Part shown: positions 1-64,000 of the stretch, in pieces
Layout of the letters: every line of letters begins with the position of its first letter
How positions within the stretch are numbered: position 1 is the first letter of the stretch
Assembly: GCF_024704835.1 (NCBI RefSeq)
Contig: NZ_JAMXBE010000006.1
Coordinates: 62,514-126,513 of the forward strand
Direction of reading: 5' to 3'
Origin: Parapedobacter tibetensis
GTDB lineage: Bacteria; Bacteroidota; Bacteroidia; Sphingobacteriales; Sphingobacteriaceae
DNA length: 64,000 nucleotides
Notes under the pieces: model-generated
The model's database searches: none
What the model was told of the DNA's origin: nothing
What the model saw: the letters and a program-made list of their open reading frames with translations, nothing else
Made by a program: the position numbers and the translations under genes

Positions 1-2
1 CG

Positions 3-1841
3 GTGATGGAAAAGTTCATGAGAACGTGTTATTCACATTTACCAGACCCCACAAATCCGTGGCATTATCCGGCTTATTTCACCAGCCGGGATGAGTTCGA
101 TTGGAGAGGGGAAAGCAGGGCAGCAGTGATGCCCGCAGCCCAGATTTCCAGGGGTCTTCAGAATACGAATACCCCGTATCAGGATTACTGGTCGGGCACA
201 AATGGCGCTAAAGCGATGTACACTGCCATTCGTGACTGCAATATTTTCCTGGAGAATGCACATATACCCCGGGATATTGACGAAACGGAACGGTTAAGGT
301 GGATCTCCGAGGTAACATTCCTGAAAGCATACTACCATTTCTTCCTGGTGCAGCTGTATGGTCCGGTGGTATTGGTGAAAGAAAACCTGCCGGTGTCTAC
401 CAGTCCTGACGATGTAAAAGTATACCGGGAGCCGGTGGACGAGTGCATAGATTACATTGTGGAACTACTGGATGAGGCGGCAGCAGGTTTACCGGATGTC
501 CTCCTGGATCCGACAACCGAACGGGGCCGGATTACCAAAATTATTGCGTTGGGTATTAAAGCCAAAGCACTGGCTTGGGCGGCAAGTCCGTTGTTTAACG
601 GAAACCAGGATTATGCCGGTTGGATAGATAACCGCGGAAAGCAGCTGATATCCAATACGTACGATCCCTCGAAATGGGAGCGGGCTGCCGTCGCCATTAA
701 AGAGGCGATTGACCTGGCCGAAGTCACCGGCCACCGGTTGTACGAATTCAATAAGTTTGCCGGTGGTGCCAGTACATTTGCCATGAACGACACCCTCGAG
801 ACCCTGATGACCGTCAGGAAGGCGATAACCGAGCAATATGACCAGAATCCGGGCGTGCTGTGGGCCACCCAGGAACAGTTTGCCAGTGGGAAAGGAGGGC
901 CCGGACTGTCCATTCTGGGAAACATGCTGGCCAGCACGTTTCCGGTATTGTACAGCACTGACCAGCCCCTGCTGATCAACTACATGTCTGCCTCCTGGCA
1001 CATGGCCGAGCTATATTATACCAATAACGGCGTGCCGATCAACGAAGATAAGAACTACGATTATAACAACCGGTTCAGCCTGCGCCGCGCGACACCCGGC
1101 GATAAGCATGAATCGTATATCGCTACCGGCGAGGTCACTTCATACTTACATTTTTTTCGTGAACCGCGCTTTTATGCCAGTTTAGGCATTGACCGGGGCT
1201 ATTTCGAGCTGGTTTCCACCACCATCAACGGTGGCGCATCATTTGGCCCGGTTATCAAGAGCCGGTCGAATGAAGTGGGACCGGCGAACGGGCATGCCGC
1301 CTACACCCCCAAGAAAATCATTCCGTTTGAGTCATCAGGCAGCCGGGGCATTGCCGGCCAGGTGTATACGCAGTACCAGTACCAGTTTCCGCTGCTGCGT
1401 CTTGCCGACCTGTACCTGCTCTATGCGGAAGCGCTGAACGAAGTGAAGGAGCAGCCTGACCAGGATGTATACGTCTGGATTGACAAGATCCGGGAACAGA
1501 CCGGACTGGATGGCGTGGTGGAATCGTGGCAGCGTGCAGCCTTTAACCCGGGTGCGCCCAGCAATAAGAATGACATGCGCAGGATCATCCAAAGAGAACG
1601 CCTGATCGAACTGTCGTTTGAAGGCCAGCGCTTCTGGGATGTCAGACGGTGGAAACGGGCTGAGGAGTTCTGGATCCTGCCCCCTACTTCGTGGAAGATG
1701 AACACCCTGGTAACGGAAGAGTTTTATGTTCCAACCCCCTACGCGGCGCCTCGTCAAATGACGTTCAAGGATTACCTGTATCCGATCAGGCAGTACGACC
1801 TGCGGGTTAATACCAATCTGGTGCAGACCTATGGCTGGTAA
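3..1841 (+). CDS. SusD/RagB-family outer-membrane glycan-binding protein, 5' end outside window
   Basis: SusD-family proteins are surface lipoproteins that sit on a SusC TonB-dependent channel and hand over glycan fragments. The frame is open to the window edge, and no signal peptide or lipobox is visible, so the true start lies upstream; the GTG and ATG at 3-8 are internal. The C-terminal SusD signature is clear: RLADLYLLYAEALNEV near residue 462 (the helical TPR segment), and RLIELSFEGQRFWDVRRW near residue 532, the hallmark of the RagB/SusD C-terminal domain. About 610 residues are present, so little is missing. The next gene starts about 50 bp downstream on the same strand. A SusC gene is expected just upstream but cannot be seen. 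The ligand cannot be read from the sequence; the downstream heparinase II/III lyases suggest a uronic-acid glycan. Confidence 0.93.
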   Translation: MMEKFMRTCYSHLPDPTNPWHYPAYFTSRDEFDWRGESRAAVMPAAQISRGLQNTNTPYQDYWSGTNGAKAMYTAIRDCNIFLENAHIPRDIDETERLRWISEVTFLKAYYHFFLVQLYGPVVLVKENLPVSTSPDDVKVYREPVDECIDYIVELLDEAAAGLPDVLLDPTTERGRITKIIALGIKAKALAWAASPLFNGNQDYAGWIDNRGKQLISNTYDPSKWERAAVAIKEAIDLAEVTGHRLYEFNKFAGGASTFAMNDTLETLMTVRKAITEQYDQNPGVLWATQEQFASGKGGPGLSILGNMLASTFPVLYSTDQPLLINYMSASWHMAELYYTNNGVPINEDKNYDYNNRFSLRRATPGDKHESYIATGEVTSYLHFFREPRFYASLGIDRGYFELVSTTINGGASFGPVIKSRSNEVGPANGHAAYTPKKIIPFESSGSRGIAGQVYTQYQYQFPLLRLADLYLLYAEALNEVKEQPDQDVYVWIDKIREQTGLDGVVESWQRAAFNPGAPSNKNDMRRIIQRERLIELSFEGQRFWDVRRWKRAEEFWILPPTSWKMNTLVTEEFYVPTPYAAPRQMTFKDYLYPIRQYDLRVNTNLVQTYGW

Positions 1842-1888
1842 ACACCGGAAGGGATGTATTTGGAATGACTATAAAGATAATGAGTTTT

Positions 1889-3193
1889 ATGAAAAAGTAT
1901 AGTTTTATAATCACAGCCTTGGCGCTTATGCTGGCTACCTGCACGGAGAGCGACATCAAACGGCCAAGTGGCGGAACCTGGAGCACAGGGCCCCTGACTG
2001 GGTATACGGTAACACCGATTAATGGTGGTGCCACAATTACGTATGACATACCCCGGGATAATGATATTCTGTATATCATGGCGGAGTATGAACGGAACGG
2101 AAAAACATTTACCGAGAAATCGTCCGTTCACAAAAATGAGCTGACCATTGAAGGGTTCAATACGACCAGTCCGGTGAAAGCCAGGCTGTATAAGGTCAAC
2201 AAACAGGAACAGCGGTCGGAACCGCTGGAGATTGAATTTGAACCCCTGGAAGGGCTGATCACTATAGCGAAGAACTCCCTGAACATGATTCCCGGATTCG
2301 GGGGAATTGTAGCTTCCTGGCAAAATCCCGGAAATACGGAATTCGGTATACGCCTGTTGGTGCCGGACGACCAGGGGGAGCTGGTGACCCGGGAAATGTA
2401 TTTCTCGTCAACGGAGGATGACCGACGCTCTTTCAGGGGCTTCGAACCGGAGGAGACGACCTTCGGCGTTGCCTTCGAAGACAAATGGGGGAATATATCA
2501 GATACCACCTGGTTAACAACAACGCCGCTTTTTGAGACGGTAGTTCCAAAGCCCTATGTGGACTTCCGTGCGAGTATACCGTATGACAATCCGACGAACC
2601 TGGCAGGCCGTGATATCAACGTACTTTGGGATAACATTGTGAATACCAGTAGACACGGGTGGTTGACCCAACCCGGTGCGGGGAACGGTTTATCCATGAC
2701 CATTGACCTGGGGCAGGTAGTGAAGCTCAGCCGTATTGTGATCCATGGTTATCATGTCAATTCTGTGTATGGCCAGGCGAATATGACGCAGTTCGAGCTG
2801 TGGGGCTCCGATGACATCGATTTCGCGAAGCTGTCGGACCGACCCTACTGGCTGGATGAGACCAGTGTCCGTGATGGTAACTTCAGTAATGCTGTTGCCA
2901 ATCAACTTGATGTCATGACGCCCATACCCGACCATACGTTTAAAGACGACTGGCAATATCTAGGATGGCATGCCATTCCGCGTTTTGACCGGATGGTGCC
3001 GCCGGACCCGCAGGGCGCATTAAACCTGGCCGCAAACGGCACGGAATATGAGATGCCCCTTGACGCCAGACCGGTACGTTACCTTCGGCTGTTCGTTCGC
3101 GAGATCACCGGTTTAATGCCGCCGGCACCTAATAACTATTGGTCTATGGGAGAATTCACAGCCTACGGGGATAATACGGTGCCACAAAACTGA
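1889..3193 (+). CDS. DUF4959/DUF5126/DUF5000 surface lipoprotein
   Basis: Probable surface lipoprotein encoded right behind susD, a typical place for PUL glycan-binding proteins. I chose the ATG at 1889 because it gives a compact signal, MKKYSFIITALALMLATC, with the lipidated Cys at residue 18. An in-frame ATG at 1865 would only add eight residues. Three regions are visible: a DUF4959-like Ig fold (about 25-125, with NGGATITYDIPRDNDILY), a DUF5126-like part (about 125-225, ending FGVAFEDKWGNISDT) and a C-terminal DUF5000 or F5/8-type C domain (about 235-430, with LWDNIVNT and PVRYLRLFVREI). F5/8-type domains are beta-sandwiches that often bind sugars, so a role in glycan capture is inferred. 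No catalytic motif was seen. Confidence 0.85.
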   Translation: MKKYSFIITALALMLATCTESDIKRPSGGTWSTGPLTGYTVTPINGGATITYDIPRDNDILYIMAEYERNGKTFTEKSSVHKNELTIEGFNTTSPVKARLYKVNKQEQRSEPLEIEFEPLEGLITIAKNSLNMIPGFGGIVASWQNPGNTEFGIRLLVPDDQGELVTREMYFSSTEDDRRSFRGFEPEETTFGVAFEDKWGNISDTTWLTTTPLFETVVPKPYVDFRASIPYDNPTNLAGRDINVLWDNIVNTSRHGWLTQPGAGNGLSMTIDLGQVVKLSRIVIHGYHVNSVYGQANMTQFELWGSDDIDFAKLSDRPYWLDETSVRDGNFSNAVANQLDVMTPIPDHTFKDDWQYLGWHAIPRFDRMVPPDPQGALNLAANGTEYEMPLDARPVRYLRLFVREITGLMPPAPNNYWSMGEFTAYGDNTVPQN

Positions 3194-3300
3194 TTATGGG
3201 AGTGAAATTCAAACAGATGAAACCTGCATGAACTGCTACTCACAAGTAAAATAAATAAGAGCTCATGCAAGCTTCATTGCCATTTTAAAACACAATTCTA

Positions 3301-4722
3301 ATGAAAAAGATAGATAAACTATTTCCGGGCGCGCTGAGCTTCCTCGCATCCGTTATCCTGCTGTTTTCCTCATGCGATAAAATGAATGATATCCAGCAGG
3401 AGTGGGCGGGGCTGGCGGAACAGGTGTATTTAGGGAAAGTCGATTCCGTTAAGTATTTTCCGGGGTTTGGCCGGGCCAAAATTGTCTGGTATATTGGGTC
3501 TGATCCCAAGGTAGAGCGGACGATCATCTATTGGAACATGCGGCAGGATTCCATTGTGAAAGAGTTCGTCCGTCAAGGCCCGGGTGTACAGAAGGATTCG
3601 GTTATCCTGGACAACCTGCCGGAAGGCTCGACGCTTTTTGAGTTCCGCAATGTGAACGGCAACGGGGAAACATCCTTGTATTCAACTGCCACCGTAACCG
3701 TGTGGGGATCTGAATATGCGGGTGGCCTGCGCGCCAGGACGGTGAACGCATTTGATTTTGATTATAGTCAGTCGCTTTTTGAACTTGGATTTTCTCCCGC
3801 TACCGTGGGTGACAGCGTGGTGTATTCGCAGATTATTTATACCAATTCGCTGGGTCAGGAAAGGACACTCCAGGTTGAACGGGAGACCAATAGCATTGAG
3901 CTGACGAATTTTCCGGATGGGGGCGAGTTTCGCTTCCGGACGGTCTTTTTCCCGCCGCAAGGGATCGATACGGTTTTTAATGATTATAGTACCTTCAGGG
4001 CACCTACGGCTGTCAATGAAAGGGGTATGAAGCTTTCCCTTGTAGGAAATATGGCAAGCAAGTACTTTGAACGGAACGGCGAAAGCCTGTACGAATGGAC
4101 GGCGTCCGGTGCGGTGCTCGCCTATCCACTGGCTGCCGACGGATCGCTGGCAGCTACCGGCAGCCAGGCGGGGATCGTGTCCCGCGCCACCTACCGGGAT
4201 CTCTTCTTCTACGATGACGATAAATTTATTGGAATAACAACGGGCAATGCGGTACATCTGCTCCGGATTGAGGGAGATGGCGCGGTCATTGTTAAAACAC
4301 CTACGGGAGCCGATGTGATGGGATCAGGCTTCAGTTTTCCGCTGTTTATTCCGAGCCGGGGGTACTTCTTTTCCCTGGATCCGGGTACCTCTTCGGGAGA
4401 GCTGAAAACCTGGCTGGCGCAGAATAATGCAACCTGGGGCGCGCCTAACGGAACGACGGCAGGAACGGGATTCGCGGTATATGAGCCGCTCATGTTGTTT
4501 AATCACCAGGCACTTTTGGGTATGGATGCGGATGGCTATTTATGGAGTATCCCTGTTAGCGTGAGCGGCACCATTGGCTCCAAAAGCCGGTTGGGTAGCG
4601 GTTGGAATCGATTCAAAAAGATCGTCAGTATTGGAACGAAATTGTTGTGTATGGAAGAGAACGGTGATTTTTACGTGTTTGATGATTTCAATACGACCGA
4701 TACGTTTTGGATTGTAGATTAA
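3301..4722 (+). CDS. DUF4998 lipoprotein with tachylectin-like C-terminal propeller
   Basis: Second predicted surface lipoprotein of the PUL. The signal peptide ends in LLFSSC with Cys25 as the lipidation site. Residues about 30-215 match the DUF4998 type (CDKMNDIQQEW, then GKVDSVKYFPGFGRAKIVW and IIYWNMRQDS). The C-terminal half, about 240-473, has repeated short segments of aromatic and Gly-rich strands, such as RDLFFYDDDKFIGIT and GSGWNRFKKIVSIGTKLLC. These resemble the blades of tachylectin-2-like propellers, which bind GlcNAc or GalNAc. That resemblance is by eye and would need a profile search. The gene follows the DUF4959 lipoprotein by 107 bp. A glycan-binding role fits both the fold and the position. 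Confidence 0.8.
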   Translation: MKKIDKLFPGALSFLASVILLFSSCDKMNDIQQEWAGLAEQVYLGKVDSVKYFPGFGRAKIVWYIGSDPKVERTIIYWNMRQDSIVKEFVRQGPGVQKDSVILDNLPEGSTLFEFRNVNGNGETSLYSTATVTVWGSEYAGGLRARTVNAFDFDYSQSLFELGFSPATVGDSVVYSQIIYTNSLGQERTLQVERETNSIELTNFPDGGEFRFRTVFFPPQGIDTVFNDYSTFRAPTAVNERGMKLSLVGNMASKYFERNGESLYEWTASGAVLAYPLAADGSLAATGSQAGIVSRATYRDLFFYDDDKFIGITTGNAVHLLRIEGDGAVIVKTPTGADVMGSGFSFPLFIPSRGYFFSLDPGTSSGELKTWLAQNNATWGAPNGTTAGTGFAVYEPLMLFNHQALLGMDADGYLWSIPVSVSGTIGSKSRLGSGWNRFKKIVSIGTKLLCMEENGDFYVFDDFNTTDTFWIVD

Positions 4723-4749
4723 ACGACAGGGAATGATACACGCGTTGAT

Positions 4750-5313
4750 ATGAAAAGATTAATCTTATTCTTCTTTATTCCACTTTCTTTGACCGGATAC
4801 GCACAGTATGTTCCATTCACAGCAGATTCAATTCCTACGGTTGACGGGAAAGTTGTTTTCAGCGTCGATTTTGACTTTGATTTAAATAAGGAAGAGTTCC
4901 ATAAAAGGGCACATGCTTTTTTGAATGACGAATTGAATCCCTATTCTGGAACCTTTCGAATGGATAGCGATGATCATACCGTTTGCCGAATAACTGAATA
5001 TATCGGTATCAGTGCCAGTTTTTTCCAAACGTTCGGTATGTATATGACCTATAGCTTGCAGTTGGGGTACCGGGATGGATCTTGTGCGATGGTGATTCAC
5101 GATATTACGTATATGGAGAAAGAGTATTTTGAAGCGCAGGAAAAAGCTCAACGCAAGCTCAATATGCCGGCGTATTCGGGAGAAGATGTTATGATCGATA
5201 AAAAATACACATTGATGCTGATAGGCGGGGCTTCGGATAAAGTTGCAGAAGCATCGGTTGCGCGGATCAATGAGATCGTCAACGAGTTGGAAGCATCTTT
5301 TGCAGACAAATGA
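4750..5313 (+). CDS. Small exported DUF4468-like protein
   Basis: A 187-residue protein with a clear signal peptide (MKRLILFFFIPLSLTGYAQ, cleavage about residue 19) and no lipobox Cys. The mature part, with VVFSVDFDFDLNKEEFHKRAHAFLND near the N-terminus and an amphipathic C-terminal helix, resembles the DUF4468 family of Bacteroidota. The function of that family is unknown. It lies 27 bp after the DUF4998 gene, so it is likely co-transcribed, but its codon use looks more AT-rich than its neighbours and it may be a passenger rather than part of the glycan system. Confidence 0.65.
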   Translation: MKRLILFFFIPLSLTGYAQYVPFTADSIPTVDGKVVFSVDFDFDLNKEEFHKRAHAFLNDELNPYSGTFRMDSDDHTVCRITEYIGISASFFQTFGMYMTYSLQLGYRDGSCAMVIHDITYMEKEYFEAQEKAQRKLNMPAYSGEDVMIDKKYTLMLIGGASDKVAEASVARINEIVNELEASFADK

Positions 5314-5417
5314 TTTTGGTGTCGATACGGTTGGAAGTTTGCCCTAAAGGGTGGCAATAACAGGTAGCATGAGATTCCTTTTGGGGATGATTTTTTTTAT
5401 ATTTATGTTAAACGGAT

Positions 5418-6779
5418 ATGATGGATAAAAATGAATTAAGCCGCCGAAATTTTATCGGGAAAGTGGGATATGGCACATTGGCAGCACTTGCGGCGACGTC
5501 TGTGCCATCCTATGGTACTGTATTTTCTAAAGACGCCGGTAAACTGGCTATATTGGGAGGGAAGCCGGTCAGGGCCAACAAAGCATGGCCGAAATGGCCG
5601 CAGCCGGATGAAAAGATTGTAGCGAAAGTGCTGGAAACCACACGGAGCGGTATTTGGTGCCGCATCCAGTCAAAAACAGGTACCGTACCTACTTTTGAAG
5701 AGGAATACGCCAAGCTCCTTAATACGAAGTACTGTGTGGCAACCGGCTCCGGTACGCAGGCGTTGAGTACCTGTATGGAAGCGCTGGGTATCGGTCCTGG
5801 AGATGAAGTAATCACGTCTCCATATACGGATATGGGTACTGTTTCTGCAATCCTGACGAGCCGGGCACTGCCGGTATTGGCCGATCTGGATCCGGAGGCC
5901 TATCAGCTGGATCCGGACGATGTGGAACGTCGCATCACTCCGAATACCAAAGCCATTATGCCGGTCCATATGATGGGGCAGCCTTGCAACATGGGCCGTA
6001 TTATGGAGATCGCCAGGAAGCATAATCTGAAAGTGATCGAGGATTCCTGCCAGGCGCAGCAAGCCATCTATCGCGGTAAAAACGTAGGAGCTATCGGAGA
6101 TTTAGGGTGTTTCAGCTTCCAAAGCAGTAAGATAATGCCCTGTGGAGAAGGTGGCGCTATTATTGGAAATGATTTCGATCTCATGGAGCAGTGTTTCACG
6201 GTGCAGAACCACGGGACGAACCGGAAGGGAAAGCACGTAACGATCGGCCCGAAGTACCGGATGAATGAATTTGAAGCTGCTGTTTTATTAGGGCAAATGG
6301 ACAGCATCGTAGACCGCTTCCATAAGCGGAATGAAAATGCCAGGTACCTGAACAAACGATTGAAGGACTTTCCAGGGTTGCGGTCTCAAAAACTATACGA
6401 GGGAACTGAAAGCGGTTCGTATTACCTGTATGCGATGTCATACAAGAAAGAGCATTTTAATGGGATCAGCCGCGAACAGTTCCTGAAGGTCATGGCCGCA
6501 GAAGGTATCGGTCTAAGTCCGTATATTCCGAACGGACTGCACCGGGAAGCCTGGATCGATCACATCGTTAACCTGAAATCATATAAGCAACTGTTCGGCG
6601 AAAAACGCCTGAAAGAATACCGGGAGGCCATGGATCTGCCGAATTGTGACCTCGTCTGCAGTGAAATGGCGATGATCTGGGCTTCCGGCCCGTTGCTGGC
6701 TGAAAAAGAGGATATGGACCACATTGTGAATGCGATTGAGAAGGTGTATGCAAATCGTGATCAGCTGAAAGCGATATAG
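5418..6779 (+). CDS. Tat-exported DegT/DnrJ/EryC1/StrS-family PLP enzyme
   Basis: Member of the DegT sugar aminotransferase family, fold-type I PLP enzymes that usually act on nucleotide-linked keto-sugars. The family motifs are present: GTQALSTCMEALGIGPGDEV early, EDSCQAQ near residue 207, and FSFQSSKIMPCGEGG with the likely PLP Lys at 238. Unusually, the protein begins with SRRNFIGKVGYGTLAALAATS (key residues R9, R10, F12), a twin-arginine signal, so it should be exported folded with its cofactor. The length of 453 residues is about 60 more than cytosolic relatives, which is explained by the signal. A periplasmic aminotransferase would lack its usual nucleotide-sugar substrate, so the reaction here is open; it may act on amino-sugar or unsaturated uronate products made by the lyases downstream. 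Confidence 0.88.
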   Translation: MMDKNELSRRNFIGKVGYGTLAALAATSVPSYGTVFSKDAGKLAILGGKPVRANKAWPKWPQPDEKIVAKVLETTRSGIWCRIQSKTGTVPTFEEEYAKLLNTKYCVATGSGTQALSTCMEALGIGPGDEVITSPYTDMGTVSAILTSRALPVLADLDPEAYQLDPDDVERRITPNTKAIMPVHMMGQPCNMGRIMEIARKHNLKVIEDSCQAQQAIYRGKNVGAIGDLGCFSFQSSKIMPCGEGGAIIGNDFDLMEQCFTVQNHGTNRKGKHVTIGPKYRMNEFEAAVLLGQMDSIVDRFHKRNENARYLNKRLKDFPGLRSQKLYEGTESGSYYLYAMSYKKEHFNGISREQFLKVMAAEGIGLSPYIPNGLHREAWIDHIVNLKSYKQLFGEKRLKEYREAMDLPNCDLVCSEMAMIWASGPLLAEKEDMDHIVNAIEKVYANRDQLKAI

Positions 6780-6806
6780 TCGTTGTCTAGGAAGCAATTT
6801 CGCCAG

Positions 6807-7943
6807 ATGAAAAGATACTCAAGACGACAGTTTGTTGCTGCAGCTGCGGCAGGGCCGCTGATGGCAACCATCGCCGGCACCGCTGTAAGAGCCGAACGGA
6901 AGGGGCATTTAGAAGCAACGCCCTGTCAGCAGCCAACCTTTATGAAGGTGAATAACCGTATATTTGGTGCAAAGCCTGATGATCGGGGCGATATAGGCGG
7001 ATTCAATTATACGCAAACTTTCACAAAAGGTAATTACCTGGTACAAAGCCCAGAAAGTTTAATAGAGACCTTATCAAAAGCGAAAGCAGGGGACGTTGTT
7101 TTTATCCCCTCAGCTATAATCATTGACCTGACTACCTTCATTTATATTGATGGGTTTGTACTGGAGATACCGCAAGGGGTAACGCTTGCCGGAGATCGTG
7201 GTTACAACGGTTCAGAAGGGGCGCTGCTCTGCAGTGATGTGCTGAAAACAAAGGTGATGATCAGGGCTGCCGGTCCAAACGTACGTATCACCGGTCTCCG
7301 GATCCAGGGACCTAACTCAAAGCGGCATTCAGCGCATCATCGGAGAGCATTTGGGCCGGATGGACAAGGAAGTGAATATTATTATAAATTTCCGGTTTCC
7401 TCAGGAATAGAATCATCATATGATGGCTTAGAGATAGATAATTGCGAGATTACGGCTTTTTCTCATTCGGCTATCAGACTGGGCGAAGGAGTGAACCATC
7501 ATATTCACCATAACTATATTCACCATTGCCAGTATCATGGGTTGGGATATGGTATTGCACATATTAAAGCATCCTCCCTGATCGAGTATAATCTTTTTGA
7601 TAGTAACCGCCACTCCATAGCAGGTACCGGCGTACCCGGCTGTAGTTACACAGCACGTAACAATGTGGAGTGCGGGGTCTCGTTAAGCCATTGTTTTGAT
7701 ATGCACGGAGGGAGGGACAGAAAAGATAATACGGACATTGCCGGTACATCCATTAAAATTTACAACAATACGTTCAGGGCCCCTCAATATGCCGTAGCCA
7801 TACGCGGCGAACCGGAAGAAGCATGTGAAGTCTTTTGCAATTGGTTTTCCCGGCATACGGAAGCGGCGAAGGCTGTGCTGGGTTATGAAAGGACCCATGT
7901 GTACGATAATTTGTACGGAACCGGGAACAGCGTAGTGAAATGA
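6807..7943 (+). CDS. Exported right-handed beta-helix protein, pectate-lyase-like
   Basis: A 378-residue protein starting at the ATG at 6807, which has AGGAAG about 12 bp upstream; the TTG at 6783 is less likely. The N-terminus MKRYSRRQFVAAAAAGPLMA is a Tat-type signal (R6, R7, F9). Residues about 80-370 show the pattern of a parallel beta-helix: VFIPSAIIIDLTTF, then turns with YNGSEGALLC, RITGLRIQGPNS, DNCEITAFSHSAIR, HHIHHNYIHHC and NSIKIYNN-type Asn ladders. This fold is used by PL1-like lyases and by GH28-like and parallel-beta-helix epimerases. The catalytic residues cannot be fixed without an alignment, so lyase activity is only likely. It is the fourth gene after susD in the same operon. 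Confidence 0.78.
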   Translation: MKRYSRRQFVAAAAAGPLMATIAGTAVRAERKGHLEATPCQQPTFMKVNNRIFGAKPDDRGDIGGFNYTQTFTKGNYLVQSPESLIETLSKAKAGDVVFIPSAIIIDLTTFIYIDGFVLEIPQGVTLAGDRGYNGSEGALLCSDVLKTKVMIRAAGPNVRITGLRIQGPNSKRHSAHHRRAFGPDGQGSEYYYKFPVSSGIESSYDGLEIDNCEITAFSHSAIRLGEGVNHHIHHNYIHHCQYHGLGYGIAHIKASSLIEYNLFDSNRHSIAGTGVPGCSYTARNNVECGVSLSHCFDMHGGRDRKDNTDIAGTSIKIYNNTFRAPQYAVAIRGEPEEACEVFCNWFSRHTEAAKAVLGYERTHVYDNLYGTGNSVVK

Positions 7944-8045
7944 AAGAGTTTAACCACCTATATTTTTCCGACCCTGTATTTTGCAGCCGGATTATTGACG
8001 TAGGAGCGAAAGCTGGGTACGAAACTACTGAAACAAACAGATATA

Positions 8046-9407
8046 ATGAGGATCATTCGTATTATTTTAATCTTAGGAATTTTTAACAGCTGCTTGCTTC
8101 ACGCATCAGGCAATACGACATCGGATACACTGCGGGTTGCCGCATTTGATGTGGATGCAACACCACCAGTCGGCAGTTATCTGACATACGATCGCATGAC
8201 CCACACCTGGGATATGGGGTTACGGGCGCGGGGCCTGGTCTTGCTTGGTGCCGGAAAGCCGATCGTGCTGTGTTCGGTTGACTGGATCGGGATAGCCAAT
8301 GAAGGACAGGATGAGTTTAAGCGTGTACTGGCCGCGGCCGCCGGAACGGTTGCCGATCGGGTGGCGGTACATACGGTTCATCAGCATGATGCTCCAACCT
8401 GTGATTTCGGTGCCGAAGCACTGCTGAAAACAAAAGGGATGGACCTCATTAACTATGAGGGAAGTTTTGCCAGAACGGTTATCTCCCGCCTGGATTCGGC
8501 GGTGAAATTCGCTGTACAGCATAGTCAGCCTGTTACGCACGTGGGTCTGGGAAAGGCGGAAGTCATTGACGTGGCTTCCAACAGGCGGATCCTTGACAAG
8601 AATGGAAAGGCAACCATCAGCCGGACATCGTCTGCCCGCGACGCAGCCATCAGAGCAATGCCCCTCGGACTGATTGATCCGGAGGTATCGCTGGTCAGTT
8701 TCTGGAATAATGAAAAACCCGTCGCCGTGCTGAGCTATTACGCTGTGCACCCGCAAAGTTATTACCGCACAGGGAACGCTAACCCGGATTTTCCGGGAAT
8801 AGCCCGGTTTATGCGGCAAATGGAGGTTCCTGATGCCGTGCATATCCATTTTAATGGTGCTGGAGGTGATATTACGGCTGGTAAGTACAACGATGGCTCG
8901 AAGGAAAACAGGTTGGAGCTGGCAGAACGTCTGGCTAATGGGATGAGGAGAGCGTGGGAAGATACCAGGAAGGAAAAGGTCAGCTCAGAAGATATTACCT
9001 GGGCTTCAGAGCCGCTTAAGCTACCTATTGCCGAATCTGCTATTATACTGGAGCAGCAGCTTGCCGAACATAACCCTATCTTTCTGGCCAACAACGTATA
9101 TAAGCTTGTTCTTTCAAAGCGCCAGGCTGCCGGCAAATACATTCCGTTGGCGTGTCTGGGGATAGGTAAAGCCCGTATCCTGCATCTGCCCGGAGAACCA
9201 TTTGTTGCCTTTCAGCTTGCGGCAAAGAAAATGCGCGAGGATTTGTTTATTGCGGTAGCGGGTTATGGGGATTATGCCCCGGGATATATTTGCACGGCCG
9301 AAGCCTATGAGGAGGGGGGCTATGAAGCAGGACCTGCATCGGGCGTCACCGCCGAGGCCGAGAAGGTGGTGCTGGATGCCATGGAAAAATTATTGAAAAA
9401 CGAATAG
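8046..9407 (+). CDS. Neutral/alkaline ceramidase-like N-terminal-domain hydrolase, exported
   Basis: Resembles the N-terminal catalytic domain of neutral/alkaline non-lysosomal ceramidases (PF04734), zinc amidases. Signs are RVAAFDVDATPPVGSYL near the mature N-terminus, RGLVLLGAGKPIVLCSVDW, and VHTVHQHDAP near residue 110, where the family places metal-binding His residues. A signal peptide of about 20 residues is visible. At 453 residues it is much shorter than true ceramidases (about 650-700) and lacks their C-terminal beta domain. Short relatives of this kind are common in glycan-degradation loci, where the substrate is probably an amide or ester on a sugar rather than ceramide. That is inference; N-deacetylation of an amino sugar is one possibility that fits the context. 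Confidence 0.8.
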   Translation: MRIIRIILILGIFNSCLLHASGNTTSDTLRVAAFDVDATPPVGSYLTYDRMTHTWDMGLRARGLVLLGAGKPIVLCSVDWIGIANEGQDEFKRVLAAAAGTVADRVAVHTVHQHDAPTCDFGAEALLKTKGMDLINYEGSFARTVISRLDSAVKFAVQHSQPVTHVGLGKAEVIDVASNRRILDKNGKATISRTSSARDAAIRAMPLGLIDPEVSLVSFWNNEKPVAVLSYYAVHPQSYYRTGNANPDFPGIARFMRQMEVPDAVHIHFNGAGGDITAGKYNDGSKENRLELAERLANGMRRAWEDTRKEKVSSEDITWASEPLKLPIAESAIILEQQLAEHNPIFLANNVYKLVLSKRQAAGKYIPLACLGIGKARILHLPGEPFVAFQLAAKKMREDLFIAVAGYGDYAPGYICTAEAYEEGGYEAGPASGVTAEAEKVVLDAMEKLLKNE

Positions 9408-9422
9408 AAAATTACTGGAAAT

Positions 9423-11168
9423 ATGTCTGATCAACACCAATCAAGGAGGAGTTTTATCAAAAAGACTGCTGTAGGCGGTATGACGCTTGCCTTAGCTAAT
9501 TCGCTGTCATTGCCGGTCTGGGGAGCTGATGAGCAACCGTTGATGTTTTTTGATGGGTTTACCAACATAGGCCCTAAACGAAACAAACATCCTGCAGAGC
9601 GATGGAGCCTGAAGCATTTGGTAGACGAAATGGAACACTGTTCCATTTCGGGAGCATTAGTAGCCTCTATACTTTCGGTTACCTACGATCCGATGTATTC
9701 CAATCTGGACTTGAGCAGGTTGTTGAAGCCTTATCCTTATCTTTTTCCCATATGGAATTTAATGCCTGCCATCACCGATGAGTTTCCGGTTACGCAAGAG
9801 TTGGAAATATTGATGAAACGGCACGATGTACGGGCAGTGACCGTCCATCCCGCGGGCAATAATTGGGACTGGAAAACCGATGAAGCGGTTGAATTATTCC
9901 GCTGGTTGGAGAGCAGGCGAATATTGACGATTATCCGGGCGGAACAGTTCGGTGGATTGGGCGGGGTAAAGCAATTGCTGAATACCTATCCCAACTTGAC
10001 GGTATTGTTGACCGGGGTCACCTGGAGTTTCCAACGGACAATCCTGCCCATGCTGGGCGTTTATAAAAACTTACACATTAGTTTTGATAACTTCCAGATC
10101 AATGAGGGGTTGGAAACGTTGTACCAAGATGGGTATATCGACCAGCTGGTTTTCGCTTCCAACGCTCCGACGATGTCTGCGGGCGCGCATCGAGCCTACG
10201 TGGATTATGCGGCGATATCCAAGGAGGCCAGGGATAAAGTTGCCGGCGGCAACCTAATCCGGTTACTGCATGGACAGCACCCTCCGGCAATCAGGGAGAA
10301 CAAATCAGAAGACATCCTGATGAGCGCCGTTCGGCACGGAAAACCCGTTCCGACACCGGTCATTGATATGCACATACATATTCTTCACGAAGGCTTGAAT
10401 GGAGCGGGGTGGCACTACCGCATGCATAATGGCGGCCCAAGTGGTGTGTTTAAATTGATCAAGCGACTGGGCTACGTAGGGGGAGGGGTTATGAGTTGGA
10501 ACGGCGTGGTTAGTGTGGATTCAGCAGGAGGGAATGTCACGGCAACAGCGGCTTTGGATGCGGCTCCCGAAGGATATTGGGGTCTGGCAAACTTCGACGC
10601 GGTACACTATACGCAGGAAGAACTGGCGGTAATGATCCCCGAGGTTTATAAGGACAAACGCTTCATCGGGATGAAACCATACCTCCACTATGGGGTCCAG
10701 TACCATGATCCATCGTACGATATCTGGTGGAAGTACGGGAATGAACATCATTTGTACGGATTGTTGCATAACTCCCGTTCGGACTTGTTGGAAGTGGAGA
10801 CCTTGGCACCAAAATATCCCAATGTCCGCTGGGTCATCGCTCATGCTGGGGGCAGTTTCAGGATGGCCGATATGGCGATTGCAGCGATGAAAAAACACCC
10901 CAATATTTATGCTGAAATCACACTAACCCCGGTACATCTTGGTATCATCGAATACCTGATCGAAGGCGCAGGTGAGAACCGCATTCTGTATGGGTCTGAT
11001 CTGCCTATGCGCGATCCGAGGCAGCAGCTCGGATGGGCCGTATTTACCAGGCTCCCACTGACAATTAAGAAAAAATTGCTTGCGGAAAATGTCTATCAGG
11101 TAATACAGCCGAGTCTTAAGCGGTTGCCCGTGCATAATATTCCTGAGATATTCCGGAATAAAGGATAA
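9423..11168 (+). CDS. Tat-exported amidohydrolase with two TIM-barrel-like halves
   Basis: A 581-residue protein of the amidohydrolase-2 superfamily. It starts with QSRRSFIKKTAVGG, a Tat signal (R8, R9, F11). The C-terminal half is a recognisable catalytic barrel: DMHIHI near residue 315 gives the HxH metal pair, HAGGSFRMADM near 473 a further His, and YGSDLPMRDP near 523 the conserved Asp. The N-terminal half (about 40-270) follows the same strand order, with LMFFDGFTNIGP, AVTVHPAG, ILTIIRAEQFGG and LVFASNAP, but has no HxH and so is probably non-catalytic. This suggests duplication with loss of one active site. Family members include decarboxylases and lactonases; the reaction here is unknown. 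It sits 15 bp after the ceramidase-like gene. Confidence 0.85.
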   Translation: MSDQHQSRRSFIKKTAVGGMTLALANSLSLPVWGADEQPLMFFDGFTNIGPKRNKHPAERWSLKHLVDEMEHCSISGALVASILSVTYDPMYSNLDLSRLLKPYPYLFPIWNLMPAITDEFPVTQELEILMKRHDVRAVTVHPAGNNWDWKTDEAVELFRWLESRRILTIIRAEQFGGLGGVKQLLNTYPNLTVLLTGVTWSFQRTILPMLGVYKNLHISFDNFQINEGLETLYQDGYIDQLVFASNAPTMSAGAHRAYVDYAAISKEARDKVAGGNLIRLLHGQHPPAIRENKSEDILMSAVRHGKPVPTPVIDMHIHILHEGLNGAGWHYRMHNGGPSGVFKLIKRLGYVGGGVMSWNGVVSVDSAGGNVTATAALDAAPEGYWGLANFDAVHYTQEELAVMIPEVYKDKRFIGMKPYLHYGVQYHDPSYDIWWKYGNEHHLYGLLHNSRSDLLEVETLAPKYPNVRWVIAHAGGSFRMADMAIAAMKKHPNIYAEITLTPVHLGIIEYLIEGAGENRILYGSDLPMRDPRQQLGWAVFTRLPLTIKKKLLAENVYQVIQPSLKRLPVHNIPEIFRNKG

Positions 11169-11355
11169 TATGATCGAATCAGTGCGTATTACGGGGTTTG
11201 TATCTGCATGAATATGAAAATTGGTTAAATGAGCCCTTATAATAATTGTCCCCAAATGAAACCGATATGATTGAAAATAATCAGTAAATCCACAGGGATA
11301 TAATTATTCAATCATCCAAGCTTTCAACAGGCCATTGAAAATTAAAATTGAACAG

Positions 11356-14300
11356 ATGAAACAAAATTTCACCAAGGTGCTGGCGGCCATAGTGCTGGCG
11401 CTATATACATTGGAAGCCACCGGGCAAAGCCCGACGGATATCAGCATACCTCCCTTCGTAAACGTAGCGCCGAAAGCCCCTCAGTTTCCCTTAAAGACAG
11501 ACCGCTTGTTATACACGGATGAAGAGATAGAACAGGCGCGAAACAACATAAAACAGGATGCAACGGCAAAAAGTGTCGCAGATAAGATTGTCAGCGCAGC
11601 TGGTTATTGGCTGGACTGGCAGGATCAGGATATTGTCGATCTGATGACGGACGCACGGGTGCCACGCGCGTTTGATCTCAACGCAAACGGCTGTCCCATC
11701 CACGGTGCCGAAGTGTTTGCAAAAGGAGGTGCCTATCCATGGATTGTGGATCCGAAGAAACCCTTTCAGGTAAAATCGCCCATTGATGGACGTGTGTTCC
11801 CGGACAATGATTATGCAGCCTATTACAAAAGCGGGCTTAAGGAGAAGAAAGGATGGGACGCGAAATATGTGGATGATGGCTGGGGCTGGGTAGCGCCCGA
11901 TGGCGAACGGTATTGGTTTGTAGCGTATGCCAATCATTGGATTTGGCACCGCCACATCATTCCCGGAATCGGCAATCTTAGTAAAGCATATTTATTGACC
12001 GGAGACAAAAAATATGCGTACAAAGCCGTGTTGATGCTCCATCGGCTCGCAGAAGTGTATCCGTCGATGAACCATGAAGACCAATCCCGGTACGGGTTGA
12101 TGACCAGGGCGCGCGGAGGGGTGTACCGTGGCAAGATTATCAATGCGATCTGGGAAACCGCTACAGCTTCTGTAGCTGCTGCAGCCTACGACGCTGTATG
12201 GGACGCTATTGATGATCTTCCTGATCTGCATACTTCGCTGAACAAAAGCGGAATAGAAATCAGATCGTATATCGAAGCCAACTTCGTCGAAAATGCGTTG
12301 TTGGCGTATGAGCAGAACAAGATACTCGGTAATTTTGGTATGCATCAGGCCGCTGTACTGAATCTCATCATTGCGCGGCAATATGCCGAGCCTGAGCGGT
12401 ACCTCAATCATTTGTTGGATGATGCCGGACAGAACAGAAGTAAAATGGGCCTGCGCTATGCCTTGTATAATCAGGTTTTCAGGGATGGGCTCCCGCTTGA
12501 ATCACTCCAGTACAATTTTTTATGGATACGATACCTGACAAAAATCGCTGACCTGCTAAAGAAAAAAGGAGTTGACCTGTTTGACGAGCCACGGTTCAGG
12601 ATGCTGCTGGACGGCCCGATTCATTCGGTGGCAATCGGGAAATACACGCCGGCGTTGGGTGACGGAAGTGATGTGTTAGGCGGTATTACCGGTCGTTCCG
12701 CGGAAACCTATCAGTCTGCTTACCATGCGTATCAGGACGAGCGTTATCTGTCGTGGCTGGAGCCCGCTGATGCGAGGGGCTTTCCGTCTTTTGAATCCTT
12801 GTTCCGGTCAGCAAGTCCTGCGAAGAAACAGCAAAACAATGATGTTCGCGTGGTGCAACCTTTGCCTTCCCGTGTCTTTGCGGGATACGGATTGGGCATT
12901 TTGAATGACCCGGAAGACGACGTTGCGCTGGCACTCAAATACGGGATGCATTACGCCCATTATCATTGGGATTTTCTGAATATTGAACTGATGGCCAACG
13001 GTCAGAAGATGATGCCTGATCTTGGATATCCTGATGCCATGAATAACTATGTCAAAGGGATCGCTACCTGGTCGACAAATACCATTTCTCACAATACCGT
13101 CGTCGTCAATGCTTCGCGCCAAACACAGAACATTCCAGGAAGGTTACATCATTTTGCAGATGGCACGTTCGCCCGGAATATGGATGCGGAATCAGGGGCT
13201 TACCGGCAGGCATCCCAGTACAGGCGGAATGTCGTGATGGTGGCGGCGAACGATCAGCAGCATTATGTGGTCGACTTTTTCCACGTGCAGGGAGGAAAGC
13301 AGCACGATTATTCGCTGCATGGGCCTCCGGGCGAGGTCCTGCCGGTGGAAGGCGTTTGGAGTGAAAAACAACCGGGTACTTTGGCCGGAACGGATGTGAG
13401 TCTTGGTGAGATCTATGATAACCGGTTGCTGGATACCGCGGGCGAAAGAATCGGGTATCGCCGGTATGTGGGATCAGGTTACCAGCATTTGTTCCATGTA
13501 CAGCAACTGCGGCAAGGCAATGCATTGGTAGAATACCAGCATGTACTGGATTCAAATGCCCGTTTAAGGCTGCATATGCTTCCCGCTGAACACCAGGAGG
13601 TATTTCTGGCTGACGCCTACGATAAGCCACGTGCCAAAAACCATGTTGTAAAGTATATGATAGCGCGCCGCGCAAACCTTGCTCCCGAAAAGAGTGCCAG
13701 TACTTTTTCTGCTGTATTTGAAACGTACAAGACAAAACCTTACATCCGATCGGTGGAACATCATCCGCTGACTACCGGATCAGGTGCGTCTGTGAGGGTT
13801 GTAAGGAACGGTTTTTCAGACGTTATTATCTGCGATACCGTTGGCTCCGAAAAAGAGTTGCGGCAATACGGCATACAAACGGATGCGAATACGGCAGTAG
13901 TCACATTTGATGACAAAGGAAAGTTGACGCGTGTTTACTTCAGCGATGGAACGTATCTGAAATGTAAAGGACAATCGTTTGTCCGTAAACCGTTACGCGG
14001 CGAGGTGCAGGCAGTAGATATTGCCGCTAACCGGGTAACCATGACGTTCCCGCGCGGTACGGATCTCAAATCCATGGGAGGGCAGTCGGTCAGGACAGTG
14101 CATTTTACGAACGGACACCGCACCACGGTGCATCCGGCGTCTCTGCAGGTTGCGGTTGACGGGCAAGCGAGCCTGCATACAACTGATGACCTGCGTATGG
14201 GTTATTTCGGTGTGGCACAGGTTAAAGGGAATGCACTGACAACAGATACAGAGTTGAATTTTTATCATCATTATCGTGGATCAACCCTGGTAAATAAGGA

Positions 14301-14463
14301 TTTAGAACCTGTTGGGATGATTGTATCGGCAGAAAAACAAAAACTCACTCTGGATAAGGATGTGTCCGGTAAGGTGAGGAAGGCCGATAAATTATGGGTA
14401 TCTGATGTCGGTGTGGGAGATAAGGTGACGATAAAAACGGTATTCTCCTGGAGCCGTAAATAG
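11356..14463 (+). CDS. Heparinase II/III-family polysaccharide lyase, large form
   Basis: A secreted 1035-residue protein; I prefer the ATG at 11356 to the TTG at 11335 because it opens a clean signal peptide (MKQNFTKVLAAIVLALYTLEA, cleavage after TGQ). The middle is an alpha/alpha toroid (about 60-500). The heparinase II/III beta-sandwich begins near residue 527 with MHYAHYHWDFLNIELMANG and continues with TNTISHNTVVVN, which matches the family's HNTV signature. The C-terminal 200 residues are further beta structure. Such lyases cleave uronic-acid linkages by beta-elimination. The length is greater than usual for PL12 or PL17 (about 650-750). The exact PL family cannot be assigned by eye. It follows a 187-bp gap and is in line with the next lyase gene. 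Confidence 0.88.
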   Translation: MKQNFTKVLAAIVLALYTLEATGQSPTDISIPPFVNVAPKAPQFPLKTDRLLYTDEEIEQARNNIKQDATAKSVADKIVSAAGYWLDWQDQDIVDLMTDARVPRAFDLNANGCPIHGAEVFAKGGAYPWIVDPKKPFQVKSPIDGRVFPDNDYAAYYKSGLKEKKGWDAKYVDDGWGWVAPDGERYWFVAYANHWIWHRHIIPGIGNLSKAYLLTGDKKYAYKAVLMLHRLAEVYPSMNHEDQSRYGLMTRARGGVYRGKIINAIWETATASVAAAAYDAVWDAIDDLPDLHTSLNKSGIEIRSYIEANFVENALLAYEQNKILGNFGMHQAAVLNLIIARQYAEPERYLNHLLDDAGQNRSKMGLRYALYNQVFRDGLPLESLQYNFLWIRYLTKIADLLKKKGVDLFDEPRFRMLLDGPIHSVAIGKYTPALGDGSDVLGGITGRSAETYQSAYHAYQDERYLSWLEPADARGFPSFESLFRSASPAKKQQNNDVRVVQPLPSRVFAGYGLGILNDPEDDVALALKYGMHYAHYHWDFLNIELMANGQKMMPDLGYPDAMNNYVKGIATWSTNTISHNTVVVNASRQTQNIPGRLHHFADGTFARNMDAESGAYRQASQYRRNVVMVAANDQQHYVVDFFHVQGGKQHDYSLHGPPGEVLPVEGVWSEKQPGTLAGTDVSLGEIYDNRLLDTAGERIGYRRYVGSGYQHLFHVQQLRQGNALVEYQHVLDSNARLRLHMLPAEHQEVFLADAYDKPRAKNHVVKYMIARRANLAPEKSASTFSAVFETYKTKPYIRSVEHHPLTTGSGASVRVVRNGFSDVIICDTVGSEKELRQYGIQTDANTAVVTFDDKGKLTRVYFSDGTYLKCKGQSFVRKPLRGEVQAVDIAANRVTMTFPRGTDLKSMGGQSVRTVHFTNGHRTTVHPASLQVAVDGQASLHTTDDLRMGYFGVAQVKGNALTTDTELNFYHHYRGSTLVNKDLEPVGMIVSAEKQKLTLDKDVSGKVRKADKLWVSDVGVGDKVTIKTVFSWSRK

Positions 14464-14508
14464 TGATCGCTCCAGTGCGTACGATAATCTGGAAGTAGAA
14501 TAGCGACC

Positions 14509-16797
14509 ATGTTAATAAACCAGAAAATAAAGCGGTTGTGGTGTTTGTCGGTGATATTGACAGTGATAACTGTGGACGCTGTTTCACAGCACAAGCGCCT
14601 GTCAGTAAATCATCGGGCAACGCATCCGGTTTTTTCTCCGGATACAACAGGCATCATCGGTCTTAAACGATCGGTGGCCACGGTTATGGACCTTTCGGTT
14701 GATGAGCTGATCGGCCAGGTACCGGACGCCTCAGGGATTTTTTTTGTAGGTTGCCCCAACTGCCACGGCGGAGCGCAGGAAATGGGTGTACTGAGCTGGA
14801 AATCGGGTATGGGTGACCAGGTGCGTTGTAATTACTGCGATATGTTGTTCCCCAATGAGCATTTCCCCAATAATGGGAAAAAATTGATCATTGCACCAAG
14901 CGGGAAGCAACAGGTCTATCGCTATCATGAAGATGCCAACGGCCGGCAATATTTTTTTGAACCACATGCCTGGTATGACCGCTGGACATGGATACAAACC
15001 ATGGCAGACCAACTGGCAAGATTATGGTTTGCCACGCGTGATAACGCCTATGGTGACCGGGCAGCTGCTATCGTCGGGCGTTTTGCACAGCTATATCCGG
15101 ATTATGCAATCCGGTATGATTATCCGCATGCGCCGGTAAAATTCTTTCCGGCTGATCAGAAATGGCCTTATAAAGGAGTTGGGCCATACCGCGGTGCCAA
15201 ATGGAGCTGGTGGGGCTATATGGATATTCCTGTCACATTGGCAATGGCTTATGATGTCTTGCAGACGGGCTATGACTGGCGGCGTATGGATGCAGTTATC
15301 GGGCCAGGAACGGATCAACTGATTGAAAAGGATCTGCTGCGGCTTGGTTATGAGTTTACAACCGCGAATCCGGAGGTGTATACCAACATGTCGCCGCGTA
15401 CCTATCAAAGCATGATCCGCGTGGGCCGGGTATTGGGAGATCCTTCCATGGTGCATGAGGCTGTAAAACGTTTCCGGGAGTTCGTCTCTATGGTTTTTTT
15501 TGATGATGGCTGGTGGAAAGAAGGGACACCTTCTTATCATGATATGACCATTAACGGGGTGAAGGCGGTGGCCGATGCGCTGGCGGGTTATACAGACCCC
15601 CCTGGCTGGAAAGGGGAGCGTTTTGAAAATTTTGACCCGGAACAGGAAGTTCCGGTGTATAAAAAAGCACTGGCCGTCAGTAGGGAAGCCGTTATGCCAA
15701 ATGGACGGAAGATCCCCATCAATGATACCTGGTGGCACACACGTGGAGAAGCAACGGACAGCGGCGTATCTCATTTGTGGCCGTCGTTGGGCAATGCTGT
15801 CATGGGTGTGGGTACAGGTGAGGACCAGGTTATGCTCAATGTAAACTGGAGCGGCGACTTCGGCCATTCGCACGATGATAACGGATCCATTATCTTGTTT
15901 GCCGCCGGGCAGGAACTCTTGTCGGATATCGGATACACCCACACCCGGTATCGTGGATGGACGGTACATACGGCATCCCACAATACGGTGGTCATTAATC
16001 AACGCGGGCAGGATAAAGCTTCCGGTGGGCAGCAAGTAACCGGAAAACTATTGTTATATGACGATAAGCATCCGCACGTGAAGGTCATCGATGTGGATGC
16101 ATCTCCTGCTTACGCTTCTGCTGCCCGTGCTTACCGGAGGCAGCTGCTTTTGGTGCATGCCGCTCCGGGACGGGATTATGTAGTTGACCGCTTCGACGTG
16201 GAAGGGGGGCATGACCACGACTGGTTCCTGCACGGTATGTGTGAAGAGGAAGGGACATTGGAGACGAGTATTACGCTCGATAAGCCGTTAACAAGCCTGG
16301 TTCCTGCCTGGGGTGGGAATAACGGACCCAAAACACAATATGATACAGACCGGGAAGGCAGGCGTTTCCATGCCTACTGGCACTTACGTGATGTGCTCGG
16401 AGGGCAGGCCCTGCAACCGTGGACCGCAACGTGGCGCTATCGCAACGCAGGTTTGCGGACTCATTTGCTGTCCCCGGACAATACGCAGGTATTCCGGTTT
16501 CGTACCCCGTCCGTTAGGCGGGCCGGTGAAGACGGGAATAAACTGGATGACTTTTTCCGCCAGGGGCTTATGCAACGGCATTCGGGGGGCAAGTCCACAT
16601 TCCTTGCCATACACGAGCCATTCCGCAAAGAAACGTGGATCAGCGGTGTGCAGAAGGACGGCAACATCCTAGTGGTGCGCTATATACTGAACGGAACGGC
16701 GATTGAAGACAGGATCACGCTGGGTGATGGAAACATCCGGGTTTCTTCTTCTGCCGGATGGGATTACCAGGCAGAAGAGAGGCTGATAAATGAATAG
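14509..16797 (+). CDS. Heparinase II/III-family lyase with N-terminal Cys-pair motif
   Basis: Second lyase-type protein, 762 residues, with a signal peptide (LWCLSVILTVITVDAVSQ, cleavage about residue 27). Near residues 81-108 there are two CxxC pairs, VGCPNCHGG and RCNYCDMLFP, which look like a small zinc ribbon. The toroid follows (WYDRWTWIQTMADQLARLW and later MSPRTYQSMIRVGRVLGD). The catalytic sandwich begins near residue 445 with WSGDFGHSHDDNGSIILFA and ends its first part with TASHNTVVIN, the PF07940 signature. It lies 45 bp after the first lyase and probably forms an endo/exo pair with it. The substrate is inferred to be a uronic-acid glycan; the enzyme class is clear, the specificity is not. 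Confidence 0.88.
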   Translation: MLINQKIKRLWCLSVILTVITVDAVSQHKRLSVNHRATHPVFSPDTTGIIGLKRSVATVMDLSVDELIGQVPDASGIFFVGCPNCHGGAQEMGVLSWKSGMGDQVRCNYCDMLFPNEHFPNNGKKLIIAPSGKQQVYRYHEDANGRQYFFEPHAWYDRWTWIQTMADQLARLWFATRDNAYGDRAAAIVGRFAQLYPDYAIRYDYPHAPVKFFPADQKWPYKGVGPYRGAKWSWWGYMDIPVTLAMAYDVLQTGYDWRRMDAVIGPGTDQLIEKDLLRLGYEFTTANPEVYTNMSPRTYQSMIRVGRVLGDPSMVHEAVKRFREFVSMVFFDDGWWKEGTPSYHDMTINGVKAVADALAGYTDPPGWKGERFENFDPEQEVPVYKKALAVSREAVMPNGRKIPINDTWWHTRGEATDSGVSHLWPSLGNAVMGVGTGEDQVMLNVNWSGDFGHSHDDNGSIILFAAGQELLSDIGYTHTRYRGWTVHTASHNTVVINQRGQDKASGGQQVTGKLLLYDDKHPHVKVIDVDASPAYASAARAYRRQLLLVHAAPGRDYVVDRFDVEGGHDHDWFLHGMCEEEGTLETSITLDKPLTSLVPAWGGNNGPKTQYDTDREGRRFHAYWHLRDVLGGQALQPWTATWRYRNAGLRTHLLSPDNTQVFRFRTPSVRRAGEDGNKLDDFFRQGLMQRHSGGKSTFLAIHEPFRKETWISGVQKDGNILVVRYILNGTAIEDRITLGDGNIRVSSSAGWDYQAEERLINE

Positions 16798-16818
16798 ACA
16801 AAACACTAAATTACAACT

Positions 16819-18717
16819 ATGAATAGGTGCATCATTAACAAATCCTGCAAAAAATTGCAGATGCTATTACTCATTGCGGTATGCTTGCTGCCGACCACGA
16901 CCGTGTTGTCGCAGCCCGCTGAAAGCAGGTTCACGGATCATGGGGTAGTATCGCCGGCAAGTACATACCGCGGTGTCGTTACCACCGTTGACGGAGAGGG
17001 AAAGGATGTGCTGTTGGTGTGGTTGTTTGATGTGCGAGGCGGCTATGCGTTATTAATGATCGATGCCGAAACGGGCCATACCGAGCAGTTCCCTGTCCCT
17101 TTCAATAACCACAGGGGCGATAGCCCGTTTTCATCGCTGCTTTCGTCAACAGATAAGTTTTATAGCCATTTTAACGGTTACTTTGTGGAATTCGACCCCA
17201 AGAAGAGAGCCTTTACGTTCTGCGGCGAAAGCGCCCCCCAGATGGCTATGGGGATGACCGAAGACGACCAGGGTCGGATATGGGCGGTAACCTATCCAAA
17301 CAGCGGTGTAGTAAGTTTTGATCCCAAAACCCGTGAATTTACCGATTACGGATATGTTCATAAAGAAAACTGGGCCCAGTACCAGCGGTTCGTAGCTACC
17401 GACGACGCAGGCTGGCTTTATTTCGCGATGGGCAATACCCATACGCAGCTTGTCGCCTTTCATCCCGGCACACACGAAACCAAAGCTGTACTCCCCCAGG
17501 AAAAAAGAAAGCGGGGCATGGCCTATTTGTACCGTAACCACAACGGCAAAGTATACGGACAGGCTTTAAGAGATGCAAAAGAAGACTGGTACGAATTGTA
17601 TAAGGGAGAATTCAAATCTATAGGCACTGCGCACCAGGCTGATGAAAAACCCATACGCACCGGTATGCAGAACCTTTTTATCAAAGAGTTACCTAACGGG
17701 AAGTTGATCGAGCGGCTGGATCTTACAGAGCGGTTGCTGGTTATAGCAGATCCCAAAACCAGCACAACGAAGACCGTGCATTTTGATTATTCCAGTGAGG
17801 GGTCATGGATCATGGGGGTCGGCGCTTCGCCGGATGGTCAGGCGATCATAGGCGGCAGCTCGTTCCCCATGCGCCAATTCACTTATTATCCCGCCACGGA
17901 GCAATGGGGGCACCAGTCGGCATATGGGCAGTATAATGCCCTGGCCCGGCAAGGCCACCAGGCATTTTTTGGCTCCTATCCCGGAGGCAACCTGCTAGTT
18001 TGGGACGCGCAGAAAAAGCCGCAGCTCCTGGTCAAATGCGATCCGGTCATCTACCGCCCACACCGGGTGCTGGCGCACCCCGACGGCCAAACAATTGTCA
18101 TGGGTGGGGGGCCGGCTTATGGTTATACGGGCGGCGGTTTGCTGTTTTATGACCTGAAGTCAAAGAAGCACACGTTATTATCGGATTCCAATGTTGTGCT
18201 TGACCAGTCAACCATGAGTCTGGTGCCATTGCCTGGGCGGAAATTAGTAGGCGGTACCACCATCGCGCCCGGCACCGGGGGCGAGCGCAAAGCCAAACAA
18301 GGCGAGCTGTATATCATCGATATGGATACCAAGCAGGTAGAGTGGCGTTCGCCCGTCATACCGAATGTACAGAGTTATACCGATTTATGCCTGAGTGCCG
18401 ATGGTAAAGTATACGGTATTGCGGACCGGAAATGGTTTTTTGTTTTTGATCCCGACAGCAAAAAACTGCTGCACAGGGAAGATGTATCCGCGTTATTCGG
18501 ATTATCAGTTGCCGAACAGTCGCCGCGTGTATTTGTCCAGGGGCCTGAGGAGGTTATCTATATATTATTTGAGCACAATATAGGCCGCATTGAACCGTCC
18601 GCACCGGCTGTTACTCTGGTCAGTAAATCACCGGTGCACATACGTGCGGGGGGCGATTACCTGGACGGGCGTATTTATTTTGTAAGCGGATCACGCCTGT
18701 ATAGTTATACCTTATAA
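16819..18717 (+). CDS. Secreted beta-propeller protein of unknown function
   Basis: A 632-residue exported protein (signal about residues 14-31, LLLIAVCLLPTTTVLSQ). The mature chain is made of repeated beta-blade segments with phrases such as GRIWAVTYPNSGVVSFDPKT, GWLYFAMGNTHTQLVAFHP, GKVYGIADRKWFFVFDP and EVIYILFEHNIGRIEP. This is the pattern of seven- or eight-bladed propellers related to streptogramin lyase (Vgb) and oligogalacturonate lyase-like proteins. No catalytic residues can be assigned. Being 21 bp after two lyases in the same operon, it may be a propeller-fold lyase or a binding protein for unsaturated products; this is inference. It is the last gene of the lyase operon, with a 567-bp gap after it. 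Confidence 0.7.
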   Translation: MNRCIINKSCKKLQMLLLIAVCLLPTTTVLSQPAESRFTDHGVVSPASTYRGVVTTVDGEGKDVLLVWLFDVRGGYALLMIDAETGHTEQFPVPFNNHRGDSPFSSLLSSTDKFYSHFNGYFVEFDPKKRAFTFCGESAPQMAMGMTEDDQGRIWAVTYPNSGVVSFDPKTREFTDYGYVHKENWAQYQRFVATDDAGWLYFAMGNTHTQLVAFHPGTHETKAVLPQEKRKRGMAYLYRNHNGKVYGQALRDAKEDWYELYKGEFKSIGTAHQADEKPIRTGMQNLFIKELPNGKLIERLDLTERLLVIADPKTSTTKTVHFDYSSEGSWIMGVGASPDGQAIIGGSSFPMRQFTYYPATEQWGHQSAYGQYNALARQGHQAFFGSYPGGNLLVWDAQKKPQLLVKCDPVIYRPHRVLAHPDGQTIVMGGGPAYGYTGGGLLFYDLKSKKHTLLSDSNVVLDQSTMSLVPLPGRKLVGGTTIAPGTGGERKAKQGELYIIDMDTKQVEWRSPVIPNVQSYTDLCLSADGKVYGIADRKWFFVFDPDSKKLLHREDVSALFGLSVAEQSPRVFVQGPEEVIYILFEHNIGRIEPSAPAVTLVSKSPVHIRAGGDYLDGRIYFVSGSRLYSYTL

Positions 18718-19284
18718 ATTTTCGGGTAGCGGCGCCAGATGGATACCCTGCCCAACCGGGCTAAGCTGGCCAGCTACTTGGGAATGAACCTGTCTAAACT
18801 GAAATAGCTGCCGGTGGAGGAATTGAGGGAGAAGAAGCGATGATGGTTTGTGTTTATTGTTAGTTTCTTCTTATTATGAACATAGTGTCGTATTGTATTT
18901 TGGGTAACATTGAAAAAATATAGTTTCTAATAGAAAAAAGCAGTATAGTCGTTTTGCCGCATATCGGATTTTGGTTAACCCAAGCGTTGTTGTCGGGTGT
19001 TGCACTTAGTGTTCACGGAAGCTAGTTGCAGGAATCAACTCCAGTCCGCAGATTAAAGGAAGCTTATCTTTGGGTACACGAAGAAAGCGGTGGACCTATA
19101 GGTGCGCAGGTAATAAAGGGTGTTAACTATATCCATGAGTCGTTTTCTGATTACTTGTTTGCAACAACAGAGCTCGTCAGCCACATTAGCCCATCCGGAA
19201 AGGCATGGAAAAACAAATGCCACGCAAAAAATTGGAATTATAAATTATATTGTTGTATTTAGCGGGTACGTTACCGATTTAAAT
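18718..19284. other. Gap between lyase operon and sugar-acid cassette
   Basis: This 567-bp stretch has no convincing intact gene. It contains a possible short gene remnant (see 18739-18843), then AT-rich DNA. A TATCTTTG at 19065-19072 fits the Bacteroidota -7 box but has no -33 TTG at the right distance, so the promoter of the Nramp-like gene is not settled. No hairpin terminator for the lyase operon was found. Confidence 0.5.
18739..18843 (+). pseudogene. Possible C-terminal remnant of a lost gene
   Basis: Reading from the ATG at 18739 gives MDTLPNRAKLASYLGMNLS, then KLK, an in-frame TAG, and LPVEELREKKR before a TGA. The two parts read as one continuous basic C-terminus interrupted by a stop. 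The LASYLGM phrase recalls helix-turn-helix segments, but I cannot name the family. It may be chance; the low confidence reflects that. Confidence 0.22.
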
Positions 19285-20484
19285 ATGTCAATCAGAAAAT
19301 GGTTAGTCGCCCTTGGCCCGGGCATCGTTACAGCGGCTATCGTATTTGGCCCCAGTAAAATTACTATTACGTCCAAGATGGGGGCGATGTATGGGTATGA
19401 TTTGTTGTGGGTGGTGGTGGTCGCCATCTTTTTCATGATCGTTTTTACAAACATTGCTTCCCGTATTGGCGTGGCTACCAGACAATCACTGCTCAGTACC
19501 ATACGGGAAAAGTATGGCAAATGGGTCTCAGGGTTGATCGGCATCGGCATTTTTATGGTAGCAGCTTCATTTCAGGCCGGCAATTCAGTTGGCATTGGAA
19601 TTTCCATTGCTGAAGCAAGAGGCACCTCATCCGTTCCGTGGATCATCCTGTTTAACGTAATAGGTATTGCCCTGTTGTTTTTCCGTGATTTCTACAAAAT
19701 ACTAGAACGGCTAATGATAACCATAGTGGGGCTGATGTTGTTTGCGTTCCTTACTACAATGTTCTTGGCCCTGCCAGACATTAGTGGTATTTTGGCCGGT
19801 TTTGTCCCAACCGCACCGACAGGTTCGATTGGTTTGGTGATCGCATTTTTTGCGTCCTGCTTTTCCATTGTAGGAGCATTTTACCAAACTTACCTGGTGC
19901 AGGAACGGAAAAAGATCAGCCCGGGGCTGAATCTGGATAACAACAAAGGTGTGACCGGCATGATCATCTTGGGGTTGATGAGTGCCGTGGTGATGATCTG
20001 CGCGGCGGCCGTGCTACACCAGCAACAGATACCGGTCAACAAGGCGTCGGATATGGCAAAAGCGCTGGAGCCCCTGTTTGGCAGTTATGCCTCGCAGTTA
20101 TTTCTGATTGGACTGTTTGGAGCTTCTTTTTCATCGCTGATCGGTAACGCTACCATCGGCGGTTCCCTCTTGTCGGATGGGTTTGGATATGGCAGCCGGC
20201 TGGATTCCAAAGTAGTGAAATGGCTGATCGCTTTTGTGATGGTCACTGGTAGCGTGATTGCCATCGGTTTTGAAAAACCACCGCTGGAGATGATCGTATT
20301 CGCCCAAAGCGTGACCATCTTCCTGGTCCCTTTTATTGGTGTGGCCATGTATGCAATATCCTGTAACAAAACCTTGATGGGCAACTACGTGAGCCCACCG
20401 TTTATCCGCATAGTCGGTTTTGTGGGTCTGCTGATCCTGATTATGCTCGCCGTTTACAATTTCAATGAACTATTTTTAACATAA
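19285..20484 (+). CDS. Nramp-family-like membrane transporter without DPGN motif
   Basis: A 399-residue integral membrane protein starting at MSIRKWLVALGPG; longer frames upstream lack any membrane or family signal. The first helix, GPGIVTAAIVFGPSK, followed by GAMYGYDLLWVVVVAIFFM, aligns with TM1-TM2 of Nramp divalent-metal transporters (GPGF..DPGN..GA.YGY.LLW). The metal-binding DPGN is replaced by GPSK at residues 22-25. In the sixth helix region (ASCFSIVGAFYQ), the MPHN-type Met is also not evident. Ten or eleven membrane helices are visible. True Mn/Fe transport is therefore doubtful. The gene starts a four-gene cassette, 3 bp before the SDR gene, so it may move Mg or the organic acid used by the cassette. 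The substrate is unknown. Confidence 0.85.
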   Translation: MSIRKWLVALGPGIVTAAIVFGPSKITITSKMGAMYGYDLLWVVVVAIFFMIVFTNIASRIGVATRQSLLSTIREKYGKWVSGLIGIGIFMVAASFQAGNSVGIGISIAEARGTSSVPWIILFNVIGIALLFFRDFYKILERLMITIVGLMLFAFLTTMFLALPDISGILAGFVPTAPTGSIGLVIAFFASCFSIVGAFYQTYLVQERKKISPGLNLDNNKGVTGMIILGLMSAVVMICAAAVLHQQQIPVNKASDMAKALEPLFGSYASQLFLIGLFGASFSSLIGNATIGGSLLSDGFGYGSRLDSKVVKWLIAFVMVTGSVIAIGFEKPPLEMIVFAQSVTIFLVPFIGVAMYAISCNKTLMGNYVSPPFIRIVGFVGLLILIMLAVYNFNELFLT

Positions 20485-20487
20485 TAC

Positions 20488-21507
20488 ATGATGGATGATT
20501 TAACATTATTGGAGCAGGAAATACTAAAACCCTCACCGGTGCTGGTGGATGACATCAGCCGCATCCAGGGAGATATATTATTATTAGGCGTGGGGGGTAA
20601 AATGGGTCCTGCCATGGCCCGTGTAGCACGACAGGCAGCTGATATAGCCGGCAGTAGCCAGCGTATTATTGGTGTCTCGCGCTTCTCTGACGGGGATGCC
20701 CGCACGGCACTTGAAGCGGCGGGTGTGGAAACGATCGCAGCTGATCTGCTGAACGAAGCTGACCTTGCTGCACTGCCGGATGCCCCCAATGTGATCTACC
20801 TGGCAGGCCATAAATTTGGTACTACCGGGAAGGAGCCGTTTACGTGGGCCATGAACGCCTACCTGCCAGGCAGGGTGGCGGAAAAATATAGAAATTCTAA
20901 TATCATAGCCTTTTCCTCTGGCAATGTGCTCCCCTTCGTACCGGTAACATCCGGCGGCGTATCCGAGGAAACCAACCCTGATCCCATTGGCGAATACGCC
21001 CAATCTTGCTTGGGCAGGGAACGGATATTTGAATATTTTTCGCAGAAGAATAATACTCCCATGCTCATTTACCGGCTGAACTATGCCGTGGACTTCCGGT
21101 ATGGGGTAATGGTAGAAATCGCGAAATCGGTGCTCAGCGGTGAACCGATTGACCTGCGGACAGAAAACGTGAACGTGATCTGGCAGGGCGATGCTAATGA
21201 AATAGCGATCCGCTCGTTGCTCCATTGTGCATCGCCTGCAAAAATATTGAATGTAACGGGTCCGGAAACTGTTTCCATACGCTGGTTGGCCCAGCAATAT
21301 GGCCTGCGTTTTCAAAAAGAACCATTATTTATCCATGAAGAACAGCCTACTGCATTGTTGAGTAATGCATCCGAAGCCCACAAGCTCTTCGGGTATCCAA
21401 GGGTCACACTGAAGGAGATGATTGATATGACGGCATCCTGGTTACTCCAAGGAGGTAAATTGATTAACAAACCCACTCATTTTCAAGAGCGAGGCGGAAA
21501 ATTCTAA
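20488..21507 (+). CDS. NAD(P)-dependent SDR-type epimerase/dehydrogenase
   Basis: A 339-residue extended SDR enzyme. The Rossmann motif GVGGKMG is at residues 34-40, after a longer N-terminal tail than usual. NVIYLAGHK and FSSGNVLPFVP match the NAG and Ser strands of the family. The catalytic YxxxK is changed: YAQSC with Tyr170 and Cys174 in place of Lys. Loss of that Lys normally weakens or changes catalysis, so either another residue substitutes or the reaction is different. It lies 3 bp after the Nramp-like gene and 4 bp before the aldolase gene, a tight operon. A sugar or sugar-acid oxidation step feeding the dehydratase and aldolase is a plausible role, by context only. Confidence 0.85.
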   Translation: MMDDLTLLEQEILKPSPVLVDDISRIQGDILLLGVGGKMGPAMARVARQAADIAGSSQRIIGVSRFSDGDARTALEAAGVETIAADLLNEADLAALPDAPNVIYLAGHKFGTTGKEPFTWAMNAYLPGRVAEKYRNSNIIAFSSGNVLPFVPVTSGGVSEETNPDPIGEYAQSCLGRERIFEYFSQKNNTPMLIYRLNYAVDFRYGVMVEIAKSVLSGEPIDLRTENVNVIWQGDANEIAIRSLLHCASPAKILNVTGPETVSIRWLAQQYGLRFQKEPLFIHEEQPTALLSNASEAHKLFGYPRVTLKEMIDMTASWLLQGGKLINKPTHFQERGGKF

Positions 21508-21511
21508 GCAT

Positions 21512-22579
21512 ATGAAGACGATTACATTAGCGCAGCACAAACATGACCTGCTTCACAAAGGAATGGTTATCCCGGCACATCCGCTGGCTTTGGATGCCCA
21601 ACGGCACTTGGATGAAGATAGGCAGCGGATGCTGACCCGTTATTATATCGCTGCGGGAGCAGGCGGGGTAGCGGTGGGTGTACACAGTACCCAATTTGCC
21701 ATACGCAATCCAGGAATTGGCCTGTTCGAACGGGTATTGCGGCTGGCAGCAGAGGAGGTAGACCGATCTGAGGCGGCCGGTCATTTCCTGAAAATCGCTG
21801 GAATATGCGGCGATTTGGAGCAAGCAGTCGGAGAGGCACAAACCGCCTATCAGTTGGGATATGATATGGGGTTGCTGAGCATGGGCGGATTACAGGGGTG
21901 GGACGAAACACAACTATTGGAACGCACGGCAGCTGTCGCCCAGCATATACCCGTCTTTGGTTTCTATTTGCAACCCAGCGTAGGGGGCAGGGTGTTCAGC
22001 TATGATTTCTGGACAAAATTTATCGAAATCCCCAATGTGTTGGCGATTAAAGTAGCCGCTTTCAATAGATACCAAACACTCGATGTGATGCGGGCGGCCT
22101 GTTTTGCAAAAAAAGACATTGCATTGTACACGGGTAATGACGATAATATCGTCGCAGATTTACTGACAGATTATACGTTTGAGGTGGAAGGCCGTCCGGT
22201 GCGGAAACATTTCGTTGGGGGGCTGTTGGGACATTGGGGGGTATGGACACATTGTGCGGTGTCGCTACTGGAGCAGATAAAATACTGTCGGGCTTCAGGT
22301 TTCCGTGAAATGGATCGGTTACTGCAACTGGGCGTGCAGGTTACCGATATGAATGCAGCGATTTTCGATCCAGCCCACGATTTTCAGGGCTGTATTCCGG
22401 GTATCCATGAAATACTTCGGAGACAGGGATTACTTCAGGGGGTGTGGTGTCTCGATCCGGGGGAAAAACTGTCGCCAGGGCAGGATACGGAGATCAGTAG
22501 GGTTTGTGGAAATTATCCAAATCTTGTCGACGATGATTTTGTCGTTGATTTTTTTGGAAATCAGTATAGCAGTAGTTGA
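21512..22579 (+). CDS. DapA/NAL-family (dihydrodipicolinate synthase-like) aldolase
   Basis: A 355-residue class I aldolase of the DHDPS/N-acetylneuraminate lyase superfamily. The Schiff-base Lys is in LAIKVAAF at residue 180 and the catalytic Tyr in FYLQPS at residue 152, both at family spacing. The pyruvate-carboxylate motif GTTGE is not present; the equivalent stretch reads GGVAVGVHSTQF. The chain is about 50 residues longer than usual (300). So the lyase chemistry is likely but the ligand may not be pyruvate. It lies between the SDR and the enolase-superfamily dehydratase, whose expected product, a 2-keto-3-deoxy acid, would be its substrate. The downstream gene overlaps or follows within 23 bp. 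Confidence 0.85.
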   Translation: MKTITLAQHKHDLLHKGMVIPAHPLALDAQRHLDEDRQRMLTRYYIAAGAGGVAVGVHSTQFAIRNPGIGLFERVLRLAAEEVDRSEAAGHFLKIAGICGDLEQAVGEAQTAYQLGYDMGLLSMGGLQGWDETQLLERTAAVAQHIPVFGFYLQPSVGGRVFSYDFWTKFIEIPNVLAIKVAAFNRYQTLDVMRAACFAKKDIALYTGNDDNIVADLLTDYTFEVEGRPVRKHFVGGLLGHWGVWTHCAVSLLEQIKYCRASGFREMDRLLQLGVQVTDMNAAIFDPAHDFQGCIPGIHEILRRQGLLQGVWCLDPGEKLSPGQDTEISRVCGNYPNLVDDDFVVDFFGNQYSSS

Positions 22580-22602
22580 CCATACGAAAAATACAGCAGA
22601 AT

Positions 22603-23913
22603 ATGATACAAATCGCAAACACAGATTCCGCATTTGAAAGCGAACCTTTACGGATACCCTTCGGCTTCAAAGGTGCATATTTGACCACATTGTGGCAGGT
22701 CATATGCCGATTGGTCTCACCCACGGGCGATCAGGGCATCGGTCTGGCCACCCAAAGCGCATTGTATGCCGATGCCGAATTATTTGCACAACATGGGGAG
22801 GAGCAGAGCAATGCCTGGATGTATGCGCTCGTTGAAAAATCACTACAGCATTTGGGCAATACCCGTTTTGAACATCCCGTTGACATGATGGAGAAATTGC
22901 TGCCCCTAGCCATGCAAGAGGCTGTTAAACTTACGGGAAAACGAGACTTACATACCAACTTCAGTTACAATGCGTTGGTTAGCATAGACTATGCGGCCTG
23001 GCAGCTGTACGCAAAAGCGATCGGGCATCTAAATTTTTTTGAGATGATTCCCCAGGCGTATAAGGCTCCGTTTAGTTATCGGAATTCGAAGATTGGGATC
23101 ATGTTTCAGATATCCTACGATATGCCGCTGGAAGCGATAGAAGCTGCAGTGGATGAAGGATATTTTATTTTCAAAATCAAAACGGGGCATCCCGGCAATC
23201 AAGCGGAAATGTTGGAAAAGGATATGGCCCGGCTTACCCAAATCCACGAAATATTGAAAGAACGATATACTCCACATACCCCGGACGGTTTTATCCGATA
23301 TACCATGGACGCAAATGGACGTTATGAAAGGAAGGACACGTTGCTTCGGTACCTCGACCATGCCCGGCAGATTGGCGCACAAGCCCGGATATTGTTTTAC
23401 GAAGAGCCTTTTTCGATGGCCGATTCGCAAACCGTGGATGATATTGATATGGCCATTGCAGGTGATGAACGGATATTCGACGAACAAAGCGCCTTGGAAA
23501 GTATACAGCTTGGTTATAACGTGATCGTGCTGAAGAGTGTGGCCAAAACGCTCAGCACAACATTGAAGATTGCAAAAATTGCCTATGATCATGGTATCCC
23601 CTGCGTTTGTTCAGACTTAACGGTAAATCCCATCTTAGTTGAATGGCAGAAGAACCTGATCGCCCGTTTAGCCCCATTCCCAGCAATCAATATGGCAATG
23701 ATTGAAACCAATGGGGATAGTAACTACACACATTGGTTGCAAATGCTCACCTATCATCCATGCCATGAGGCACCATGGACGGTCCGCCATAAAGGCGCAT
23801 TTTATTTGGATGATACGTATTATGCATGCAGTGGGGGTATCTTCAAACCCTATCCACACTATGAGCGCCAACTTGGAGGGTTCGACACGATTGGGGCCAT
23901 TATAGATGAGTAA
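22603..23913 (+). CDS. Enolase-superfamily (mandelate racemase-like) sugar-acid dehydratase
   Basis: A 436-residue enolase-superfamily member. I chose the ATG at 22603; the TTG at 22576 overlaps the stop of the aldolase gene and adds only nine residues. The catalytic KxK is in IFKIKTG (Lys191, Lys193), and the metal ligands are in MDANG (Asp236), FYEEPF (Glu267/Glu268) and AGDER (Asp288/Glu289). The N-terminal capping domain has the usual length. Members dehydrate or racemise sugar acids. As the last gene of the cassette, dehydration to a 2-keto-3-deoxy acid for the DapA-like protein is the likely step. The substrate acid cannot be named. Confidence 0.88.
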   Translation: MIQIANTDSAFESEPLRIPFGFKGAYLTTLWQVICRLVSPTGDQGIGLATQSALYADAELFAQHGEEQSNAWMYALVEKSLQHLGNTRFEHPVDMMEKLLPLAMQEAVKLTGKRDLHTNFSYNALVSIDYAAWQLYAKAIGHLNFFEMIPQAYKAPFSYRNSKIGIMFQISYDMPLEAIEAAVDEGYFIFKIKTGHPGNQAEMLEKDMARLTQIHEILKERYTPHTPDGFIRYTMDANGRYERKDTLLRYLDHARQIGAQARILFYEEPFSMADSQTVDDIDMAIAGDERIFDEQSALESIQLGYNVIVLKSVAKTLSTTLKIAKIAYDHGIPCVCSDLTVNPILVEWQKNLIARLAPFPAINMAMIETNGDSNYTHWLQMLTYHPCHEAPWTVRHKGAFYLDDTYYACSGGIFKPYPHYERQLGGFDTIGAIIDE

Positions 23914-24082
23914 CGTATTGAAACGTATGCCTCACGTTGGAGTAACTTGTAACCCGCACGATGAGCGGCACGCCAGCATTCATAGCCAGCAAAAGCCATT
24001 GTCAAAAAGCCAATTTTTGGAGGCTGAATAAGAAAAATAAATTAAAATAATATTTCAGAATATAAAATAGTTTACATATTTT

Positions 24083-24096
24083 CGTGTACGTACACG
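24083..24096. promoter_or_regulatory. Palindromic operator, copy 1 (LacI-type)
   Basis: CGTGTACGTACACG is a perfect 14-bp palindrome with a central CG, the form typical of LacI-family operators. It begins inside TATTTTCG, which is one base from the TAnnTTTG -7 box, so a bound repressor would cover the transcription start. The same palindrome and the following leader recur at 27073-27086 before the intact oxidoreductase gene. No regulator gene of that family lies in the window. Confidence 0.6.
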
Positions 24097-24156
24097 TAAA
24101 CGAAAGTTGAGGAAATTTTCAATAGGACGGCAGGTGTGCAACATTATAACCGGATC

Positions 24157-24623
24157 ATGAAAGAATCACCAAACTCAAGAAGAGATTTTATCAAAAAGAC
24201 CGCTATCGGTGCCGCAGCGCTTTCTTTTGGTGGTGTACTCTCTGGTTTCAGCGCAAAGAGTTATGCCATATCCTGGGCGCCAATGAACGCGTCAGGGTAG
24301 CCATGATGGAGGTTAATGCACGTGGACTGGCATTGGCAACTAATTTTTCGAGCCAAGATAATTGCGAAGTGGCTTATGTTTGCGATGTGGACAGTCGGGC
24401 GACCGACAAACCCCAGTTGGAACTTATAGAAAAGGGAAGTGGTAAGGTCAAGATTCGCCTGAGCTGTAAGACTGAAGGGACCTCAATTGCTTATCGGACG
24501 GATAGCATGGCTACTTGGTCCCTATATATCGAACCTTTTGAAATACCTACTGATACCCAAATCCATGCAAGGGCCATTAGGTTGGGTTTTAAAGAAAGTC
24601 AGGAATTGGTATATCCACGCTAA
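24157..24623 (+). pseudogene. Broken gene: Gfo/Idh/MocA N-terminus joined to a sulfatase-like C-terminal domain
   Basis: Starts MKESPNSRRDFIKKTAIGAA, a Tat signal very like the intact oxidoreductase at 27163. One base is missing after AKSYA (GCCATATCC here, GCCAATATCC in the intact copy), so the frame ends at a TAG at 24298-24300. In the next frame the match continues: VNARGLALATNFSSQDNC and YVCDVDSRAT. At ATDKPQ the similarity to the oxidoreductase stops. The rest, LELIEKGSGKVKIRLSC then TEGTSIAYRTDS and ATWSLYIEPFEIPTDTQI, looks like the CHB_HEX_C_1-type domain found at the end of many Bacteroidota sulfatases. So two unrelated genes have been joined by a deletion, and the product was then frame-shifted. 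No function is expected. Confidence 0.82.
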
Positions 24624-24674
24624 GAACAATGCCGATAGTATGGATATGCCAGCAACAGATGTTAAGGTAAAGAA

Positions 24675-27014
24675 ATGAACAGAAAACTACTCTTGGTGCT
24701 ACTGTTATTCGGTGTTATTTCAACCGCTTTGTTGGCACAAACTGCGCTTGAAAGACAAAAGGAGTACCTGAATGACATCCTGCAGATTAATATTAAACAA
24801 CGGTTTAAGGAAAATACAAGAAGGGTAACTTTCCAAGACAGTACTTGGGAAGACTGGTTATTACGTACGGGAGAATTACCTCCAGATTTTGCACAAATGC
24901 CATCTATACCAATGCTTCCAGCGCCCTTAACAATTATTCGTGATGGCAAAGAGCACCCCATAACTACATTAGGAGAATGGGAAAAAAAGCGTGAATGGAT
25001 CAAAAAGGAGTACCAACATTGGATTGCGGGAAGTACGCCCCCCGCTCCGGAAGATATGAAGGTAGAAGTGCTTGCTGATGAAATAGAAGGAAAGACCCGT
25101 ATACAGTTAATCAAATTAAGGTTCGGTCCCCAATACAAGGCCAGCATGACATTGGAGTTGATGATACCAATAGGTAATGGCCCGTTTCCGGTATATATGA
25201 CCCAATGGACGCATCGGGGCTGGGCACAATTGGCAGTGAGAAGAGGATACATCGGTTGTGTATATGCTGCTGCCGACGCAAAAGACGATACAGAAGCCTA
25301 TCAAGCATTATACCCGCATGATGATTTCAGCATGCTGATGCGTAGAGCTTGGGGCGCTTCGCGAGTTGTTGATTATTTATTAACCCGCAAAGAAGTTAAT
25401 GACAAACAGATCGCCATCACCGGGCACTCCCGAAATGGGAAGCAATCATTATGGGCAGCAGCGTTTGATGAACGAATCGCAGCCGTTATTGCTAGTAGCT
25501 CGGGTACTGGAGGTGATGCACCTTGGCGGTACGGAGACCCCCAATATGCCAGTGAAACATTGGATTATGTAACCGCATTGAATGGCCATTGGTTTCACCC
25601 ACGTTTGCGGTTCTTTTTCGGCAGGGAAGACAAATTGCCGATAGATCAGAATTTATTAGGGGCATTAATCGCTCCAAGGGCATTATTATATCATTACTCC
25701 ATCGTGGAAAAAGGGTTGAATTCCTGGGCGAATGAACAATGTTACTATTCGGTAAAAAGGGTTTATGATTTTATGGATGTTCCTGACAATATCGGTGTAT
25801 TGACCCGCATGGGTGAACATGCTGTCGCTGCCAGGGATGTCGAAAAGTCGATAGATTTCCTAGATATCCATTTTAAAAGAAGAAAGCTTACCTGGCAAAA
25901 CAATCTATACTTTACATACAATTATGATGCGTGGGAGCAAGAACACCTATCAGATGAAATCGCTGCCGACACAATTTCTCCGATAACCTTGAAAGAAAGG
26001 TATCAGCATCTATCGGCTTTCCGTACCGATAGGGAGAAAATCATTGAAAACTTGAGGTGGTTATTAGGAAATGAACCTCCGGGGGTCAAAGCAAACAAAC
26101 CCAGCGAAGCAATTGAAGCGAGGCATGATTGGATTAACAAGATTATAAGTGAACCGAAGGTTCGCGGAGCCAAAGCAATACATCTCGGGCCGTACGATGC
26201 TATAGGGGATCATATAAGTGGCATATTGTATTGTCCTGTGGACCAATCCGGCAATATTAAATATCGTGAAAACGGAAAGATACCCGCGGTGATTTACCTG
26301 CACCAATATGCATATTCTACGGGGTATGCCAAGGGTTACCACAAAGAAAGAAGCAATGGCAATGGTTTGCTATTTGAAAAGATGATTGAAAATGGTTTTG
26401 CCGTGCTCGCCATTGATATGTTAGGTTTTGGTACCCGGATTGAAGAAGGTACCAATTTTTATGCGCGGTTTCCACAATGGTCTAAAATGGGGAAAATGAT
26501 CGCGGATGTAACGGGCTGTTTGGATGCATTGGAAATGATTGAATACGTAGATAACAAACAGATTTATTTATTGGGGAATACGATTGGAGGCAGTGTTGCA
26601 TTGATGACGGCTGCTTTGGATGATCGGGTGGCTGGCGTTGCGGTAGTCGCCGCTTTTTCCCCGTGGAGAACATCAGATGAACAGTATCCAAGTTTAAAAA
26701 CGTATGCTCACTTACATGGTTTTATTCCCCGTTTGGGTTTATTTGCCGAACGTCCAAAACAAGTACCTGTTGATTTTGATGAGATTATTGCAGCGATAGC
26801 CCCAAAACCAGTGATGATTATTGCACCTCAGCTCGACCGTTATATGGCAGAGCGCGAAGTAAGGCGAGTCTTGGATAATGCAAAGGGTGTTTATCGTTTA
26901 TACGGGGCAGAAGATGAATTACTTGTGGAATACCCGCGCGAAATTAACAGGATGACAAGTCAGATGAATCACCAAGTCGGTCATTTCTTCTCGAAACTTT
27001 ACAATAAAAACTGA
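24675..27014 (+). CDS. Two-domain alpha/beta hydrolase, N-terminal half CE15 glucuronoyl-esterase-like
   Basis: A 779-residue exported protein (signal LLLVLLLFGVISTALLAQ). The N-terminal hydrolase (about 90-410) carries GHSRNGK at residues 250-256, matching the GCSRxGK nucleophile motif of CE15 glucuronoyl esterases (Ser252), followed by SSSGTGG and a His in MGEHAVAARD. The C-terminal half (about 520-775) is a second alpha/beta hydrolase: VIYLHQYAYSTGY, AVLAIDMLGFG, then LLGNTIGGS, where Thr636 stands at the nucleophile position instead of Ser. So the second domain is probably weak or inactive. CE15 enzymes cleave esters of uronic acids, which suits a uronic-acid glycan locus. It lies 51 bp after the broken gene and looks more AT-rich than region 1. 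Confidence 0.82.
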   Translation: MNRKLLLVLLLFGVISTALLAQTALERQKEYLNDILQINIKQRFKENTRRVTFQDSTWEDWLLRTGELPPDFAQMPSIPMLPAPLTIIRDGKEHPITTLGEWEKKREWIKKEYQHWIAGSTPPAPEDMKVEVLADEIEGKTRIQLIKLRFGPQYKASMTLELMIPIGNGPFPVYMTQWTHRGWAQLAVRRGYIGCVYAAADAKDDTEAYQALYPHDDFSMLMRRAWGASRVVDYLLTRKEVNDKQIAITGHSRNGKQSLWAAAFDERIAAVIASSSGTGGDAPWRYGDPQYASETLDYVTALNGHWFHPRLRFFFGREDKLPIDQNLLGALIAPRALLYHYSIVEKGLNSWANEQCYYSVKRVYDFMDVPDNIGVLTRMGEHAVAARDVEKSIDFLDIHFKRRKLTWQNNLYFTYNYDAWEQEHLSDEIAADTISPITLKERYQHLSAFRTDREKIIENLRWLLGNEPPGVKANKPSEAIEARHDWINKIISEPKVRGAKAIHLGPYDAIGDHISGILYCPVDQSGNIKYRENGKIPAVIYLHQYAYSTGYAKGYHKERSNGNGLLFEKMIENGFAVLAIDMLGFGTRIEEGTNFYARFPQWSKMGKMIADVTGCLDALEMIEYVDNKQIYLLGNTIGGSVALMTAALDDRVAGVAVVAAFSPWRTSDEQYPSLKTYAHLHGFIPRLGLFAERPKQVPVDFDEIIAAIAPKPVMIIAPQLDRYMAEREVRRVLDNAKGVYRLYGAEDELLVEYPREINRMTSQMNHQVGHFFSKLYNKN

Positions 27015-27070
27015 CCTGACCGCATAAGAAAATAAAATAAAATATGGCAATTAAAAATAAATCATTTACC

Positions 27071-27088
27071 TTCGTGTACGTACACGAA
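27071..27088. promoter_or_regulatory. Palindromic operator, copy 2 (LacI-type)
   Basis: TTCGTGTACGTACACGAA is a perfect 18-bp palindrome, the extended form of the site at 24083. It overlaps TACCTTCG (27067-27074), a near match to the -7 box, in the same register as copy 1. It lies 74 bp before the Gfo/Idh/MocA start and would control that gene, the permease, nagA and nagB. A GlcNAc-responsive LacI-type repressor encoded elsewhere is the simplest reading. Confidence 0.65.
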
Positions 27089-27162
27089 ACACTTTAAGAG
27101 GCAATTTTCAATTGATGGGAAGAAAATAAGGCTTCAATATTATTATAAAACAATAACTAATC

Positions 27163-28515
27163 ATGAAAAATCCGGTTGATACAAGAAGAGATTTTATTAA
27201 AAAGGCAACAATTGGTACGGCTGCCCTATCACTAGGCGGTATACTCCCCGGTCTCAGTGCCAAAAGTTATGCCAATATCCTTGGTGCGAACGAACGTTTT
27301 CAAGTTGCCATAATGGGGGTCAATGCGCGCGGATTGGCACTGGCGAACAATTTTTCTGCACAGTCGAATTGTGAAGTTAGGTACGTTTGTGATGTGGATA
27401 ACCGGGCCGCTGAAAAGTGCATTTCCAGCGTAACAAAAATTCAACAGAAGAAACCCCAAGCGCAGCCTGACTTTAGGAAAGCACTGGAAGACAAGGAGGT
27501 GGATGCATTGATTGTTGCCACCCCGGATCACTGGCATGCACCCGCCGCTATTTTGGCTTCCAAAGCGGGCAAGCATGTTTACCTGGAGAAGCCTTGCAGC
27601 CATAATCCCAATGAAGGTGAACTATTGGTCGCAGTGCAAAAGAAGTACAACAACATCATCCAGATGGGCAATCAGCGCAGATCGTGGCCCAATGTTGTGC
27701 AAGCGATCCATGAGCTCCACAATGGAATTATCGGCAAACCCTATTTTGCTAAAACTTGGTATTCCAACAATAGGCCTTCAATAGGCATAGGCAAAAAAGC
27801 TGCTGTGCCTTCTTGGCTGGATTTCGATCTTTGGCAAGGACCGGCACCGCGAATGGCTTACAAAGACAACCTCATCCATTACAATTGGCATTGGTTTTGG
27901 CATTGGGGTACGGGCGAGGCGTTGAACAATGGTACCCATATGGTAGATCTTGCTCGTTGGGGCCTTCAAGTAGATTACCCCACAAAAGTAACTTCAGCTG
28001 GGGGACGATACCGTTACCAAGATGACTGGGAAGCCCCAGATACGCAGGTCATCAATTTGGAATTTGCGGATAAAAGCCTCATCACTTGGGAAGGACGCAG
28101 TTGTAATAGCCAAACTACAGATGGATCGAGCGTAGGGGTTCTCTTTTATGGAGAAAATGGCGCTTTGCAAATCGATGGAGGGAATGCGTACAAAGTTTTC
28201 GACCTCAAAAATAACCTGATAAAAGAGGTTAAAAATGATGTCACGATTGATGCACGCAACCTCACTAGCCCTTCCCAAGCACTGGATGCTATCCATATCC
28301 AGAATTTCTTTGATGGTATCAAAAATGGAAGCCAATTAAATGCAGACATCGTTAGTGGGCATATCAGCACCCTATTGGTACAGTTGGGTAATATCGCGCA
28401 ACGTAGCGGGGGATTGTTAAATACGGATCCTTCAAATGGCCATATTTTGAACAACCAAGAAGCACTGAAATATTGGAGCAGGGAATATGAACCGGGATGG
28501 GCGCCGACCGCATAG
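27163..28515 (+). CDS. Tat-exported Gfo/Idh/MocA-family oxidoreductase
   Basis: A 450-residue NAD(P)-dependent oxidoreductase. The start MKNPVDTRRDFIKKATIG is a Tat signal (R8, R9, F11). The Rossmann part has FQVAIMGVNARGLALA and YVCDVDNRAAEK; the family's EKP is in HVYLEKPCSHNP, with NGTHMVDLARWGL further on, giving the catalytic His region. Export with a bound cofactor is the rule for the GH109-like and related Bacteroidota members, which may use NAD for redox-assisted glycoside cleavage. A role on GlcNAc-containing oligosaccharides is inferred from nagA/nagB just downstream. A broken relative with the same upstream region lies at 24157. The permease gene follows after 44 bp. Confidence 0.9.
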   Translation: MKNPVDTRRDFIKKATIGTAALSLGGILPGLSAKSYANILGANERFQVAIMGVNARGLALANNFSAQSNCEVRYVCDVDNRAAEKCISSVTKIQQKKPQAQPDFRKALEDKEVDALIVATPDHWHAPAAILASKAGKHVYLEKPCSHNPNEGELLVAVQKKYNNIIQMGNQRRSWPNVVQAIHELHNGIIGKPYFAKTWYSNNRPSIGIGKKAAVPSWLDFDLWQGPAPRMAYKDNLIHYNWHWFWHWGTGEALNNGTHMVDLARWGLQVDYPTKVTSAGGRYRYQDDWEAPDTQVINLEFADKSLITWEGRSCNSQTTDGSSVGVLFYGENGALQIDGGNAYKVFDLKNNLIKEVKNDVTIDARNLTSPSQALDAIHIQNFFDGIKNGSQLNADIVSGHISTLLVQLGNIAQRSGGLLNTDPSNGHILNNQEALKYWSREYEPGWAPTA

Positions 28516-28559
28516 CATAACCGACGGAATATCCATTATATCCCTTAATTAAATTACAA

Positions 28560-29885
28560 ATGAAAAAAGCTACCGCTATGGTTAGCGTAGACTCGCTTTC
28601 AAAAAGAGACACTACGGTATCCATCATTATCATCGGAATCCTGTTCTTTATATTTGGTTTCCTCTCATGGATCAATGCCATCCTGATCCCTTATTTCAAG
28701 ATTGCTTGTGAGCTCACGCATTTTCAATCCTATTTGGTTGCGTTCGCTTTTTACATTGCCTATTTCGTAATGTCTGTCCCCTCCTCATACCTGCTTAAGG
28801 CGATTGGTTTCAAAAAGGGGATGATGGTGGGTTTTATGGCCTTAGCACTGGGAGCATTCATCTTCATCCCTGCGGCCATGACCCGAACTTATGAAATATT
28901 CTTAGCCGGCTTATTCACCATTGGGGTCGGTTTGGCCATCCTGCAGACCGCAGCCAATCCCTACATCACCATATTGGGGCCCAAGGAACGTGCCGCTCAG
29001 CGCATCAGCATCATGGGTATCTGCAATAAGTTTGCTGGGATCGTTGCCCCATTATTATTTGCTGCGGCCGTATTGCGCCCTACGGACCAGGCCATGTTTG
29101 ATAGTCTGGCTGGCATGACCGAAACAGCAAGGGCCGCTGCACTGGATGAGCTGATCAGGCGCGTCATTATCCCCTATGCCGTAGTAGGCGCGTCATTACT
29201 GTTAATCGGTATCGGAGTCAGATATTCCCCACTTCCCGAACTAAATACGGAAAATGAAAGTGAAGAAGTTGCCGTTTCCAACAGCAGCAAGATGAGTATT
29301 TTCCAATTCCCACACTTAGTACTGGGAGCGGTGGCTATTTTTATCCATGTGGGTGCGCAAGTGATTTCCATTGATACCATCATCAATTATGCCGGTTCGA
29401 TGGGGATTTCATTGATAGATGCCAAAGTCTTCCCTTCATATACATTGTCTATGGCCATCGTGGGTTATTGCCTCGGCATTACCGTTATCCCCAGGTGGAT
29501 TAGCCAAACCAATGTCTTGCGATTGGTTACTGTCATGGGGATTGTACTTTCCTTGCTTATTGTCTTTGCCCGGGGAGAGGTTACTTTCCTGGGCCATACG
29601 GCCGATATATCCATTTGGTGCGTCGTATTGCTCGGAATCCCTAATTCATTGACATGGGCCGGTATCTGGCCCCTTGCTTTGGATGGTTTAGGGCGGTTTA
29701 CCAAAGTAGGTGCATCCTTGATGATTATGGGACTTTGTGGAAATGCGATTATGCCCTTGTTATATGGCTATTTTGCTGATTTACATGGATTACGACAGGC
29801 CTATTGGGTGCTGTTTCCTTGTTATTTATACCTCATTTACTATGCATTCTATGGCCATAAGATTCGGCGTTGGTCATTGAATTAA
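28560..29885 (+). CDS. nagP: Sugar MFS permease, NagP/GluP/FucP type
   Basis: A 441-residue, 12-helix major facilitator of the FucP/GluP group: FFIFGFLSWINAILIPYFK in the first helix, FVMSVPSSYLLKAIGFKKG in the TM2-TM3 region, and GLAILQTAANPYITILGPKE, a signature of this group. NagP-type members import GlcNAc across the inner membrane in Bacteroidota and Shewanella. The gene lies between the Gfo/Idh/MocA oxidoreductase and nagA, which makes GlcNAc the likely cargo. A GlcNAc kinase would be needed before NagA acts, and none is present in the window. The name nagP rests on context, and other hexoses remain possible. Confidence 0.8.
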   Translation: MKKATAMVSVDSLSKRDTTVSIIIIGILFFIFGFLSWINAILIPYFKIACELTHFQSYLVAFAFYIAYFVMSVPSSYLLKAIGFKKGMMVGFMALALGAFIFIPAAMTRTYEIFLAGLFTIGVGLAILQTAANPYITILGPKERAAQRISIMGICNKFAGIVAPLLFAAAVLRPTDQAMFDSLAGMTETARAAALDELIRRVIIPYAVVGASLLLIGIGVRYSPLPELNTENESEEVAVSNSSKMSIFQFPHLVLGAVAIFIHVGAQVISIDTIINYAGSMGISLIDAKVFPSYTLSMAIVGYCLGITVIPRWISQTNVLRLVTVMGIVLSLLIVFARGEVTFLGHTADISIWCVVLLGIPNSLTWAGIWPLALDGLGRFTKVGASLMIMGLCGNAIMPLLYGYFADLHGLRQAYWVLFPCYLYLIYYAFYGHKIRRWSLN

Positions 29886-29907
29886 AAGCTGTTAAAACGA
29901 AAAATAG

Positions 29908-31122
29908 ATGTCGGAAAGAAAAATAAAAATTGTGAATGGAACGGTGATTACACCGTATCGAATGATTAAGAATGGTTCGGTGTTGATTACCAATGGCGTC
30001 ATCACTGCAATAAATGATGCAGACATTACGGCAGCCGACGCGATAGCGATCGATGCTAGGGGACAATATATAGCGCCAGGTTTCATCGATATCCATGTAC
30101 ATGGCGGTGGCGGCCATGATTTTATGGATGGTTCTGTGGCGGGATTTTTAAAAATAGCTGAAACCCATGCGCACTACGGCACTACAGCGATGGTACCCAC
30201 TACACTGACCAGCGATAAAGGGTCGCTGCTCGATACGTTGGAAGTTTATGAAAAAGCACATCGGTTAAACAATGTTGGATCCCGTTTCTTGGGGATGCAT
30301 ATAGAAGGTCCGTATTTTTCCCTAAAACAACGTGGTGCCCAGGATGCGCGTTATATCCGGGACCCTGATCCTGCAGAGTATATGGAGATTTTAGAGGCTT
30401 CTTCTTCCATCGTGCGTTGGAGTGCTGCTCCTGAGAAAGCGGGCGCCATTCAATTCGGTCGCGTATTGCGTGATCGGGGGATTTTAGCTTCCGTTGCCCA
30501 TACCGACGCGGTTTATGATGACATGATAGAAGCGTTTGAAAATGGCTATACCTTGGCCACCCATTTATATTCCGCTATGTCTGGCGTATCGCGTAGGAAT
30601 GCGTTTCGATATGGGGGCGCGGTAGAAAGTGCTTTCCTTATCGATGAAATGGACGTTGAAATCATTGCTGATGGCAAACATCTTCCTGCAGAGTTGCTCA
30701 AACTGGTCTACAAAATCAAAGGCCCTGATCGGACAGCCTTGATTACTGATGCGATGCGGGCAGCGGCCATGCCATCGGGGAAAAGTGTATTGGGTAGCCT
30801 GCACGATGGTACAGAAGTGCTCGTGGAGGATGGTGTGGCAAAGATGCCCGATCGAAAGGCATTTGCTGGAAGTGTGGCCACGGCCAATCAATTGGTGCAT
30901 AATATGGTCGATATGGCTGATATTCCATTGATTGATGCGGTGCGGATGGCCACGGCCACTCCGGCCCGCATCATGGGTTTGGGCAGTCAGATGGGCGGCA
31001 TAGCGGTGGGTAAGCAAGCGGACATCGTCATCTTTGACAAGCATATAAATATACATACCACCATGGTAGGCGGTTCCGTAGTTTACCAACGGGAACAAAC
31101 AACATGGAAAGAAACTATTTAG
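29908..31122 (+). CDS. nagA: N-acetylglucosamine-6-phosphate deacetylase
   Basis: A 404-residue cytosolic amidohydrolase that removes acetate from GlcNAc-6-phosphate. GFIDIHVHGGGGHDFMDG near residue 55 carries the family HxHGG motif; GMHIEGPYFSLKQRGAQD carries the metal-binding Glu; SVAHTDAVYDDM and ATHLYSAMSG carry the metal His residues, and LITDAMRAAAMP the catalytic Asp. The length is normal for NagA. The gene starts 22 bp after the permease and ends 13 bp before nagB, so the three are one transcript. Confidence 0.95.
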   Translation: MSERKIKIVNGTVITPYRMIKNGSVLITNGVITAINDADITAADAIAIDARGQYIAPGFIDIHVHGGGGHDFMDGSVAGFLKIAETHAHYGTTAMVPTTLTSDKGSLLDTLEVYEKAHRLNNVGSRFLGMHIEGPYFSLKQRGAQDARYIRDPDPAEYMEILEASSSIVRWSAAPEKAGAIQFGRVLRDRGILASVAHTDAVYDDMIEAFENGYTLATHLYSAMSGVSRRNAFRYGGAVESAFLIDEMDVEIIADGKHLPAELLKLVYKIKGPDRTALITDAMRAAAMPSGKSVLGSLHDGTEVLVEDGVAKMPDRKAFAGSVATANQLVHNMVDMADIPLIDAVRMATATPARIMGLGSQMGGIAVGKQADIVIFDKHINIHTTMVGGSVVYQREQTTWKETI

Positions 31123-31135
31123 CACGTTAGTAAAA

Positions 31136-31936
31136 ATGTCTCACATATCAAGTAAAGCAATTCAAGAGCGAAAAGTTGATTCATTAGTGGTCAAGGAATA
31201 TGCTAATCGTATGGAATTGGGAGATGCAGCTGCTAGGGCAGTCATCGATACCATAAACCAACTCCTTGAGCATCGACAAACGGTGAATATCGTATTTGCT
31301 GCTGCGCCATCCCAAAATGAATTTTTGGAAGCATTGATACTGGCCGATGAAGTTGACTGGTCACGGATTAACGCATTCCATATGGACGAGTATATTGGAC
31401 TGGCGGAAAGTGCCCCCCAAGGGTTTGGGAATTTTCTGAAGGAACGAATTTTCGCAAAGGTCCCATTCCATTCAGTACATTATCTCGACGGCAATAACCC
31501 AGATCCTCAAAAGGAGTGCTTGCGTTATGCAGACCTGTTGGATAAATATCCCACAGATATTGTTTGCATGGGAATAGGGGAGAATAGCCATATTGCATTC
31601 AATGATCCACATGTGGCCGATTTCAACGACCCTGAGCCAGTGAAAATCGTGGATCTCGACCTGGAATGCAGGCAGCAGCAGGTGAATGATGGGTGTTTCG
31701 CGGCCCTTAAGGAAGTGCCATCCTACGCATTGACATTGACGATTCCCACGTTGCTCGGTGCCCAGTATATCTTCTGCATGGTGCCGGGAAGCAATAAGGC
31801 TAAGGCAGTACGTCATACCCTAGAAGAAGCGGTCAACCCGGTTTATCCTTCGACTATTTTAAGGAGGCATCCACAGGCCGTTTTGTTTATAGATAAGGAT
31901 AGCGGAGCGTTGTTGGAAAGTCATACAAATTTATAA
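31136..31936 (+). CDS. nagB: Glucosamine-6-phosphate deaminase
   Basis: A 266-residue NagB-type isomerase/deaminase that turns glucosamine-6-phosphate into fructose-6-phosphate and ammonia. RINAFHMDEYIGL and VCMGIGENSHIAFNDP are the family's substrate-binding and catalytic signatures (Asp of FHMDEY; His of GENSHIAFND). TLTIPTLLGAQYIFCMVPGSNKAKAV is the conserved C-terminal strand and loop. Together with nagA and the permease it takes GlcNAc into glycolysis. The gene is followed by a small inverted-repeat element and not by another catabolic gene. Confidence 0.95.
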   Translation: MSHISSKAIQERKVDSLVVKEYANRMELGDAAARAVIDTINQLLEHRQTVNIVFAAAPSQNEFLEALILADEVDWSRINAFHMDEYIGLAESAPQGFGNFLKERIFAKVPFHSVHYLDGNNPDPQKECLRYADLLDKYPTDIVCMGIGENSHIAFNDPHVADFNDPEPVKIVDLDLECRQQQVNDGCFAALKEVPSYALTLTIPTLLGAQYIFCMVPGSNKAKAVRHTLEEAVNPVYPSTILRRHPQAVLFIDKDSGALLESHTNL

Positions 31937-31940
31937 CGGA

Positions 31941-32135
31941 TGGGTGCATTTCATATTGTCGCTTTTGACAACATCTTTCTGGCGTCATTGGTAGGCTGTG
32001 TCGGGTCGAGCGAGCCGAGGCAATCTTCGTCAGGGTTAGATTGGTTTCCTTCGGAGCTGCTTCGCGGTCACTCCATCGCTTATGCCTCCCGCGCTGGTTC
32101 GCAAAGACGAAGAACGACAATTTGGAATGCATCCT
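31941..32135. repeat. Roughly 195-bp element with imperfect inverted ends (MITE- or intergenic-repeat-like)
   Basis: TGCATTTCATATTGTCG (31945-31961) pairs with CGACAATTTGGAATGCA (32115-32131) at 15 of 17 positions. Inside, GAGGCAATCTT and AGATTGG, with CGTCATTG near the left and CGCAAAGACG near the right, recall the CGTCATTGCGAG..AGCAATCT intergenic repeats common in Sphingobacteria. No gene is encoded. It lies between nagB and the msrA promoter and could act as a transcription end for the nag operon. Confidence 0.5.
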
Positions 32136-32142
32136 AGCGAAC

Positions 32143-32173
32143 TTGTATATAAAAGCAAGTTTAGCTAAGTTTG
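32143..32173 (+). promoter_or_regulatory. Bacteroidota-type promoter of msrA
   Basis: TTG at 32143-32145 and TAAGTTTG at 32166-32173, with 20 bp between, match the -33 (TTTG/TTG) and -7 (TAnnTTTG) boxes. Transcription would begin around 32180, about 35 bp before the msrA start. The -33 box abuts the inverted-repeat element. Confidence 0.6.
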
Positions 32174-32213
32174 TACCAGTCGAAGCTGGTAGCTGACGGC
32201 TGATAGCTGAAAA

Positions 32214-32732
32214 ATGATGATAGCAACATTCGGCGGAGGATGCTTCTGGTGTACAGAGGTGATTTTCCAACAATTGGAAGGTGTGAACCGTGTACAGCCC
32301 GGCTATATGGGTGGCGCGCGCGCGAACCCAACGTATGAACAAGTTTGTACGGGGGCCACGGGGCATGCGGAGGTGACACAGATTGAATACGATGAAACGA
32401 TATTGCCCTACAGGGAATTGCTGGCTGTCTTTTTCAAGACGCATGACCCCACCACGTTAAACAGGCAGGGCAATGATGTAGGGACGCAATACCGTTCGGT
32501 CATCTTTTACCATGATGAACAGCAGCATACCGAGGCGAAAGAATTTGTGAAGCAATTGGAAGCGAATAACGTATATGACGATCCGATTGTGACCGAGATC
32601 TCTCCGGCGCAGCCATTTTATGTGGCCGAAAACTACCACCATGATTATTTCAACAACAACCCTCAAAATCCGTATTGCGCAGCGGTAATTGCACCGAAAT
32701 TACAAAAGTTTTTGAATGCATCGGGAAGTTGA
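32214..32732 (+). CDS. msrA: Peptide-methionine (S)-S-oxide reductase MsrA
   Basis: A 172-residue MsrA. ATFGGGCFWCTEVIF at the N-terminus holds the catalytic Cys of the GCFWC motif; GYMGGARANPTYEQVCTGATGH and FFKTHDPTTLNRQGNDVGTQYRS are further family signatures. The Glu in EVTQIEYDE is the expected proton donor. There is no signal peptide, so it repairs oxidised methionine in the cytosol. Both ATG codons at 32214 and 32217 are possible. The gene is a single unit between the nag operon and the convergent cupin gene, which ends only 14 bp away. Confidence 0.95.
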   Translation: MMIATFGGGCFWCTEVIFQQLEGVNRVQPGYMGGARANPTYEQVCTGATGHAEVTQIEYDETILPYRELLAVFFKTHDPTTLNRQGNDVGTQYRSVIFYHDEQQHTEAKEFVKQLEANNVYDDPIVTEISPAQPFYVAENYHHDYFNNNPQNPYCAAVIAPKLQKFLNASGS

Positions 32733-32746
32733 GCGTCACGTTAATT

Positions 32747-33610
32747 TCAAGTTGAAGTAATCCTATTTGCACGCCGATGTGCCCATTGCTCCTTGAAATC
32801 CAGCCATTTTTGACCCTTTATTTTACGCATGGCATTGTCAATATTCCGCATTACAAAGACGTTGTAGAGCATGTTTGCAAAACGTTTGGGTGTTCTGGGC
32901 AGGGCTCGCAACGTCATAGAGAACCCTCCATCGAGGTAGGTGATGTAATGCCACCACCCACTCGGTATATAAAGCGCATCACCGTGTTTCATATATACCT
33001 CAAACCCCTGGGCGTGACCTAACGCGGGATATCGCTCGAAATCCGGATTGTCCATATCAATTTTGTCAATATTATGGATGGAAAGAGGAACCTTATAAAG
33101 GTTTTTGCTTTGGTTTGGGCCAAAGAGGACAACCCGTTTGTTACCCTCAAAATGGATATGCAAATTATCTGGCAGGTCGATATCGTAATGTGCAAAAACC
33201 TTGGACTGCCCACCACCAAAAAACAGGGCCGGCAGTCTTTTGAAAAATTTCAGCCCGATATCCGGATATTCGAATTCCTCCAATAGGTCTGGGCAATGAT
33301 CCTTGATGGTATAGAAAAAAATCCTGAGGTCAGTGGGTTCGCTCTTAATCAGATCGATGTACTTCCCGAAATTCATCTTCATCACTGGCTCGTACACACT
33401 TTCTTTTCCTTGGGCGGGTTTGTTGTCATATAGCGGTACGGTTTGATCTCCCGCCAAGGATTTGATATGGTTGAGTGTCCATTTTCCGTTCCATGTATCA
33501 GTAAGGTTCTCAATAAGCACAGGTTGCTGTGGTCGGTAGTAGCGACTTATAAAATCCGCTTTAGTGACTTTTTGTATGCGTTCTAATTGCCTCAGGTCAA
33601 ACGTTGCCAT
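32747..33610 (-). CDS. JmjC-type cupin oxygenase-like protein of the polyene cluster
   Basis: A 287-residue cupin with JmjC features. FAHYDIDLPDNLHIHFEG holds the HxD pair (His141, Asp143), and PSGWWHYI the third ligand (His221). LRIFFYTIKD and VLFGPNQSKNLY are the usual flanking strands. Such proteins bind iron and 2-oxoglutarate and hydroxylate proteins or small molecules. The start overlaps the end of the oxidoreductase gene by 19 bp, so it is the last gene of the minus-strand cluster. Cupin genes of this kind recur at the end of flexirubin-type clusters in Bacteroidota, where a tailoring hydroxylation is plausible but not shown here. Confidence 0.82.
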   Translation of the reverse strand: MATFDLRQLERIQKVTKADFISRYYRPQQPVLIENLTDTWNGKWTLNHIKSLAGDQTVPLYDNKPAQGKESVYEPVMKMNFGKYIDLIKSEPTDLRIFFYTIKDHCPDLLEEFEYPDIGLKFFKRLPALFFGGGQSKVFAHYDIDLPDNLHIHFEGNKRVVLFGPNQSKNLYKVPLSIHNIDKIDMDNPDFERYPALGHAQGFEVYMKHGDALYIPSGWWHYITYLDGGFSMTLRALPRTPKRFANMLYNVFVMRNIDNAMRKIKGQKWLDFKEQWAHRRANRITST

Positions 33611-35160
33611 AAGGGATCATTTGTAGTTAACGATTCGATTTGATTAGCCTTGTTGATTTTTCCCATAAGGTACTCCTTGCCTAAAAGCTCGGCACAGGTA
33701 AGCACGGCGCTGATAGTCACCCCAAGGATCCCATGCATGTTTACACTTTGCCCAGTGAGCAAAAGATTTTTGATTTTGGTACGGGGTGGCAAATAATTTT
33801 TCAAGGGATGATTGGCATCTTTTACAAAACCATACATGCCGCCGGTCTCACTGCCTATATAGTCGCGGTAGGTGAGTGGCGTAGATACATAAGTAGCATG
33901 GATATGCTCCCTTAGACCGGGGAATTTCTTTTCCAATTCCTGGAGCATGATTTCGGTCTTTTCTTGCTTGAACCGTTCATAGCCCTCTCCCCGATACTCG
34001 GTATCAGCCACTGTATTGCGGCTGTTTTCCCATGCTTTCACCTCATCGTAACGCATGTAGGTAAATACGGTCATACCATCCGCCCATTGGTCGTTATCAC
34101 TTTTGGCATTCATGGATACCATATAGCCTGCCGGCCAGTCCGCTGTGCGGTAATCGATGTTGCCCCATACGCTGGCTTCATCCTTGAAGTGATAGTAGTT
34201 TTTGTTGAGGTAAGGCATGCGCTGTGGTTCAAACACAATATACAGGCTGAACGACGACATGGTATTCTCCGCTTGCCGAATGTGGTTGACATATGACTTG
34301 CGTATCGGATAATTGCCTATGAGGTCGAGCGTCTTCTTTGGATCGATATTCGAAATGAAGGATGTCGCATGGTAGGTGCTTCCATCCAAGGTCGATATGG
34401 CACGGAGCAATCCATCTTCGACTTGAAATTTCACGACTTCCTTGTATTTCAATACTTTTCCCCCATGCTTACGTATTTCCCTGATGAGTAATTTGGCAAT
34501 CTGCCCACCGCCGTTGATGCATCGCCAAGCACTTTCAATATAGGAATTGATGGACAAGGCATGGACATAGAACGGTGTCTTGTCTTCCATACCAGCATAT
34601 AGAAGGTTTGTGCCGGCTAATACCGCCCTGAGTTTGGGATTGGAAGTACAGCTATTGATGACATCGCTTACCTTCAGGCCAAGGATGTCCTCGTTCCATT
34701 GGTAGGTGTCTTCGGCGTTGAGGCGGTATAACGGAAAGCTTTGACAGATTTCCTTCATCTTGCCATGGAATCTTTTAATACCTTCGTGCTCTTCTGGAAA
34801 ATATTGGCTGAGTTGGGCCACGAAATTTTCCCCGCCCTGCGCATACGGATATTCGTTGCTGTCATTATCGAAGGTCACCAAATCGAACCCATTCACATCC
34901 ATCCTTTTGAGACGAAGCCTATCGGCAATGCCGAGGTAATGGAAATATTGGTAAAGGTTTTGGCCAGTTTCCAAGCCGCCGATGTAGTGAACCCCGGTAT
35001 CGAAGATACACCGATCGCGTACAAAAGTTTGCAGGTTGCCTCCGTATTGGTTGTTTTTCTCTAATACCAATACATTGAAGCCTTCTTTAGCGAAGATGGT
35101 AGCACAGACGAGTCCACCCAATCCGCTGCCCATGACCACGATATCAAACGATTCCGGCAT
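33592..35160 (-). CDS. CrtI/retinol-saturase-type NAD(P)/FAD oxidoreductase
   Basis: A 522-residue flavoprotein. VVMGSGLGGLVCATIFAKEG at residues 8-27 is the dinucleotide-binding fold, followed by VLVLEKNNQYGGNLQTF, typical of phytoene desaturases and all-trans-retinol 13,14-reductases. The C-terminus LLLTGQSVNMHGILGVTISAV is the family's closing signature. In aryl-polyene and flexirubin clusters this enzyme is thought to act on the polyene chain. Its start overlaps the end of the MMPL fusion gene by 17 bp, and the cupin gene overlaps its own end, so translation is probably coupled. A small downstream part of the NAD-binding loop is normal; no defect seen. Confidence 0.88.
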   Translation of the reverse strand: MPESFDIVVMGSGLGGLVCATIFAKEGFNVLVLEKNNQYGGNLQTFVRDRCIFDTGVHYIGGLETGQNLYQYFHYLGIADRLRLKRMDVNGFDLVTFDNDSNEYPYAQGGENFVAQLSQYFPEEHEGIKRFHGKMKEICQSFPLYRLNAEDTYQWNEDILGLKVSDVINSCTSNPKLRAVLAGTNLLYAGMEDKTPFYVHALSINSYIESAWRCINGGGQIAKLLIREIRKHGGKVLKYKEVVKFQVEDGLLRAISTLDGSTYHATSFISNIDPKKTLDLIGNYPIRKSYVNHIRQAENTMSSFSLYIVFEPQRMPYLNKNYYHFKDEASVWGNIDYRTADWPAGYMVSMNAKSDNDQWADGMTVFTYMRYDEVKAWENSRNTVADTEYRGEGYERFKQEKTEIMLQELEKKFPGLREHIHATYVSTPLTYRDYIGSETGGMYGFVKDANHPLKNYLPPRTKIKNLLLTGQSVNMHGILGVTISAVLTCAELLGKEYLMGKINKANQIESLTTNDPLWQRLT

Positions 35161-38100
35161 TTTTTCTGTAAATCCTTATATCCTTTTCATGGAAGACCAA
35201 TTGAAATTCCAACCCATCTAAGATAGTAAAATTATCAGATTCTGCTTGGTCGAAAACGATCCACTCCAAGGTTTCCAGGTATGGCGTCCAATCGAAAGTT
35301 ACAGCCTCTGATACAATCAGGACACGATATCCTTGTATTTTCGTACGAATATGATGCATAAAATGCAAGGGATACCGATTTACGGAGTATGTGTTCCGGG
35401 CCGCACTTATTTTTTCTGGATTCCCATCCCATGCCGTTACATGGCGTTCCGCACTATCATATACCAACAAAAAATCCAACACCCCATATCCACAACCCAA
35501 ATGTAAGATGGTGGTCTTGAGTGGAAGCTGCCGTACGAGTTGATGGTAAGCCGTTTTGTTGGCCGTGAAAACAGACTTCACCTCCCGTTGGATATGCTTC
35601 GGTTTATATAGGTAGTTGAAATAGAGTTTATTCTTGAAGTAATCGGGTGATTCACGTTCACGCCTGAACTCCCTAAACGCCTCCCTGTAATAAGCAGCGA
35701 TTTTTTTGGTGCGTTCTACATAAGTGGTACCAAATTCCATATCATCATAGTTGATTTTAGGAAGGAATTTCATAGTGATGTTCCCCGTCTTCAACATATT
35801 ATCGTTTTTAGGCAAGGCGTCGGCATTGCCATGGATCAATACCGGAAGGATGTCGAGCTGAAGCTGCTCAGAAAGGTAAAATGCCCCTTTATGAAAGCGG
35901 TTTATCTTCGCTGCATTGGACCGTGTTCCCTCCGGGAAGATGATGATGGAATATCCTTGTTTGATCTTATTGGCTAGCGCATCAAGACCATCGGTATGGT
36001 TTTCAGATGAAGGATAGAATCCCGCCATCTGAATGGCTTTGCCAAAGAATTTTGAGCGAAGCACGCGGTCATTCACCATGAAGATTTGTTTAGGATGGAG
36101 CATGCCCATGGTGGGAGTATCTAATATGGAGGTATGGTTGGCGATGACGACGACCGGCCGATCATAGTTGGCGGTTTGCTGACCGATGACCTCCATCTTC
36201 ACAAATGGCGTCCTGTACATGAGGTTATGGAAGAAAAGTCGCACAGCCCGATGAAAATAGGCAAACTTCTTCTTTTTACTCATGGGTACCAGTGGGATGA
36301 GCACTTGCGACACAAGACTCAATGTCAACCCACCAAGGAAAAAATAGCCAAACGTAAAGCCGGTGAGGCCAAGGTTTAAGATGCGCCAAGGGGTATTCCC
36401 CTGTTCTTGTGGACGGCTGATGAATGTACGGAAAAGCCATGGCTGTATGGAAAACGACATCAATACCACCGCCAACAAGCCGATGAGTGGAATAATGGAT
36501 ATGGATCGAATGGCGGGATGTTTGGCGAAAACCAGGATGCCAAAACAGCCTATCGTCGATAAAGCAGACATGATAATACCCGATTTGTATGCTGCCATGT
36601 CTTTTGTGCCATAAGTATATTGTTCCAAAAGCCCCTTGGTCACAAAAATGGCGTAGTCTACACCCAATCCAAAAATCAAGGTCGTGATGATGATGTTGAA
36701 CGCATTAAACTGGATACCGAATGCGCCCATCAATCCCAAGGTAATAAACCAGCCCAAAAAAATGGGGATGTTGGTGATGAGTGTCAATTCCAGGCTTCCA
36801 AAAAAGAAGAAAATGACAACAAAAACGGCGACTGAAGCGATGACAAATAGTTTATTGAAATCGGCCTTCAGGTTACCCAATAGTTTTTCTTGCAATTGTT
36901 TGCGGTCAATCACCAGTATGCCCTCACCATCGGTTGACAATGTTTCTATCAGTTTGGTGCTATTTTCCAACTCCGTTTTGATGATGGATGTCACGGTGAC
37001 AAGGCCCTTACCCGTGGAAATGAATTCATCAAGAAACCAGCTATCCAGCTGCATATAGCTTGTTGAATCCAGAAGTGTGAATTCCGTGTCCATTAACTCA
37101 AAAAAGGGGTGGAAGGTGTTTTCTTTGAAGCCGACTTTGCGACCTTCGTCGATAAGCGTTTGCGCCACATGTTCCTTTTTGCCATTGGACCAGAAATCGT
37201 TCCATTGCTTGATTTTATGGTGTTGATGCATGCTGGACGACGCAATCCCACCCACCGAATTGAAACTGAGGATAGTGCCTTCATGCTCCTGTTTCTCCAA
37301 TTGCCGATACAACTGGGTGTTTTTTTCCAGCGCCTCATCGTAGGTGTCACCGTAAGCCACTACATAGATGGACTTGGCCCCATGGTTGGTTAGTTCATGC
37401 AGGTTTGCTTCGGCCTGTTTCAGGTATTGAGGCTGATAATTCAGTGCGGCGAGATCATTGTCAAAACGGACGTTTTGAAAGGTGAACAAGCTGATGACTG
37501 CTAGTATGATACCTGCGCCTAGTATCCACCTATTTTTGCTGAATGGATACCTTGCCAACGCATCTACAAAAGTTTGTTTCCTCAACGACGTATGGCGGTG
37601 CGGCACATACACCTGGGGGATGAATAGCAAGGCGAACACTACTGCTCCGAAGACACTTACCGTAGCAAAAATCCCAAGGTCTTTCAGCACATCCGAGCGA
37701 AGCAGGAGCAGGCAAAGAAAGCTTGCAGCTGTAAATACGGCGCACATAAGTAAGGGTTTGGTGATGCTTTCGAAAAGCTTTTTCACATGGCCCGTACTGC
37801 GGTAGTGGCTGAGGATGTGCAGGGAATAATCGAGCGTGATACCCAACAGTACCGAACCGATACCAATGGATATGGCGGAGATCGTACCTTTAAGCAGGTA
37901 CAGCACAGTGATGCCCAGCAAACAGCCAAAAGCAGATGGCAATAAGATAATGAGCGGCGTATAGATGCGCCTATAGAAATAGATGAAAAATGACAAGAGG
38001 ATAATCAGGGCAATAGACAAGGTGATTTGGATGTCTGCCTTGATTTGCCTTGCATTTGAAACCGCCACTGCCGTGGTACCAAAATATTCCGCTGTTGCTT

Positions 38101-38857
38101 GTCCGTTATATTTGCTATTCAACTCCTTGATGGTGTTATCCAGTAAGTGGATGAATTGCGTATTTTGAGCAGTCTCACTGGCACCTGCAACTGGTGTGAT
38201 GAATAGCAGCAGATTTTTACGGCCATGGGCAACAAGGTAACCGTCTTCTAACGTAAAATGGTCGCCTGATTGCAGACGTTGGAATTTACGCAAGCCCATA
38301 ACAATCATACCCAATGGATCTTGCCGGACAAACGGGGCCGTAATCAAGCCTTGGGGTGTTGTGATGGCCCGGTAGGATTCTTGTACTTTTTCGGCTACGG
38401 CTTGAGGCTGTAGCAAGGAGTCGATTTGGCGGTAATCACCATCATCCAGGAAAAGCGGAAGGTTGTCGGCTACAATATCCATCAACTCCGTAAGCTGGTC
38501 ATCCTCCATGCGTACCTGCAAGCGTTGGATGTATGGCCCGGCATCCCGTTCTATCGTTTCCGCAAAGGCATCGGCATATTCCTGTAGCGAGGCAATGCCG
38601 TTTTCATGAGGAGTGGATACATTGACAATGATTTTGTCTGCAAATTTTACAGATTGAAATACTTCATTAATCCGTTCGGAGCCTTCACCCATCGGGATGA
38701 GTTTGGCGATATCCTCTTCGAAACGAATGCGACTACCTAAATAGCCCAACAGGATGAATACCAGTGGTATGGAGAGGAAAAAAGCCTTCCTATGTTTTTT
38801 TAGATAACGGTATATGGAGTAAAACAGTGCTGCCAATGCCAAGCGTTTGGTGTACAA
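35144..38857 (-). CDS. Three-domain protein: MMPL exporter, lysophospholipid-type acyltransferase, SAM methyltransferase
   Basis: A single 1237-residue chain with three parts. Residues about 15-835 are an MMPL/RND-type lipid exporter with two sets of membrane helices (about 250-430 and 670-835) and two periplasmic loops. Residues about 860-1070 are a PlsC-like acyltransferase: IANHTSILDT (HX4D near 906-911) and FPEGTRSNAAKINRFHKGAF near 973. Residues about 1100-1237 hold a class I methyltransferase fold: ILHLGCGYGVLDFLL near 1120, then AWDGNPEKI. In related clusters these are often separate genes or a two-part fusion. The likely job is to take the polyene acid, attach it to a lipid and move it to the outer membrane. 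The last step is inference. It starts 91 bp after the glycosyltransferase gene. Confidence 0.88.
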   Translation of the reverse strand: MYTKRLALAALFYSIYRYLKKHRKAFFLSIPLVFILLGYLGSRIRFEEDIAKLIPMGEGSERINEVFQSVKFADKIIVNVSTPHENGIASLQEYADAFAETIERDAGPYIQRLQVRMEDDQLTELMDIVADNLPLFLDDGDYRQIDSLLQPQAVAEKVQESYRAITTPQGLITAPFVRQDPLGMIVMGLRKFQRLQSGDHFTLEDGYLVAHGRKNLLLFITPVAGASETAQNTQFIHLLDNTIKELNSKYNGQATAEYFGTTAVAVSNARQIKADIQITLSIALIILLSFFIYFYRRIYTPLIILLPSAFGCLLGITVLYLLKGTISAISIGIGSVLLGITLDYSLHILSHYRSTGHVKKLFESITKPLLMCAVFTAASFLCLLLLRSDVLKDLGIFATVSVFGAVVFALLFIPQVYVPHRHTSLRKQTFVDALARYPFSKNRWILGAGIILAVISLFTFQNVRFDNDLAALNYQPQYLKQAEANLHELTNHGAKSIYVVAYGDTYDEALEKNTQLYRQLEKQEHEGTILSFNSVGGIASSSMHQHHKIKQWNDFWSNGKKEHVAQTLIDEGRKVGFKENTFHPFFELMDTEFTLLDSTSYMQLDSWFLDEFISTGKGLVTVTSIIKTELENSTKLIETLSTDGEGILVIDRKQLQEKLLGNLKADFNKLFVIASVAVFVVIFFFFGSLELTLITNIPIFLGWFITLGLMGAFGIQFNAFNIIITTLIFGLGVDYAIFVTKGLLEQYTYGTKDMAAYKSGIIMSALSTIGCFGILVFAKHPAIRSISIIPLIGLLAVVLMSFSIQPWLFRTFISRPQEQGNTPWRILNLGLTGFTFGYFFLGGLTLSLVSQVLIPLVPMSKKKKFAYFHRAVRLFFHNLMYRTPFVKMEVIGQQTANYDRPVVVIANHTSILDTPTMGMLHPKQIFMVNDRVLRSKFFGKAIQMAGFYPSSENHTDGLDALANKIKQGYSIIIFPEGTRSNAAKINRFHKGAFYLSEQLQLDILPVLIHGNADALPKNDNMLKTGNITMKFLPKINYDDMEFGTTYVERTKKIAAYYREAFREFRRERESPDYFKNKLYFNYLYKPKHIQREVKSVFTANKTAYHQLVRQLPLKTTILHLGCGYGVLDFLLVYDSAERHVTAWDGNPEKISAARNTYSVNRYPLHFMHHIRTKIQGYRVLIVSEAVTFDWTPYLETLEWIVFDQAESDNFTILDGLEFQLVFHEKDIRIYRKNAGIV

Positions 38858-38948
38858 AGTTAGTAGATATTAGGGATTTGCCGTCTTTAAAGTGAATAGA
38901 ACGGCCAACAATTGGAAGCTTAGGAGGCTCGGTCTTCATAAAACTGTA

Positions 38949-40142
38949 CTAATCGGCTCTTCGGTCCTTCCTGCTTGCTTTGATGTTAAGTAGCAGATAA
39001 GACAAGATTCCGAATACCATGGCGGCGAAAACAGCCAGTACCAGACTTCCCACGATGTATTCGGTAAGGTGTTGCTGGATGAAGGTTCGGTAAGTACCAA
39101 GCTCCCACCATTGGAAAGATGCCTCGGAAGGCTGCCCCATGATAAACGCCCCGATTTGGAAACTGGTATAGATAATGAGTGGAATCATGGGAGGGATGCT
39201 CACATTTGAGAAAGCGAAGGCGATGAGTTTGTTGAGGCGCAGGACGAAGGCGAGGAAGAGAACGATTACCATATGGAAGCCCCATAATGGTGAAAGACCT
39301 ACTAAAACTCCCAAGGCAACGGATGAGGCCTTCTTCCATGCAGGATCATCGCTGTGGAGCAGGTCTTCGAAAAAAAAGCGCCTGAATCCCTTTTCCTTGA
39401 ATGTCCGGAAATAATCCCGTGGTCGGATATAAAACAGCGTGACTAATACCAGCCAAGTATTGAGTATGCTGATGCGGGTGAAATCACGGAATGGGCGGAA
39501 ATGAGAGACCCTTTCGTCAGGGTCGTATAATACACGCACCGGAATGTTCCGTATAGGGATGCCGCGCCAAGCCGCCTTGACAATAACCTCCACCTCAAAC
39601 TCAAACTTGTTGGTATAAAACCGGATATCCTGAATTTTTTTTAAGGGATATAGCCGAAATCCCGATTGCGTATCTGACAAGGCAATGCCGGTTTCAAACC
39701 GGAACCAAAAGTTGGAAAACCGGTTGCCAAAACTACTTTTCCGTGGTACACCCGCTTGGTCCATATTTCGGGCACCGATGAGTAAGGCCTCTCCTTTTTC
39801 CTCAATTTCCGTGACGAACCGCGGGATGTCATCGGGAAAATGCTGACCATCAGAGTCGATGGTAATGGCATAATCAAAGCCCCGCTTGTAGGCTTCATTA
39901 AATCCGCTCCGCAATGCATACCCTTTACCCTTATTACCTGTTAGGTGGATTATGTTCAAATCAGGGTAATTGGCCAGTATTTCGGTTGTCTCATCAGTAG
40001 ACCCGTCGTTCACCACGATAATGGATGAGGTATAGGTGCGCACACCATCCAGTACCCGTTTAAGTGTTTTGGCGTTGTTGAAGGTGGGAATGACCACACA
40101 AGCGTTGATGGATGCCAATACCTCGTTGCTGGCCATTACCAT
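38949..40142 (-). CDS. Family 2 glycosyltransferase with C-terminal DUF2062 membrane domain
   Basis: A 397-residue fusion. The GT2 part is residues about 10-235: CVVIPTFNNAKTLKRVLDG, IIVVNDGSTDET, and TIDSDGQH with the DxD metal site. The C-terminal part (about 245-390) is DUF2062: ALGVLVGLSPLWGFHMVIVLFLA, then FAFSNVSIPPMIPLIIY and two more helices. The same pairing occurs in flexirubin-type clusters. It is likely to glycosylate or mannosylate a lipid at the inner membrane; the acceptor is unknown. An in-frame ATG at 40136 is equally good as a start. It follows the small exported protein gene by 4 bp. Confidence 0.88.
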   Translation of the reverse strand: MVMASNEVLASINACVVIPTFNNAKTLKRVLDGVRTYTSSIIVVNDGSTDETTEILANYPDLNIIHLTGNKGKGYALRSGFNEAYKRGFDYAITIDSDGQHFPDDIPRFVTEIEEKGEALLIGARNMDQAGVPRKSSFGNRFSNFWFRFETGIALSDTQSGFRLYPLKKIQDIRFYTNKFEFEVEVIVKAAWRGIPIRNIPVRVLYDPDERVSHFRPFRDFTRISILNTWLVLVTLFYIRPRDYFRTFKEKGFRRFFFEDLLHSDDPAWKKASSVALGVLVGLSPLWGFHMVIVLFLAFVLRLNKLIAFAFSNVSIPPMIPLIIYTSFQIGAFIMGQPSEASFQWWELGTYRTFIQQHLTEYIVGSLVLAVFAAMVFGILSYLLLNIKASRKDRRAD

Positions 40143-40146
40143 AGCA

Positions 40147-40620
40147 TCAGTTGTTGTCGGAAAACTCAGCGATATAGCCTTCGATCATGGCCCGAAGTTC
40201 CTCGTCTTGGATACTTGGCAAAGCCCCCAGCACAAACTGCTTATCGGTTTCGATATGCTGGTTATATTTCAGGAATTTCGGAAGATTTTCCTGCACGCTG
40301 AGGCGGATGAGTCTGATCTCGGCATTATTGGGTTCGTCAGCCACAGCTTGTTCAATCCATTGCACCGCTTCCTTGATTTTCGAGCCGCGAGCCGCGAGCT
40401 TTTCGTATCGGGCCAAAAGGGTGAGCGCCGACCCTTTATAGGCTACTAAGACGGGTTTATCCGTTTTGTTTACGGCTTGTAGTTGCTCATAAAATTCTTG
40501 TGCCTGCTCCTGTGATTTGGTGGCATCTCTGTATTGGTGCCTGATGGAAGAAAGATTTTGAGCTTTGGCAAGTACTACGGCACATAATAATACGATGGCG
40601 ATCGGAATGAATCTGTTCAT
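40147..40620 (-). CDS. Small exported helical protein of the polyene cluster
   Basis: A 157-residue protein with signal peptide MNRFIPIAIVLLCAVVLAKA (cleavage near residue 20) and no lipobox. The mature chain is rich in amphipathic helices (YEKLAARGSKIKEAVQWIEQ and VADEPNNAEIRLIRLSV), which look like one or two TPR-like hairpins. I do not recognise a named family. It lies 3 bp after the dehydratase gene and 4 bp before the glycosyltransferase gene, so it belongs to the cluster; a periplasmic scaffold role is a guess. Confidence 0.7.
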   Translation of the reverse strand: MNRFIPIAIVLLCAVVLAKAQNLSSIRHQYRDATKSQEQAQEFYEQLQAVNKTDKPVLVAYKGSALTLLARYEKLAARGSKIKEAVQWIEQAVADEPNNAEIRLIRLSVQENLPKFLKYNQHIETDKQFVLGALPSIQDEELRAMIEGYIAEFSDNN

Positions 40621-40623
40621 TAG

Positions 40624-40992
40624 CTAAACTTTTTGGAAAACACCACTGAATTTAAGCGCCACGGTATCTTCAAATGAAGTGGTACTTTTAATGGAAATCA
40701 ATCCGTTTTCTTCTTCAATATCCAATTCTACCTGAATGTTTAGGTTATCTTCGGGATTGATGATGGCCATGAATTTTACATTCCTTGCCTTTTTTAATAT
40801 CAATGCACATTTCGCCCATTTTTCGGTTAGCTCTTTAATGATCTGCATCATGCAGACACCTGGTGTAACCGGATGGTTTGGGAAATGGCCCTTAAATATC
40901 GAGTGTGCCTTATTGATGGAAATCAACGCCGATACCTTTCGGTCCTGCGCCGTGAAATCATCTACCGAATAAAAATCATGTAATAGCGACAT
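40624..40992 (-). CDS. FabZ/ApeP-like hotdog 3-hydroxyacyl-ACP dehydratase
   Basis: A 122-residue hotdog protein. FKGHFPNHPVTPGVCMMQ matches the FabA/FabZ motif GHFPxxPxxPGVxxxE, with the catalytic His at residue 36. The usual acidic residue is Gln50 in this protein, so catalysis may rely on another group. It is shorter than FabZ (about 145 residues). In aryl-polyene synthesis the dehydratase forms each double bond. It is followed 3 bp later by the small exported protein gene, and the LolA gene lies 53 bp upstream. Confidence 0.82.
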   Translation of the reverse strand: MSLLHDFYSVDDFTAQDRKVSALISINKAHSIFKGHFPNHPVTPGVCMMQIIKELTEKWAKCALILKKARNVKFMAIINPEDNLNIQVELDIEEENGLISIKSTTSFEDTVALKFSGVFQKV

Positions 40993-41045
40993 GTATATAG
41001 TTGTTTTATGGCAAAAGTAAAAAAACCAGTTGGATATAAGCTGCG

Positions 41046-41687
41046 CTATTTGATGACGAATTTATCATCCGACACAGCGGTATTTCTGCGCTGATTCTCA
41101 AACTTGATTAATGTGTAATCCAACGTGGGATCGGTGATTTTGACACGCTTGACCAAATACGTGCTAGTATCGAATGCCAATTCGACCTGCTTGATATATT
41201 TGGCGATTGCCTTATCTTTGGGAATCAATATAGCCGAATATCCTGTGCCATCGCGATGGTATGAAATATTGAATCGACTTTCGTCGAAGATATTGCCGCC
41301 CTGTACAGTACCTATCAAAATATCATTCAGACCTTTGAGCCGTCTGTTGGTCGTAAGGTCAATGTCTTTTTTAGCGTTACCATCGTATAAATGCATTTTT
41401 TGCTTGTCAAAGACTACTACATACGTTGTTGGATCGGTGTATTCCCAACGAATTTTGCTGGGTGACCTGAAATACAGCTTACCTGTAGACTTGATGTCAT
41501 GTTCCATGTAATCCAAGTGCTTAGTCTGCGTGAAGTCGCTTACGAGCGATTGCAGGGTTTGGGTGTTGGCTGCCACTTTTTCCTTCAACGTGACGACTTC
41601 AGCAGTGGACAAGGTCTTACTTTGGCCAAATGCGGCCGAAACCACCATCATGGTAATCCCTAATATACTATAGTTGAGCATACGCAT
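41046..41687 (-). CDS. LolA-type outer-membrane lipoprotein carrier
   Basis: A 213-residue periplasmic protein with a signal peptide (LNYSILGITMMVVSAAFGQ). SDFTQTKHLDYMEHDIKSTGKL, then FRSPSKIRWEY and VVVFDKQKMHLYDG, are LolA family phrases. LolA-fold proteins carry lipids or lipoproteins across the periplasm. Polyene clusters often encode their own LolA, presumably to move the pigment lipid toward the outer membrane, which fits the MMPL fusion downstream. It overlaps the polysaccharide deacetylase gene by 20 bp, so translation is probably coupled. Confidence 0.88.
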   Translation of the reverse strand: MRMLNYSILGITMMVVSAAFGQSKTLSTAEVVTLKEKVAANTQTLQSLVSDFTQTKHLDYMEHDIKSTGKLYFRSPSKIRWEYTDPTTYVVVFDKQKMHLYDGNAKKDIDLTTNRRLKGLNDILIGTVQGGNIFDESRFNISYHRDGTGYSAILIPKDKAIAKYIKQVELAFDTSTYLVKRVKITDPTLDYTLIKFENQRRNTAVSDDKFVIK

Positions 41688-42411
41688 TTCGTCGGATAAG
41701 TTTTTCCACGGTCACCATTGTGAAATTCCGCTTCTTAAGTTCAGGCAACAACTGTTCCAAAACGGGTACGATTCGCTCATGGGTATCGTGTAATAGGATG
41801 ATATCTCCTGCTTTGATTTGGTGCAATATTTTCCGAATGATGCTCGCCGGTTGCTGCCGGCGTGTGTCGTAAGGCCGCACACGCCAACCGATGGCAAGGT
41901 GCCCGCTTTTCTTAATGGTTTTTGCCAGGTGAGGCGTGGTGACCCCATACGGCGGACGGAAGAATAGCGGTTTTTTGCCAATGGTATCCGCAATAGCGGC
42001 ATCCGTTTTCCGGAGCTCCTCCAGCCATTGTGCCTTCGAATGAAAATCTATCGTAGCAGCATGCGTAAAGGAGTGGTTCCCAATGATATGTGCTTGTTCG
42101 TCAAGTTCTTTAATGAGCTCTGGATAGTGTAAGACCCGTCTGCCAATACAAAAAAAAGTAGCTTGGACGCCGTGTTTTTTGAGTAATGCGAGTACTTGTT
42201 TTGTATAGATAGGATGGGGGCCGTCATCAAACGTCAAGGCAATTTGGCGATTGGATGTATCCCCTTGATGGATGGCATTTAGGAAAAAATTCCATTGCAC
42301 ATTGAATGCACCTAATGCGGTGATCACTAAACCGATCATCAATGGTACGGCTATTAGCTGCCAAGGGATGAGGTCGAAATAATTCAAGAGTATGGTCGCG
42401 CTAAAATTCAT
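41668..42411 (-). CDS. Membrane-anchored polysaccharide deacetylase family protein (NodB fold)
   Basis: A 247-residue CE4 protein. An N-terminal membrane helix (LIAVPLMIGLVITALGAF) anchors the catalytic domain. TFDDGPHP holds the Asp62/Asp63 pair, NHSFTHAATID the metal His113 and His117, FRPPYG the third motif, and ILLHDTHE the fifth. All key residues for a metal-dependent deacetylase are present. Why polyene clusters carry such an enzyme is not settled; removal of an acyl group from a carrier or sugar is possible. The gene overlaps the CLF-like gene by 4 bp (ATGA type) and the LolA gene at its end. Confidence 0.88.
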   Translation of the reverse strand: MNFSATILLNYFDLIPWQLIAVPLMIGLVITALGAFNVQWNFFLNAIHQGDTSNRQIALTFDDGPHPIYTKQVLALLKKHGVQATFFCIGRRVLHYPELIKELDEQAHIIGNHSFTHAATIDFHSKAQWLEELRKTDAAIADTIGKKPLFFRPPYGVTTPHLAKTIKKSGHLAIGWRVRPYDTRRQQPASIIRKILHQIKAGDIILLHDTHERIVPVLEQLLPELKKRNFTMVTVEKLIRRNAYAQL

Positions 42412-43469
42412 CGTTCCACTAAAATCAAACTATGGTTTTTCCCTCGGCGTTGGGTATAGAGTAAAATTCGTTGCAAACCATGGTGTTGTGGGCCATTCAT
42501 ATGGAGCAGCTTTGGGATTTGCTGGCGCTTGAGCATGTGCAATGCCAGCATAAGAGCGGCAGCCACCACGGTATCGTATTCACCCAGCACCTGTTTGAAG
42601 CCTACCTGAGGTATTCCCTGGAATAGCGTGCGGCATACCGTTTCGTAAATCCCATCATAGCGGACATCACCATTATTGCCCATTAACACCGCATCGATGG
42701 CTTCTATGTCCAACCCATTCCGTTGCAGAAATTGGTTGATGAAGGCCGCCGCATCTTCCGTTTTATGTCGGGTTTCCACGGCGATGATTTTCCCATATGC
42801 CTGTTTTCCTTCTTGGTGTGACGCCACAAAAAAAGCTGCTCCTTCGGCGGAAATCTCGCCAGGGCCGCTATCCACATTCATGGGGCTTGGAATGATGGAG
42901 TTCCCATGTTTTAGGTACCCTGCGATGTTCCAGAATTCGGGCGACCGAGATCCAAGCTCATCCACGCCGCCTAGTAAGATGGTTTTACTGGGGTGCTCTT
43001 GTAGGTAAAGCATGCCATCGAGCAAAGCTGATTCGAACGAATTGGCATTGTTTACGTAGGTCATGTTATAGCCTTTGCAACCCAAGGCCAAGGCGATAGC
43101 TGCAGCAGCCATATTATGGGTAGATTGGATGAATGGCGTGGGGTTTAAGAGCTCGGCCTCATCGGCCAGGATGGTTTCCACAAAACGTTCCGAATCCCGT
43201 AAGCAACCTTGCCCCGTGCCTGTAATTACAGCATCGATGTCCACATTCCCTGCCTCCTCTAAAGCCAACTTCGAAGCGGAAATGGCCATCTTCATGCTTT
43301 TATTCATGCGTCTCAGTTGGAGGGGAGGTATCCGTGCTTTATAGTCGGGATCGAGGACCGGTATCGGATTTTGGGCATACGTATGGACGGTTTCGAAGAA
43401 ATAGTTGGTTTCGAAAGTCGGCTGAATGGAAATGCAACCATGGCCATGGATATATATAGGCTTAGTCAT
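42408..43469 (-). CDS. Chain-length-factor-like ketosynthase without active-site Cys
   Basis: A 353-residue thiolase-fold protein. The region that should hold the nucleophile reads YVNNANSFESALLDG, with Asn where active KS enzymes have Cys. The later His motifs are also missing (GNNGD and LGEYDT instead of HGT and GHT). So it is a KS partner of the chain-length-factor kind rather than a catalyst. It overlaps the start of the deacetylase gene by 4 bp and follows the active KS, with which it probably forms a heterodimer that sets chain length. This partnership is known for aryl-polyene synthases. Confidence 0.85.
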   Translation of the reverse strand: MTKPIYIHGHGCISIQPTFETNYFFETVHTYAQNPIPVLDPDYKARIPPLQLRRMNKSMKMAISASKLALEEAGNVDIDAVITGTGQGCLRDSERFVETILADEAELLNPTPFIQSTHNMAAAAIALALGCKGYNMTYVNNANSFESALLDGMLYLQEHPSKTILLGGVDELGSRSPEFWNIAGYLKHGNSIIPSPMNVDSGPGEISAEGAAFFVASHQEGKQAYGKIIAVETRHKTEDAAAFINQFLQRNGLDIEAIDAVLMGNNGDVRYDGIYETVCRTLFQGIPQVGFKQVLGEYDTVVAAALMLALHMLKRQQIPKLLHMNGPQHHGLQRILLYTQRRGKNHSLILVER

Positions 43470-44676
43470 CTGCTTTTGAAAATATCAATGCACTGCAATT
43501 GCCCCCGAAACCGAAAGAGTTTGATAGGACGTGGCTAATTCGCTTGGATTTCAAGTTGGTTTGAGGAACAATGCCTAGCGATGTAATAGGTTGAGAAAAG
43601 TTCAAATTGGGAAAAACAAGCTGATGCTGTAAAGCAAGCACCGAAAATATGGCTTCGATGGCACCTGCCGCCGCCAAGGTGTGCCCGGTGAATGCTTTGG
43701 TTGAGCTGAAATCCGGCAAGTTGTCCATTGATCCAAATATGCGGAGCAAGGCATGGCCTTCGGCAAAATCGTTGTTGGGGGTAGCTGTGCCATGCGCATT
43801 GACGTAATCGATATCTTCGGCGGTCAGCCCTGCAATCTCCAGCGCTTGCTTCATGGCGAGGTAGGCACCTTCACCATCATCCGAAGAGGCGGTTTGATGA
43901 TACGCATCGTTGGCATTGCCATAGCCTGTGAGGTAGGCTATCGGTTGTTTTTTGCGCTCCTCAACCAATTTGGGTGATTCCAGCACGATAAAAGCCGCCG
44001 CTTCTCCTAAATTCAACCCATTGCGGTTTTCGTCAAAGGGGCGGCAATGGCCATCGGTATAAATCATCAAGGAATTAAAACCGTTGATGGTGAATTTCGA
44101 TAGACAATCCGTACCGCCCACGATTGCCTGATCCAGCAGGCCGGCTTTGATCATCCTCGCCCCCAACATGATGGCATTAGCGGCGGAGGAACAAGCGGTA
44201 CTGATGGTGGTGACGAACCCATTTATTCCAAAATAATCGGCTAATTGTTCGGTGGAATATCCGCATGGATGTGTAGGTATGAAATGCCGATGGGTGTCGG
44301 AGTCTAGGTAATCGTCATAGTATTGTTCCGTAGCGTCCATGCCACCAACGGTGATGGCGGAGATGATGCCGGTTCTAAGAGGACTACCCAAATCGATTCC
44401 AGCAGCATCGATAGCCTCTTTTGCAGCCACCAAAGCCAATAAGGTACTCCGCGTATAGGCTTCGGTGCGAGGGATGCCTAAACGATCGTAAAGCGCTGCG
44501 TTGTTCATGCTTATTTCGCCCACCAGCAACCGGTCTCGATGGAAGGTTTCTAAATGGGTGATTGGCCCTATTCCATGTTTGGATTGCTGTAGGGAGTTGA
44601 GGTTGGCCGCTACATCTTGCCCTATGGCGGAAATGGCCCCCATTCCTGTAATGGCTATCGGGGAGCGATTGGTCAT
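43462..44676 (-). CDS. FabF-type beta-ketoacyl-ACP synthase, active form
   Basis: A 404-residue KS with the complete triad: Cys162 in STACSSAANAI, the first His in NAHGTATPNND, and the second in KAFTGHTLAAAG. The N-terminus SPIAITGMGAISAIGQDVAANL is typical for FabF. It elongates the acyl chain on the ACP encoded just upstream. The gene overlaps the ACP gene by 4 bp and the CLF-like gene by 8 bp, a tightly coupled order KS-CLF seen in polyene synthases. Confidence 0.93.
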   Translation of the reverse strand: MTNRSPIAITGMGAISAIGQDVAANLNSLQQSKHGIGPITHLETFHRDRLLVGEISMNNAALYDRLGIPRTEAYTRSTLLALVAAKEAIDAAGIDLGSPLRTGIISAITVGGMDATEQYYDDYLDSDTHRHFIPTHPCGYSTEQLADYFGINGFVTTISTACSSAANAIMLGARMIKAGLLDQAIVGGTDCLSKFTINGFNSLMIYTDGHCRPFDENRNGLNLGEAAAFIVLESPKLVEERKKQPIAYLTGYGNANDAYHQTASSDDGEGAYLAMKQALEIAGLTAEDIDYVNAHGTATPNNDFAEGHALLRIFGSMDNLPDFSSTKAFTGHTLAAAGAIEAIFSVLALQHQLVFPNLNFSQPITSLGIVPQTNLKSKRISHVLSNSFGFGGNCSALIFSKADD

Positions 44677-44927
44677 TTGCGATTTGCCTCAATAAAATCG
44701 GCCATCGTTTGGATGGTTTCAAATACTTTGCGCCCCTCCTTGGGATCCGAAAGTTTGATGCCATAACTCTTGTCAAGCATCACAATCAACTCCAATGCGT
44801 CAATGGAATCCAAGCCCAACCCATCGCCAAATAATGGAGTGTCGTCTTCCAGATTATCTACGTTGATATCTTCCAAATTTAGCTGGGTGATAATTTTTGC
44901 CTTCAGCTCTTGTGTCAATTCACTCAT
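44673..44927 (-). CDS. Acyl carrier protein
   Basis: An 84-residue ACP. GLGLDSIDALELIVML carries the Ser (Ser41) that receives the phosphopantetheine arm, in the usual DS(I/L)D context. The flanking helices and acidic composition are normal for type II ACPs. It overlaps the KS gene by 4 bp and the small KS-like gene by 8 bp, so it is the dedicated carrier of this cluster and not the housekeeping AcpP. Confidence 0.93.
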   Translation of the reverse strand: MSELTQELKAKIITQLNLEDINVDNLEDDTPLFGDGLGLDSIDALELIVMLDKSYGIKLSDPKEGRKVFETIQTMADFIEANRK

Positions 44928-45543
44928 GTTCGTTGTGATATAATGTTTTTAAATATGCTACGGTATGGGGCGTTTTGCCCGATTTTCCGATGAGGTACAG
45001 AAACAAATCGCACCCCTGTTCGCCTACTTCCGCCCAACCGCTGATGATATTTTCGGTCTTTTGATTATCCAGTACCGAATCGTTATAAGGGACTAGGAAT
45101 TCAGGCAAATAGCTGTCAAAAATAAAGAAAACATTTTCGCTGTGCAATTTGTGCCGGATACTAATCTCACCCATAGCAATATTCGGTAATGTATATACAA
45201 ACGTGGCGGGGCTTGCCATGGGATTATCTGCACTAAAAAGATCCATTGCATGCTTCTCATCGGAGAGGTGGCTGGAGGAATAATTGGAAAAAATGAGAGC
45301 GGTATCCGGTTTGATAGGCCCTGCTTTCCGGGCCATCAGTTCCACAGCGATGAAAACGGCTTTGCAAAGTGCATCCATCTTATAAAATTTGGGATAGTCG
45401 ATGCCCAATTGCCTATAGGCGGATTTGAGGAAATCATTAAGCGTGGTCAAAGCCTCCGTTTTCAGAACGGTTACCCCATCCATATGGATAGACCGCTCCC
45501 GGATAATGCAATAGGACTGGATATGGTATGTATGCATGTCCAT
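44920..45543 (-). CDS. Half-size ketosynthase-like protein
   Basis: A 207-residue protein with the fold of the N-terminal half of ketosynthases: YPKFYKMDALCKAVFIAVEL, ALIFSNYSSSHLSDEKH, and FVYTLPNIAMGEISIRHKL. No catalytic Cys or His motif is visible, so it is not active on its own. Proteins of this length recur in flexirubin-type clusters and are often labelled 3-oxoacyl-ACP synthase; they may be a structural partner. It ends in overlap with the ACP gene and begins 3 bp after the second KS gene. Confidence 0.75.
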   Translation of the reverse strand: MDMHTYHIQSYCIIRERSIHMDGVTVLKTEALTTLNDFLKSAYRQLGIDYPKFYKMDALCKAVFIAVELMARKAGPIKPDTALIFSNYSSSHLSDEKHAMDLFSADNPMASPATFVYTLPNIAMGEISIRHKLHSENVFFIFDSYLPEFLVPYNDSVLDNQKTENIISGWAEVGEQGCDLFLYLIGKSGKTPHTVAYLKTLYHNEHE

Positions 45544-45546
45544 GGA

Positions 45547-46671
45547 CTATATTTTTTTGAAAACCGAAGCGATGTTACAACCACCGAAACCCGAAGCTGT
45601 TTTCAGGAACGTGTTCAATAGTTGCGGCGTGTTTTTCTTGATAATATTCAACCGTTGGGTCGTGCCTTGGTGCTCAAAGCCAATGGATGGAATCAACAGG
45701 TTGTTTTTGAGAGCGTGGATGCCAAGGATGGTCTCCAGCAGGCCGCTCGCGCCTAACGTGTGGCCATAGTAGCCTTTGAGGCTATGCAAAGGAATATCTG
45801 AGAGCTTGCACCGTTGTAGGGCTATAGCTTCCATTTCATCATTGTAGGGAGTGGCTGTGCCGTGGGCCGAAATAAAATCGACAGTTGGTTCTCCTGCTTC
45901 TATTAGGGCAGCCCGGATGCTCTGGTACAATCCTTCTCCTGTGCGGGATGGGCCTGAAATGTGGTTGGCATCATTATAAGAACTCGTACCCGACACGTTG
46001 ATGGCACCATCAGTGGGCGACTTGGAAAGGTACATGGCCGCAATGGCCTCCCCAAGGTTCAAGCCGTTTCGATCACGATCAAAGGGACGGCAGGGTTCAT
46101 CAGCCAGCGCTTGGAAGGCATCAAAACCTGATACGATGAATTTGGATATTTCGTCACCACCTACCACAAGGGCTCGTTCGTAATCGTTGCCTTGCAGGAG
46201 CTGCCGTGCCACTGAAATGGCCAAAGATCCAGAGATGCAAGCATTGGAAATCGTGATAATCCGGTTTTCCAATCCGAAATACCGCTGGATTTCATCGGCC
46301 ATAACAGCTAAATGTACGCGTTCCTTAGGGAAAGTCCTGCCCATAGGGCTGTGCAATAAGGAAACATTTCCCTTGGTGGTAGACAGCAAGACCAACGTAC
46401 GCCTATCCAATGGGATTCGATATTGGTCAATGAGTGCTTGCAGCGAAAGAATGAACAGTTTTTCGAGGCGGGTATAACGTTGGGTGTTTTCGATTTCGCC
46501 ATCCCATTGGCTATCGTCAATAAGCGCTGCAAAAAACGGGTGGGCGCAAAGCTGTTGGTCGTCAACACGGCGGATGGCGGTATTGCCGGCCGTGATTTGC
46601 TCAACATTCACCTGGCTTCCAATCCCTAAAGGAGAGATGATATGGTCGCCGACGACAAATACATCTTTCAT
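45547..46671 (-). CDS. FabB/FabF-type beta-ketoacyl-ACP synthase, second active form
   Basis: A 374-residue KS. The start at 46671 is supported by an ATGA overlap with the thioesterase gene; a longer form from 46695 would read through that gene. Cys145 lies in SNACISGSLAI, with SAHGTATPYND and KGYYGHTLGASG as the two His motifs, so the enzyme should be active. It is shorter at the N-terminus than FabF. Two active KS enzymes plus a CLF-like partner is the usual make-up of aryl-polyene synthases, where one starts and one extends the chain. Confidence 0.92.
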   Translation of the reverse strand: MKDVFVVGDHIISPLGIGSQVNVEQITAGNTAIRRVDDQQLCAHPFFAALIDDSQWDGEIENTQRYTRLEKLFILSLQALIDQYRIPLDRRTLVLLSTTKGNVSLLHSPMGRTFPKERVHLAVMADEIQRYFGLENRIITISNACISGSLAISVARQLLQGNDYERALVVGGDEISKFIVSGFDAFQALADEPCRPFDRDRNGLNLGEAIAAMYLSKSPTDGAINVSGTSSYNDANHISGPSRTGEGLYQSIRAALIEAGEPTVDFISAHGTATPYNDEMEAIALQRCKLSDIPLHSLKGYYGHTLGASGLLETILGIHALKNNLLIPSIGFEHQGTTQRLNIIKKNTPQLLNTFLKTASGFGGCNIASVFKKI

Positions 46672-47111
46672 GTTAATCCATGTTTTGCTTTCCAATCCAC
46701 AAAAAACGATGGATTAGACAGTACGAGTTCACCATTGGAATCCGTGAAGACCTGTATGGTCTCCCCTGTGGCCACTACCAGACGATCCTTGTTTAGTATG
46801 GTATAGCGGAATATCATTTTTGCCGCGGGATTGTCCACGAAGACCGTTTCGACTTCGGCCCAATCGCCATGCCGAAGTGGTGATTTATATTCGCAGGTAC
46901 ATTTGACCATCGGAGCAAGGAAGCCACTATTCCTGATGTGTTGGTAGGAGATGCCAAATGCTTCGCCGAACGCTTCCCTACCGTCCTCGAAATAGGTGAT
47001 GTAGTGCCCATGCCACACAATCCCCAAGGGGTCTGTTTCACTGAATCGTACACGGAATTTGGTGGTGTGCTTGAGCATGATTTTATCAGTTGGCTTGGTG
47101 GCGTTTATCAT
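46668..47111 (-). CDS. Hotdog (4HBT-type) acyl-CoA/ACP thioesterase
   Basis: A 147-residue thioesterase. VRFSETDPLGIVWHGHYITYFEDGR holds the Asp and the WHGHY segment typical of 4HBT and YbgC-like enzymes. LSNPSFFVDWK near the C-terminus closes the fold. It probably releases the finished polyene acid from the ACP. Either ATG 47111 or ATG 47078 could be the start: the first overlaps the permease gene by 26 bp, the second leaves a 7-bp gap; no clear ribosome site decides. Its stop overlaps the start of the KS gene (ATGA). Confidence 0.85.
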   Translation of the reverse strand: MINATKPTDKIMLKHTTKFRVRFSETDPLGIVWHGHYITYFEDGREAFGEAFGISYQHIRNSGFLAPMVKCTCEYKSPLRHGDWAEVETVFVDNPAAKMIFRYTILNKDRLVVATGETIQVFTDSNGELVLSNPSFFVDWKAKHGLT

Positions 47112-48375
47112 AAAAAATAGCGGCCGTCATGGTAACGGCGAAAAACAAAAGTAAATAGCAAAGGGGTTGTGCGATATCCGCAGCTGTACCATTGCGTAGG
47201 ATAACATCATAAAAAGCCGATATACCCCAGTTCATGGGCGAAAACGCGGACACCTTTTGCATGATTTCAGGCATGATGAACGTAGGTACCCACACGCCAC
47301 CGAGTGCAGCTAAGATAATGACGAAAATGGCCCCGAAAGGCGCAGACTGTTCCTGAGTCTCAGCAACGGTACCAATGAGGATACCCAGTCCGATGGCGGC
47401 AAGGCCAGAGACAAAAGCGATTAGCACCATCACTGGAAGTTTCGGGCCGGGATCGAATTCAATGAGCCCGATGAGTGGGAAGATGTATTTGGCGATAAGC
47501 AGCATCAAGACGAATTGGATGAGGCAGATGACGGTGTATGTGATGATTTTTCCACCCAGGATGATGGCGTAGGAAACAGGGCTGGTTCGTAGCCTGATGT
47601 AGGTTCCCAGATTTTTCTCTTTGACGAGGTTTATCCCTAAAGGTACCACAATGAAGAATATGCCAAACAAGATCCAGGCAGGCACATTATGCTGCACGGC
47701 ATTAGGGATGATACCATCTTTACCCTTTTGGGCAATGACTTCCCGGAACGTGATGATTTCGTCGTTCAACAAAGCCGGGTCATTATCCATACCCATTTGA
47801 CCTTGGAAGACGGCGTATATCTTTTCGACTTCCACCTTTGACAGCATTTGTTCGATGCTGTTTTTCATCGAATTTCGAAATGTTTGGCCTGCGGCGGGAT
47901 CAAAATAGATCGTGATTTCCTTGACCTCCCAGGTCGTTTTTTCTTGTTTCTTGGTGCTGGTATCTGCTTCGGTCAGCGAAAATTCGCCCAAGATTTTGTC
48001 CACATTATGATTTACCTTCTCATTCAATTCCTCACTGATCCCTTTGGGGATGACAAGGGCAATCTGATATTTGCCGTCGCTCACCAAGGCGCGGGCCTGT
48101 GCATCGGAAAGCGGCTTGCCATCGATTTCATCAATCAACTGTACATTGGGTGCTTTTGCCATGTTTTGGGCTATCAGGCTGCCTATTTCGCCCTGATCCT
48201 CATCGACTAACACAATAGGTAATGCCGATTCGCCCACCGCTTTAAATGTGCTTTCCTGGATAAGAGTGATGGTGATGATAAGCACGGAGGGCATGAAAAA
48301 CAGAATGGCCAACCCTCCCCAATCGCGCAGGAGCAACATGATTTCTTTATAAGCGGATACCATGAGTTTACGCAT
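47086..48375 (-). CDS. ABC-2-type exporter permease
   Basis: A 429-residue ABC-2 permease. I chose the ATG at 48375 because it overlaps the TAA of the ATPase gene; longer frames start inside that gene. The N-terminal helix LAILFFMPSVLIITITLIQ is followed by a large periplasmic region (about 40-230) and then five more helices, including ILFGIFFIVVPLGINLVKEK and GAIFVIILAALGGVWVP. This is the YhfE/DrrB-like layout of exporters. With the ATPase it probably moves a cluster product or precursor across the inner membrane. Confidence 0.9.
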   Translation of the reverse strand: MRKLMVSAYKEIMLLLRDWGGLAILFFMPSVLIITITLIQESTFKAVGESALPIVLVDEDQGEIGSLIAQNMAKAPNVQLIDEIDGKPLSDAQARALVSDGKYQIALVIPKGISEELNEKVNHNVDKILGEFSLTEADTSTKKQEKTTWEVKEITIYFDPAAGQTFRNSMKNSIEQMLSKVEVEKIYAVFQGQMGMDNDPALLNDEIITFREVIAQKGKDGIIPNAVQHNVPAWILFGIFFIVVPLGINLVKEKNLGTYIRLRTSPVSYAIILGGKIITYTVICLIQFVLMLLIAKYIFPLIGLIEFDPGPKLPVMVLIAFVSGLAAIGLGILIGTVAETQEQSAPFGAIFVIILAALGGVWVPTFIMPEIMQKVSAFSPMNWGISAFYDVILRNGTAADIAQPLCYLLLFFAVTMTAAIFYDKRHQAN

Positions 48376-49120
48376 AATCCCTAAGTTGGCTTCCGGTGAG
48401 GTGGATGAATACATTTTCCAGGGTGGTAGCGCCAGCGACAGCTGAGATAAGCTGTTGTGGTTGGCCTTCCACTATAATTTTCCCTTCATCTATAATCGCG
48501 ATTTTTGTGCAGAACTGCTGGGCTTCATTGAGATGATGCGAACTATAAATAATGGTGGTGCCCTGGGTATTGAGTTCCTTGAGCAATTTCATGATGACTT
48601 CTTTGGAATGCACATCGACACCTACGGTAGGTTCGTCGAGAAACAATACATGGGGTTGGTGCAGGATACCGGCTAAAATGTTGACCCGCCGTTGCATACC
48701 TCCAGAGAACGTTTTGATGGGCCTTTTCGCGAAATCCGATAGTCCAACGCGCTCCAACCCATCAGCTATGCGTTGCTTCAAATCTGACGAGCGAAGTCCG
48801 TATAGGCTTCCGAAGTAATATAAGTTTTCTGTGGCAGTAAGCGTAGGGTATAGGGCATATTCCTGTGGTACAACACCGATTTGCTGTTGTATCCTTCGAC
48901 GGTGTTGTCGGTAGGGCATGCTGTCGAACCATAGCTCCCCGGATGTTGGTTTAACCATCCCACATAAGATGGAAATCAAGGTGGTCTTGCCTGCTCCGTT
49001 AGGGCCAAGCAGGCCAAAAATCTCATTTTTCGCGATGGAAAGCGACAGCTTGTTCAAAGCATACCTACCGCTGCCAGCATACCTCTTTGATAAGTCGCCT
49101 ACCCGAATGATTTCCTCCAT
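48368..49120 (-). CDS. ABC exporter ATPase
   Basis: A 250-residue ATP-binding subunit. FGLLGPNGAGKTTLIS is the Walker A site, KTFSGGMQRRVNI the signature, and VLFLDEPTVGVD the Walker B with the following D-loop. It resembles the DrrA/CcmA group of drug and lipid exporters. The next gene, the permease, overlaps its end by 8 bp. It is the first gene of the polyene cluster in transcription order and lies 39 bp after moxR, so the cluster could be read through from the MoxR operon. Confidence 0.95.
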   Translation of the reverse strand: MEEIIRVGDLSKRYAGSGRYALNKLSLSIAKNEIFGLLGPNGAGKTTLISILCGMVKPTSGELWFDSMPYRQHRRRIQQQIGVVPQEYALYPTLTATENLYYFGSLYGLRSSDLKQRIADGLERVGLSDFAKRPIKTFSGGMQRRVNILAGILHQPHVLFLDEPTVGVDVHSKEVIMKLLKELNTQGTTIIYSSHHLNEAQQFCTKIAIIDEGKIIVEGQPQQLISAVAGATTLENVFIHLTGSQLRDYA

Positions 49121-49159
49121 CCGGCGAAAATAACGAAAGTTGATGAATTTATGGTAAAA

Positions 49160-50137
49160 TCACCTAGGTACCTCTATCCCTTTAATGATTTGTTTGACCA
49201 CGTCATCTGTAGTCACGCCTTCCATTTCGCGCTCCGGTGTAAGGATGAGGCGATGGCGCAATACGGCCGGCGCTACCCTGATGATATCGTCAGGTGTAAT
49301 GAAGTCGCGGTTATCCATGACCGCTATCGCTTTTGCACTGTTGGCAATGGCCAATGACGCACGCGGCGATGCTCCGAGGTAGAGTGATTTATGGTTGCGT
49401 GTTTCGTGTACGATACGGGCGATAAATTCCAAGAGTTTCGCTTCCACATGGAGACCTTTCACCGTTTTACGGTACGCATCGATAGCGGAGGTGCCAAGTA
49501 TCGGTTTTATTTCGGCGATTTTCTCATCCAGTTTTTGAGCATGGTGACCTGCCAATATCAGGGCTTCTTCTTCCAGTGTGGGATAGCCAACCTCTATTTT
49601 GAACAGGAAACGGTCTAATTGCGCTTCCGGTAGCCGGTAAGTACCTTCCTGTTCAATGGGGTTTTGGGTGGCCAGCACTACAAAAGGTTCCTCCATCTTG
49701 TAAGTATGCCCATCCATGGTCACCTGCCGTTCTTCCATCACCTCAAACAATGCCGCCTGCGTTTTAGCGGGCGAGCGATTGATTTCATCCACCAGGATGA
49801 TGTTGCCGAAGATGGGGCCGCGTTTGAATCTGAATTCGTTTTCCTTGGGATTGAACACCGATGTACCCAATACATCCGAAGGCATGAGATCTGGCGTGAA
49901 TTGTATTCGGGAAAACGTCGCATCTATGCATTTAGCAATCAACTTGGCACTGAGTGTTTTGGCAACACCTGGCACACCCTCGATAAGGATATGCCCATCT
50001 GCAAGGATGCCCGCAATGAGCAGGTCTACCATTTCCCGTTGTCCTACGATGGTGGTGGCCAGTGTCTGCCTTATTTGTTCTACTGCTTCGTTGAGCCGGC
50101 TAAGGTCCGTGCGTTGTTCGAAATGTTGTTCTTCCAT
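49160..50137 (-). CDS. MoxR-family AAA ATPase
   Basis: A 325-residue MoxR ATPase. LIEGVPGVAKTLSAK is Walker A, IILVDEINRSPAKTQAALFE is Walker B with the family's extended motif, and VLATQNPIEQEGTYRLPEA the sensor-1 region. MoxR proteins work as chaperones with VWA or DUF58 partners. Here the DUF58 gene that usually follows is absent, replaced by the ABC exporter of the polyene cluster 39 bp away. The start overlaps the end of the DUF4350 gene by 58 bp, a longer overlap than usual, but both frames are well conserved in that stretch. Confidence 0.93.
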   Translation of the reverse strand: MEEQHFEQRTDLSRLNEAVEQIRQTLATTIVGQREMVDLLIAGILADGHILIEGVPGVAKTLSAKLIAKCIDATFSRIQFTPDLMPSDVLGTSVFNPKENEFRFKRGPIFGNIILVDEINRSPAKTQAALFEVMEERQVTMDGHTYKMEEPFVVLATQNPIEQEGTYRLPEAQLDRFLFKIEVGYPTLEEEALILAGHHAQKLDEKIAEIKPILGTSAIDAYRKTVKGLHVEAKLLEFIARIVHETRNHKSLYLGASPRASLAIANSAKAIAVMDNRDFITPDDIIRVAPAVLRHRLILTPEREMEGVTTDDVVKQIIKGIEVPR

Positions 50138-51336
50138 AATGTCTGTTGATAAAAATCTTCGATATACCGGTTATAGGCAATCAGTGTATTGTCGTCAATC
50201 TTATTACCGCTATGCACATCGTGCATGCCTTGTATGATGCGTAGCACGACACGTTCATCTACGCCGGATCGAGCACTAAGCTGCTGCACGAAAGCCATAT
50301 CGGGTTCATTGGTTTTCATTTGCGAATATGTGCCTTCAATACGGTAGGTAGTACGCAAATACTCCATGAAATAGATGTATTGCTTGGCAAGGATGTCGCG
50401 GTTGTCACGTTGGTGGTAGTATACGGAGCTTACCACCTTGGCAAACTCGATGCTGGTATTTTTCAAGGGGTCTGCAATGGGGATGACCCGTTGGCGCCGT
50501 TTGATGCCATAAAGTACGAAAGCCAGCAGGCTGAATAAGGCAATAAAATAGGCTGGACGTAAGTTCCTGTCATTGAGGAATACCCGTATAGGTGATTGTT
50601 GCCCCAGATCCCCCAAGGTTTGGTAGTCGTCCCAAATGATCTGCTTTGTGGGGTGTAGGTATGAAAGTGCCTTTGCGGCAAATTCAGCGCCGTCGGTGGT
50701 AAGCAATGCGTAATTGGTGAAATAGTCAGGAGAGGAAAGCAAATAAAGATTTCCCTGGCCTATTTTATAGCGCAGGAATATGGCATTCCCTTTATCATTG
50801 GAGGCCAACACCACCGTCCTTGTTGTGTCAAACTTAGCGAAGTAATCGGATCCGATATGCCTATCATAACGGTACTTTTTAGCAGGATTGAGGTTGGGGT
50901 TAGTGAAACTTACTGCCGTGAGGCTATCATCCCCCAACGAAAACCCACCCGATGGTCGTAGGCCAAGGCTGTCGGCAAAGACAGGGCTATATTCATAAGT
51001 GGCCATGAGCATATCATTTCCCTGTTCCACATAGTTGATTATTTTTTCATAATCTGGTACGTCGGTATCTATTTGGGGAGCTATAATCATATAGCCATCA
51101 GCGGAATCACCAAACTCTTCAATGGTGTTATATACCCTCTTTTGATAAGGCTTCACACTGATATCGCCAAAAAGGCGCGGTAACTCTTGGTGTAAGATAT
51201 AAGTACCATAGGGAATTTTATCAGTTCTCACATACGTTTTACTCCAATTTGTAGGAGATGGTCTATTATACTGGATATATAGGAAACCTCCCAATGCCAA
51301 CAAAGCAACCAGGGTATATAGCTTCAGATCCTTCAT
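50080..51336 (-). CDS. DUF4350 membrane protein of the MoxR operon
   Basis: A 418-residue protein with an N-terminal membrane helix (LYTLVALLALGGFLYIQY) and a second near residue 275 (YFIALFSLLAFVLYGIK). Between them lies a DUF4350-like domain: IPYGTYILHQELPRLFG near 43, GNDMLMATYEYSP, and YLLSSPDYFTNYALLTTDGA. The C-terminal 130 residues are soluble. DUF4350 proteins go with MoxR and DUF4129; their role is unknown. It overlaps both neighbours, moxR by 58 bp and the DUF4129 gene by 4 bp. Confidence 0.85.
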   Translation of the reverse strand: MKDLKLYTLVALLALGGFLYIQYNRPSPTNWSKTYVRTDKIPYGTYILHQELPRLFGDISVKPYQKRVYNTIEEFGDSADGYMIIAPQIDTDVPDYEKIINYVEQGNDMLMATYEYSPVFADSLGLRPSGGFSLGDDSLTAVSFTNPNLNPAKKYRYDRHIGSDYFAKFDTTRTVVLASNDKGNAIFLRYKIGQGNLYLLSSPDYFTNYALLTTDGAEFAAKALSYLHPTKQIIWDDYQTLGDLGQQSPIRVFLNDRNLRPAYFIALFSLLAFVLYGIKRRQRVIPIADPLKNTSIEFAKVVSSVYYHQRDNRDILAKQYIYFMEYLRTTYRIEGTYSQMKTNEPDMAFVQQLSARSGVDERVVLRIIQGMHDVHSGNKIDDNTLIAYNRYIEDFYQQTLWKNNISNNARTLAGSTKQ

Positions 51337-52067
51337 TTCAGTTGCTTGTCGAATTGCTGGAACGCTTCATGCACTTGCATGAAGCGTTGCTGGTCAATAC
51401 CGAAATCACCATACCAGACGTATTCAAATTGACGGGTAAGTTGTTTAAATCCAGTATGTAAATCGGCGTCACTCAGTTCGTTTACATAGGCGGTATTGGT
51501 TTTGGCGGGTTGCCAGTCGATGAGCTGGTAGCTGCTGAGTTTCTTCAGGCAATCAAGGTATAATAGCCGTACGGCCAACCGGTAATTGCGTGTTTCGATG
51601 GCCTTTGACAATTCCGCATCAAAATCGATACCGTGGATGTCCTCGATGTGCTCCGTATACGCTAAGCCGGTGGATTTTGCATTTCGGGAGAATAGGCTGG
51701 CCATATCCATTCCAAGCAGCTTCATGATCAGGTAAAGCAGGGCAACAATTCCCAATACAATGATGGTGTTTTTCAACAACGACCAAGAGCCTTCTTTGGT
51801 CATCAGTTCAAAAATTTTATACTTCACCCACCGCTTGAAGCGTTGCCACCACGATAGGTCAAGTTGCTGTTTGTCATATTGGAAGTCGGGGTTGGCACGA
51901 AATCTGTCTATTGCAGCTTTGTCAAACTCGCGGATGGTTAGCGCAGAAGAATCATGCACAATCGTAGCCGGTAGGCTATCCTTTTTCGCTGTATCAGCAT
52001 AGGCCGGATGGGTGGCATTGCCGCACAACCAAAACAAGAGCCATAAGTAATACAGGTGATTCCGCAT
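51333..52067 (-). CDS. DUF4129 membrane protein of the MoxR operon
   Basis: A 244-residue protein with a signal peptide (LYYLWLLFWLCGNATHPAYA), a central membrane helix near 103-125 (NTIIVLGIVALLYLIMKLLG) and a C-terminal DUF4129 domain (LSKAIETRNYRLAVRLLYLDCL, then FEYVWYGDFGIDQ). The family is linked with MoxR and transglutaminase-like proteins; its function is unknown. It ends in overlap with the DUF4350 gene and starts 1 bp after the next membrane gene. Confidence 0.87.
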   Translation of the reverse strand: MRNHLYYLWLLFWLCGNATHPAYADTAKKDSLPATIVHDSSALTIREFDKAAIDRFRANPDFQYDKQQLDLSWWQRFKRWVKYKIFELMTKEGSWSLLKNTIIVLGIVALLYLIMKLLGMDMASLFSRNAKSTGLAYTEHIEDIHGIDFDAELSKAIETRNYRLAVRLLYLDCLKKLSSYQLIDWQPAKTNTAYVNELSDADLHTGFKQLTRQFEYVWYGDFGIDQQRFMQVHEAFQQFDKQLK

Positions 52068-52068
52068 A

Positions 52069-52965
52069 TCAATATTCTTCGTCTGGGTGGTTTGTGTCTG
52101 TTCTGGTGTCCGTGCCCAAGGTTTCGATACGTTCCATCAAGCCGGTGCCTTCTTTTTCTTCGCTGAGGCTGAAATAGCAAATCGCTGCCGTGATCGTGGG
52201 TAAGGTATAGAGCAGCATCCCGAATGACTGTGCCACCACGTTGATGATGGATCCGGTGAGCACGAGATGGGGCGATTCACCAAAGAAAAAACCACTCAGC
52301 GTGAGCACGGTTCCCGGTAGGGCAAAAAGGCTTACAGCGAAATAGGCAATAAGTCCTACGACAAACAGCGCCCCGAATGTTTTCCACCAGTTGTCTTTGA
52401 TTAGGGTGAAACCCCGGCTAAACGCCTGCTCAAAGCCGGCATCATCCATGATGATCATGACGTATATTAGGCTGGCGATAGGGAAGAAGTAAATTCCTGG
52501 CAAGATGCACAACGCTATGGCAATTAATTGTAGGACAAATAAAAGGAATGAGAGAAAGACAAAGCGGAGCAGATGTATTTTGGACAGGGCCCAAACCGCT
52601 TCTTTGGTCGGCGCGGTATTGTCGCCCGATTTATACAAGCGGATATAGCACAGGGTGACCAGCTGCACCATGGTGTAGGTGAGAAAATAGAACAAAATAC
52701 TCAGCAGGTAATCAATCCCGAATACGGAACTAAAATCACCCTCGCCACCTAACCCCGGAAATACGGATGCCCTTGTTACACCGAATAAATTGGTTAACCG
52801 TATTTGCAAGACAATACCGTTGGCTATGGAGGCTAGGATGAAAAACGAACATATATATAACAGCGGTATAAATAATGCTTTGAAATTTTGCTTTACAAAA
52901 CCGATGCTGTCATTGATGATTTCGCCAAAATCTCGTGTACGGCTAAATTCTATTTTCTGTTCCAT
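52069..52965 (-). CDS. Multi-pass membrane protein of the MoxR operon
   Basis: A 298-residue protein with six or seven helices (ALFIPLLYICSFFILASIANG near 30, FVFLSFLLFVLQLIAIALCILPG, and FGALFVVGLIAYFAVSLFALPG). RDFGEIINDSIGFVKQNFKALF at the N-terminus recalls the DUF975 and glycerophosphodiesterase membrane-domain families, which have a similar start. I cannot assign a function. It overlaps the SpoIIM gene by 23 bp and lies 1 bp before the DUF4129 gene. Confidence 0.8.
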   Translation of the reverse strand: MEQKIEFSRTRDFGEIINDSIGFVKQNFKALFIPLLYICSFFILASIANGIVLQIRLTNLFGVTRASVFPGLGGEGDFSSVFGIDYLLSILFYFLTYTMVQLVTLCYIRLYKSGDNTAPTKEAVWALSKIHLLRFVFLSFLLFVLQLIAIALCILPGIYFFPIASLIYVMIIMDDAGFEQAFSRGFTLIKDNWWKTFGALFVVGLIAYFAVSLFALPGTVLTLSGFFFGESPHLVLTGSIINVVAQSFGMLLYTLPTITAAICYFSLSEEKEGTGLMERIETLGTDTRTDTNHPDEEY

Positions 52966-53920
52966 TTGCGGAGGATAAGGTGATGGATTGATGTAATCGA
53001 TTGGGGTAAATAATCACATACCAGATGATGAAAGCGAGCGAAGTGGCCAATATCGAACAACTCACCCATGCAGGCATACTGGTATGCCGGGTTACGTAGC
53101 CCTCAAGGAAGGCCGCTATTATAAATATGGGAATCAGCCCAATGACGATCTTGAGCCCGTCTTTGGCACCCTGTCTGAAAGAATCCATGCGACTATACGT
53201 TTTAGGGAACAAGATACTATTGCCTAAAACCAAACCGGCTGCCCCTGCAATCACGATGGCTGAAATTTCAAGCGTACCATGGATCCAAATGACCAATACG
53301 GAATCCCAGCCCAGCCCTTTGCTGAAGAAATAATATTGGAATGAGCCAAGCATGATGCCGTTGCGAATGAGCATATATACGGTGCCTACGGAAAAAAAGA
53401 CACCTAGGACAAATGCCACGAATGATACCCAAATGTTGTTGATAGCGATATAGAAAAACATTTCAAAAGCATCCATTTTCTTATATACCCCAAAGGGATC
53501 GCCATTTTCAATATTTTGGTTGGTCATGTTCACATAGCCGTCGCCCATGATGAGCCGTACAAAGGTATCATCATACTTGGCAGACAGCGCCCCCATGAGG
53601 CAAAAAATTATAAAAAATAAGAACGCATATAGGAGCGGTTTTTCATGCTTTTTGAACAGTAATGGTAATTCCTGCTTCCAGAATGTAATGAAACGTCCCC
53701 TTTTTTCGCGCTTATTTCGATAAATGGATTGATGCAGCCTCGCAGCCAGCCCGTTTAGGTATGCTGTGGTTTTGGATTTTGGATAGAACGTTTTGGCATA
53801 AGCAAGATCATCCGTAATGGCAATAAAACGGTCGGCCAGCTCGTCCGGTGAGCTCGACTGCATGCTTTCATACTGTTCCCACTTGGTTGCATTTTGCTTT
53901 ACAAATAATGCCTCACGCAT
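52943..53920 (-). CDS. SpoIIM-family membrane protein
   Basis: A 325-residue protein with a cytosolic N-terminal 95 residues, then five or six helices. IAINNIWVSFVAFVLGVFFSVG and LVIWIHGTLEISAIVIAGAAG are typical of the stage II sporulation M family (WVHGxxEI). Outside spore formers this family occurs beside MoxR, DUF4129 and RDD genes, as it does here, and its role is unknown. It is the first gene of the minus-strand operon; a -7-like box lies about 65 bp upstream. Confidence 0.9.
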   Translation of the reverse strand: MREALFVKQNATKWEQYESMQSSSPDELADRFIAITDDLAYAKTFYPKSKTTAYLNGLAARLHQSIYRNKREKRGRFITFWKQELPLLFKKHEKPLLYAFLFFIIFCLMGALSAKYDDTFVRLIMGDGYVNMTNQNIENGDPFGVYKKMDAFEMFFYIAINNIWVSFVAFVLGVFFSVGTVYMLIRNGIMLGSFQYYFFSKGLGWDSVLVIWIHGTLEISAIVIAGAAGLVLGNSILFPKTYSRMDSFRQGAKDGLKIVIGLIPIFIIAAFLEGYVTRHTSMPAWVSCSILATSLAFIIWYVIIYPNRLHQSITLSSANGTENRI

Positions 53921-53984
53921 ACTTCAATCACTTGCGGTCAATAGATTGGCGATAAAAATAGGAAATAGCAGTCAATATCCAGCC

Positions 53985-53992
53985 CAAACTTA
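53985..53992 (-). promoter_or_regulatory. Possible -7 box for the SpoIIM-MoxR operon
   Basis: On the minus strand this reads TAAGTTTG, a match to TAnnTTTG. Transcription would start near 53978, leaving a leader of nearly 60 bases. No TTG sits 19-21 bp upstream, so support is partial. Confidence 0.35.
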
Positions 53993-54020
53993 GATGAAAA
54001 GTTATATTATATTTGCGATT

Positions 54021-54758
54021 ATGAATACCATTGAAGTAAGTACCACCCAGAATATAGACATTGAATACGATGTCGCCGGATTGGGCGAGCGTATAGCTGC
54101 ATGGTTTATTGATATGGGCATATTTATTTTGCTTTACTTGGCGGGGGTCATTTTTGTTGGAATTTTAGCAGGGACTGGTGCCAGTGAGGTGGGCTTTGTG
54201 GTGTTGTTGGTAATCTATGCGCTGCTGTATGTGTTTTATGATTTGGTATGCGAGGTTTTCTTCAATGGTCAGAGTGTAGGCAAGCGCGCCATGAAAATCA
54301 GGGTCATCAGCCTCGATGGAACTCAACCCACCATTGGTCAATATTTGCTCCGTTGGTTATTTAGGATTGTTGATTTTGTGCTCACGAGCGGCGTAGGGGC
54401 GATTATATCGGTTGCTGCCACCAAAAACAAACAGCGAATAGGTGATATCGTCGCACACACCACCCTCATCAAGACTACGCCACGCACACAATTATCGGCT
54501 GTAGCGTTTAGGCCGTTGGTGAGCGACGATTATCAACCGTTGTTCCCTGAAATCGGCCAGCTGAGCGACCGAGATATGGAGCTGATCCATGAAGTGCTAC
54601 AGAACTTCACGAAATCGGGAAACAACCTGCTTATCTATAATATGGCGAACAAGCTCAAGAATCACCTGAAGATACAAATCCCACAAGGGATGAATGAGAT
54701 GCAGTTTCTCCATACCGTGGTAAAGGATTATAACTTTATTACCGCACGGGATGCCTAA
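54021..54758 (+). CDS. RDD-family membrane protein
   Basis: A 245-residue protein from the ATG at 54021; the in-frame ATG at 53994 adds nine residues with no family match. GLGERIAAWFIDMGIFILLYL has the Arg and Asp of the RDD motif, and two more helices follow, with FNGQSVGKRAMKIRVISLDG in the linker. The C-terminal 90 residues are soluble (ELIHEVLQNFTKSGNNLLIY). RDD proteins often accompany SpoIIM genes, and here the pair is divergent. The cargo is unknown. Confidence 0.88.
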   Translation: MNTIEVSTTQNIDIEYDVAGLGERIAAWFIDMGIFILLYLAGVIFVGILAGTGASEVGFVVLLVIYALLYVFYDLVCEVFFNGQSVGKRAMKIRVISLDGTQPTIGQYLLRWLFRIVDFVLTSGVGAIISVAATKNKQRIGDIVAHTTLIKTTPRTQLSAVAFRPLVSDDYQPLFPEIGQLSDRDMELIHEVLQNFTKSGNNLLIYNMANKLKNHLKIQIPQGMNEMQFLHTVVKDYNFITARDA

Positions 54759-54864
54759 TGTATTTGTTTTGTTTTCATACCTAGAGCGTATTGATGAAAT
54801 TAATCCTTCTTTTATTTTAAACCATTATCCCAAATCCACCTACCCTCTTTCTTGCCAAAATAAA

Positions 54865-54895
54865 TTGCGGAGTCGCATGGGTTTTGGTAGCTTTG
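54865..54895 (+). promoter_or_regulatory. Bacteroidota-type promoter of pruA
   Basis: TTG at 54865-54867 and TAGCTTTG at 54888-54895, 20 bp apart, match the -33 and -7 boxes. The pruA start is 27 bp downstream, leaving a short leader of about 20 bases. The rest of the 54759-54922 gap is unremarkable. Confidence 0.65.
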
Positions 54896-54922
54896 TAGCC
54901 TCGTACCAAAAAGATAGATACC

Positions 54923-56557
54923 ATGTTAAAAGGTTTTTTCAATGTCCCGAATCCGGTAAATGAGCCGATATTGTCATATGCCGCGGGCAGCAAGGAAAGG
55001 CAATTGCTGCAACAGGCCGTTCAAACCGCCCTTGCAGCGCAAATAGATATCCCCATGTATATCGGGGGCGAAGAGGTGCGTACGAAGAAAACAACGGCCA
55101 TACGCCCTCCACATCAGCACAAACACGTGCTAGGCAAATACCACCAAGGCAACAAAAGCCATGTAAAAGCCGCGATTGAGGCAGCTTTGGCGGCAAAGGC
55201 AGCTTGGGAAAACTTGGCATGGGAACAACGGGCTGCTATTTTCCTCAAAGCGGCCGACCTCATAGCGGGGCCATATCGTTATAAACTCAATGCGGCCACG
55301 ATGCTGGGGCAATCAAAAAATGCCTTCCAAGCTGAAATTGATTCCGCTTGTGAGATCGTGGATTTCCTTCGGTTCAATGTTAAATACATGAGCGAAATCT
55401 ATGCCCAGCAACCTCCCATTTCACCGAGGGGAAATTGGAATAGACTGGAACAACGCCCGTTAGAGGGCTTCGTTTTTGCGCTTACACCATTCAATTTTAC
55501 AGCCATAGCGGGCAATCTGCCCACTTCAGCAGCGATGATGGGCAATGTGGTGGTATGGAAGCCAGCAAACACCCAGATTTATTCAGCAAATGTACTGATG
55601 GAAGTATTCAGGGAAGCCGGCGTGCCCGATGGGGTAATTAACCTCGTTTATGTATCGGGGCCTGACGCTGGAGATGTAATTTTCAAACATCCTGATTTTG
55701 CAGGCATCCATTTTACGGGTTCCACTGGGGTATTCCAGCATATCTGGAAAACAATAGGCGAAAATATCCACCAATATAAATCCTATCCACGGATTGTGGG
55801 GGAAACGGGAGGAAAAGATTTTATTTTGATACACCATTCTGCGCATGTCGAGGCAGCCGCAACGGCGATTATGAGGGGAGCCTTTGAATATCAAGGGCAA
55901 AAATGCTCAGCCGCTTCCAGGGTATATATTCCCAAATCATTGTGGCCTACACTCAAGAAACTCATCGTGAAGGACGTCTCATCGTTCAAGATAGGCCCTG
56001 CGGATGATTTCAGCAACTTTATCAATGCGGTCATTGACGAGAAATCGTTTGACAAATTGGCGAAATACATAGATAGCGCCAAGAAAGACAAGGATGCTGA
56101 AATCGTAGTAGGGGGTACCTATGACAAAAGCGAAGGTTATTATATTCATCCCACGGTTATCCTGGCCAAGAAACCGGACTATGTAACCATGTGCGAAGAG
56201 CTTTTTGGGCCAGTACTGACGGTTTATGTCTATGAGGATAAAAAATGGGAAGAAACCTTGCAATTGATCGATCAAACATCCATTTATGCCCTTACCGGGG
56301 CAGTTATCGCACAAGATCGTTATGCCATTGACCAAGCCGCGCATGCCCTACGCAATGCTGCCGGAAACTTCTACATCAATGATAAATGTACCGGTGCCGT
56401 GGTCGGGCAACAGCCTTTTGGAGGCGCAAGGGGTTCAGGCACGAATGACAAGGCAGGTTCAATGATTAACTTATTACGTTGGGTATCGCCACGTACCATC
56501 AAGGAAACGTTCGATCCGCCCACGGACTATCGGTATCCATTCCTGGAGCAGGAATAA
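54923..56557 (+). CDS. pruA: L-glutamate gamma-semialdehyde (1-pyrroline-5-carboxylate) dehydrogenase
   Basis: A 544-residue aldehyde dehydrogenase that makes glutamate from the proline-breakdown intermediate. GETGGKDFILIH carries the catalytic Glu, and YQGQKCSAASRVYIP the catalytic Cys. ALTPFNFTAIAGNLP and VVWKPANTQIYSANV are the NAD-binding phrases typical of P5C dehydrogenases. The length fits the single-function bacterial form. It has its own promoter upstream and a strong terminator after the stop. No proline dehydrogenase gene is adjacent. Confidence 0.95.
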   Translation: MLKGFFNVPNPVNEPILSYAAGSKERQLLQQAVQTALAAQIDIPMYIGGEEVRTKKTTAIRPPHQHKHVLGKYHQGNKSHVKAAIEAALAAKAAWENLAWEQRAAIFLKAADLIAGPYRYKLNAATMLGQSKNAFQAEIDSACEIVDFLRFNVKYMSEIYAQQPPISPRGNWNRLEQRPLEGFVFALTPFNFTAIAGNLPTSAAMMGNVVVWKPANTQIYSANVLMEVFREAGVPDGVINLVYVSGPDAGDVIFKHPDFAGIHFTGSTGVFQHIWKTIGENIHQYKSYPRIVGETGGKDFILIHHSAHVEAAATAIMRGAFEYQGQKCSAASRVYIPKSLWPTLKKLIVKDVSSFKIGPADDFSNFINAVIDEKSFDKLAKYIDSAKKDKDAEIVVGGTYDKSEGYYIHPTVILAKKPDYVTMCEELFGPVLTVYVYEDKKWEETLQLIDQTSIYALTGAVIAQDRYAIDQAAHALRNAAGNFYINDKCTGAVVGQQPFGGARGSGTNDKAGSMINLLRWVSPRTIKETFDPPTDYRYPFLEQE

Positions 56558-56561
56558 TGAT

Positions 56562-56607
56562 TATAAAACGACAAAGGCGGCCTAAAAGCCGCCTTTGTCG
56601 TTTTATA
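56562..56607. terminator. Strong two-way terminator between pruA and the carbonic anhydrase gene
   Basis: A perfect 20-bp stem (56562-56581 with 56588-56607) and a 6-base CTAAAA loop. The GC-rich core CAAAGGCGGC/GCCGCCTTTG is flanked by A and T runs on both sides, so it should stop both the plus-strand pruA transcript and the minus-strand carbonic anhydrase transcript. Confidence 0.9.
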
Positions 56608-56629
56608 AGATTACTCGCGTTTACACCGA

Positions 56630-57292
56630 TTAATGATAAGCAAATACTTTGCCCAGTCCCTCGCTATCGGTAACGGTGATATCCAGATCAATCAGTTTGC
56701 CCGTAGCGATATCGATAACCATGCCATGCACGGCCAAATCATCCCGCTCTTTCCAGGCATTTTGAATAATCGAAGTGGAACACAGGTTGGATACCTGCTC
56801 TGCGACGTTGAGCTCAACCAAACGGTTCACTTTTTCCTCCTCATTTTCAATAGCATCTATTTCCTCGCTATGGAACCGGTATACATCTTTGATATGACAT
56901 AGCCAGTTGTCTATGATCCCGAACTGCTTGCGGCTCAGCGAGGCGGCAACGCCGCCGCAGCCATAGTGGCCCGCTACAATGACGTGTTTTACTTTAAGCA
57001 CATTCACGGCATAGTCCAATACACTGAGCATGTTCATATCGGAATGCACACACATATTGGCAATGTTGCGGTGCACAAACACTTCGCCCGGTAATGTATT
57101 AGTTATCTGGTTAGCCGGAACACGACTATCGGCACAGCCTATCCAAAGGATTTCCGGATGTTGCCCTTTTGCCAGTTGCTTGAATTTACCGGAGGTATCT
57201 TCCTCCACCTGCTTCACCCAAGCTTGATTACCAGCTAATATTTTTTCGAAACTTGCTTTTAATACGGGGTTATCCATTTGTTTCTTCAACAT
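56630..57292 (-). CDS. Beta-class carbonic anhydrase
   Basis: A 220-residue enzyme that interconverts CO2 and bicarbonate. ILWIGCADSRVPANQI holds the zinc Cys and the Asp-Arg pair, and IVAGHYGCGGVAAS the zinc His and second Cys, all as in active beta-CAs. There is no signal peptide. It lies 135 bp downstream of a SulP transporter gene on the same strand. Such pairs in bacteria supply bicarbonate, with the transporter importing or exporting HCO3-. A second start at MDNPVLKASF five residues in is possible. Confidence 0.95.
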   Translation of the reverse strand: MLKKQMDNPVLKASFEKILAGNQAWVKQVEEDTSGKFKQLAKGQHPEILWIGCADSRVPANQITNTLPGEVFVHRNIANMCVHSDMNMLSVLDYAVNVLKVKHVIVAGHYGCGGVAASLSRKQFGIIDNWLCHIKDVYRFHSEEIDAIENEEEKVNRLVELNVAEQVSNLCSTSIIQNAWKERDDLAVHGMVIDIATGKLIDLDITVTDSEGLGKVFAYH

Positions 57293-57427
57293 ATTGTATG
57301 GTTTTAATTGTTATTTAATTGATAATTGTTTGATATCATTAACTTAATGTTACAAAAACGTAATTGGCCATGCGCCGACCACGTGTGATTTTGCTAAGTT
57401 AATCACAATAGCTTATTTTTATACACC

Positions 57428-59059
57428 TCACTGTTGTTGTTTGATGATTTCTTTCTTGGGAATGTTATTTTTCATGATGGCTTGTGTGAAACGTTTGATG
57501 TTCGGCACATTTTTCTTGTTCACGATGCCAACCAGTTCAATGGTGCGTCCCTTGCTTACTGCATTTTGTTCGAAATCCTTAATAACCTCGATGACATCCT
57601 TATCAATAAAGCGGCTGTGTGAACCGTCGATGACGATTTCGTTGATGCGCTTGGGTAGGTTATAAAGTGATTTTTGTATGGCAGCTTTATTGAGGAACGT
57701 CACCTCTTCAGCAAGGCTGATGGTGATTTTTGCACCTTCTTCGTTTTCATCGATATCATATTCAAATGCATTGGAAAGGTTGTTCCGCAGGATATAGAAC
57801 ATGGCTACGAACAGGCCAACTCCGACGCCGGTAAGCAAATCGGTGAAAACAACGGCAACAATCGTGACGAAGAACGGTACAAATTGGTCGAGCCCCTTAT
57901 GCCACATCTGTTTGAACGACGAGGGCTTTGCCAGCTTGTACCCGGTATGCAGCAGGATGGCTGCCAGACACGCCAACGGGATGAGATTAATGATGATTGG
58001 GATAAGCAGCACCGCTAATATTAACCACACCCCATGGAGAATGGCACTTTGCCTAGTGCGGCCACCGGCATTTACGTTGGCGGAAGACCGCACGATAACC
58101 GCGGTCAACGGCAGGCCACCAACCAATCCGGAGGTCATATTGCCAACGCCTTGAGCCATTAGTTCCCGGTTGGTGGGGGAGACCCGTTTGAATGGATCGA
58201 TTTTATCCACGGCTTCCAAGCTAAGCAATGTTTCCAAACTCGCAATAATCGCAATGGTGAAAGCCGCAATCCAAACGTCTTTATTGGCAATCTGCGTAAA
58301 GTCGGGGAAGGTAAACAACCCCGTAAATTCATTAAATGAATTGACTACTGGAATAACCACCATGTGATTCTGGGCCAATTCGAAATCGCTGCCAACGAAG
58401 AGTAAGCTCAGCAATACGCCAATGATCACTACAATTAGCGGCGCGGGCACGATGCTCAATTTCTTGAACTTCGGCCAGACAATCAGCGTGGCCAATGAAA
58501 TCGCACAGATGATAAACGCTCCATAGTTGATCGCCCCTAAGGCTTTTTGCAATGCGGAGAATGTATTCTCATTATTCAGTTGAACAAAGCTCTCCTCGCC
58601 GAAGAAGCTGGAATCATCGTACCCCACCGCATGGGGCAGTTGCTTGAGAATGATGATAATGCCGATGCCGGCTAACATCCCGATGATGACGGATGACGGA
58701 AAATAGTTTCCAATCATTCCTGCTTTAATGATGCCCAAGGCAAACTGGATTACTCCAGCAAGCAAAACGGCCAATAGGAACGTTTCGAAGGCTCCCAACT
58801 GCTCAATGGCGCCCAAGACGATGACGGCAAGGCCCGCCGCGGGCCCGCTTACGCTAAGCTGCGAACCGCTGAAGGAGGCGATGACAATTCCCCCGATAAT
58901 TCCGCTCAATAGACCGGAGAATAGCGGCGCACCGGAAGCCAGCGCTATCCCCAGACATAACGGCAAGGCCACGAGGAAGACCACGATACTTGCCGGAAAA
59001 TCATATTTCAAATCCCGCTTTGATAATTTCAAAAACGCGGACGTACGTGTACCAAACAT
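57428..59059 (-). CDS. SulP-family anion (bicarbonate- or sulfate-type) transporter with STAS domain
   Basis: A 543-residue SulP protein with 12-14 helices: FPASIVVFLVALPLCLGIALASG in the first helix pair, GPAAGLAVIVLGAIEQLG next, and NMTSGLVGGLPLTAVIVRSSAN, the signature of the family. The C-terminus from about 440 is a STAS domain (KRINEIVIDGSHSRFIDKDVIEV). SulP carriers move sulfate, bicarbonate or other anions. The beta-carbonic anhydrase gene downstream points to bicarbonate, which is inference. Confidence 0.92.
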   Translation of the reverse strand: MFGTRTSAFLKLSKRDLKYDFPASIVVFLVALPLCLGIALASGAPLFSGLLSGIIGGIVIASFSGSQLSVSGPAAGLAVIVLGAIEQLGAFETFLLAVLLAGVIQFALGIIKAGMIGNYFPSSVIIGMLAGIGIIIILKQLPHAVGYDDSSFFGEESFVQLNNENTFSALQKALGAINYGAFIICAISLATLIVWPKFKKLSIVPAPLIVVIIGVLLSLLFVGSDFELAQNHMVVIPVVNSFNEFTGLFTFPDFTQIANKDVWIAAFTIAIIASLETLLSLEAVDKIDPFKRVSPTNRELMAQGVGNMTSGLVGGLPLTAVIVRSSANVNAGGRTRQSAILHGVWLILAVLLIPIIINLIPLACLAAILLHTGYKLAKPSSFKQMWHKGLDQFVPFFVTIVAVVFTDLLTGVGVGLFVAMFYILRNNLSNAFEYDIDENEEGAKITISLAEEVTFLNKAAIQKSLYNLPKRINEIVIDGSHSRFIDKDVIEVIKDFEQNAVSKGRTIELVGIVNKKNVPNIKRFTQAIMKNNIPKKEIIKQQQ

Positions 59060-59252
59060 ATTGATTACGTAATTAATTATACTAAGTTAATTCTACATAC
59101 TTCTACATACTCCGCCCCGAACGACTATTGGAAACATGCATGCAATCACGTACATGATACACCAATATAAATCATCCTTGTATGGAACGAAATATTTCCC
59201 TGACGAATGGCCCGCCGGTATACTAACACCGGCTAGACAACAATAAATGCAC

Positions 59253-59591
59253 TTAGCAGTTAGGAGGGGGGGTGGGCACCGAGGGGTAGAACGGACAGCT
59301 ATCACGTTCATCATCAGTGATGAAATCCAAGCTGACTAGATCAGCATGAGGTGCCAGCAAATTCGGATAAGTAGGTACTTTGGAATAATGTTTCAGAAAT
59401 AAATCCTTTCCTTGATCTCCAAGGCCAGATTTACCATTATTGTTTTCAATCTCAAGTTGTAAAATGACCTGCATTATCGCCTTTTTATCACAATTGTGGA
59501 TAAAAATCGGTGCAGTGAAAATGAGCATCTTTGCAAAGAAGATGGCGAAAAATAATTTTGCGTATAATTTCCTTTTTATTTTGGTCGACAT
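59253..59591 (-). CDS. Small exported protein, Bacteroidota-specific type
   Basis: A 112-residue protein with an N-terminal hydrophobic stretch (LFFAIFFAKMLIFTAPIFI) acting as signal or anchor. DKKAIMQVILQLEIENNNGK resembles a small family seen often in Sphingobacteriaceae, with a helix and a Pro-rich, Cys-ended tail (TPPPNC). The function is unknown. A -7 box, TAAATTTG on the minus strand, lies 22 bp upstream, which supports a real gene. Confidence 0.6.
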   Translation of the reverse strand: MSTKIKRKLYAKLFFAIFFAKMLIFTAPIFIHNCDKKAIMQVILQLEIENNNGKSGLGDQGKDLFLKHYSKVPTYPNLLAPHADLVSLDFITDDERDSCPFYPSVPTPPPNC

Positions 59592-59982
59592 ATGTTATGT
59601 GACTAATTACCGCAAATTTATAGAAAAACCTGTGTATAATTATAAAATCTTATGCAAAATGTTACAAAAAGCACAATAATATAATGTTATTTTAACAAAT
59701 TTACATTAAAATGATTTGAATTTAAGAGTGCCTCGTCGGTTTGTTTCTATTAGGCCAGCCTGCAAAAATCTACAAGGCTTAACCAATGAATTTTAGGTAG
59801 CTTTTTAAGACAATATGTGGAAATAATGAGACAAATAGCTGAAGTGAAATCATTTTTTATCTGTTGTTTTGTCCAGCTTTGCCCTTCAACCATGTAAGCC
59901 GAGGTGATATGTTGGGCGAGTAAAGAAGTAGTAAATTTCACCGATTGAAGGTGATGGAAGTTCAATCGTTATAAACAATATT
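59592..59982. other. AT-rich gap before the GH2 gene
   Basis: This 391-bp stretch holds the divergent promoter region of the small exported protein and the GH2 leader. It is AT-rich with long A/T runs around 59630-59710. I see no intact gene, no operator and no hairpin strong enough to name. A minus-strand frame at 59750-59965 was rejected. Confidence 0.5.
59613..59620 (-). promoter_or_regulatory. -7 box of the small exported protein gene
   Basis: On the minus strand this is TAAATTTG, a match to TAnnTTTG. Transcription would begin close to the start codon at 59591, giving a short leader. The -33 box is not convincing. Confidence 0.4.
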
Positions 59983-61851
59983 ATGGAAAAGTCGAAGAAC
60001 ATGAAATACACGTTACTTTTGTTATGCTTTCTTTCCACCCACATTGGGCAACTTATGGCCCAACAGCCCTCAGCATGGCAACCTGTTGGGGATAAAATCA
60101 AGTCGCCATGGGTAGCAGATATTGATGCTGCTAGCCCCCTTCCCGAGTACCCACGCCCTCATTTGGTACGCAACGGGTGGCAGAGCCTCAATGGGCTTTG
60201 GGATTATCGTATACAGCCGGGCAAGCTTGGTGCGGCTCCTACCGGTTATGACGAACAAATACTAGTGCCCTATCCAGTAGAGTCTGCGCTTTCCGGAGTG
60301 GGAAAGACAGTGGGCAAAGACAGCTCGTTATGGTATCGTAGAACCGTGGATATTGACAAGAAAATTCGCGGCCAACGTGTCCTATTGCATTTCGGCGCTG
60401 TGGATTGGCGCTGCGAAGTATATGTGAATGGGCAGCAAGTAGGTACGCATGAAGGAGGCTTTGACCCATTTTCGTTTGACATTACGTCGTACTTAACGAA
60501 AGGAGCAAAGCAGGAAATCGTGGTGGGTGTATGGGATCCCACGGATGAGGGGCCGCAGCCCAATGGCAAACAAGTGGTTCGACCGCATGGAATATGGTAT
60601 ACGCCAGTTACCGGCATCTGGCAGACGGTATGGCTGGAAGGAGTGCCTGAAACACACATTGTCGCTACCAAACATACACCTAATATCGATGAAAGCACCT
60701 TATTGGTGCGAACCGCGGTGGAGGGAGCGAAAGCGGGCGACCATATACAGGTTTCTGCTTGGAAAGGGCAAGAGAAAATTGCTGAAGAAACAGTCGCCGC
60801 TGGTGAGCAAGCATCATTGAAGCTAAACAATCCGGAGTTGTGGTCGCCATCGAACCCTTTCCTCTACGACCTGAAAGTGTCCATACTGCGCAAAGGAAAA
60901 CCAGTAGATGAGGTGTCTTCCTATTTTGCCATGCGTAAGCTATCAATGGGAACGGACGCAAAAGGCATCCAACGGATGTTGCTTAACAATGAATTCGTGT
61001 TCCAGTATGGCCCGCTCGACCAAGGCTGGTGGCCTGATGGATTGTATACCGCCCCTACGGATGAGGCCTTGCGTTTCGATGTGGAGAAGACCAAGGCAAT
61101 GGGTTTCAACATGATCCGCAAGCACATCAAGGTAGAGCCTGCCCGATGGTACTACCATTGCGATAAGCTCGGATTGTTGGTATGGCAAGATATGCCAAGC
61201 GGGGATTTGGGCGGCAACCATTGGGATATGAGGCCAGGGATCACTTCGGGCCGTCAGCACGACAAAGACAGGAGCCCCGAATCAGAAGCCATCTACCGGA
61301 AAGAATGGAAAGCCATCATGGATGCGCTCCATAATTTCCCTAGCATTGTCGTATGGGTGCCTTTCAACGAAGCGTGGGGGCAGTTCAAGACCAAAGAAAT
61401 CACGGAGTGGACTATGGGATACGATCCCTCACGCTTGGTGAATAGTGCAAGCGGAGGGAATTTCTTTCCGACCGGACACATTCTTGACATCCATAACTAT
61501 CCGGATGCCATGATGCCAAGACCCGAATTGTTTGGCGATAAGCGAATATTGGTCCTTGGTGAGTTTGGTGGTTTAGGGCTGCCGGTGGAGGGGCATACTT
61601 GGCAGAACAAGGATAATTGGGGTTACCAAAGTTTTAAGAATGCCGATGAATTGAAAGGCCGTTACCAAGGGTTGGTGAAAGATTTGGCACGCCTAATCCC
61701 CTTGGGGCTATCTGCAGCAGTATACACACAAACCACCGATGTGGAAGTAGAGACCAACGGGCTGATTACCTATGACCGACGAGTCATCAAAATGCCAGAA
61801 GCGGAGTTATATAAATGGCATCAGCAACTGTATAAAATTACTGTTGATTAA
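59983..61851 (+). CDS. Glycoside hydrolase family 2, exported
   Basis: A 622-residue exported enzyme (signal MKYTLLLLCFLSTHIGQLMAQ; starts at 59983 or 60001 are both possible). The sugar-binding domain (about 45-210) has the RVLLHFGAVDWRCEVYVNG and GFDPFSFDIT phrases of GH2, then an Ig-like part, then the barrel with GFNMIRKHIKVEP. PFNEAWGQF holds the acid/base Glu and VLGEFGG the nucleophile Glu. GH2 includes beta-galactosidases, glucuronidases and mannosidases; which one is not clear. It is not in a PUL operon here but shares a terminator with the regulator gene, whose sensor may respond to its product. Confidence 0.92.
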   Translation: MEKSKNMKYTLLLLCFLSTHIGQLMAQQPSAWQPVGDKIKSPWVADIDAASPLPEYPRPHLVRNGWQSLNGLWDYRIQPGKLGAAPTGYDEQILVPYPVESALSGVGKTVGKDSSLWYRRTVDIDKKIRGQRVLLHFGAVDWRCEVYVNGQQVGTHEGGFDPFSFDITSYLTKGAKQEIVVGVWDPTDEGPQPNGKQVVRPHGIWYTPVTGIWQTVWLEGVPETHIVATKHTPNIDESTLLVRTAVEGAKAGDHIQVSAWKGQEKIAEETVAAGEQASLKLNNPELWSPSNPFLYDLKVSILRKGKPVDEVSSYFAMRKLSMGTDAKGIQRMLLNNEFVFQYGPLDQGWWPDGLYTAPTDEALRFDVEKTKAMGFNMIRKHIKVEPARWYYHCDKLGLLVWQDMPSGDLGGNHWDMRPGITSGRQHDKDRSPESEAIYRKEWKAIMDALHNFPSIVVWVPFNEAWGQFKTKEITEWTMGYDPSRLVNSASGGNFFPTGHILDIHNYPDAMMPRPELFGDKRILVLGEFGGLGLPVEGHTWQNKDNWGYQSFKNADELKGRYQGLVKDLARLIPLGLSAAVYTQTTDVEVETNGLITYDRRVIKMPEAELYKWHQQLYKITVD

Positions 61852-61860
61852 ATCGCATTA

Positions 61861-61893
61861 AAACCTAACAGGCTTCAAAAACCTGTTAGGTTT
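61861..61893. terminator. Two-way terminator between GH2 and response-regulator genes
   Basis: AAACCTAACAGG (61861-61872) pairs perfectly with CCTGTTAGGTTT (61882-61893), leaving a 9-base loop. It overlaps the stop codon of the regulator gene by two bases, and A and T runs flank both sides. Confidence 0.8.
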
Positions 61894-62677
61894 ATGGCTT
61901 ATGCTGGGCCAAGTATTCGCTTGGCGATATCCCGAATTGTTTATGGAAATTCCTCCCGAAATGGGTCTGTGAGCTATACCCCACGCTATCTGATACCTGA
62001 TAGATTTTATAGTGGCCTTCGGAGAGCAGTTGAGCCGCTTTTTTTAGGCGCGCCACATTGATGAGGTCATTCGGTGTGAGATCAGAGATCGCCTTGATTT
62101 TACGATACAATGTGGGCCTACTCATGTTCATCAACTCCGCCAAATGTTCCACATCAAAATGGATATTCGCCATGTTGTTGTGTATGATTTCATTTAAGCG
62201 TTCCAGAAAATGCTCGTCTGCCTTAGTATGGGCCATGGTTTTGATGTGGGCTAATGGCGAGCTGGCAAAGTATTCACGAACCTTATTCCGGTTGGTGAGC
62301 AGGCTGTAAATCTGGGCATGCAAATGTTCGGGCGAAAACGGTTTTTCAATGTAAGCATCCGCCCCCTGCTCAAGCCCTTTTATCTTGGATTGCAGCGTGT
62401 TTTTGGCTGTGAGTAGAATGATGGGAATATGGCTATGCTCGACGTCCGACTTGATTAGCTGACAAAGTTCATATCCGTCCATTTCGGGCATCATCACATC
62501 ACTGACAATAAGTTGTATGGGATTAGCTGACAATGTTTCCATTGCGCATCGCCCGTTTTCAGCTTTCAACACGTCATAAGTTTCACTGAGGTCATCCGCA
62601 ATGAAGTCGAGGATTTCCTCATGGTCGTCAACCACCAATATGGTTGGTTTTTCAATCGTCGCCAATTCCTTTTCCAT
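61892..62677 (-). CDS. Response regulator with AraC-type DNA-binding domain
   Basis: A 261-residue protein. TILVVDDHEEILDF and LIVSDVMMPEMDG (phosphoacceptor Asp60), with LLTAKN and EKPFSPEHL, make a normal receiver domain. The C-terminal 100 residues are an AraC HTH: LAELMNMSRPTLYRKIK and VSDSVGYSSQTHFGRNFHKQFG. In Bacteroidota these two domains are normally the tail of a single hybrid sensor (HTCS). Here they form a separate frame that overlaps the kinase gene by 26 bp in another phase. Coupled translation is possible, so the pair may still work. Confidence 0.9.
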   Translation of the reverse strand: MEKELATIEKPTILVVDDHEEILDFIADDLSETYDVLKAENGRCAMETLSANPIQLIVSDVMMPEMDGYELCQLIKSDVEHSHIPIILLTAKNTLQSKIKGLEQGADAYIEKPFSPEHLHAQIYSLLTNRNKVREYFASSPLAHIKTMAHTKADEHFLERLNEIIHNNMANIHFDVEHLAELMNMSRPTLYRKIKAISDLTPNDLINVARLKKAAQLLSEGHYKIYQVSDSVGYSSQTHFGRNFHKQFGISPSEYLAQHKP

Positions 62678-64000
62678 TTCGAAATATGTTTTGTTGTTCG
62701 ATGGGCAATATTAGCACAAATACGTTCATGCCGTTTTCTGGGGTTGCCAAATGAAGACTGCCATTGTGCAGCTGGGCGAGTGAGCGCGCCAAGGCAAGTC
62801 CAAGACCGGTACCTTGCTGGCCATCAGTCGCTTTAAGCCTCACGAATGTTTCGAAAATCTTCTCCCGCATATCCATTGGAATCAAGTACCCATCGTTTTT
62901 AACCAGGATGGTAAATGAGCGATCGGAAAGTGATGGGGTTTCTAGCGTAACATCGACGGTACGCTTCGCGTATTTAAGTCCATTGCTCAGCAAGTTGCCC
63001 ATGATTTGAGTTACGGCTTCCCGATCTACCGAAGCCACGCAGGTCGTAGCGGGCAGGTTCAGTTTCAAACGGATGGTTTTTTGTGCCGCCAATAGTTTGA
63101 ATCCGGAATGGATTTCGGTGAGCAGTTTGTTGATATCCGTATGGACGAAATTCAATCGGTATCCCATGACTTCCGTTTTGCGGAAATCAAGCAATTGATC
63201 TGTCAATTCCAATAAACGTTCGGTGTTGCGCGCCATGGTTTGCAAGTGCCGTTTTACCTTTGGCAATTCCTCTGCCTGCTTCATCACCTTCTCCAGTGGC
63301 GCCTTGATGAGCGTGAGTGGCGTCCGGATTTCGTGTGTCACATTGGTGAAAAAATTAATCTTTGCCCGGTAAAGCTCTTCCTCTTTCCGGTGCCGCATGC
63401 GTTCCAATTTCCGTTTGTTTTTCTCTCGGATGTTGCGATGGTAGCGCATGATGACATACCTGATTAAGCCGATGGTAAATAGGGTGTAACATAGATATGC
63501 TGGCCAACTTGCCCAAAATGGGGGTAATATCGTGATGTGCAATTTCGTTTCTTTACCACTGAACTCACCCTTGCTGTTTGCCACATTCACCCTAAACGTA
63601 TATTCCCCGGGAGGCAACTTGGTGAAGTAGGCCTTCCGGTTTGTGCGGATATGCGTCCATTCCTGATCCAAACCTTCCATTTTGTAAGCATATTCCGTCA
63701 TATCTGGCGATATAAAGCTCAGTGCGGCAAAATCAATGCTCAGCGATGATTGGTTATGCTTGAGGGCAATGTGGTTGGCAAAGGTGATGGATTGAGCAAG
63801 TGAGGATCCCGCTCCATTAATCTCCAGTTCGCGGTTATGCACCTGCAATCCCGTAATGTATACCGGCGGGAGGAATGTATTTTCACTGTACTGCGCGGGG
63901 TTAAATCGGATCATGCCCTGCACACTGCCAAAGTAAAGTGTGCCATCCGACGCCTTGTATGCCGAGTTATAGTTAAACTGGTCGCTCAATAGGCCATTTG
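62652..64000 (-). CDS. HTCS-type sensor kinase, 3' part (5' end outside window)
   Basis: The frame runs off the window; NGLLSDQFNYNSAYKASDG at the edge is the last beta-propeller repeat of an HTCS sensor. A Y_Y_Y domain follows (YAYKMEGLDQEW and LPPGEYTFRVNVANS), then one membrane helix (AYLCYTLFTIGLIRYVIM), the dimerisation/His domain (FTNVTHEIRTPL, His near residue 217 of the visible part) and an ATP-binding domain (LLSNGLKYAKR, QGTGLGLALARS). It ends in a stop at 62652 where other HTCS proteins continue into the receiver. Together with the downstream regulator it would sense periplasmic oligosaccharides. The GH2 gene nearby may be a target. Confidence 0.9.
   Translation of the reverse strand, partial: NGLLSDQFNYNSAYKASDGTLYFGSVQGMIRFNPAQYSENTFLPPVYITGLQVHNRELEINGAGSSLAQSITFANHIALKHNQSSLSIDFAALSFISPDMTEYAYKMEGLDQEWTHIRTNRKAYFTKLPPGEYTFRVNVANSKGEFSGKETKLHITILPPFWASWPAYLCYTLFTIGLIRYVIMRYHRNIREKNKRKLERMRHRKEEELYRAKINFFTNVTHEIRTPLTLIKAPLEKVMKQAEELPKVKRHLQTMARNTERLLELTDQLLDFRKTEVMGYRLNFVHTDINKLLTEIHSGFKLLAAQKTIRLKLNLPATTCVASVDREAVTQIMGNLLSNGLKYAKRTVDVTLETPSLSDRSFTILVKNDGYLIPMDMREKIFETFVRLKATDGQQGTGLGLALARSLAQLHNGSLHLATPENGMNVFVLILPIEQQNIFRNGKGIGDD

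Follow-up and report, generated by a model that had tools for sequence, protein, structure and literature searches.

Gene organization of the cassette

Within the window (the whole 64,000-nucleotide stretch analysed here), positions 19285–23913 of the plus strand hold an Nramp-like, an SDR, a DapA/NAL-like and an enolase-like gene in that order, with intergenic spacers of 3, 4 and −4 bases (Table 1). Coordinates, spacers and family matches bear out the tightly spaced four-gene group of the original prediction, whose remark that three of the four proteins deviate at key motifs is true of the Nramp-like, SDR and aldolase-like proteins. The Nramp-like protein matches Pfam PF01566 at 242.5 bits against a cut-off of 29.8, and the SDR matches PF01370 at 26.5 bits against 20.9; the match of the aldolase-like protein to PF00701 is sub-threshold (0.0019; 17.4 versus 22.1 bits).

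Table 1. Cassette genes and neighbouring features in the window
Feature	Position	Strand	Evidence or remark
Two heparinase II/III-like proteins	11335..16797	+	PF07940 7.5e-10 and 3.6e-14; upstream context
Exported beta-propeller-like protein	16819..18717	+	Upstream context
Nramp-related permease, GPSK clade, 399 aa	19285..20484	+	PF01566 9.2e-72
Extended SDR, 339 aa	20488..21507	+	PF01370 5e-6
DapA/NAL-like Schiff-base protein, 355 aa	21512..22579	+	Match to solved relative 8u8w; alignments
Enolase-superfamily protein, 445 aa	22576..23913	+	PF13378 3.6e-14; alignments
Gfo/Idh/MocA oxidoreductase, Tat signal match	27163..28515	+	Neighbour; similar gene in 14/31 Nramp-SDR-aldolase loci
NagP-like MFS, NagA-like amidohydrolase, NagB-like isomerase	28560..31936	+	Neighbours

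The Nramp-like gene starts at the ATG at 19285, the mechanically called reading frame beginning at GTG 19120, and the enolase-like gene starts with TTG, the next in-frame ATG lying nine codons downstream. Promoter-like sites were fewer than in shuffled sequences (5 versus 11.2) and terminator-like sites more numerous (13 versus 6.5), but the latter are mostly intragenic. The heparinase II/III-like genes probably form a transcription unit separate from the cassette.

Core and accessory genes

At 45 of 46 loci an SDR gene and the aldolase-like gene share a strand and are no more than 1 kb apart (nothing between the two in 41, one gene in 4), and the exceptional locus is truncated by a contig edge. 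This pair was found across about six phyla. Among 100 relatives there are 17 full-length members of the cassette's Nramp clade, the next full-length Nramp match being only 25% identical; 16 of the 17 adjoin SDR-aldolase and the last adjoins NagA-NagB-NagP. All five full-length Nramp matches of at least 46% in a phylum sample adjoin the pair as well. Nine further clade members, from genomes picked because the enolase gene is present, lie beside SDR-aldolase in eight cases and beside NagA-NagB in one. Distance matrices for Nramp, SDR and aldolase agree (r 0.61–0.75, 0/5000 permutations; 23 loci, with species kinship uncorrected). The permease is not obligatory, because six of eight genomes of one genus (g5) that hold both the aldolase and enolase genes lack a GPSK-type Nramp gene. 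We also opened 12 plasmid loci; nine of them lack Nramp, and there the pair is accompanied by transporter genes of the ABC, MFS or TTT type.

Of 399 family genomes, 40 carry the enolase gene, and all but one of these 40 also have the aldolase gene (39 observed, 9.6 expected). The aldolase gene occurs in 96 family genomes, and since 57 of these lack the enolase gene, the latter does not encode an obligate step; we accordingly rejected it as an obligate fourth member. It is present in only 8 of the 31 Nramp-SDR-aldolase loci. From these co-occurrence counts we conclude that Nramp-SDR-aldolase is the core and the enolase gene an add-on. When other genomes were checked for co-occurrence, the functional unit that had been predicted did recur, either whole or as this core. 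Chance grouping of the four genes is ruled out by the recurrence of the group or its core across many genomes. Nine enolase loci without SDR-aldolase raised the idea that the enolase gene is independent, which is also ruled out: Nramp-SDR-aldolase lies elsewhere in all seven of these genomes that were searched for Nramp, and also in the remaining two, G398 and G432.

The Nramp-related permease

TM1 of the Nramp-like protein reads VFGPSKITI and TM6 reads ASCFSIVGAF, with neither the DPGN nor the MPH metal motif. The protein belongs to its own 24-row clade (support 99/95) in which 21 rows have GPSK, three have GPGS and none has MPH; both DPGN and MPH are present in the nine canonical Nramp rows of the same alignment. 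As judged from its sequence, then, it matches the family of the canonical Nramp metal transporters and lacks their metal motifs. It is a probable transporter, as had been proposed.

The accompanying claim, that Nramp-like proteins do not serve as transporters in any described pathway, has been overtaken: PxpT, of the NRAMP family, is reported to be required for growth on 5-oxoproline in C. glutamicum (PMC13274462). PxpT/YcsG resembles the cassette protein in being an Nramp-related protein encoded within an organic-solute catabolic operon (PMC13274462). In this phylum its likely counterparts are GPGT proteins beside LamB/YcsF genes (5/5 loci tested), and these are 27–30% identical to the cassette protein and fall in a separate supported clade, PxpT itself lying outside the comparison. 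No LamB/YcsF match was found among 20 window proteins scanned. A Salmonella sugar-acid paper that mentions Nramp (PMC12445098) was dropped as a precedent, Nramp there being a mouse genotype.

Enolase-superfamily enzymes require Mg2+. One may suppose that the permease imports Mg2+ or Mn2+ for the metal enzymes of the locus while the organic substrate enters otherwise. Membership in PF01566 fits this idea, as do the reports that EleNRMT carries Mg2+ yet also lacks DPGN (PMC12873925) and that YcsG, an Nramp-related protein of a pxp operon, is also a Mn2+ importer (PMC10448178). We nevertheless consider it unlikely, since DPGN and MPH are absent from 24/24 clade rows, the enolase gene accompanies so few of the Nramp-SDR-aldolase loci, and in other phyla organic-solute transporters stand in the permease's place at nine of the 12 plasmid loci. 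Nramp-related groups besides NRMT and MntG are described as entirely uncharacterised in a figure legend of PMC12873925. The tie of the GPSK clade to one catabolic pair makes organic-solute carriage by Nramp-fold proteins directly testable.

Active sites of the three enzymes

The best solved relative of the aldolase-like protein within the DHDPS/NAL family (PF00701) is 8u8w (1.1e-9 with a profile), although alignment to the solved NAL/DHDPS relative finds no match past about residue 217. The Schiff-base lysine, K180, is present in all 30 aligned sequences and aligns with the NAL lysine. The GTTGE motif is replaced by GVHST in the cassette protein and by V57-H58-[ST]-T60-Q61 across the 30, among which K180, H58, T60, Q61, R186, Y187, N209 and D210 are invariant. 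F151 is likewise invariant and holds the NAL Tyr position in the printed alignment (a sequence-only placement); the adjacent Y152 occurs in 28/30. The most distant relative, L058 (34%), was excluded from this alignment and reads GAHTGEF. A single-sequence structure model was discarded (mean pLDDT 42.3). Because the polar pocket differs, usual-mode binding of a 2-keto-3-deoxy acid as substrate is improbable.

The SDR retains GxxGxxG (G34, G37, G40) and Tyr170 in 28/28 aligned sequences. Its best solved relative is the TerB oxidoreductase (6nd7; 1.3e-10 by profile), an extended SDR, and it departs from that family at the catalytic lysine of YxxxK: position 174 is Cys in 26 sequences, including this copy, and Val in two.

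The enolase-like protein keeps the KxK motif and acidic ligands (K200, K202, D245, E276, D297 and E298) in 25/25 sequences, and these positions align with 3tj4 and in part with 3jva. E298 falls at the mandelate-racemase-type third-ligand position of the 3tj4 alignment. K320 and K324 are also invariant. Two alignments disagree by a single residue on whether K320 coincides with the lysine of 3jva, and for that reason we did not uphold a firm placement in the MLE-type subgroup, whose marks are a second-face lysine and an Asp third ligand; D297 and E298 are equally invariant. The nearest solved entries are 3jva and 3r0k by profile (0.002) and 3tj4, a 'mandelate racemase', by single sequence (5e-4); relative to solved entries the group has additional invariant residues D347, T349, E377 and N379. 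Weak matches point in both directions, one to o-succinylbenzoate synthase (1.7e-6) and one to L-talarate/galactarate dehydratase (1.8e-5), each far sub-threshold. No histidine is invariant among the 25 sequences, H224 and H394 being nearly so; a typical acid-sugar dehydratase, of the mandelate racemase subgroup, would require such a histidine as the base on the second face. Tat-like leaders occur in 15/26 relatives, and the cassette copy has none.

These residues bear on the sugar-acid route of the original prediction, in which oxidation of a sugar by the SDR yields an aldonate, dehydration by the enolase-like protein turns this into a 2-keto-3-deoxy acid, and the aldolase-like protein cleaves the acid to pyruvate and an aldehyde. 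Fitting superfamilies do stand together in one operon, the Schiff-base lysine is kept, E298 and the weak matches to L-talarate/galactarate dehydratase and 3tj4 point the same way, and relatives have amidohydrolase-2 and sugar dehydrogenase genes nearby. We find the route doubtful all the same: an invariant enolase histidine is missing, GTTGE (the pyruvate-carboxylate motif) is gone from the 30 aligned aldolase-like sequences, YxxxC replaces YxxxK in the SDR, and 57 of the 96 aldolase genomes do without the enolase gene. The predicted sugar-acid chemistry is only partly supported: the Schiff-base lysine is kept, the enolase subgroup is unsettled, and the complete oxidation, dehydration and aldol route stays putative.

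Neighbouring genes

A sugar dehydrogenase-cytochrome c gene is found at 18 of the 31 Nramp loci, on the same strand in all 18, and at 0/23 loci without Nramp, which supports the oxidation theme predicted for the cassette. It directly precedes the Nramp gene in 11 of the 31, eight of these 11 coming from related genomes picked for enolase presence. No such gene was found in the first 40 kb of the window. Hexosamine genes show a similar distribution (16/31 Nramp loci, 0/23 without Nramp), and NagP/NagA/NagB-like genes also lie beside both Nramp genes found without SDR-aldolase.

The two heparinase II/III-like genes upstream, together with genes resembling chondroitinase B close to the trio in L143, suggest that the SDR and aldolase-like protein might process polysaccharide-lyase products by 5-keto-4-deoxyuronate reduction and 2-keto-3-deoxygluconate cleavage. 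This seems quite improbable, given two KduI-family genes and one KDPG-aldolase-family gene elsewhere in the genome, the same motif losses in both proteins, and the lack of any annotated polysaccharide lyase next to the pair in ten annotated plasmid stretches, whose gene tables are incomplete. Loose blastp relatives of the exported beta-propeller-like protein lie near SDR-aldolase in other phyla; none was seen there with stricter tblastn.

A model for the cassette

We propose, with a probability of roughly 0.5, that the cassette serves to take up and break down an oxidised derivative of a sugar or amino sugar. Oxidation of the compound would take place outside the cytoplasm; in many relatives the enzyme responsible would be a dehydrogenase of the glucose/sorbosone type, fused to cytochrome c and encoded in the same locus. 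The Nramp-related protein, free of metal motifs, would import the organic acid or keto compound so formed. In the cytoplasm the SDR and the DapA/NAL-like enzyme would convert it, with K180 of the DapA/NAL-like enzyme forming a Schiff base. The enolase-like protein may contribute an accessory reaction on a carboxylate, whether epimerisation, cycloisomerisation or elimination. In many relatives this protein would be exported by Tat, and its reaction would then precede uptake.

A broader reading is more tentative, and we hold it as possible. A new Nramp branch may import organic acids derived from sugars, perhaps from N-acetylhexosamine, in concert with a periplasmic dehydrogenase-cytochrome c and sometimes a Tat-exported enolase enzyme, and feed a phylum-spanning SDR and Schiff-base pair of new active-site chemistry. 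The substrate may well be new, as originally suggested. At the level of listings, we recognised no description of the SDR-aldolase pair or of an Nramp-linked sugar pathway in the open-licence literature. Because the pair spans so many phyla and no assigned function was found for it, identifying a single substrate would improve the annotation of many genomes.

Described 3-keto-glycoside pathways (PMC10628242) involve Gfo-type and 3-keto-disaccharide-hydrolase genes, which also occur near SDR-aldolase in relatives; the word dihydrodipicolinate is absent from the main text of that paper. The neighbour sets of SDR-aldolase loci vary widely, so several substrates are possible.

A three-gene core with an accessory fourth gene

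The four ORFs lie where the original prediction had placed them, all on the forward strand (table), with spacers of 567 and 761 bases separating the cassette from the next large ORFs. The unit is real: a core of Nramp-like gene, SDR and DapA/NAL-like gene (ALD), with the enolase-superfamily gene (ENO) as an accessory fourth. We infer transport, reactions and substrate: most likely the unit takes up an oxidised sugar or amino-sugar derivative through the Nramp-related protein as carrier and breaks it down by lysine-dependent chemistry.

Features of the cassette and associated genes (positions are those of the window unless a locus or contig is named)
Feature	Position	Strand	Remark
Nramp-like ORF	19285-20484	+	PF01566 family, Pfam 9.2e-72
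SDR	20488-21507	+	Pfam 5e-6
ALD	21512-22579	+	PF00701 at 0.0019, under cut-off
ENO	22576-23913	+	Pfam 3.6e-14
ENO remnant	L003:9183-9589		residues 11-146, two frames, stops in one
Partial Nramp-like copy	L004:3341-4231		249 residues
Partial Nramp-like copy	G000:C56:43890-44063		58 residues
Short ORF	24303-24623		
DegT/DnrJ-type aminotransferase	5418-6779		Tat-like leader
Beta-propeller-like protein	16819-18717		weak Pfam matches only
Chondroitinase-B-like protein	L143:799-2178		
Chondroitinase-B-like protein	L143:10906-12294		

The window's genome (85 contigs, 5.98 Mb in total) holds a second Nramp-SDR-ALD copy on contig C3, with identities of 73, 79 and 68-69%, respectively, followed by a broken ENO remnant; the four-gene order was therefore formerly present there too. 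The three-gene core there has stayed open without ENO. The two partial Nramp-like copies, both upstream of the window, lack SDR-ALD. By eye, the short ORF after the cassette looks like a gene remnant; it starts like the N-terminal region of the Gfo/Idh/MocA protein encoded at 27163.

The Nramp-like clade

Full-length Nramp matches in 100 relatives include 17 at 53-100% identity, with a gap down to the next, at 25%. Sixteen of the 17 adjoin SDR-ALD, and an ALD search of the same relatives turned up 17 sites, of which 16 include Nramp; the one Nramp gene apart, in genome G435, adjoins NagA-NagB-NagP genes. In a phylum sample of 395 genomes, all five full-length matches at least 46% identical adjoin ALD, and the next (37%, genome G171) lies near Gfo-type genes on a contig other than its ALD's. 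Nine more members came from genomes picked for ENO: eight stand beside SDR-ALD, and one (G541) adjoins NagA-NagB and has a NagP-type gene nearby. Six of the eight genus-g5 genomes holding ALD and ENO lack a gene of this clade.

A 50-protein tree, whose long branches leave the deeper order unsure, sets the clade (24 rows, support 99/95) apart from nine canonical rows bearing the metal motif DPGN and ten of another Nramp-related group, GPGT. Neither DPGN (TM1) nor MPH (TM6) occurs in any of the 24 clade rows of the alignment. GPGT proteins adjoin LamB/YcsF genes in 5/5 loci tested, as in pxp operons; LamB/YcsF (pxpA-type) genes stand beside GPGT proteins at L114, L115, L117, L120 and L122.

The original prediction knew of no described pathway with an Nramp-like transporter. 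PMC13274462 supplies a precedent: C. glutamicum needs the NRAMP-family protein PxpT to grow on 5-oxoproline, whose uptake PxpT likely mediates, and B. subtilis cannot use 5-oxoproline once YcsG is deleted. Its authors allow for metal transport, and PMC10448178 argues that YcsG is a Mn2+ importer and that the earlier evidence had left room for a polar effect. Nramp-related groups beyond NRMT and MntG are described as uncharacterised (PMC12873925), and an outgroup and NRMT are placed beside metal carriers (PMC9606685). On this literature an organic substrate is plausible for the window's clade and has some precedent, with metal still a possible one.

Distribution of the SDR-ALD pair

SDR lies within 1 kb of ALD on the same strand in 45 of 46 fetched ALD loci (the 46th, L095, is cut by a contig edge), with one GNAT- or TetR-type gene between them in four (L031, L033, L034, L036). 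Beyond the window's own phylum the pair occurs in Bacillota, Planctomycetota, Actinomycetota and Pseudomonadota, and in one bin of Opitutaceae, a family of Verrucomicrobiota.

On plasmids, tblastn detected relatives of ALD with 48-65% identity in 20 records, 12 of which were examined; none of these 12 loci showed an Nramp gene. Their transporters are sugar ABC (L027, L030, L037), ABC with an NMT1-type binding protein (L031 by Pfam; L034 and L036 by clustering with L031 or each other), TTT (L033) and MFS (L032, L035); none is evident in L028, L029 or L038. The records of L034 and L038 carry no annotation.

Conserved residues of ALD and SDR

The ALD profile aligns with NAL across residues 17-215, and K180 there coincides with the Schiff-base lysine. 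In an alignment of 30 sequences, a subset of the 46 or more loci, the GTTGE region invariably reads VH[ST]TQF; the distant L058 protein (34%), left out, has GAHTGEF there and keeps the lysine. Invariant F151 occupies the NAL tyrosine position in the printed alignment, though the adjacent Y152 (28/30) could take the tyrosine's role. All 28 SDR sequences keep GxxGxxG, S143 and Y170; at position 174, ahead of G176-R177-E178, 26 have Cys and two Val, and the L058 SDR, outside that alignment, has Ile.

The enolase-like protein

Among 399 family genomes (by their handles, apparently the same set in both surveys), 40 have ENO and 96 ALD; 39 have both against 9.6 expected (Fisher p 2e-26, uncorrected for kinship). 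The sole ENO genome without ALD is G570, whose assembly is 82% complete and whose ENO match is partial. In the 39, the two genes lie within 400 bases in 20, within 40 kb in eight, and farther apart or on another contig in 11.

Residues K200, K202, D245, E276, D297, E298, K320 and K324 are invariant in 25/25 ENO sequences; no histidine is, H224 and H394 being nearly so. One alignment puts K320 on the lysine of 3jva, and another puts it one residue off. The best solved matches were a dipeptide epimerase and 3r0k for the profile (E ~0.002) and 3tj4, named mandelate racemase, for the single sequence (5e-4); NCBIfam matches to o-succinylbenzoate synthase and L-talarate/galactarate dehydratase were both far under cut-off. 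Profile comparison shows a resemblance between ENO and the "mandelate racemase" of the Nitratireductor locus with its Glaciihabitans relative (hhalign E 2e-6, probability 89.5).

A simple pattern finds a Tat-like leader in 15 of 26 ENO proteins, the window's not among them. Eight of the nine ENO loci without ALD (L100-L108) carry cupredoxin and GSDH/PVC-heme-type genes, and a periplasmic enolase-superfamily reaction is possible at these loci. Several enolase-superfamily proteins there bear Tat-like leaders.

Gene neighbourhoods

We compared 31 Nramp-SDR-ALD loci with 23 ALD loci without Nramp; flanks are unequal, kinship among the loci is common and other phyla supply 13 of the 23, so the neighbour counts are leads and not independent tests. 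Of the former, 18/31 have a dehydrogenase-cytochrome c gene, always on the same strand, against 0/23 of the latter; three of the encoded proteins were scanned and combine PF07995 with cytochrome c. The gene directly precedes Nramp in 11 loci, eight of them from genomes picked for ENO. The window's first 40 kb has none. At least one NagA, NagB, NagP, GH20 or GlcNAc-2-epimerase-type gene occurs in 16/31 against 0/23, and such hexosamine-type genes also stand at both Nramp loci without ALD.

The window itself has Nag and heparinase II/III-type genes, and the SusC/SusD-type neighbours probably point to Bacteroidota. KduI-type and KDPG-aldolase-type genes lie elsewhere in its genome, so the cassette is dispensable for the ordinary lyase-product route. 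As a lead, recurring M20-type genes (4/31 Nramp loci, 2/13 loci of other phyla) and L-serine ammonia-lyase genes (3/46 ALD loci) hint at a nitrogen-bearing product.

The window's DegT/DnrJ-type aminotransferase has relatives in SDR-ALD loci L052, L005 and L038. The blastp cluster of its beta-propeller-like protein includes Bacillota and Actinomycetota members near SDR-ALD that stricter tblastn missed. The two chondroitinase-B-like proteins at L143 lie near a dehydrogenase-Nramp-SDR-ALD run, one directly after ALD.
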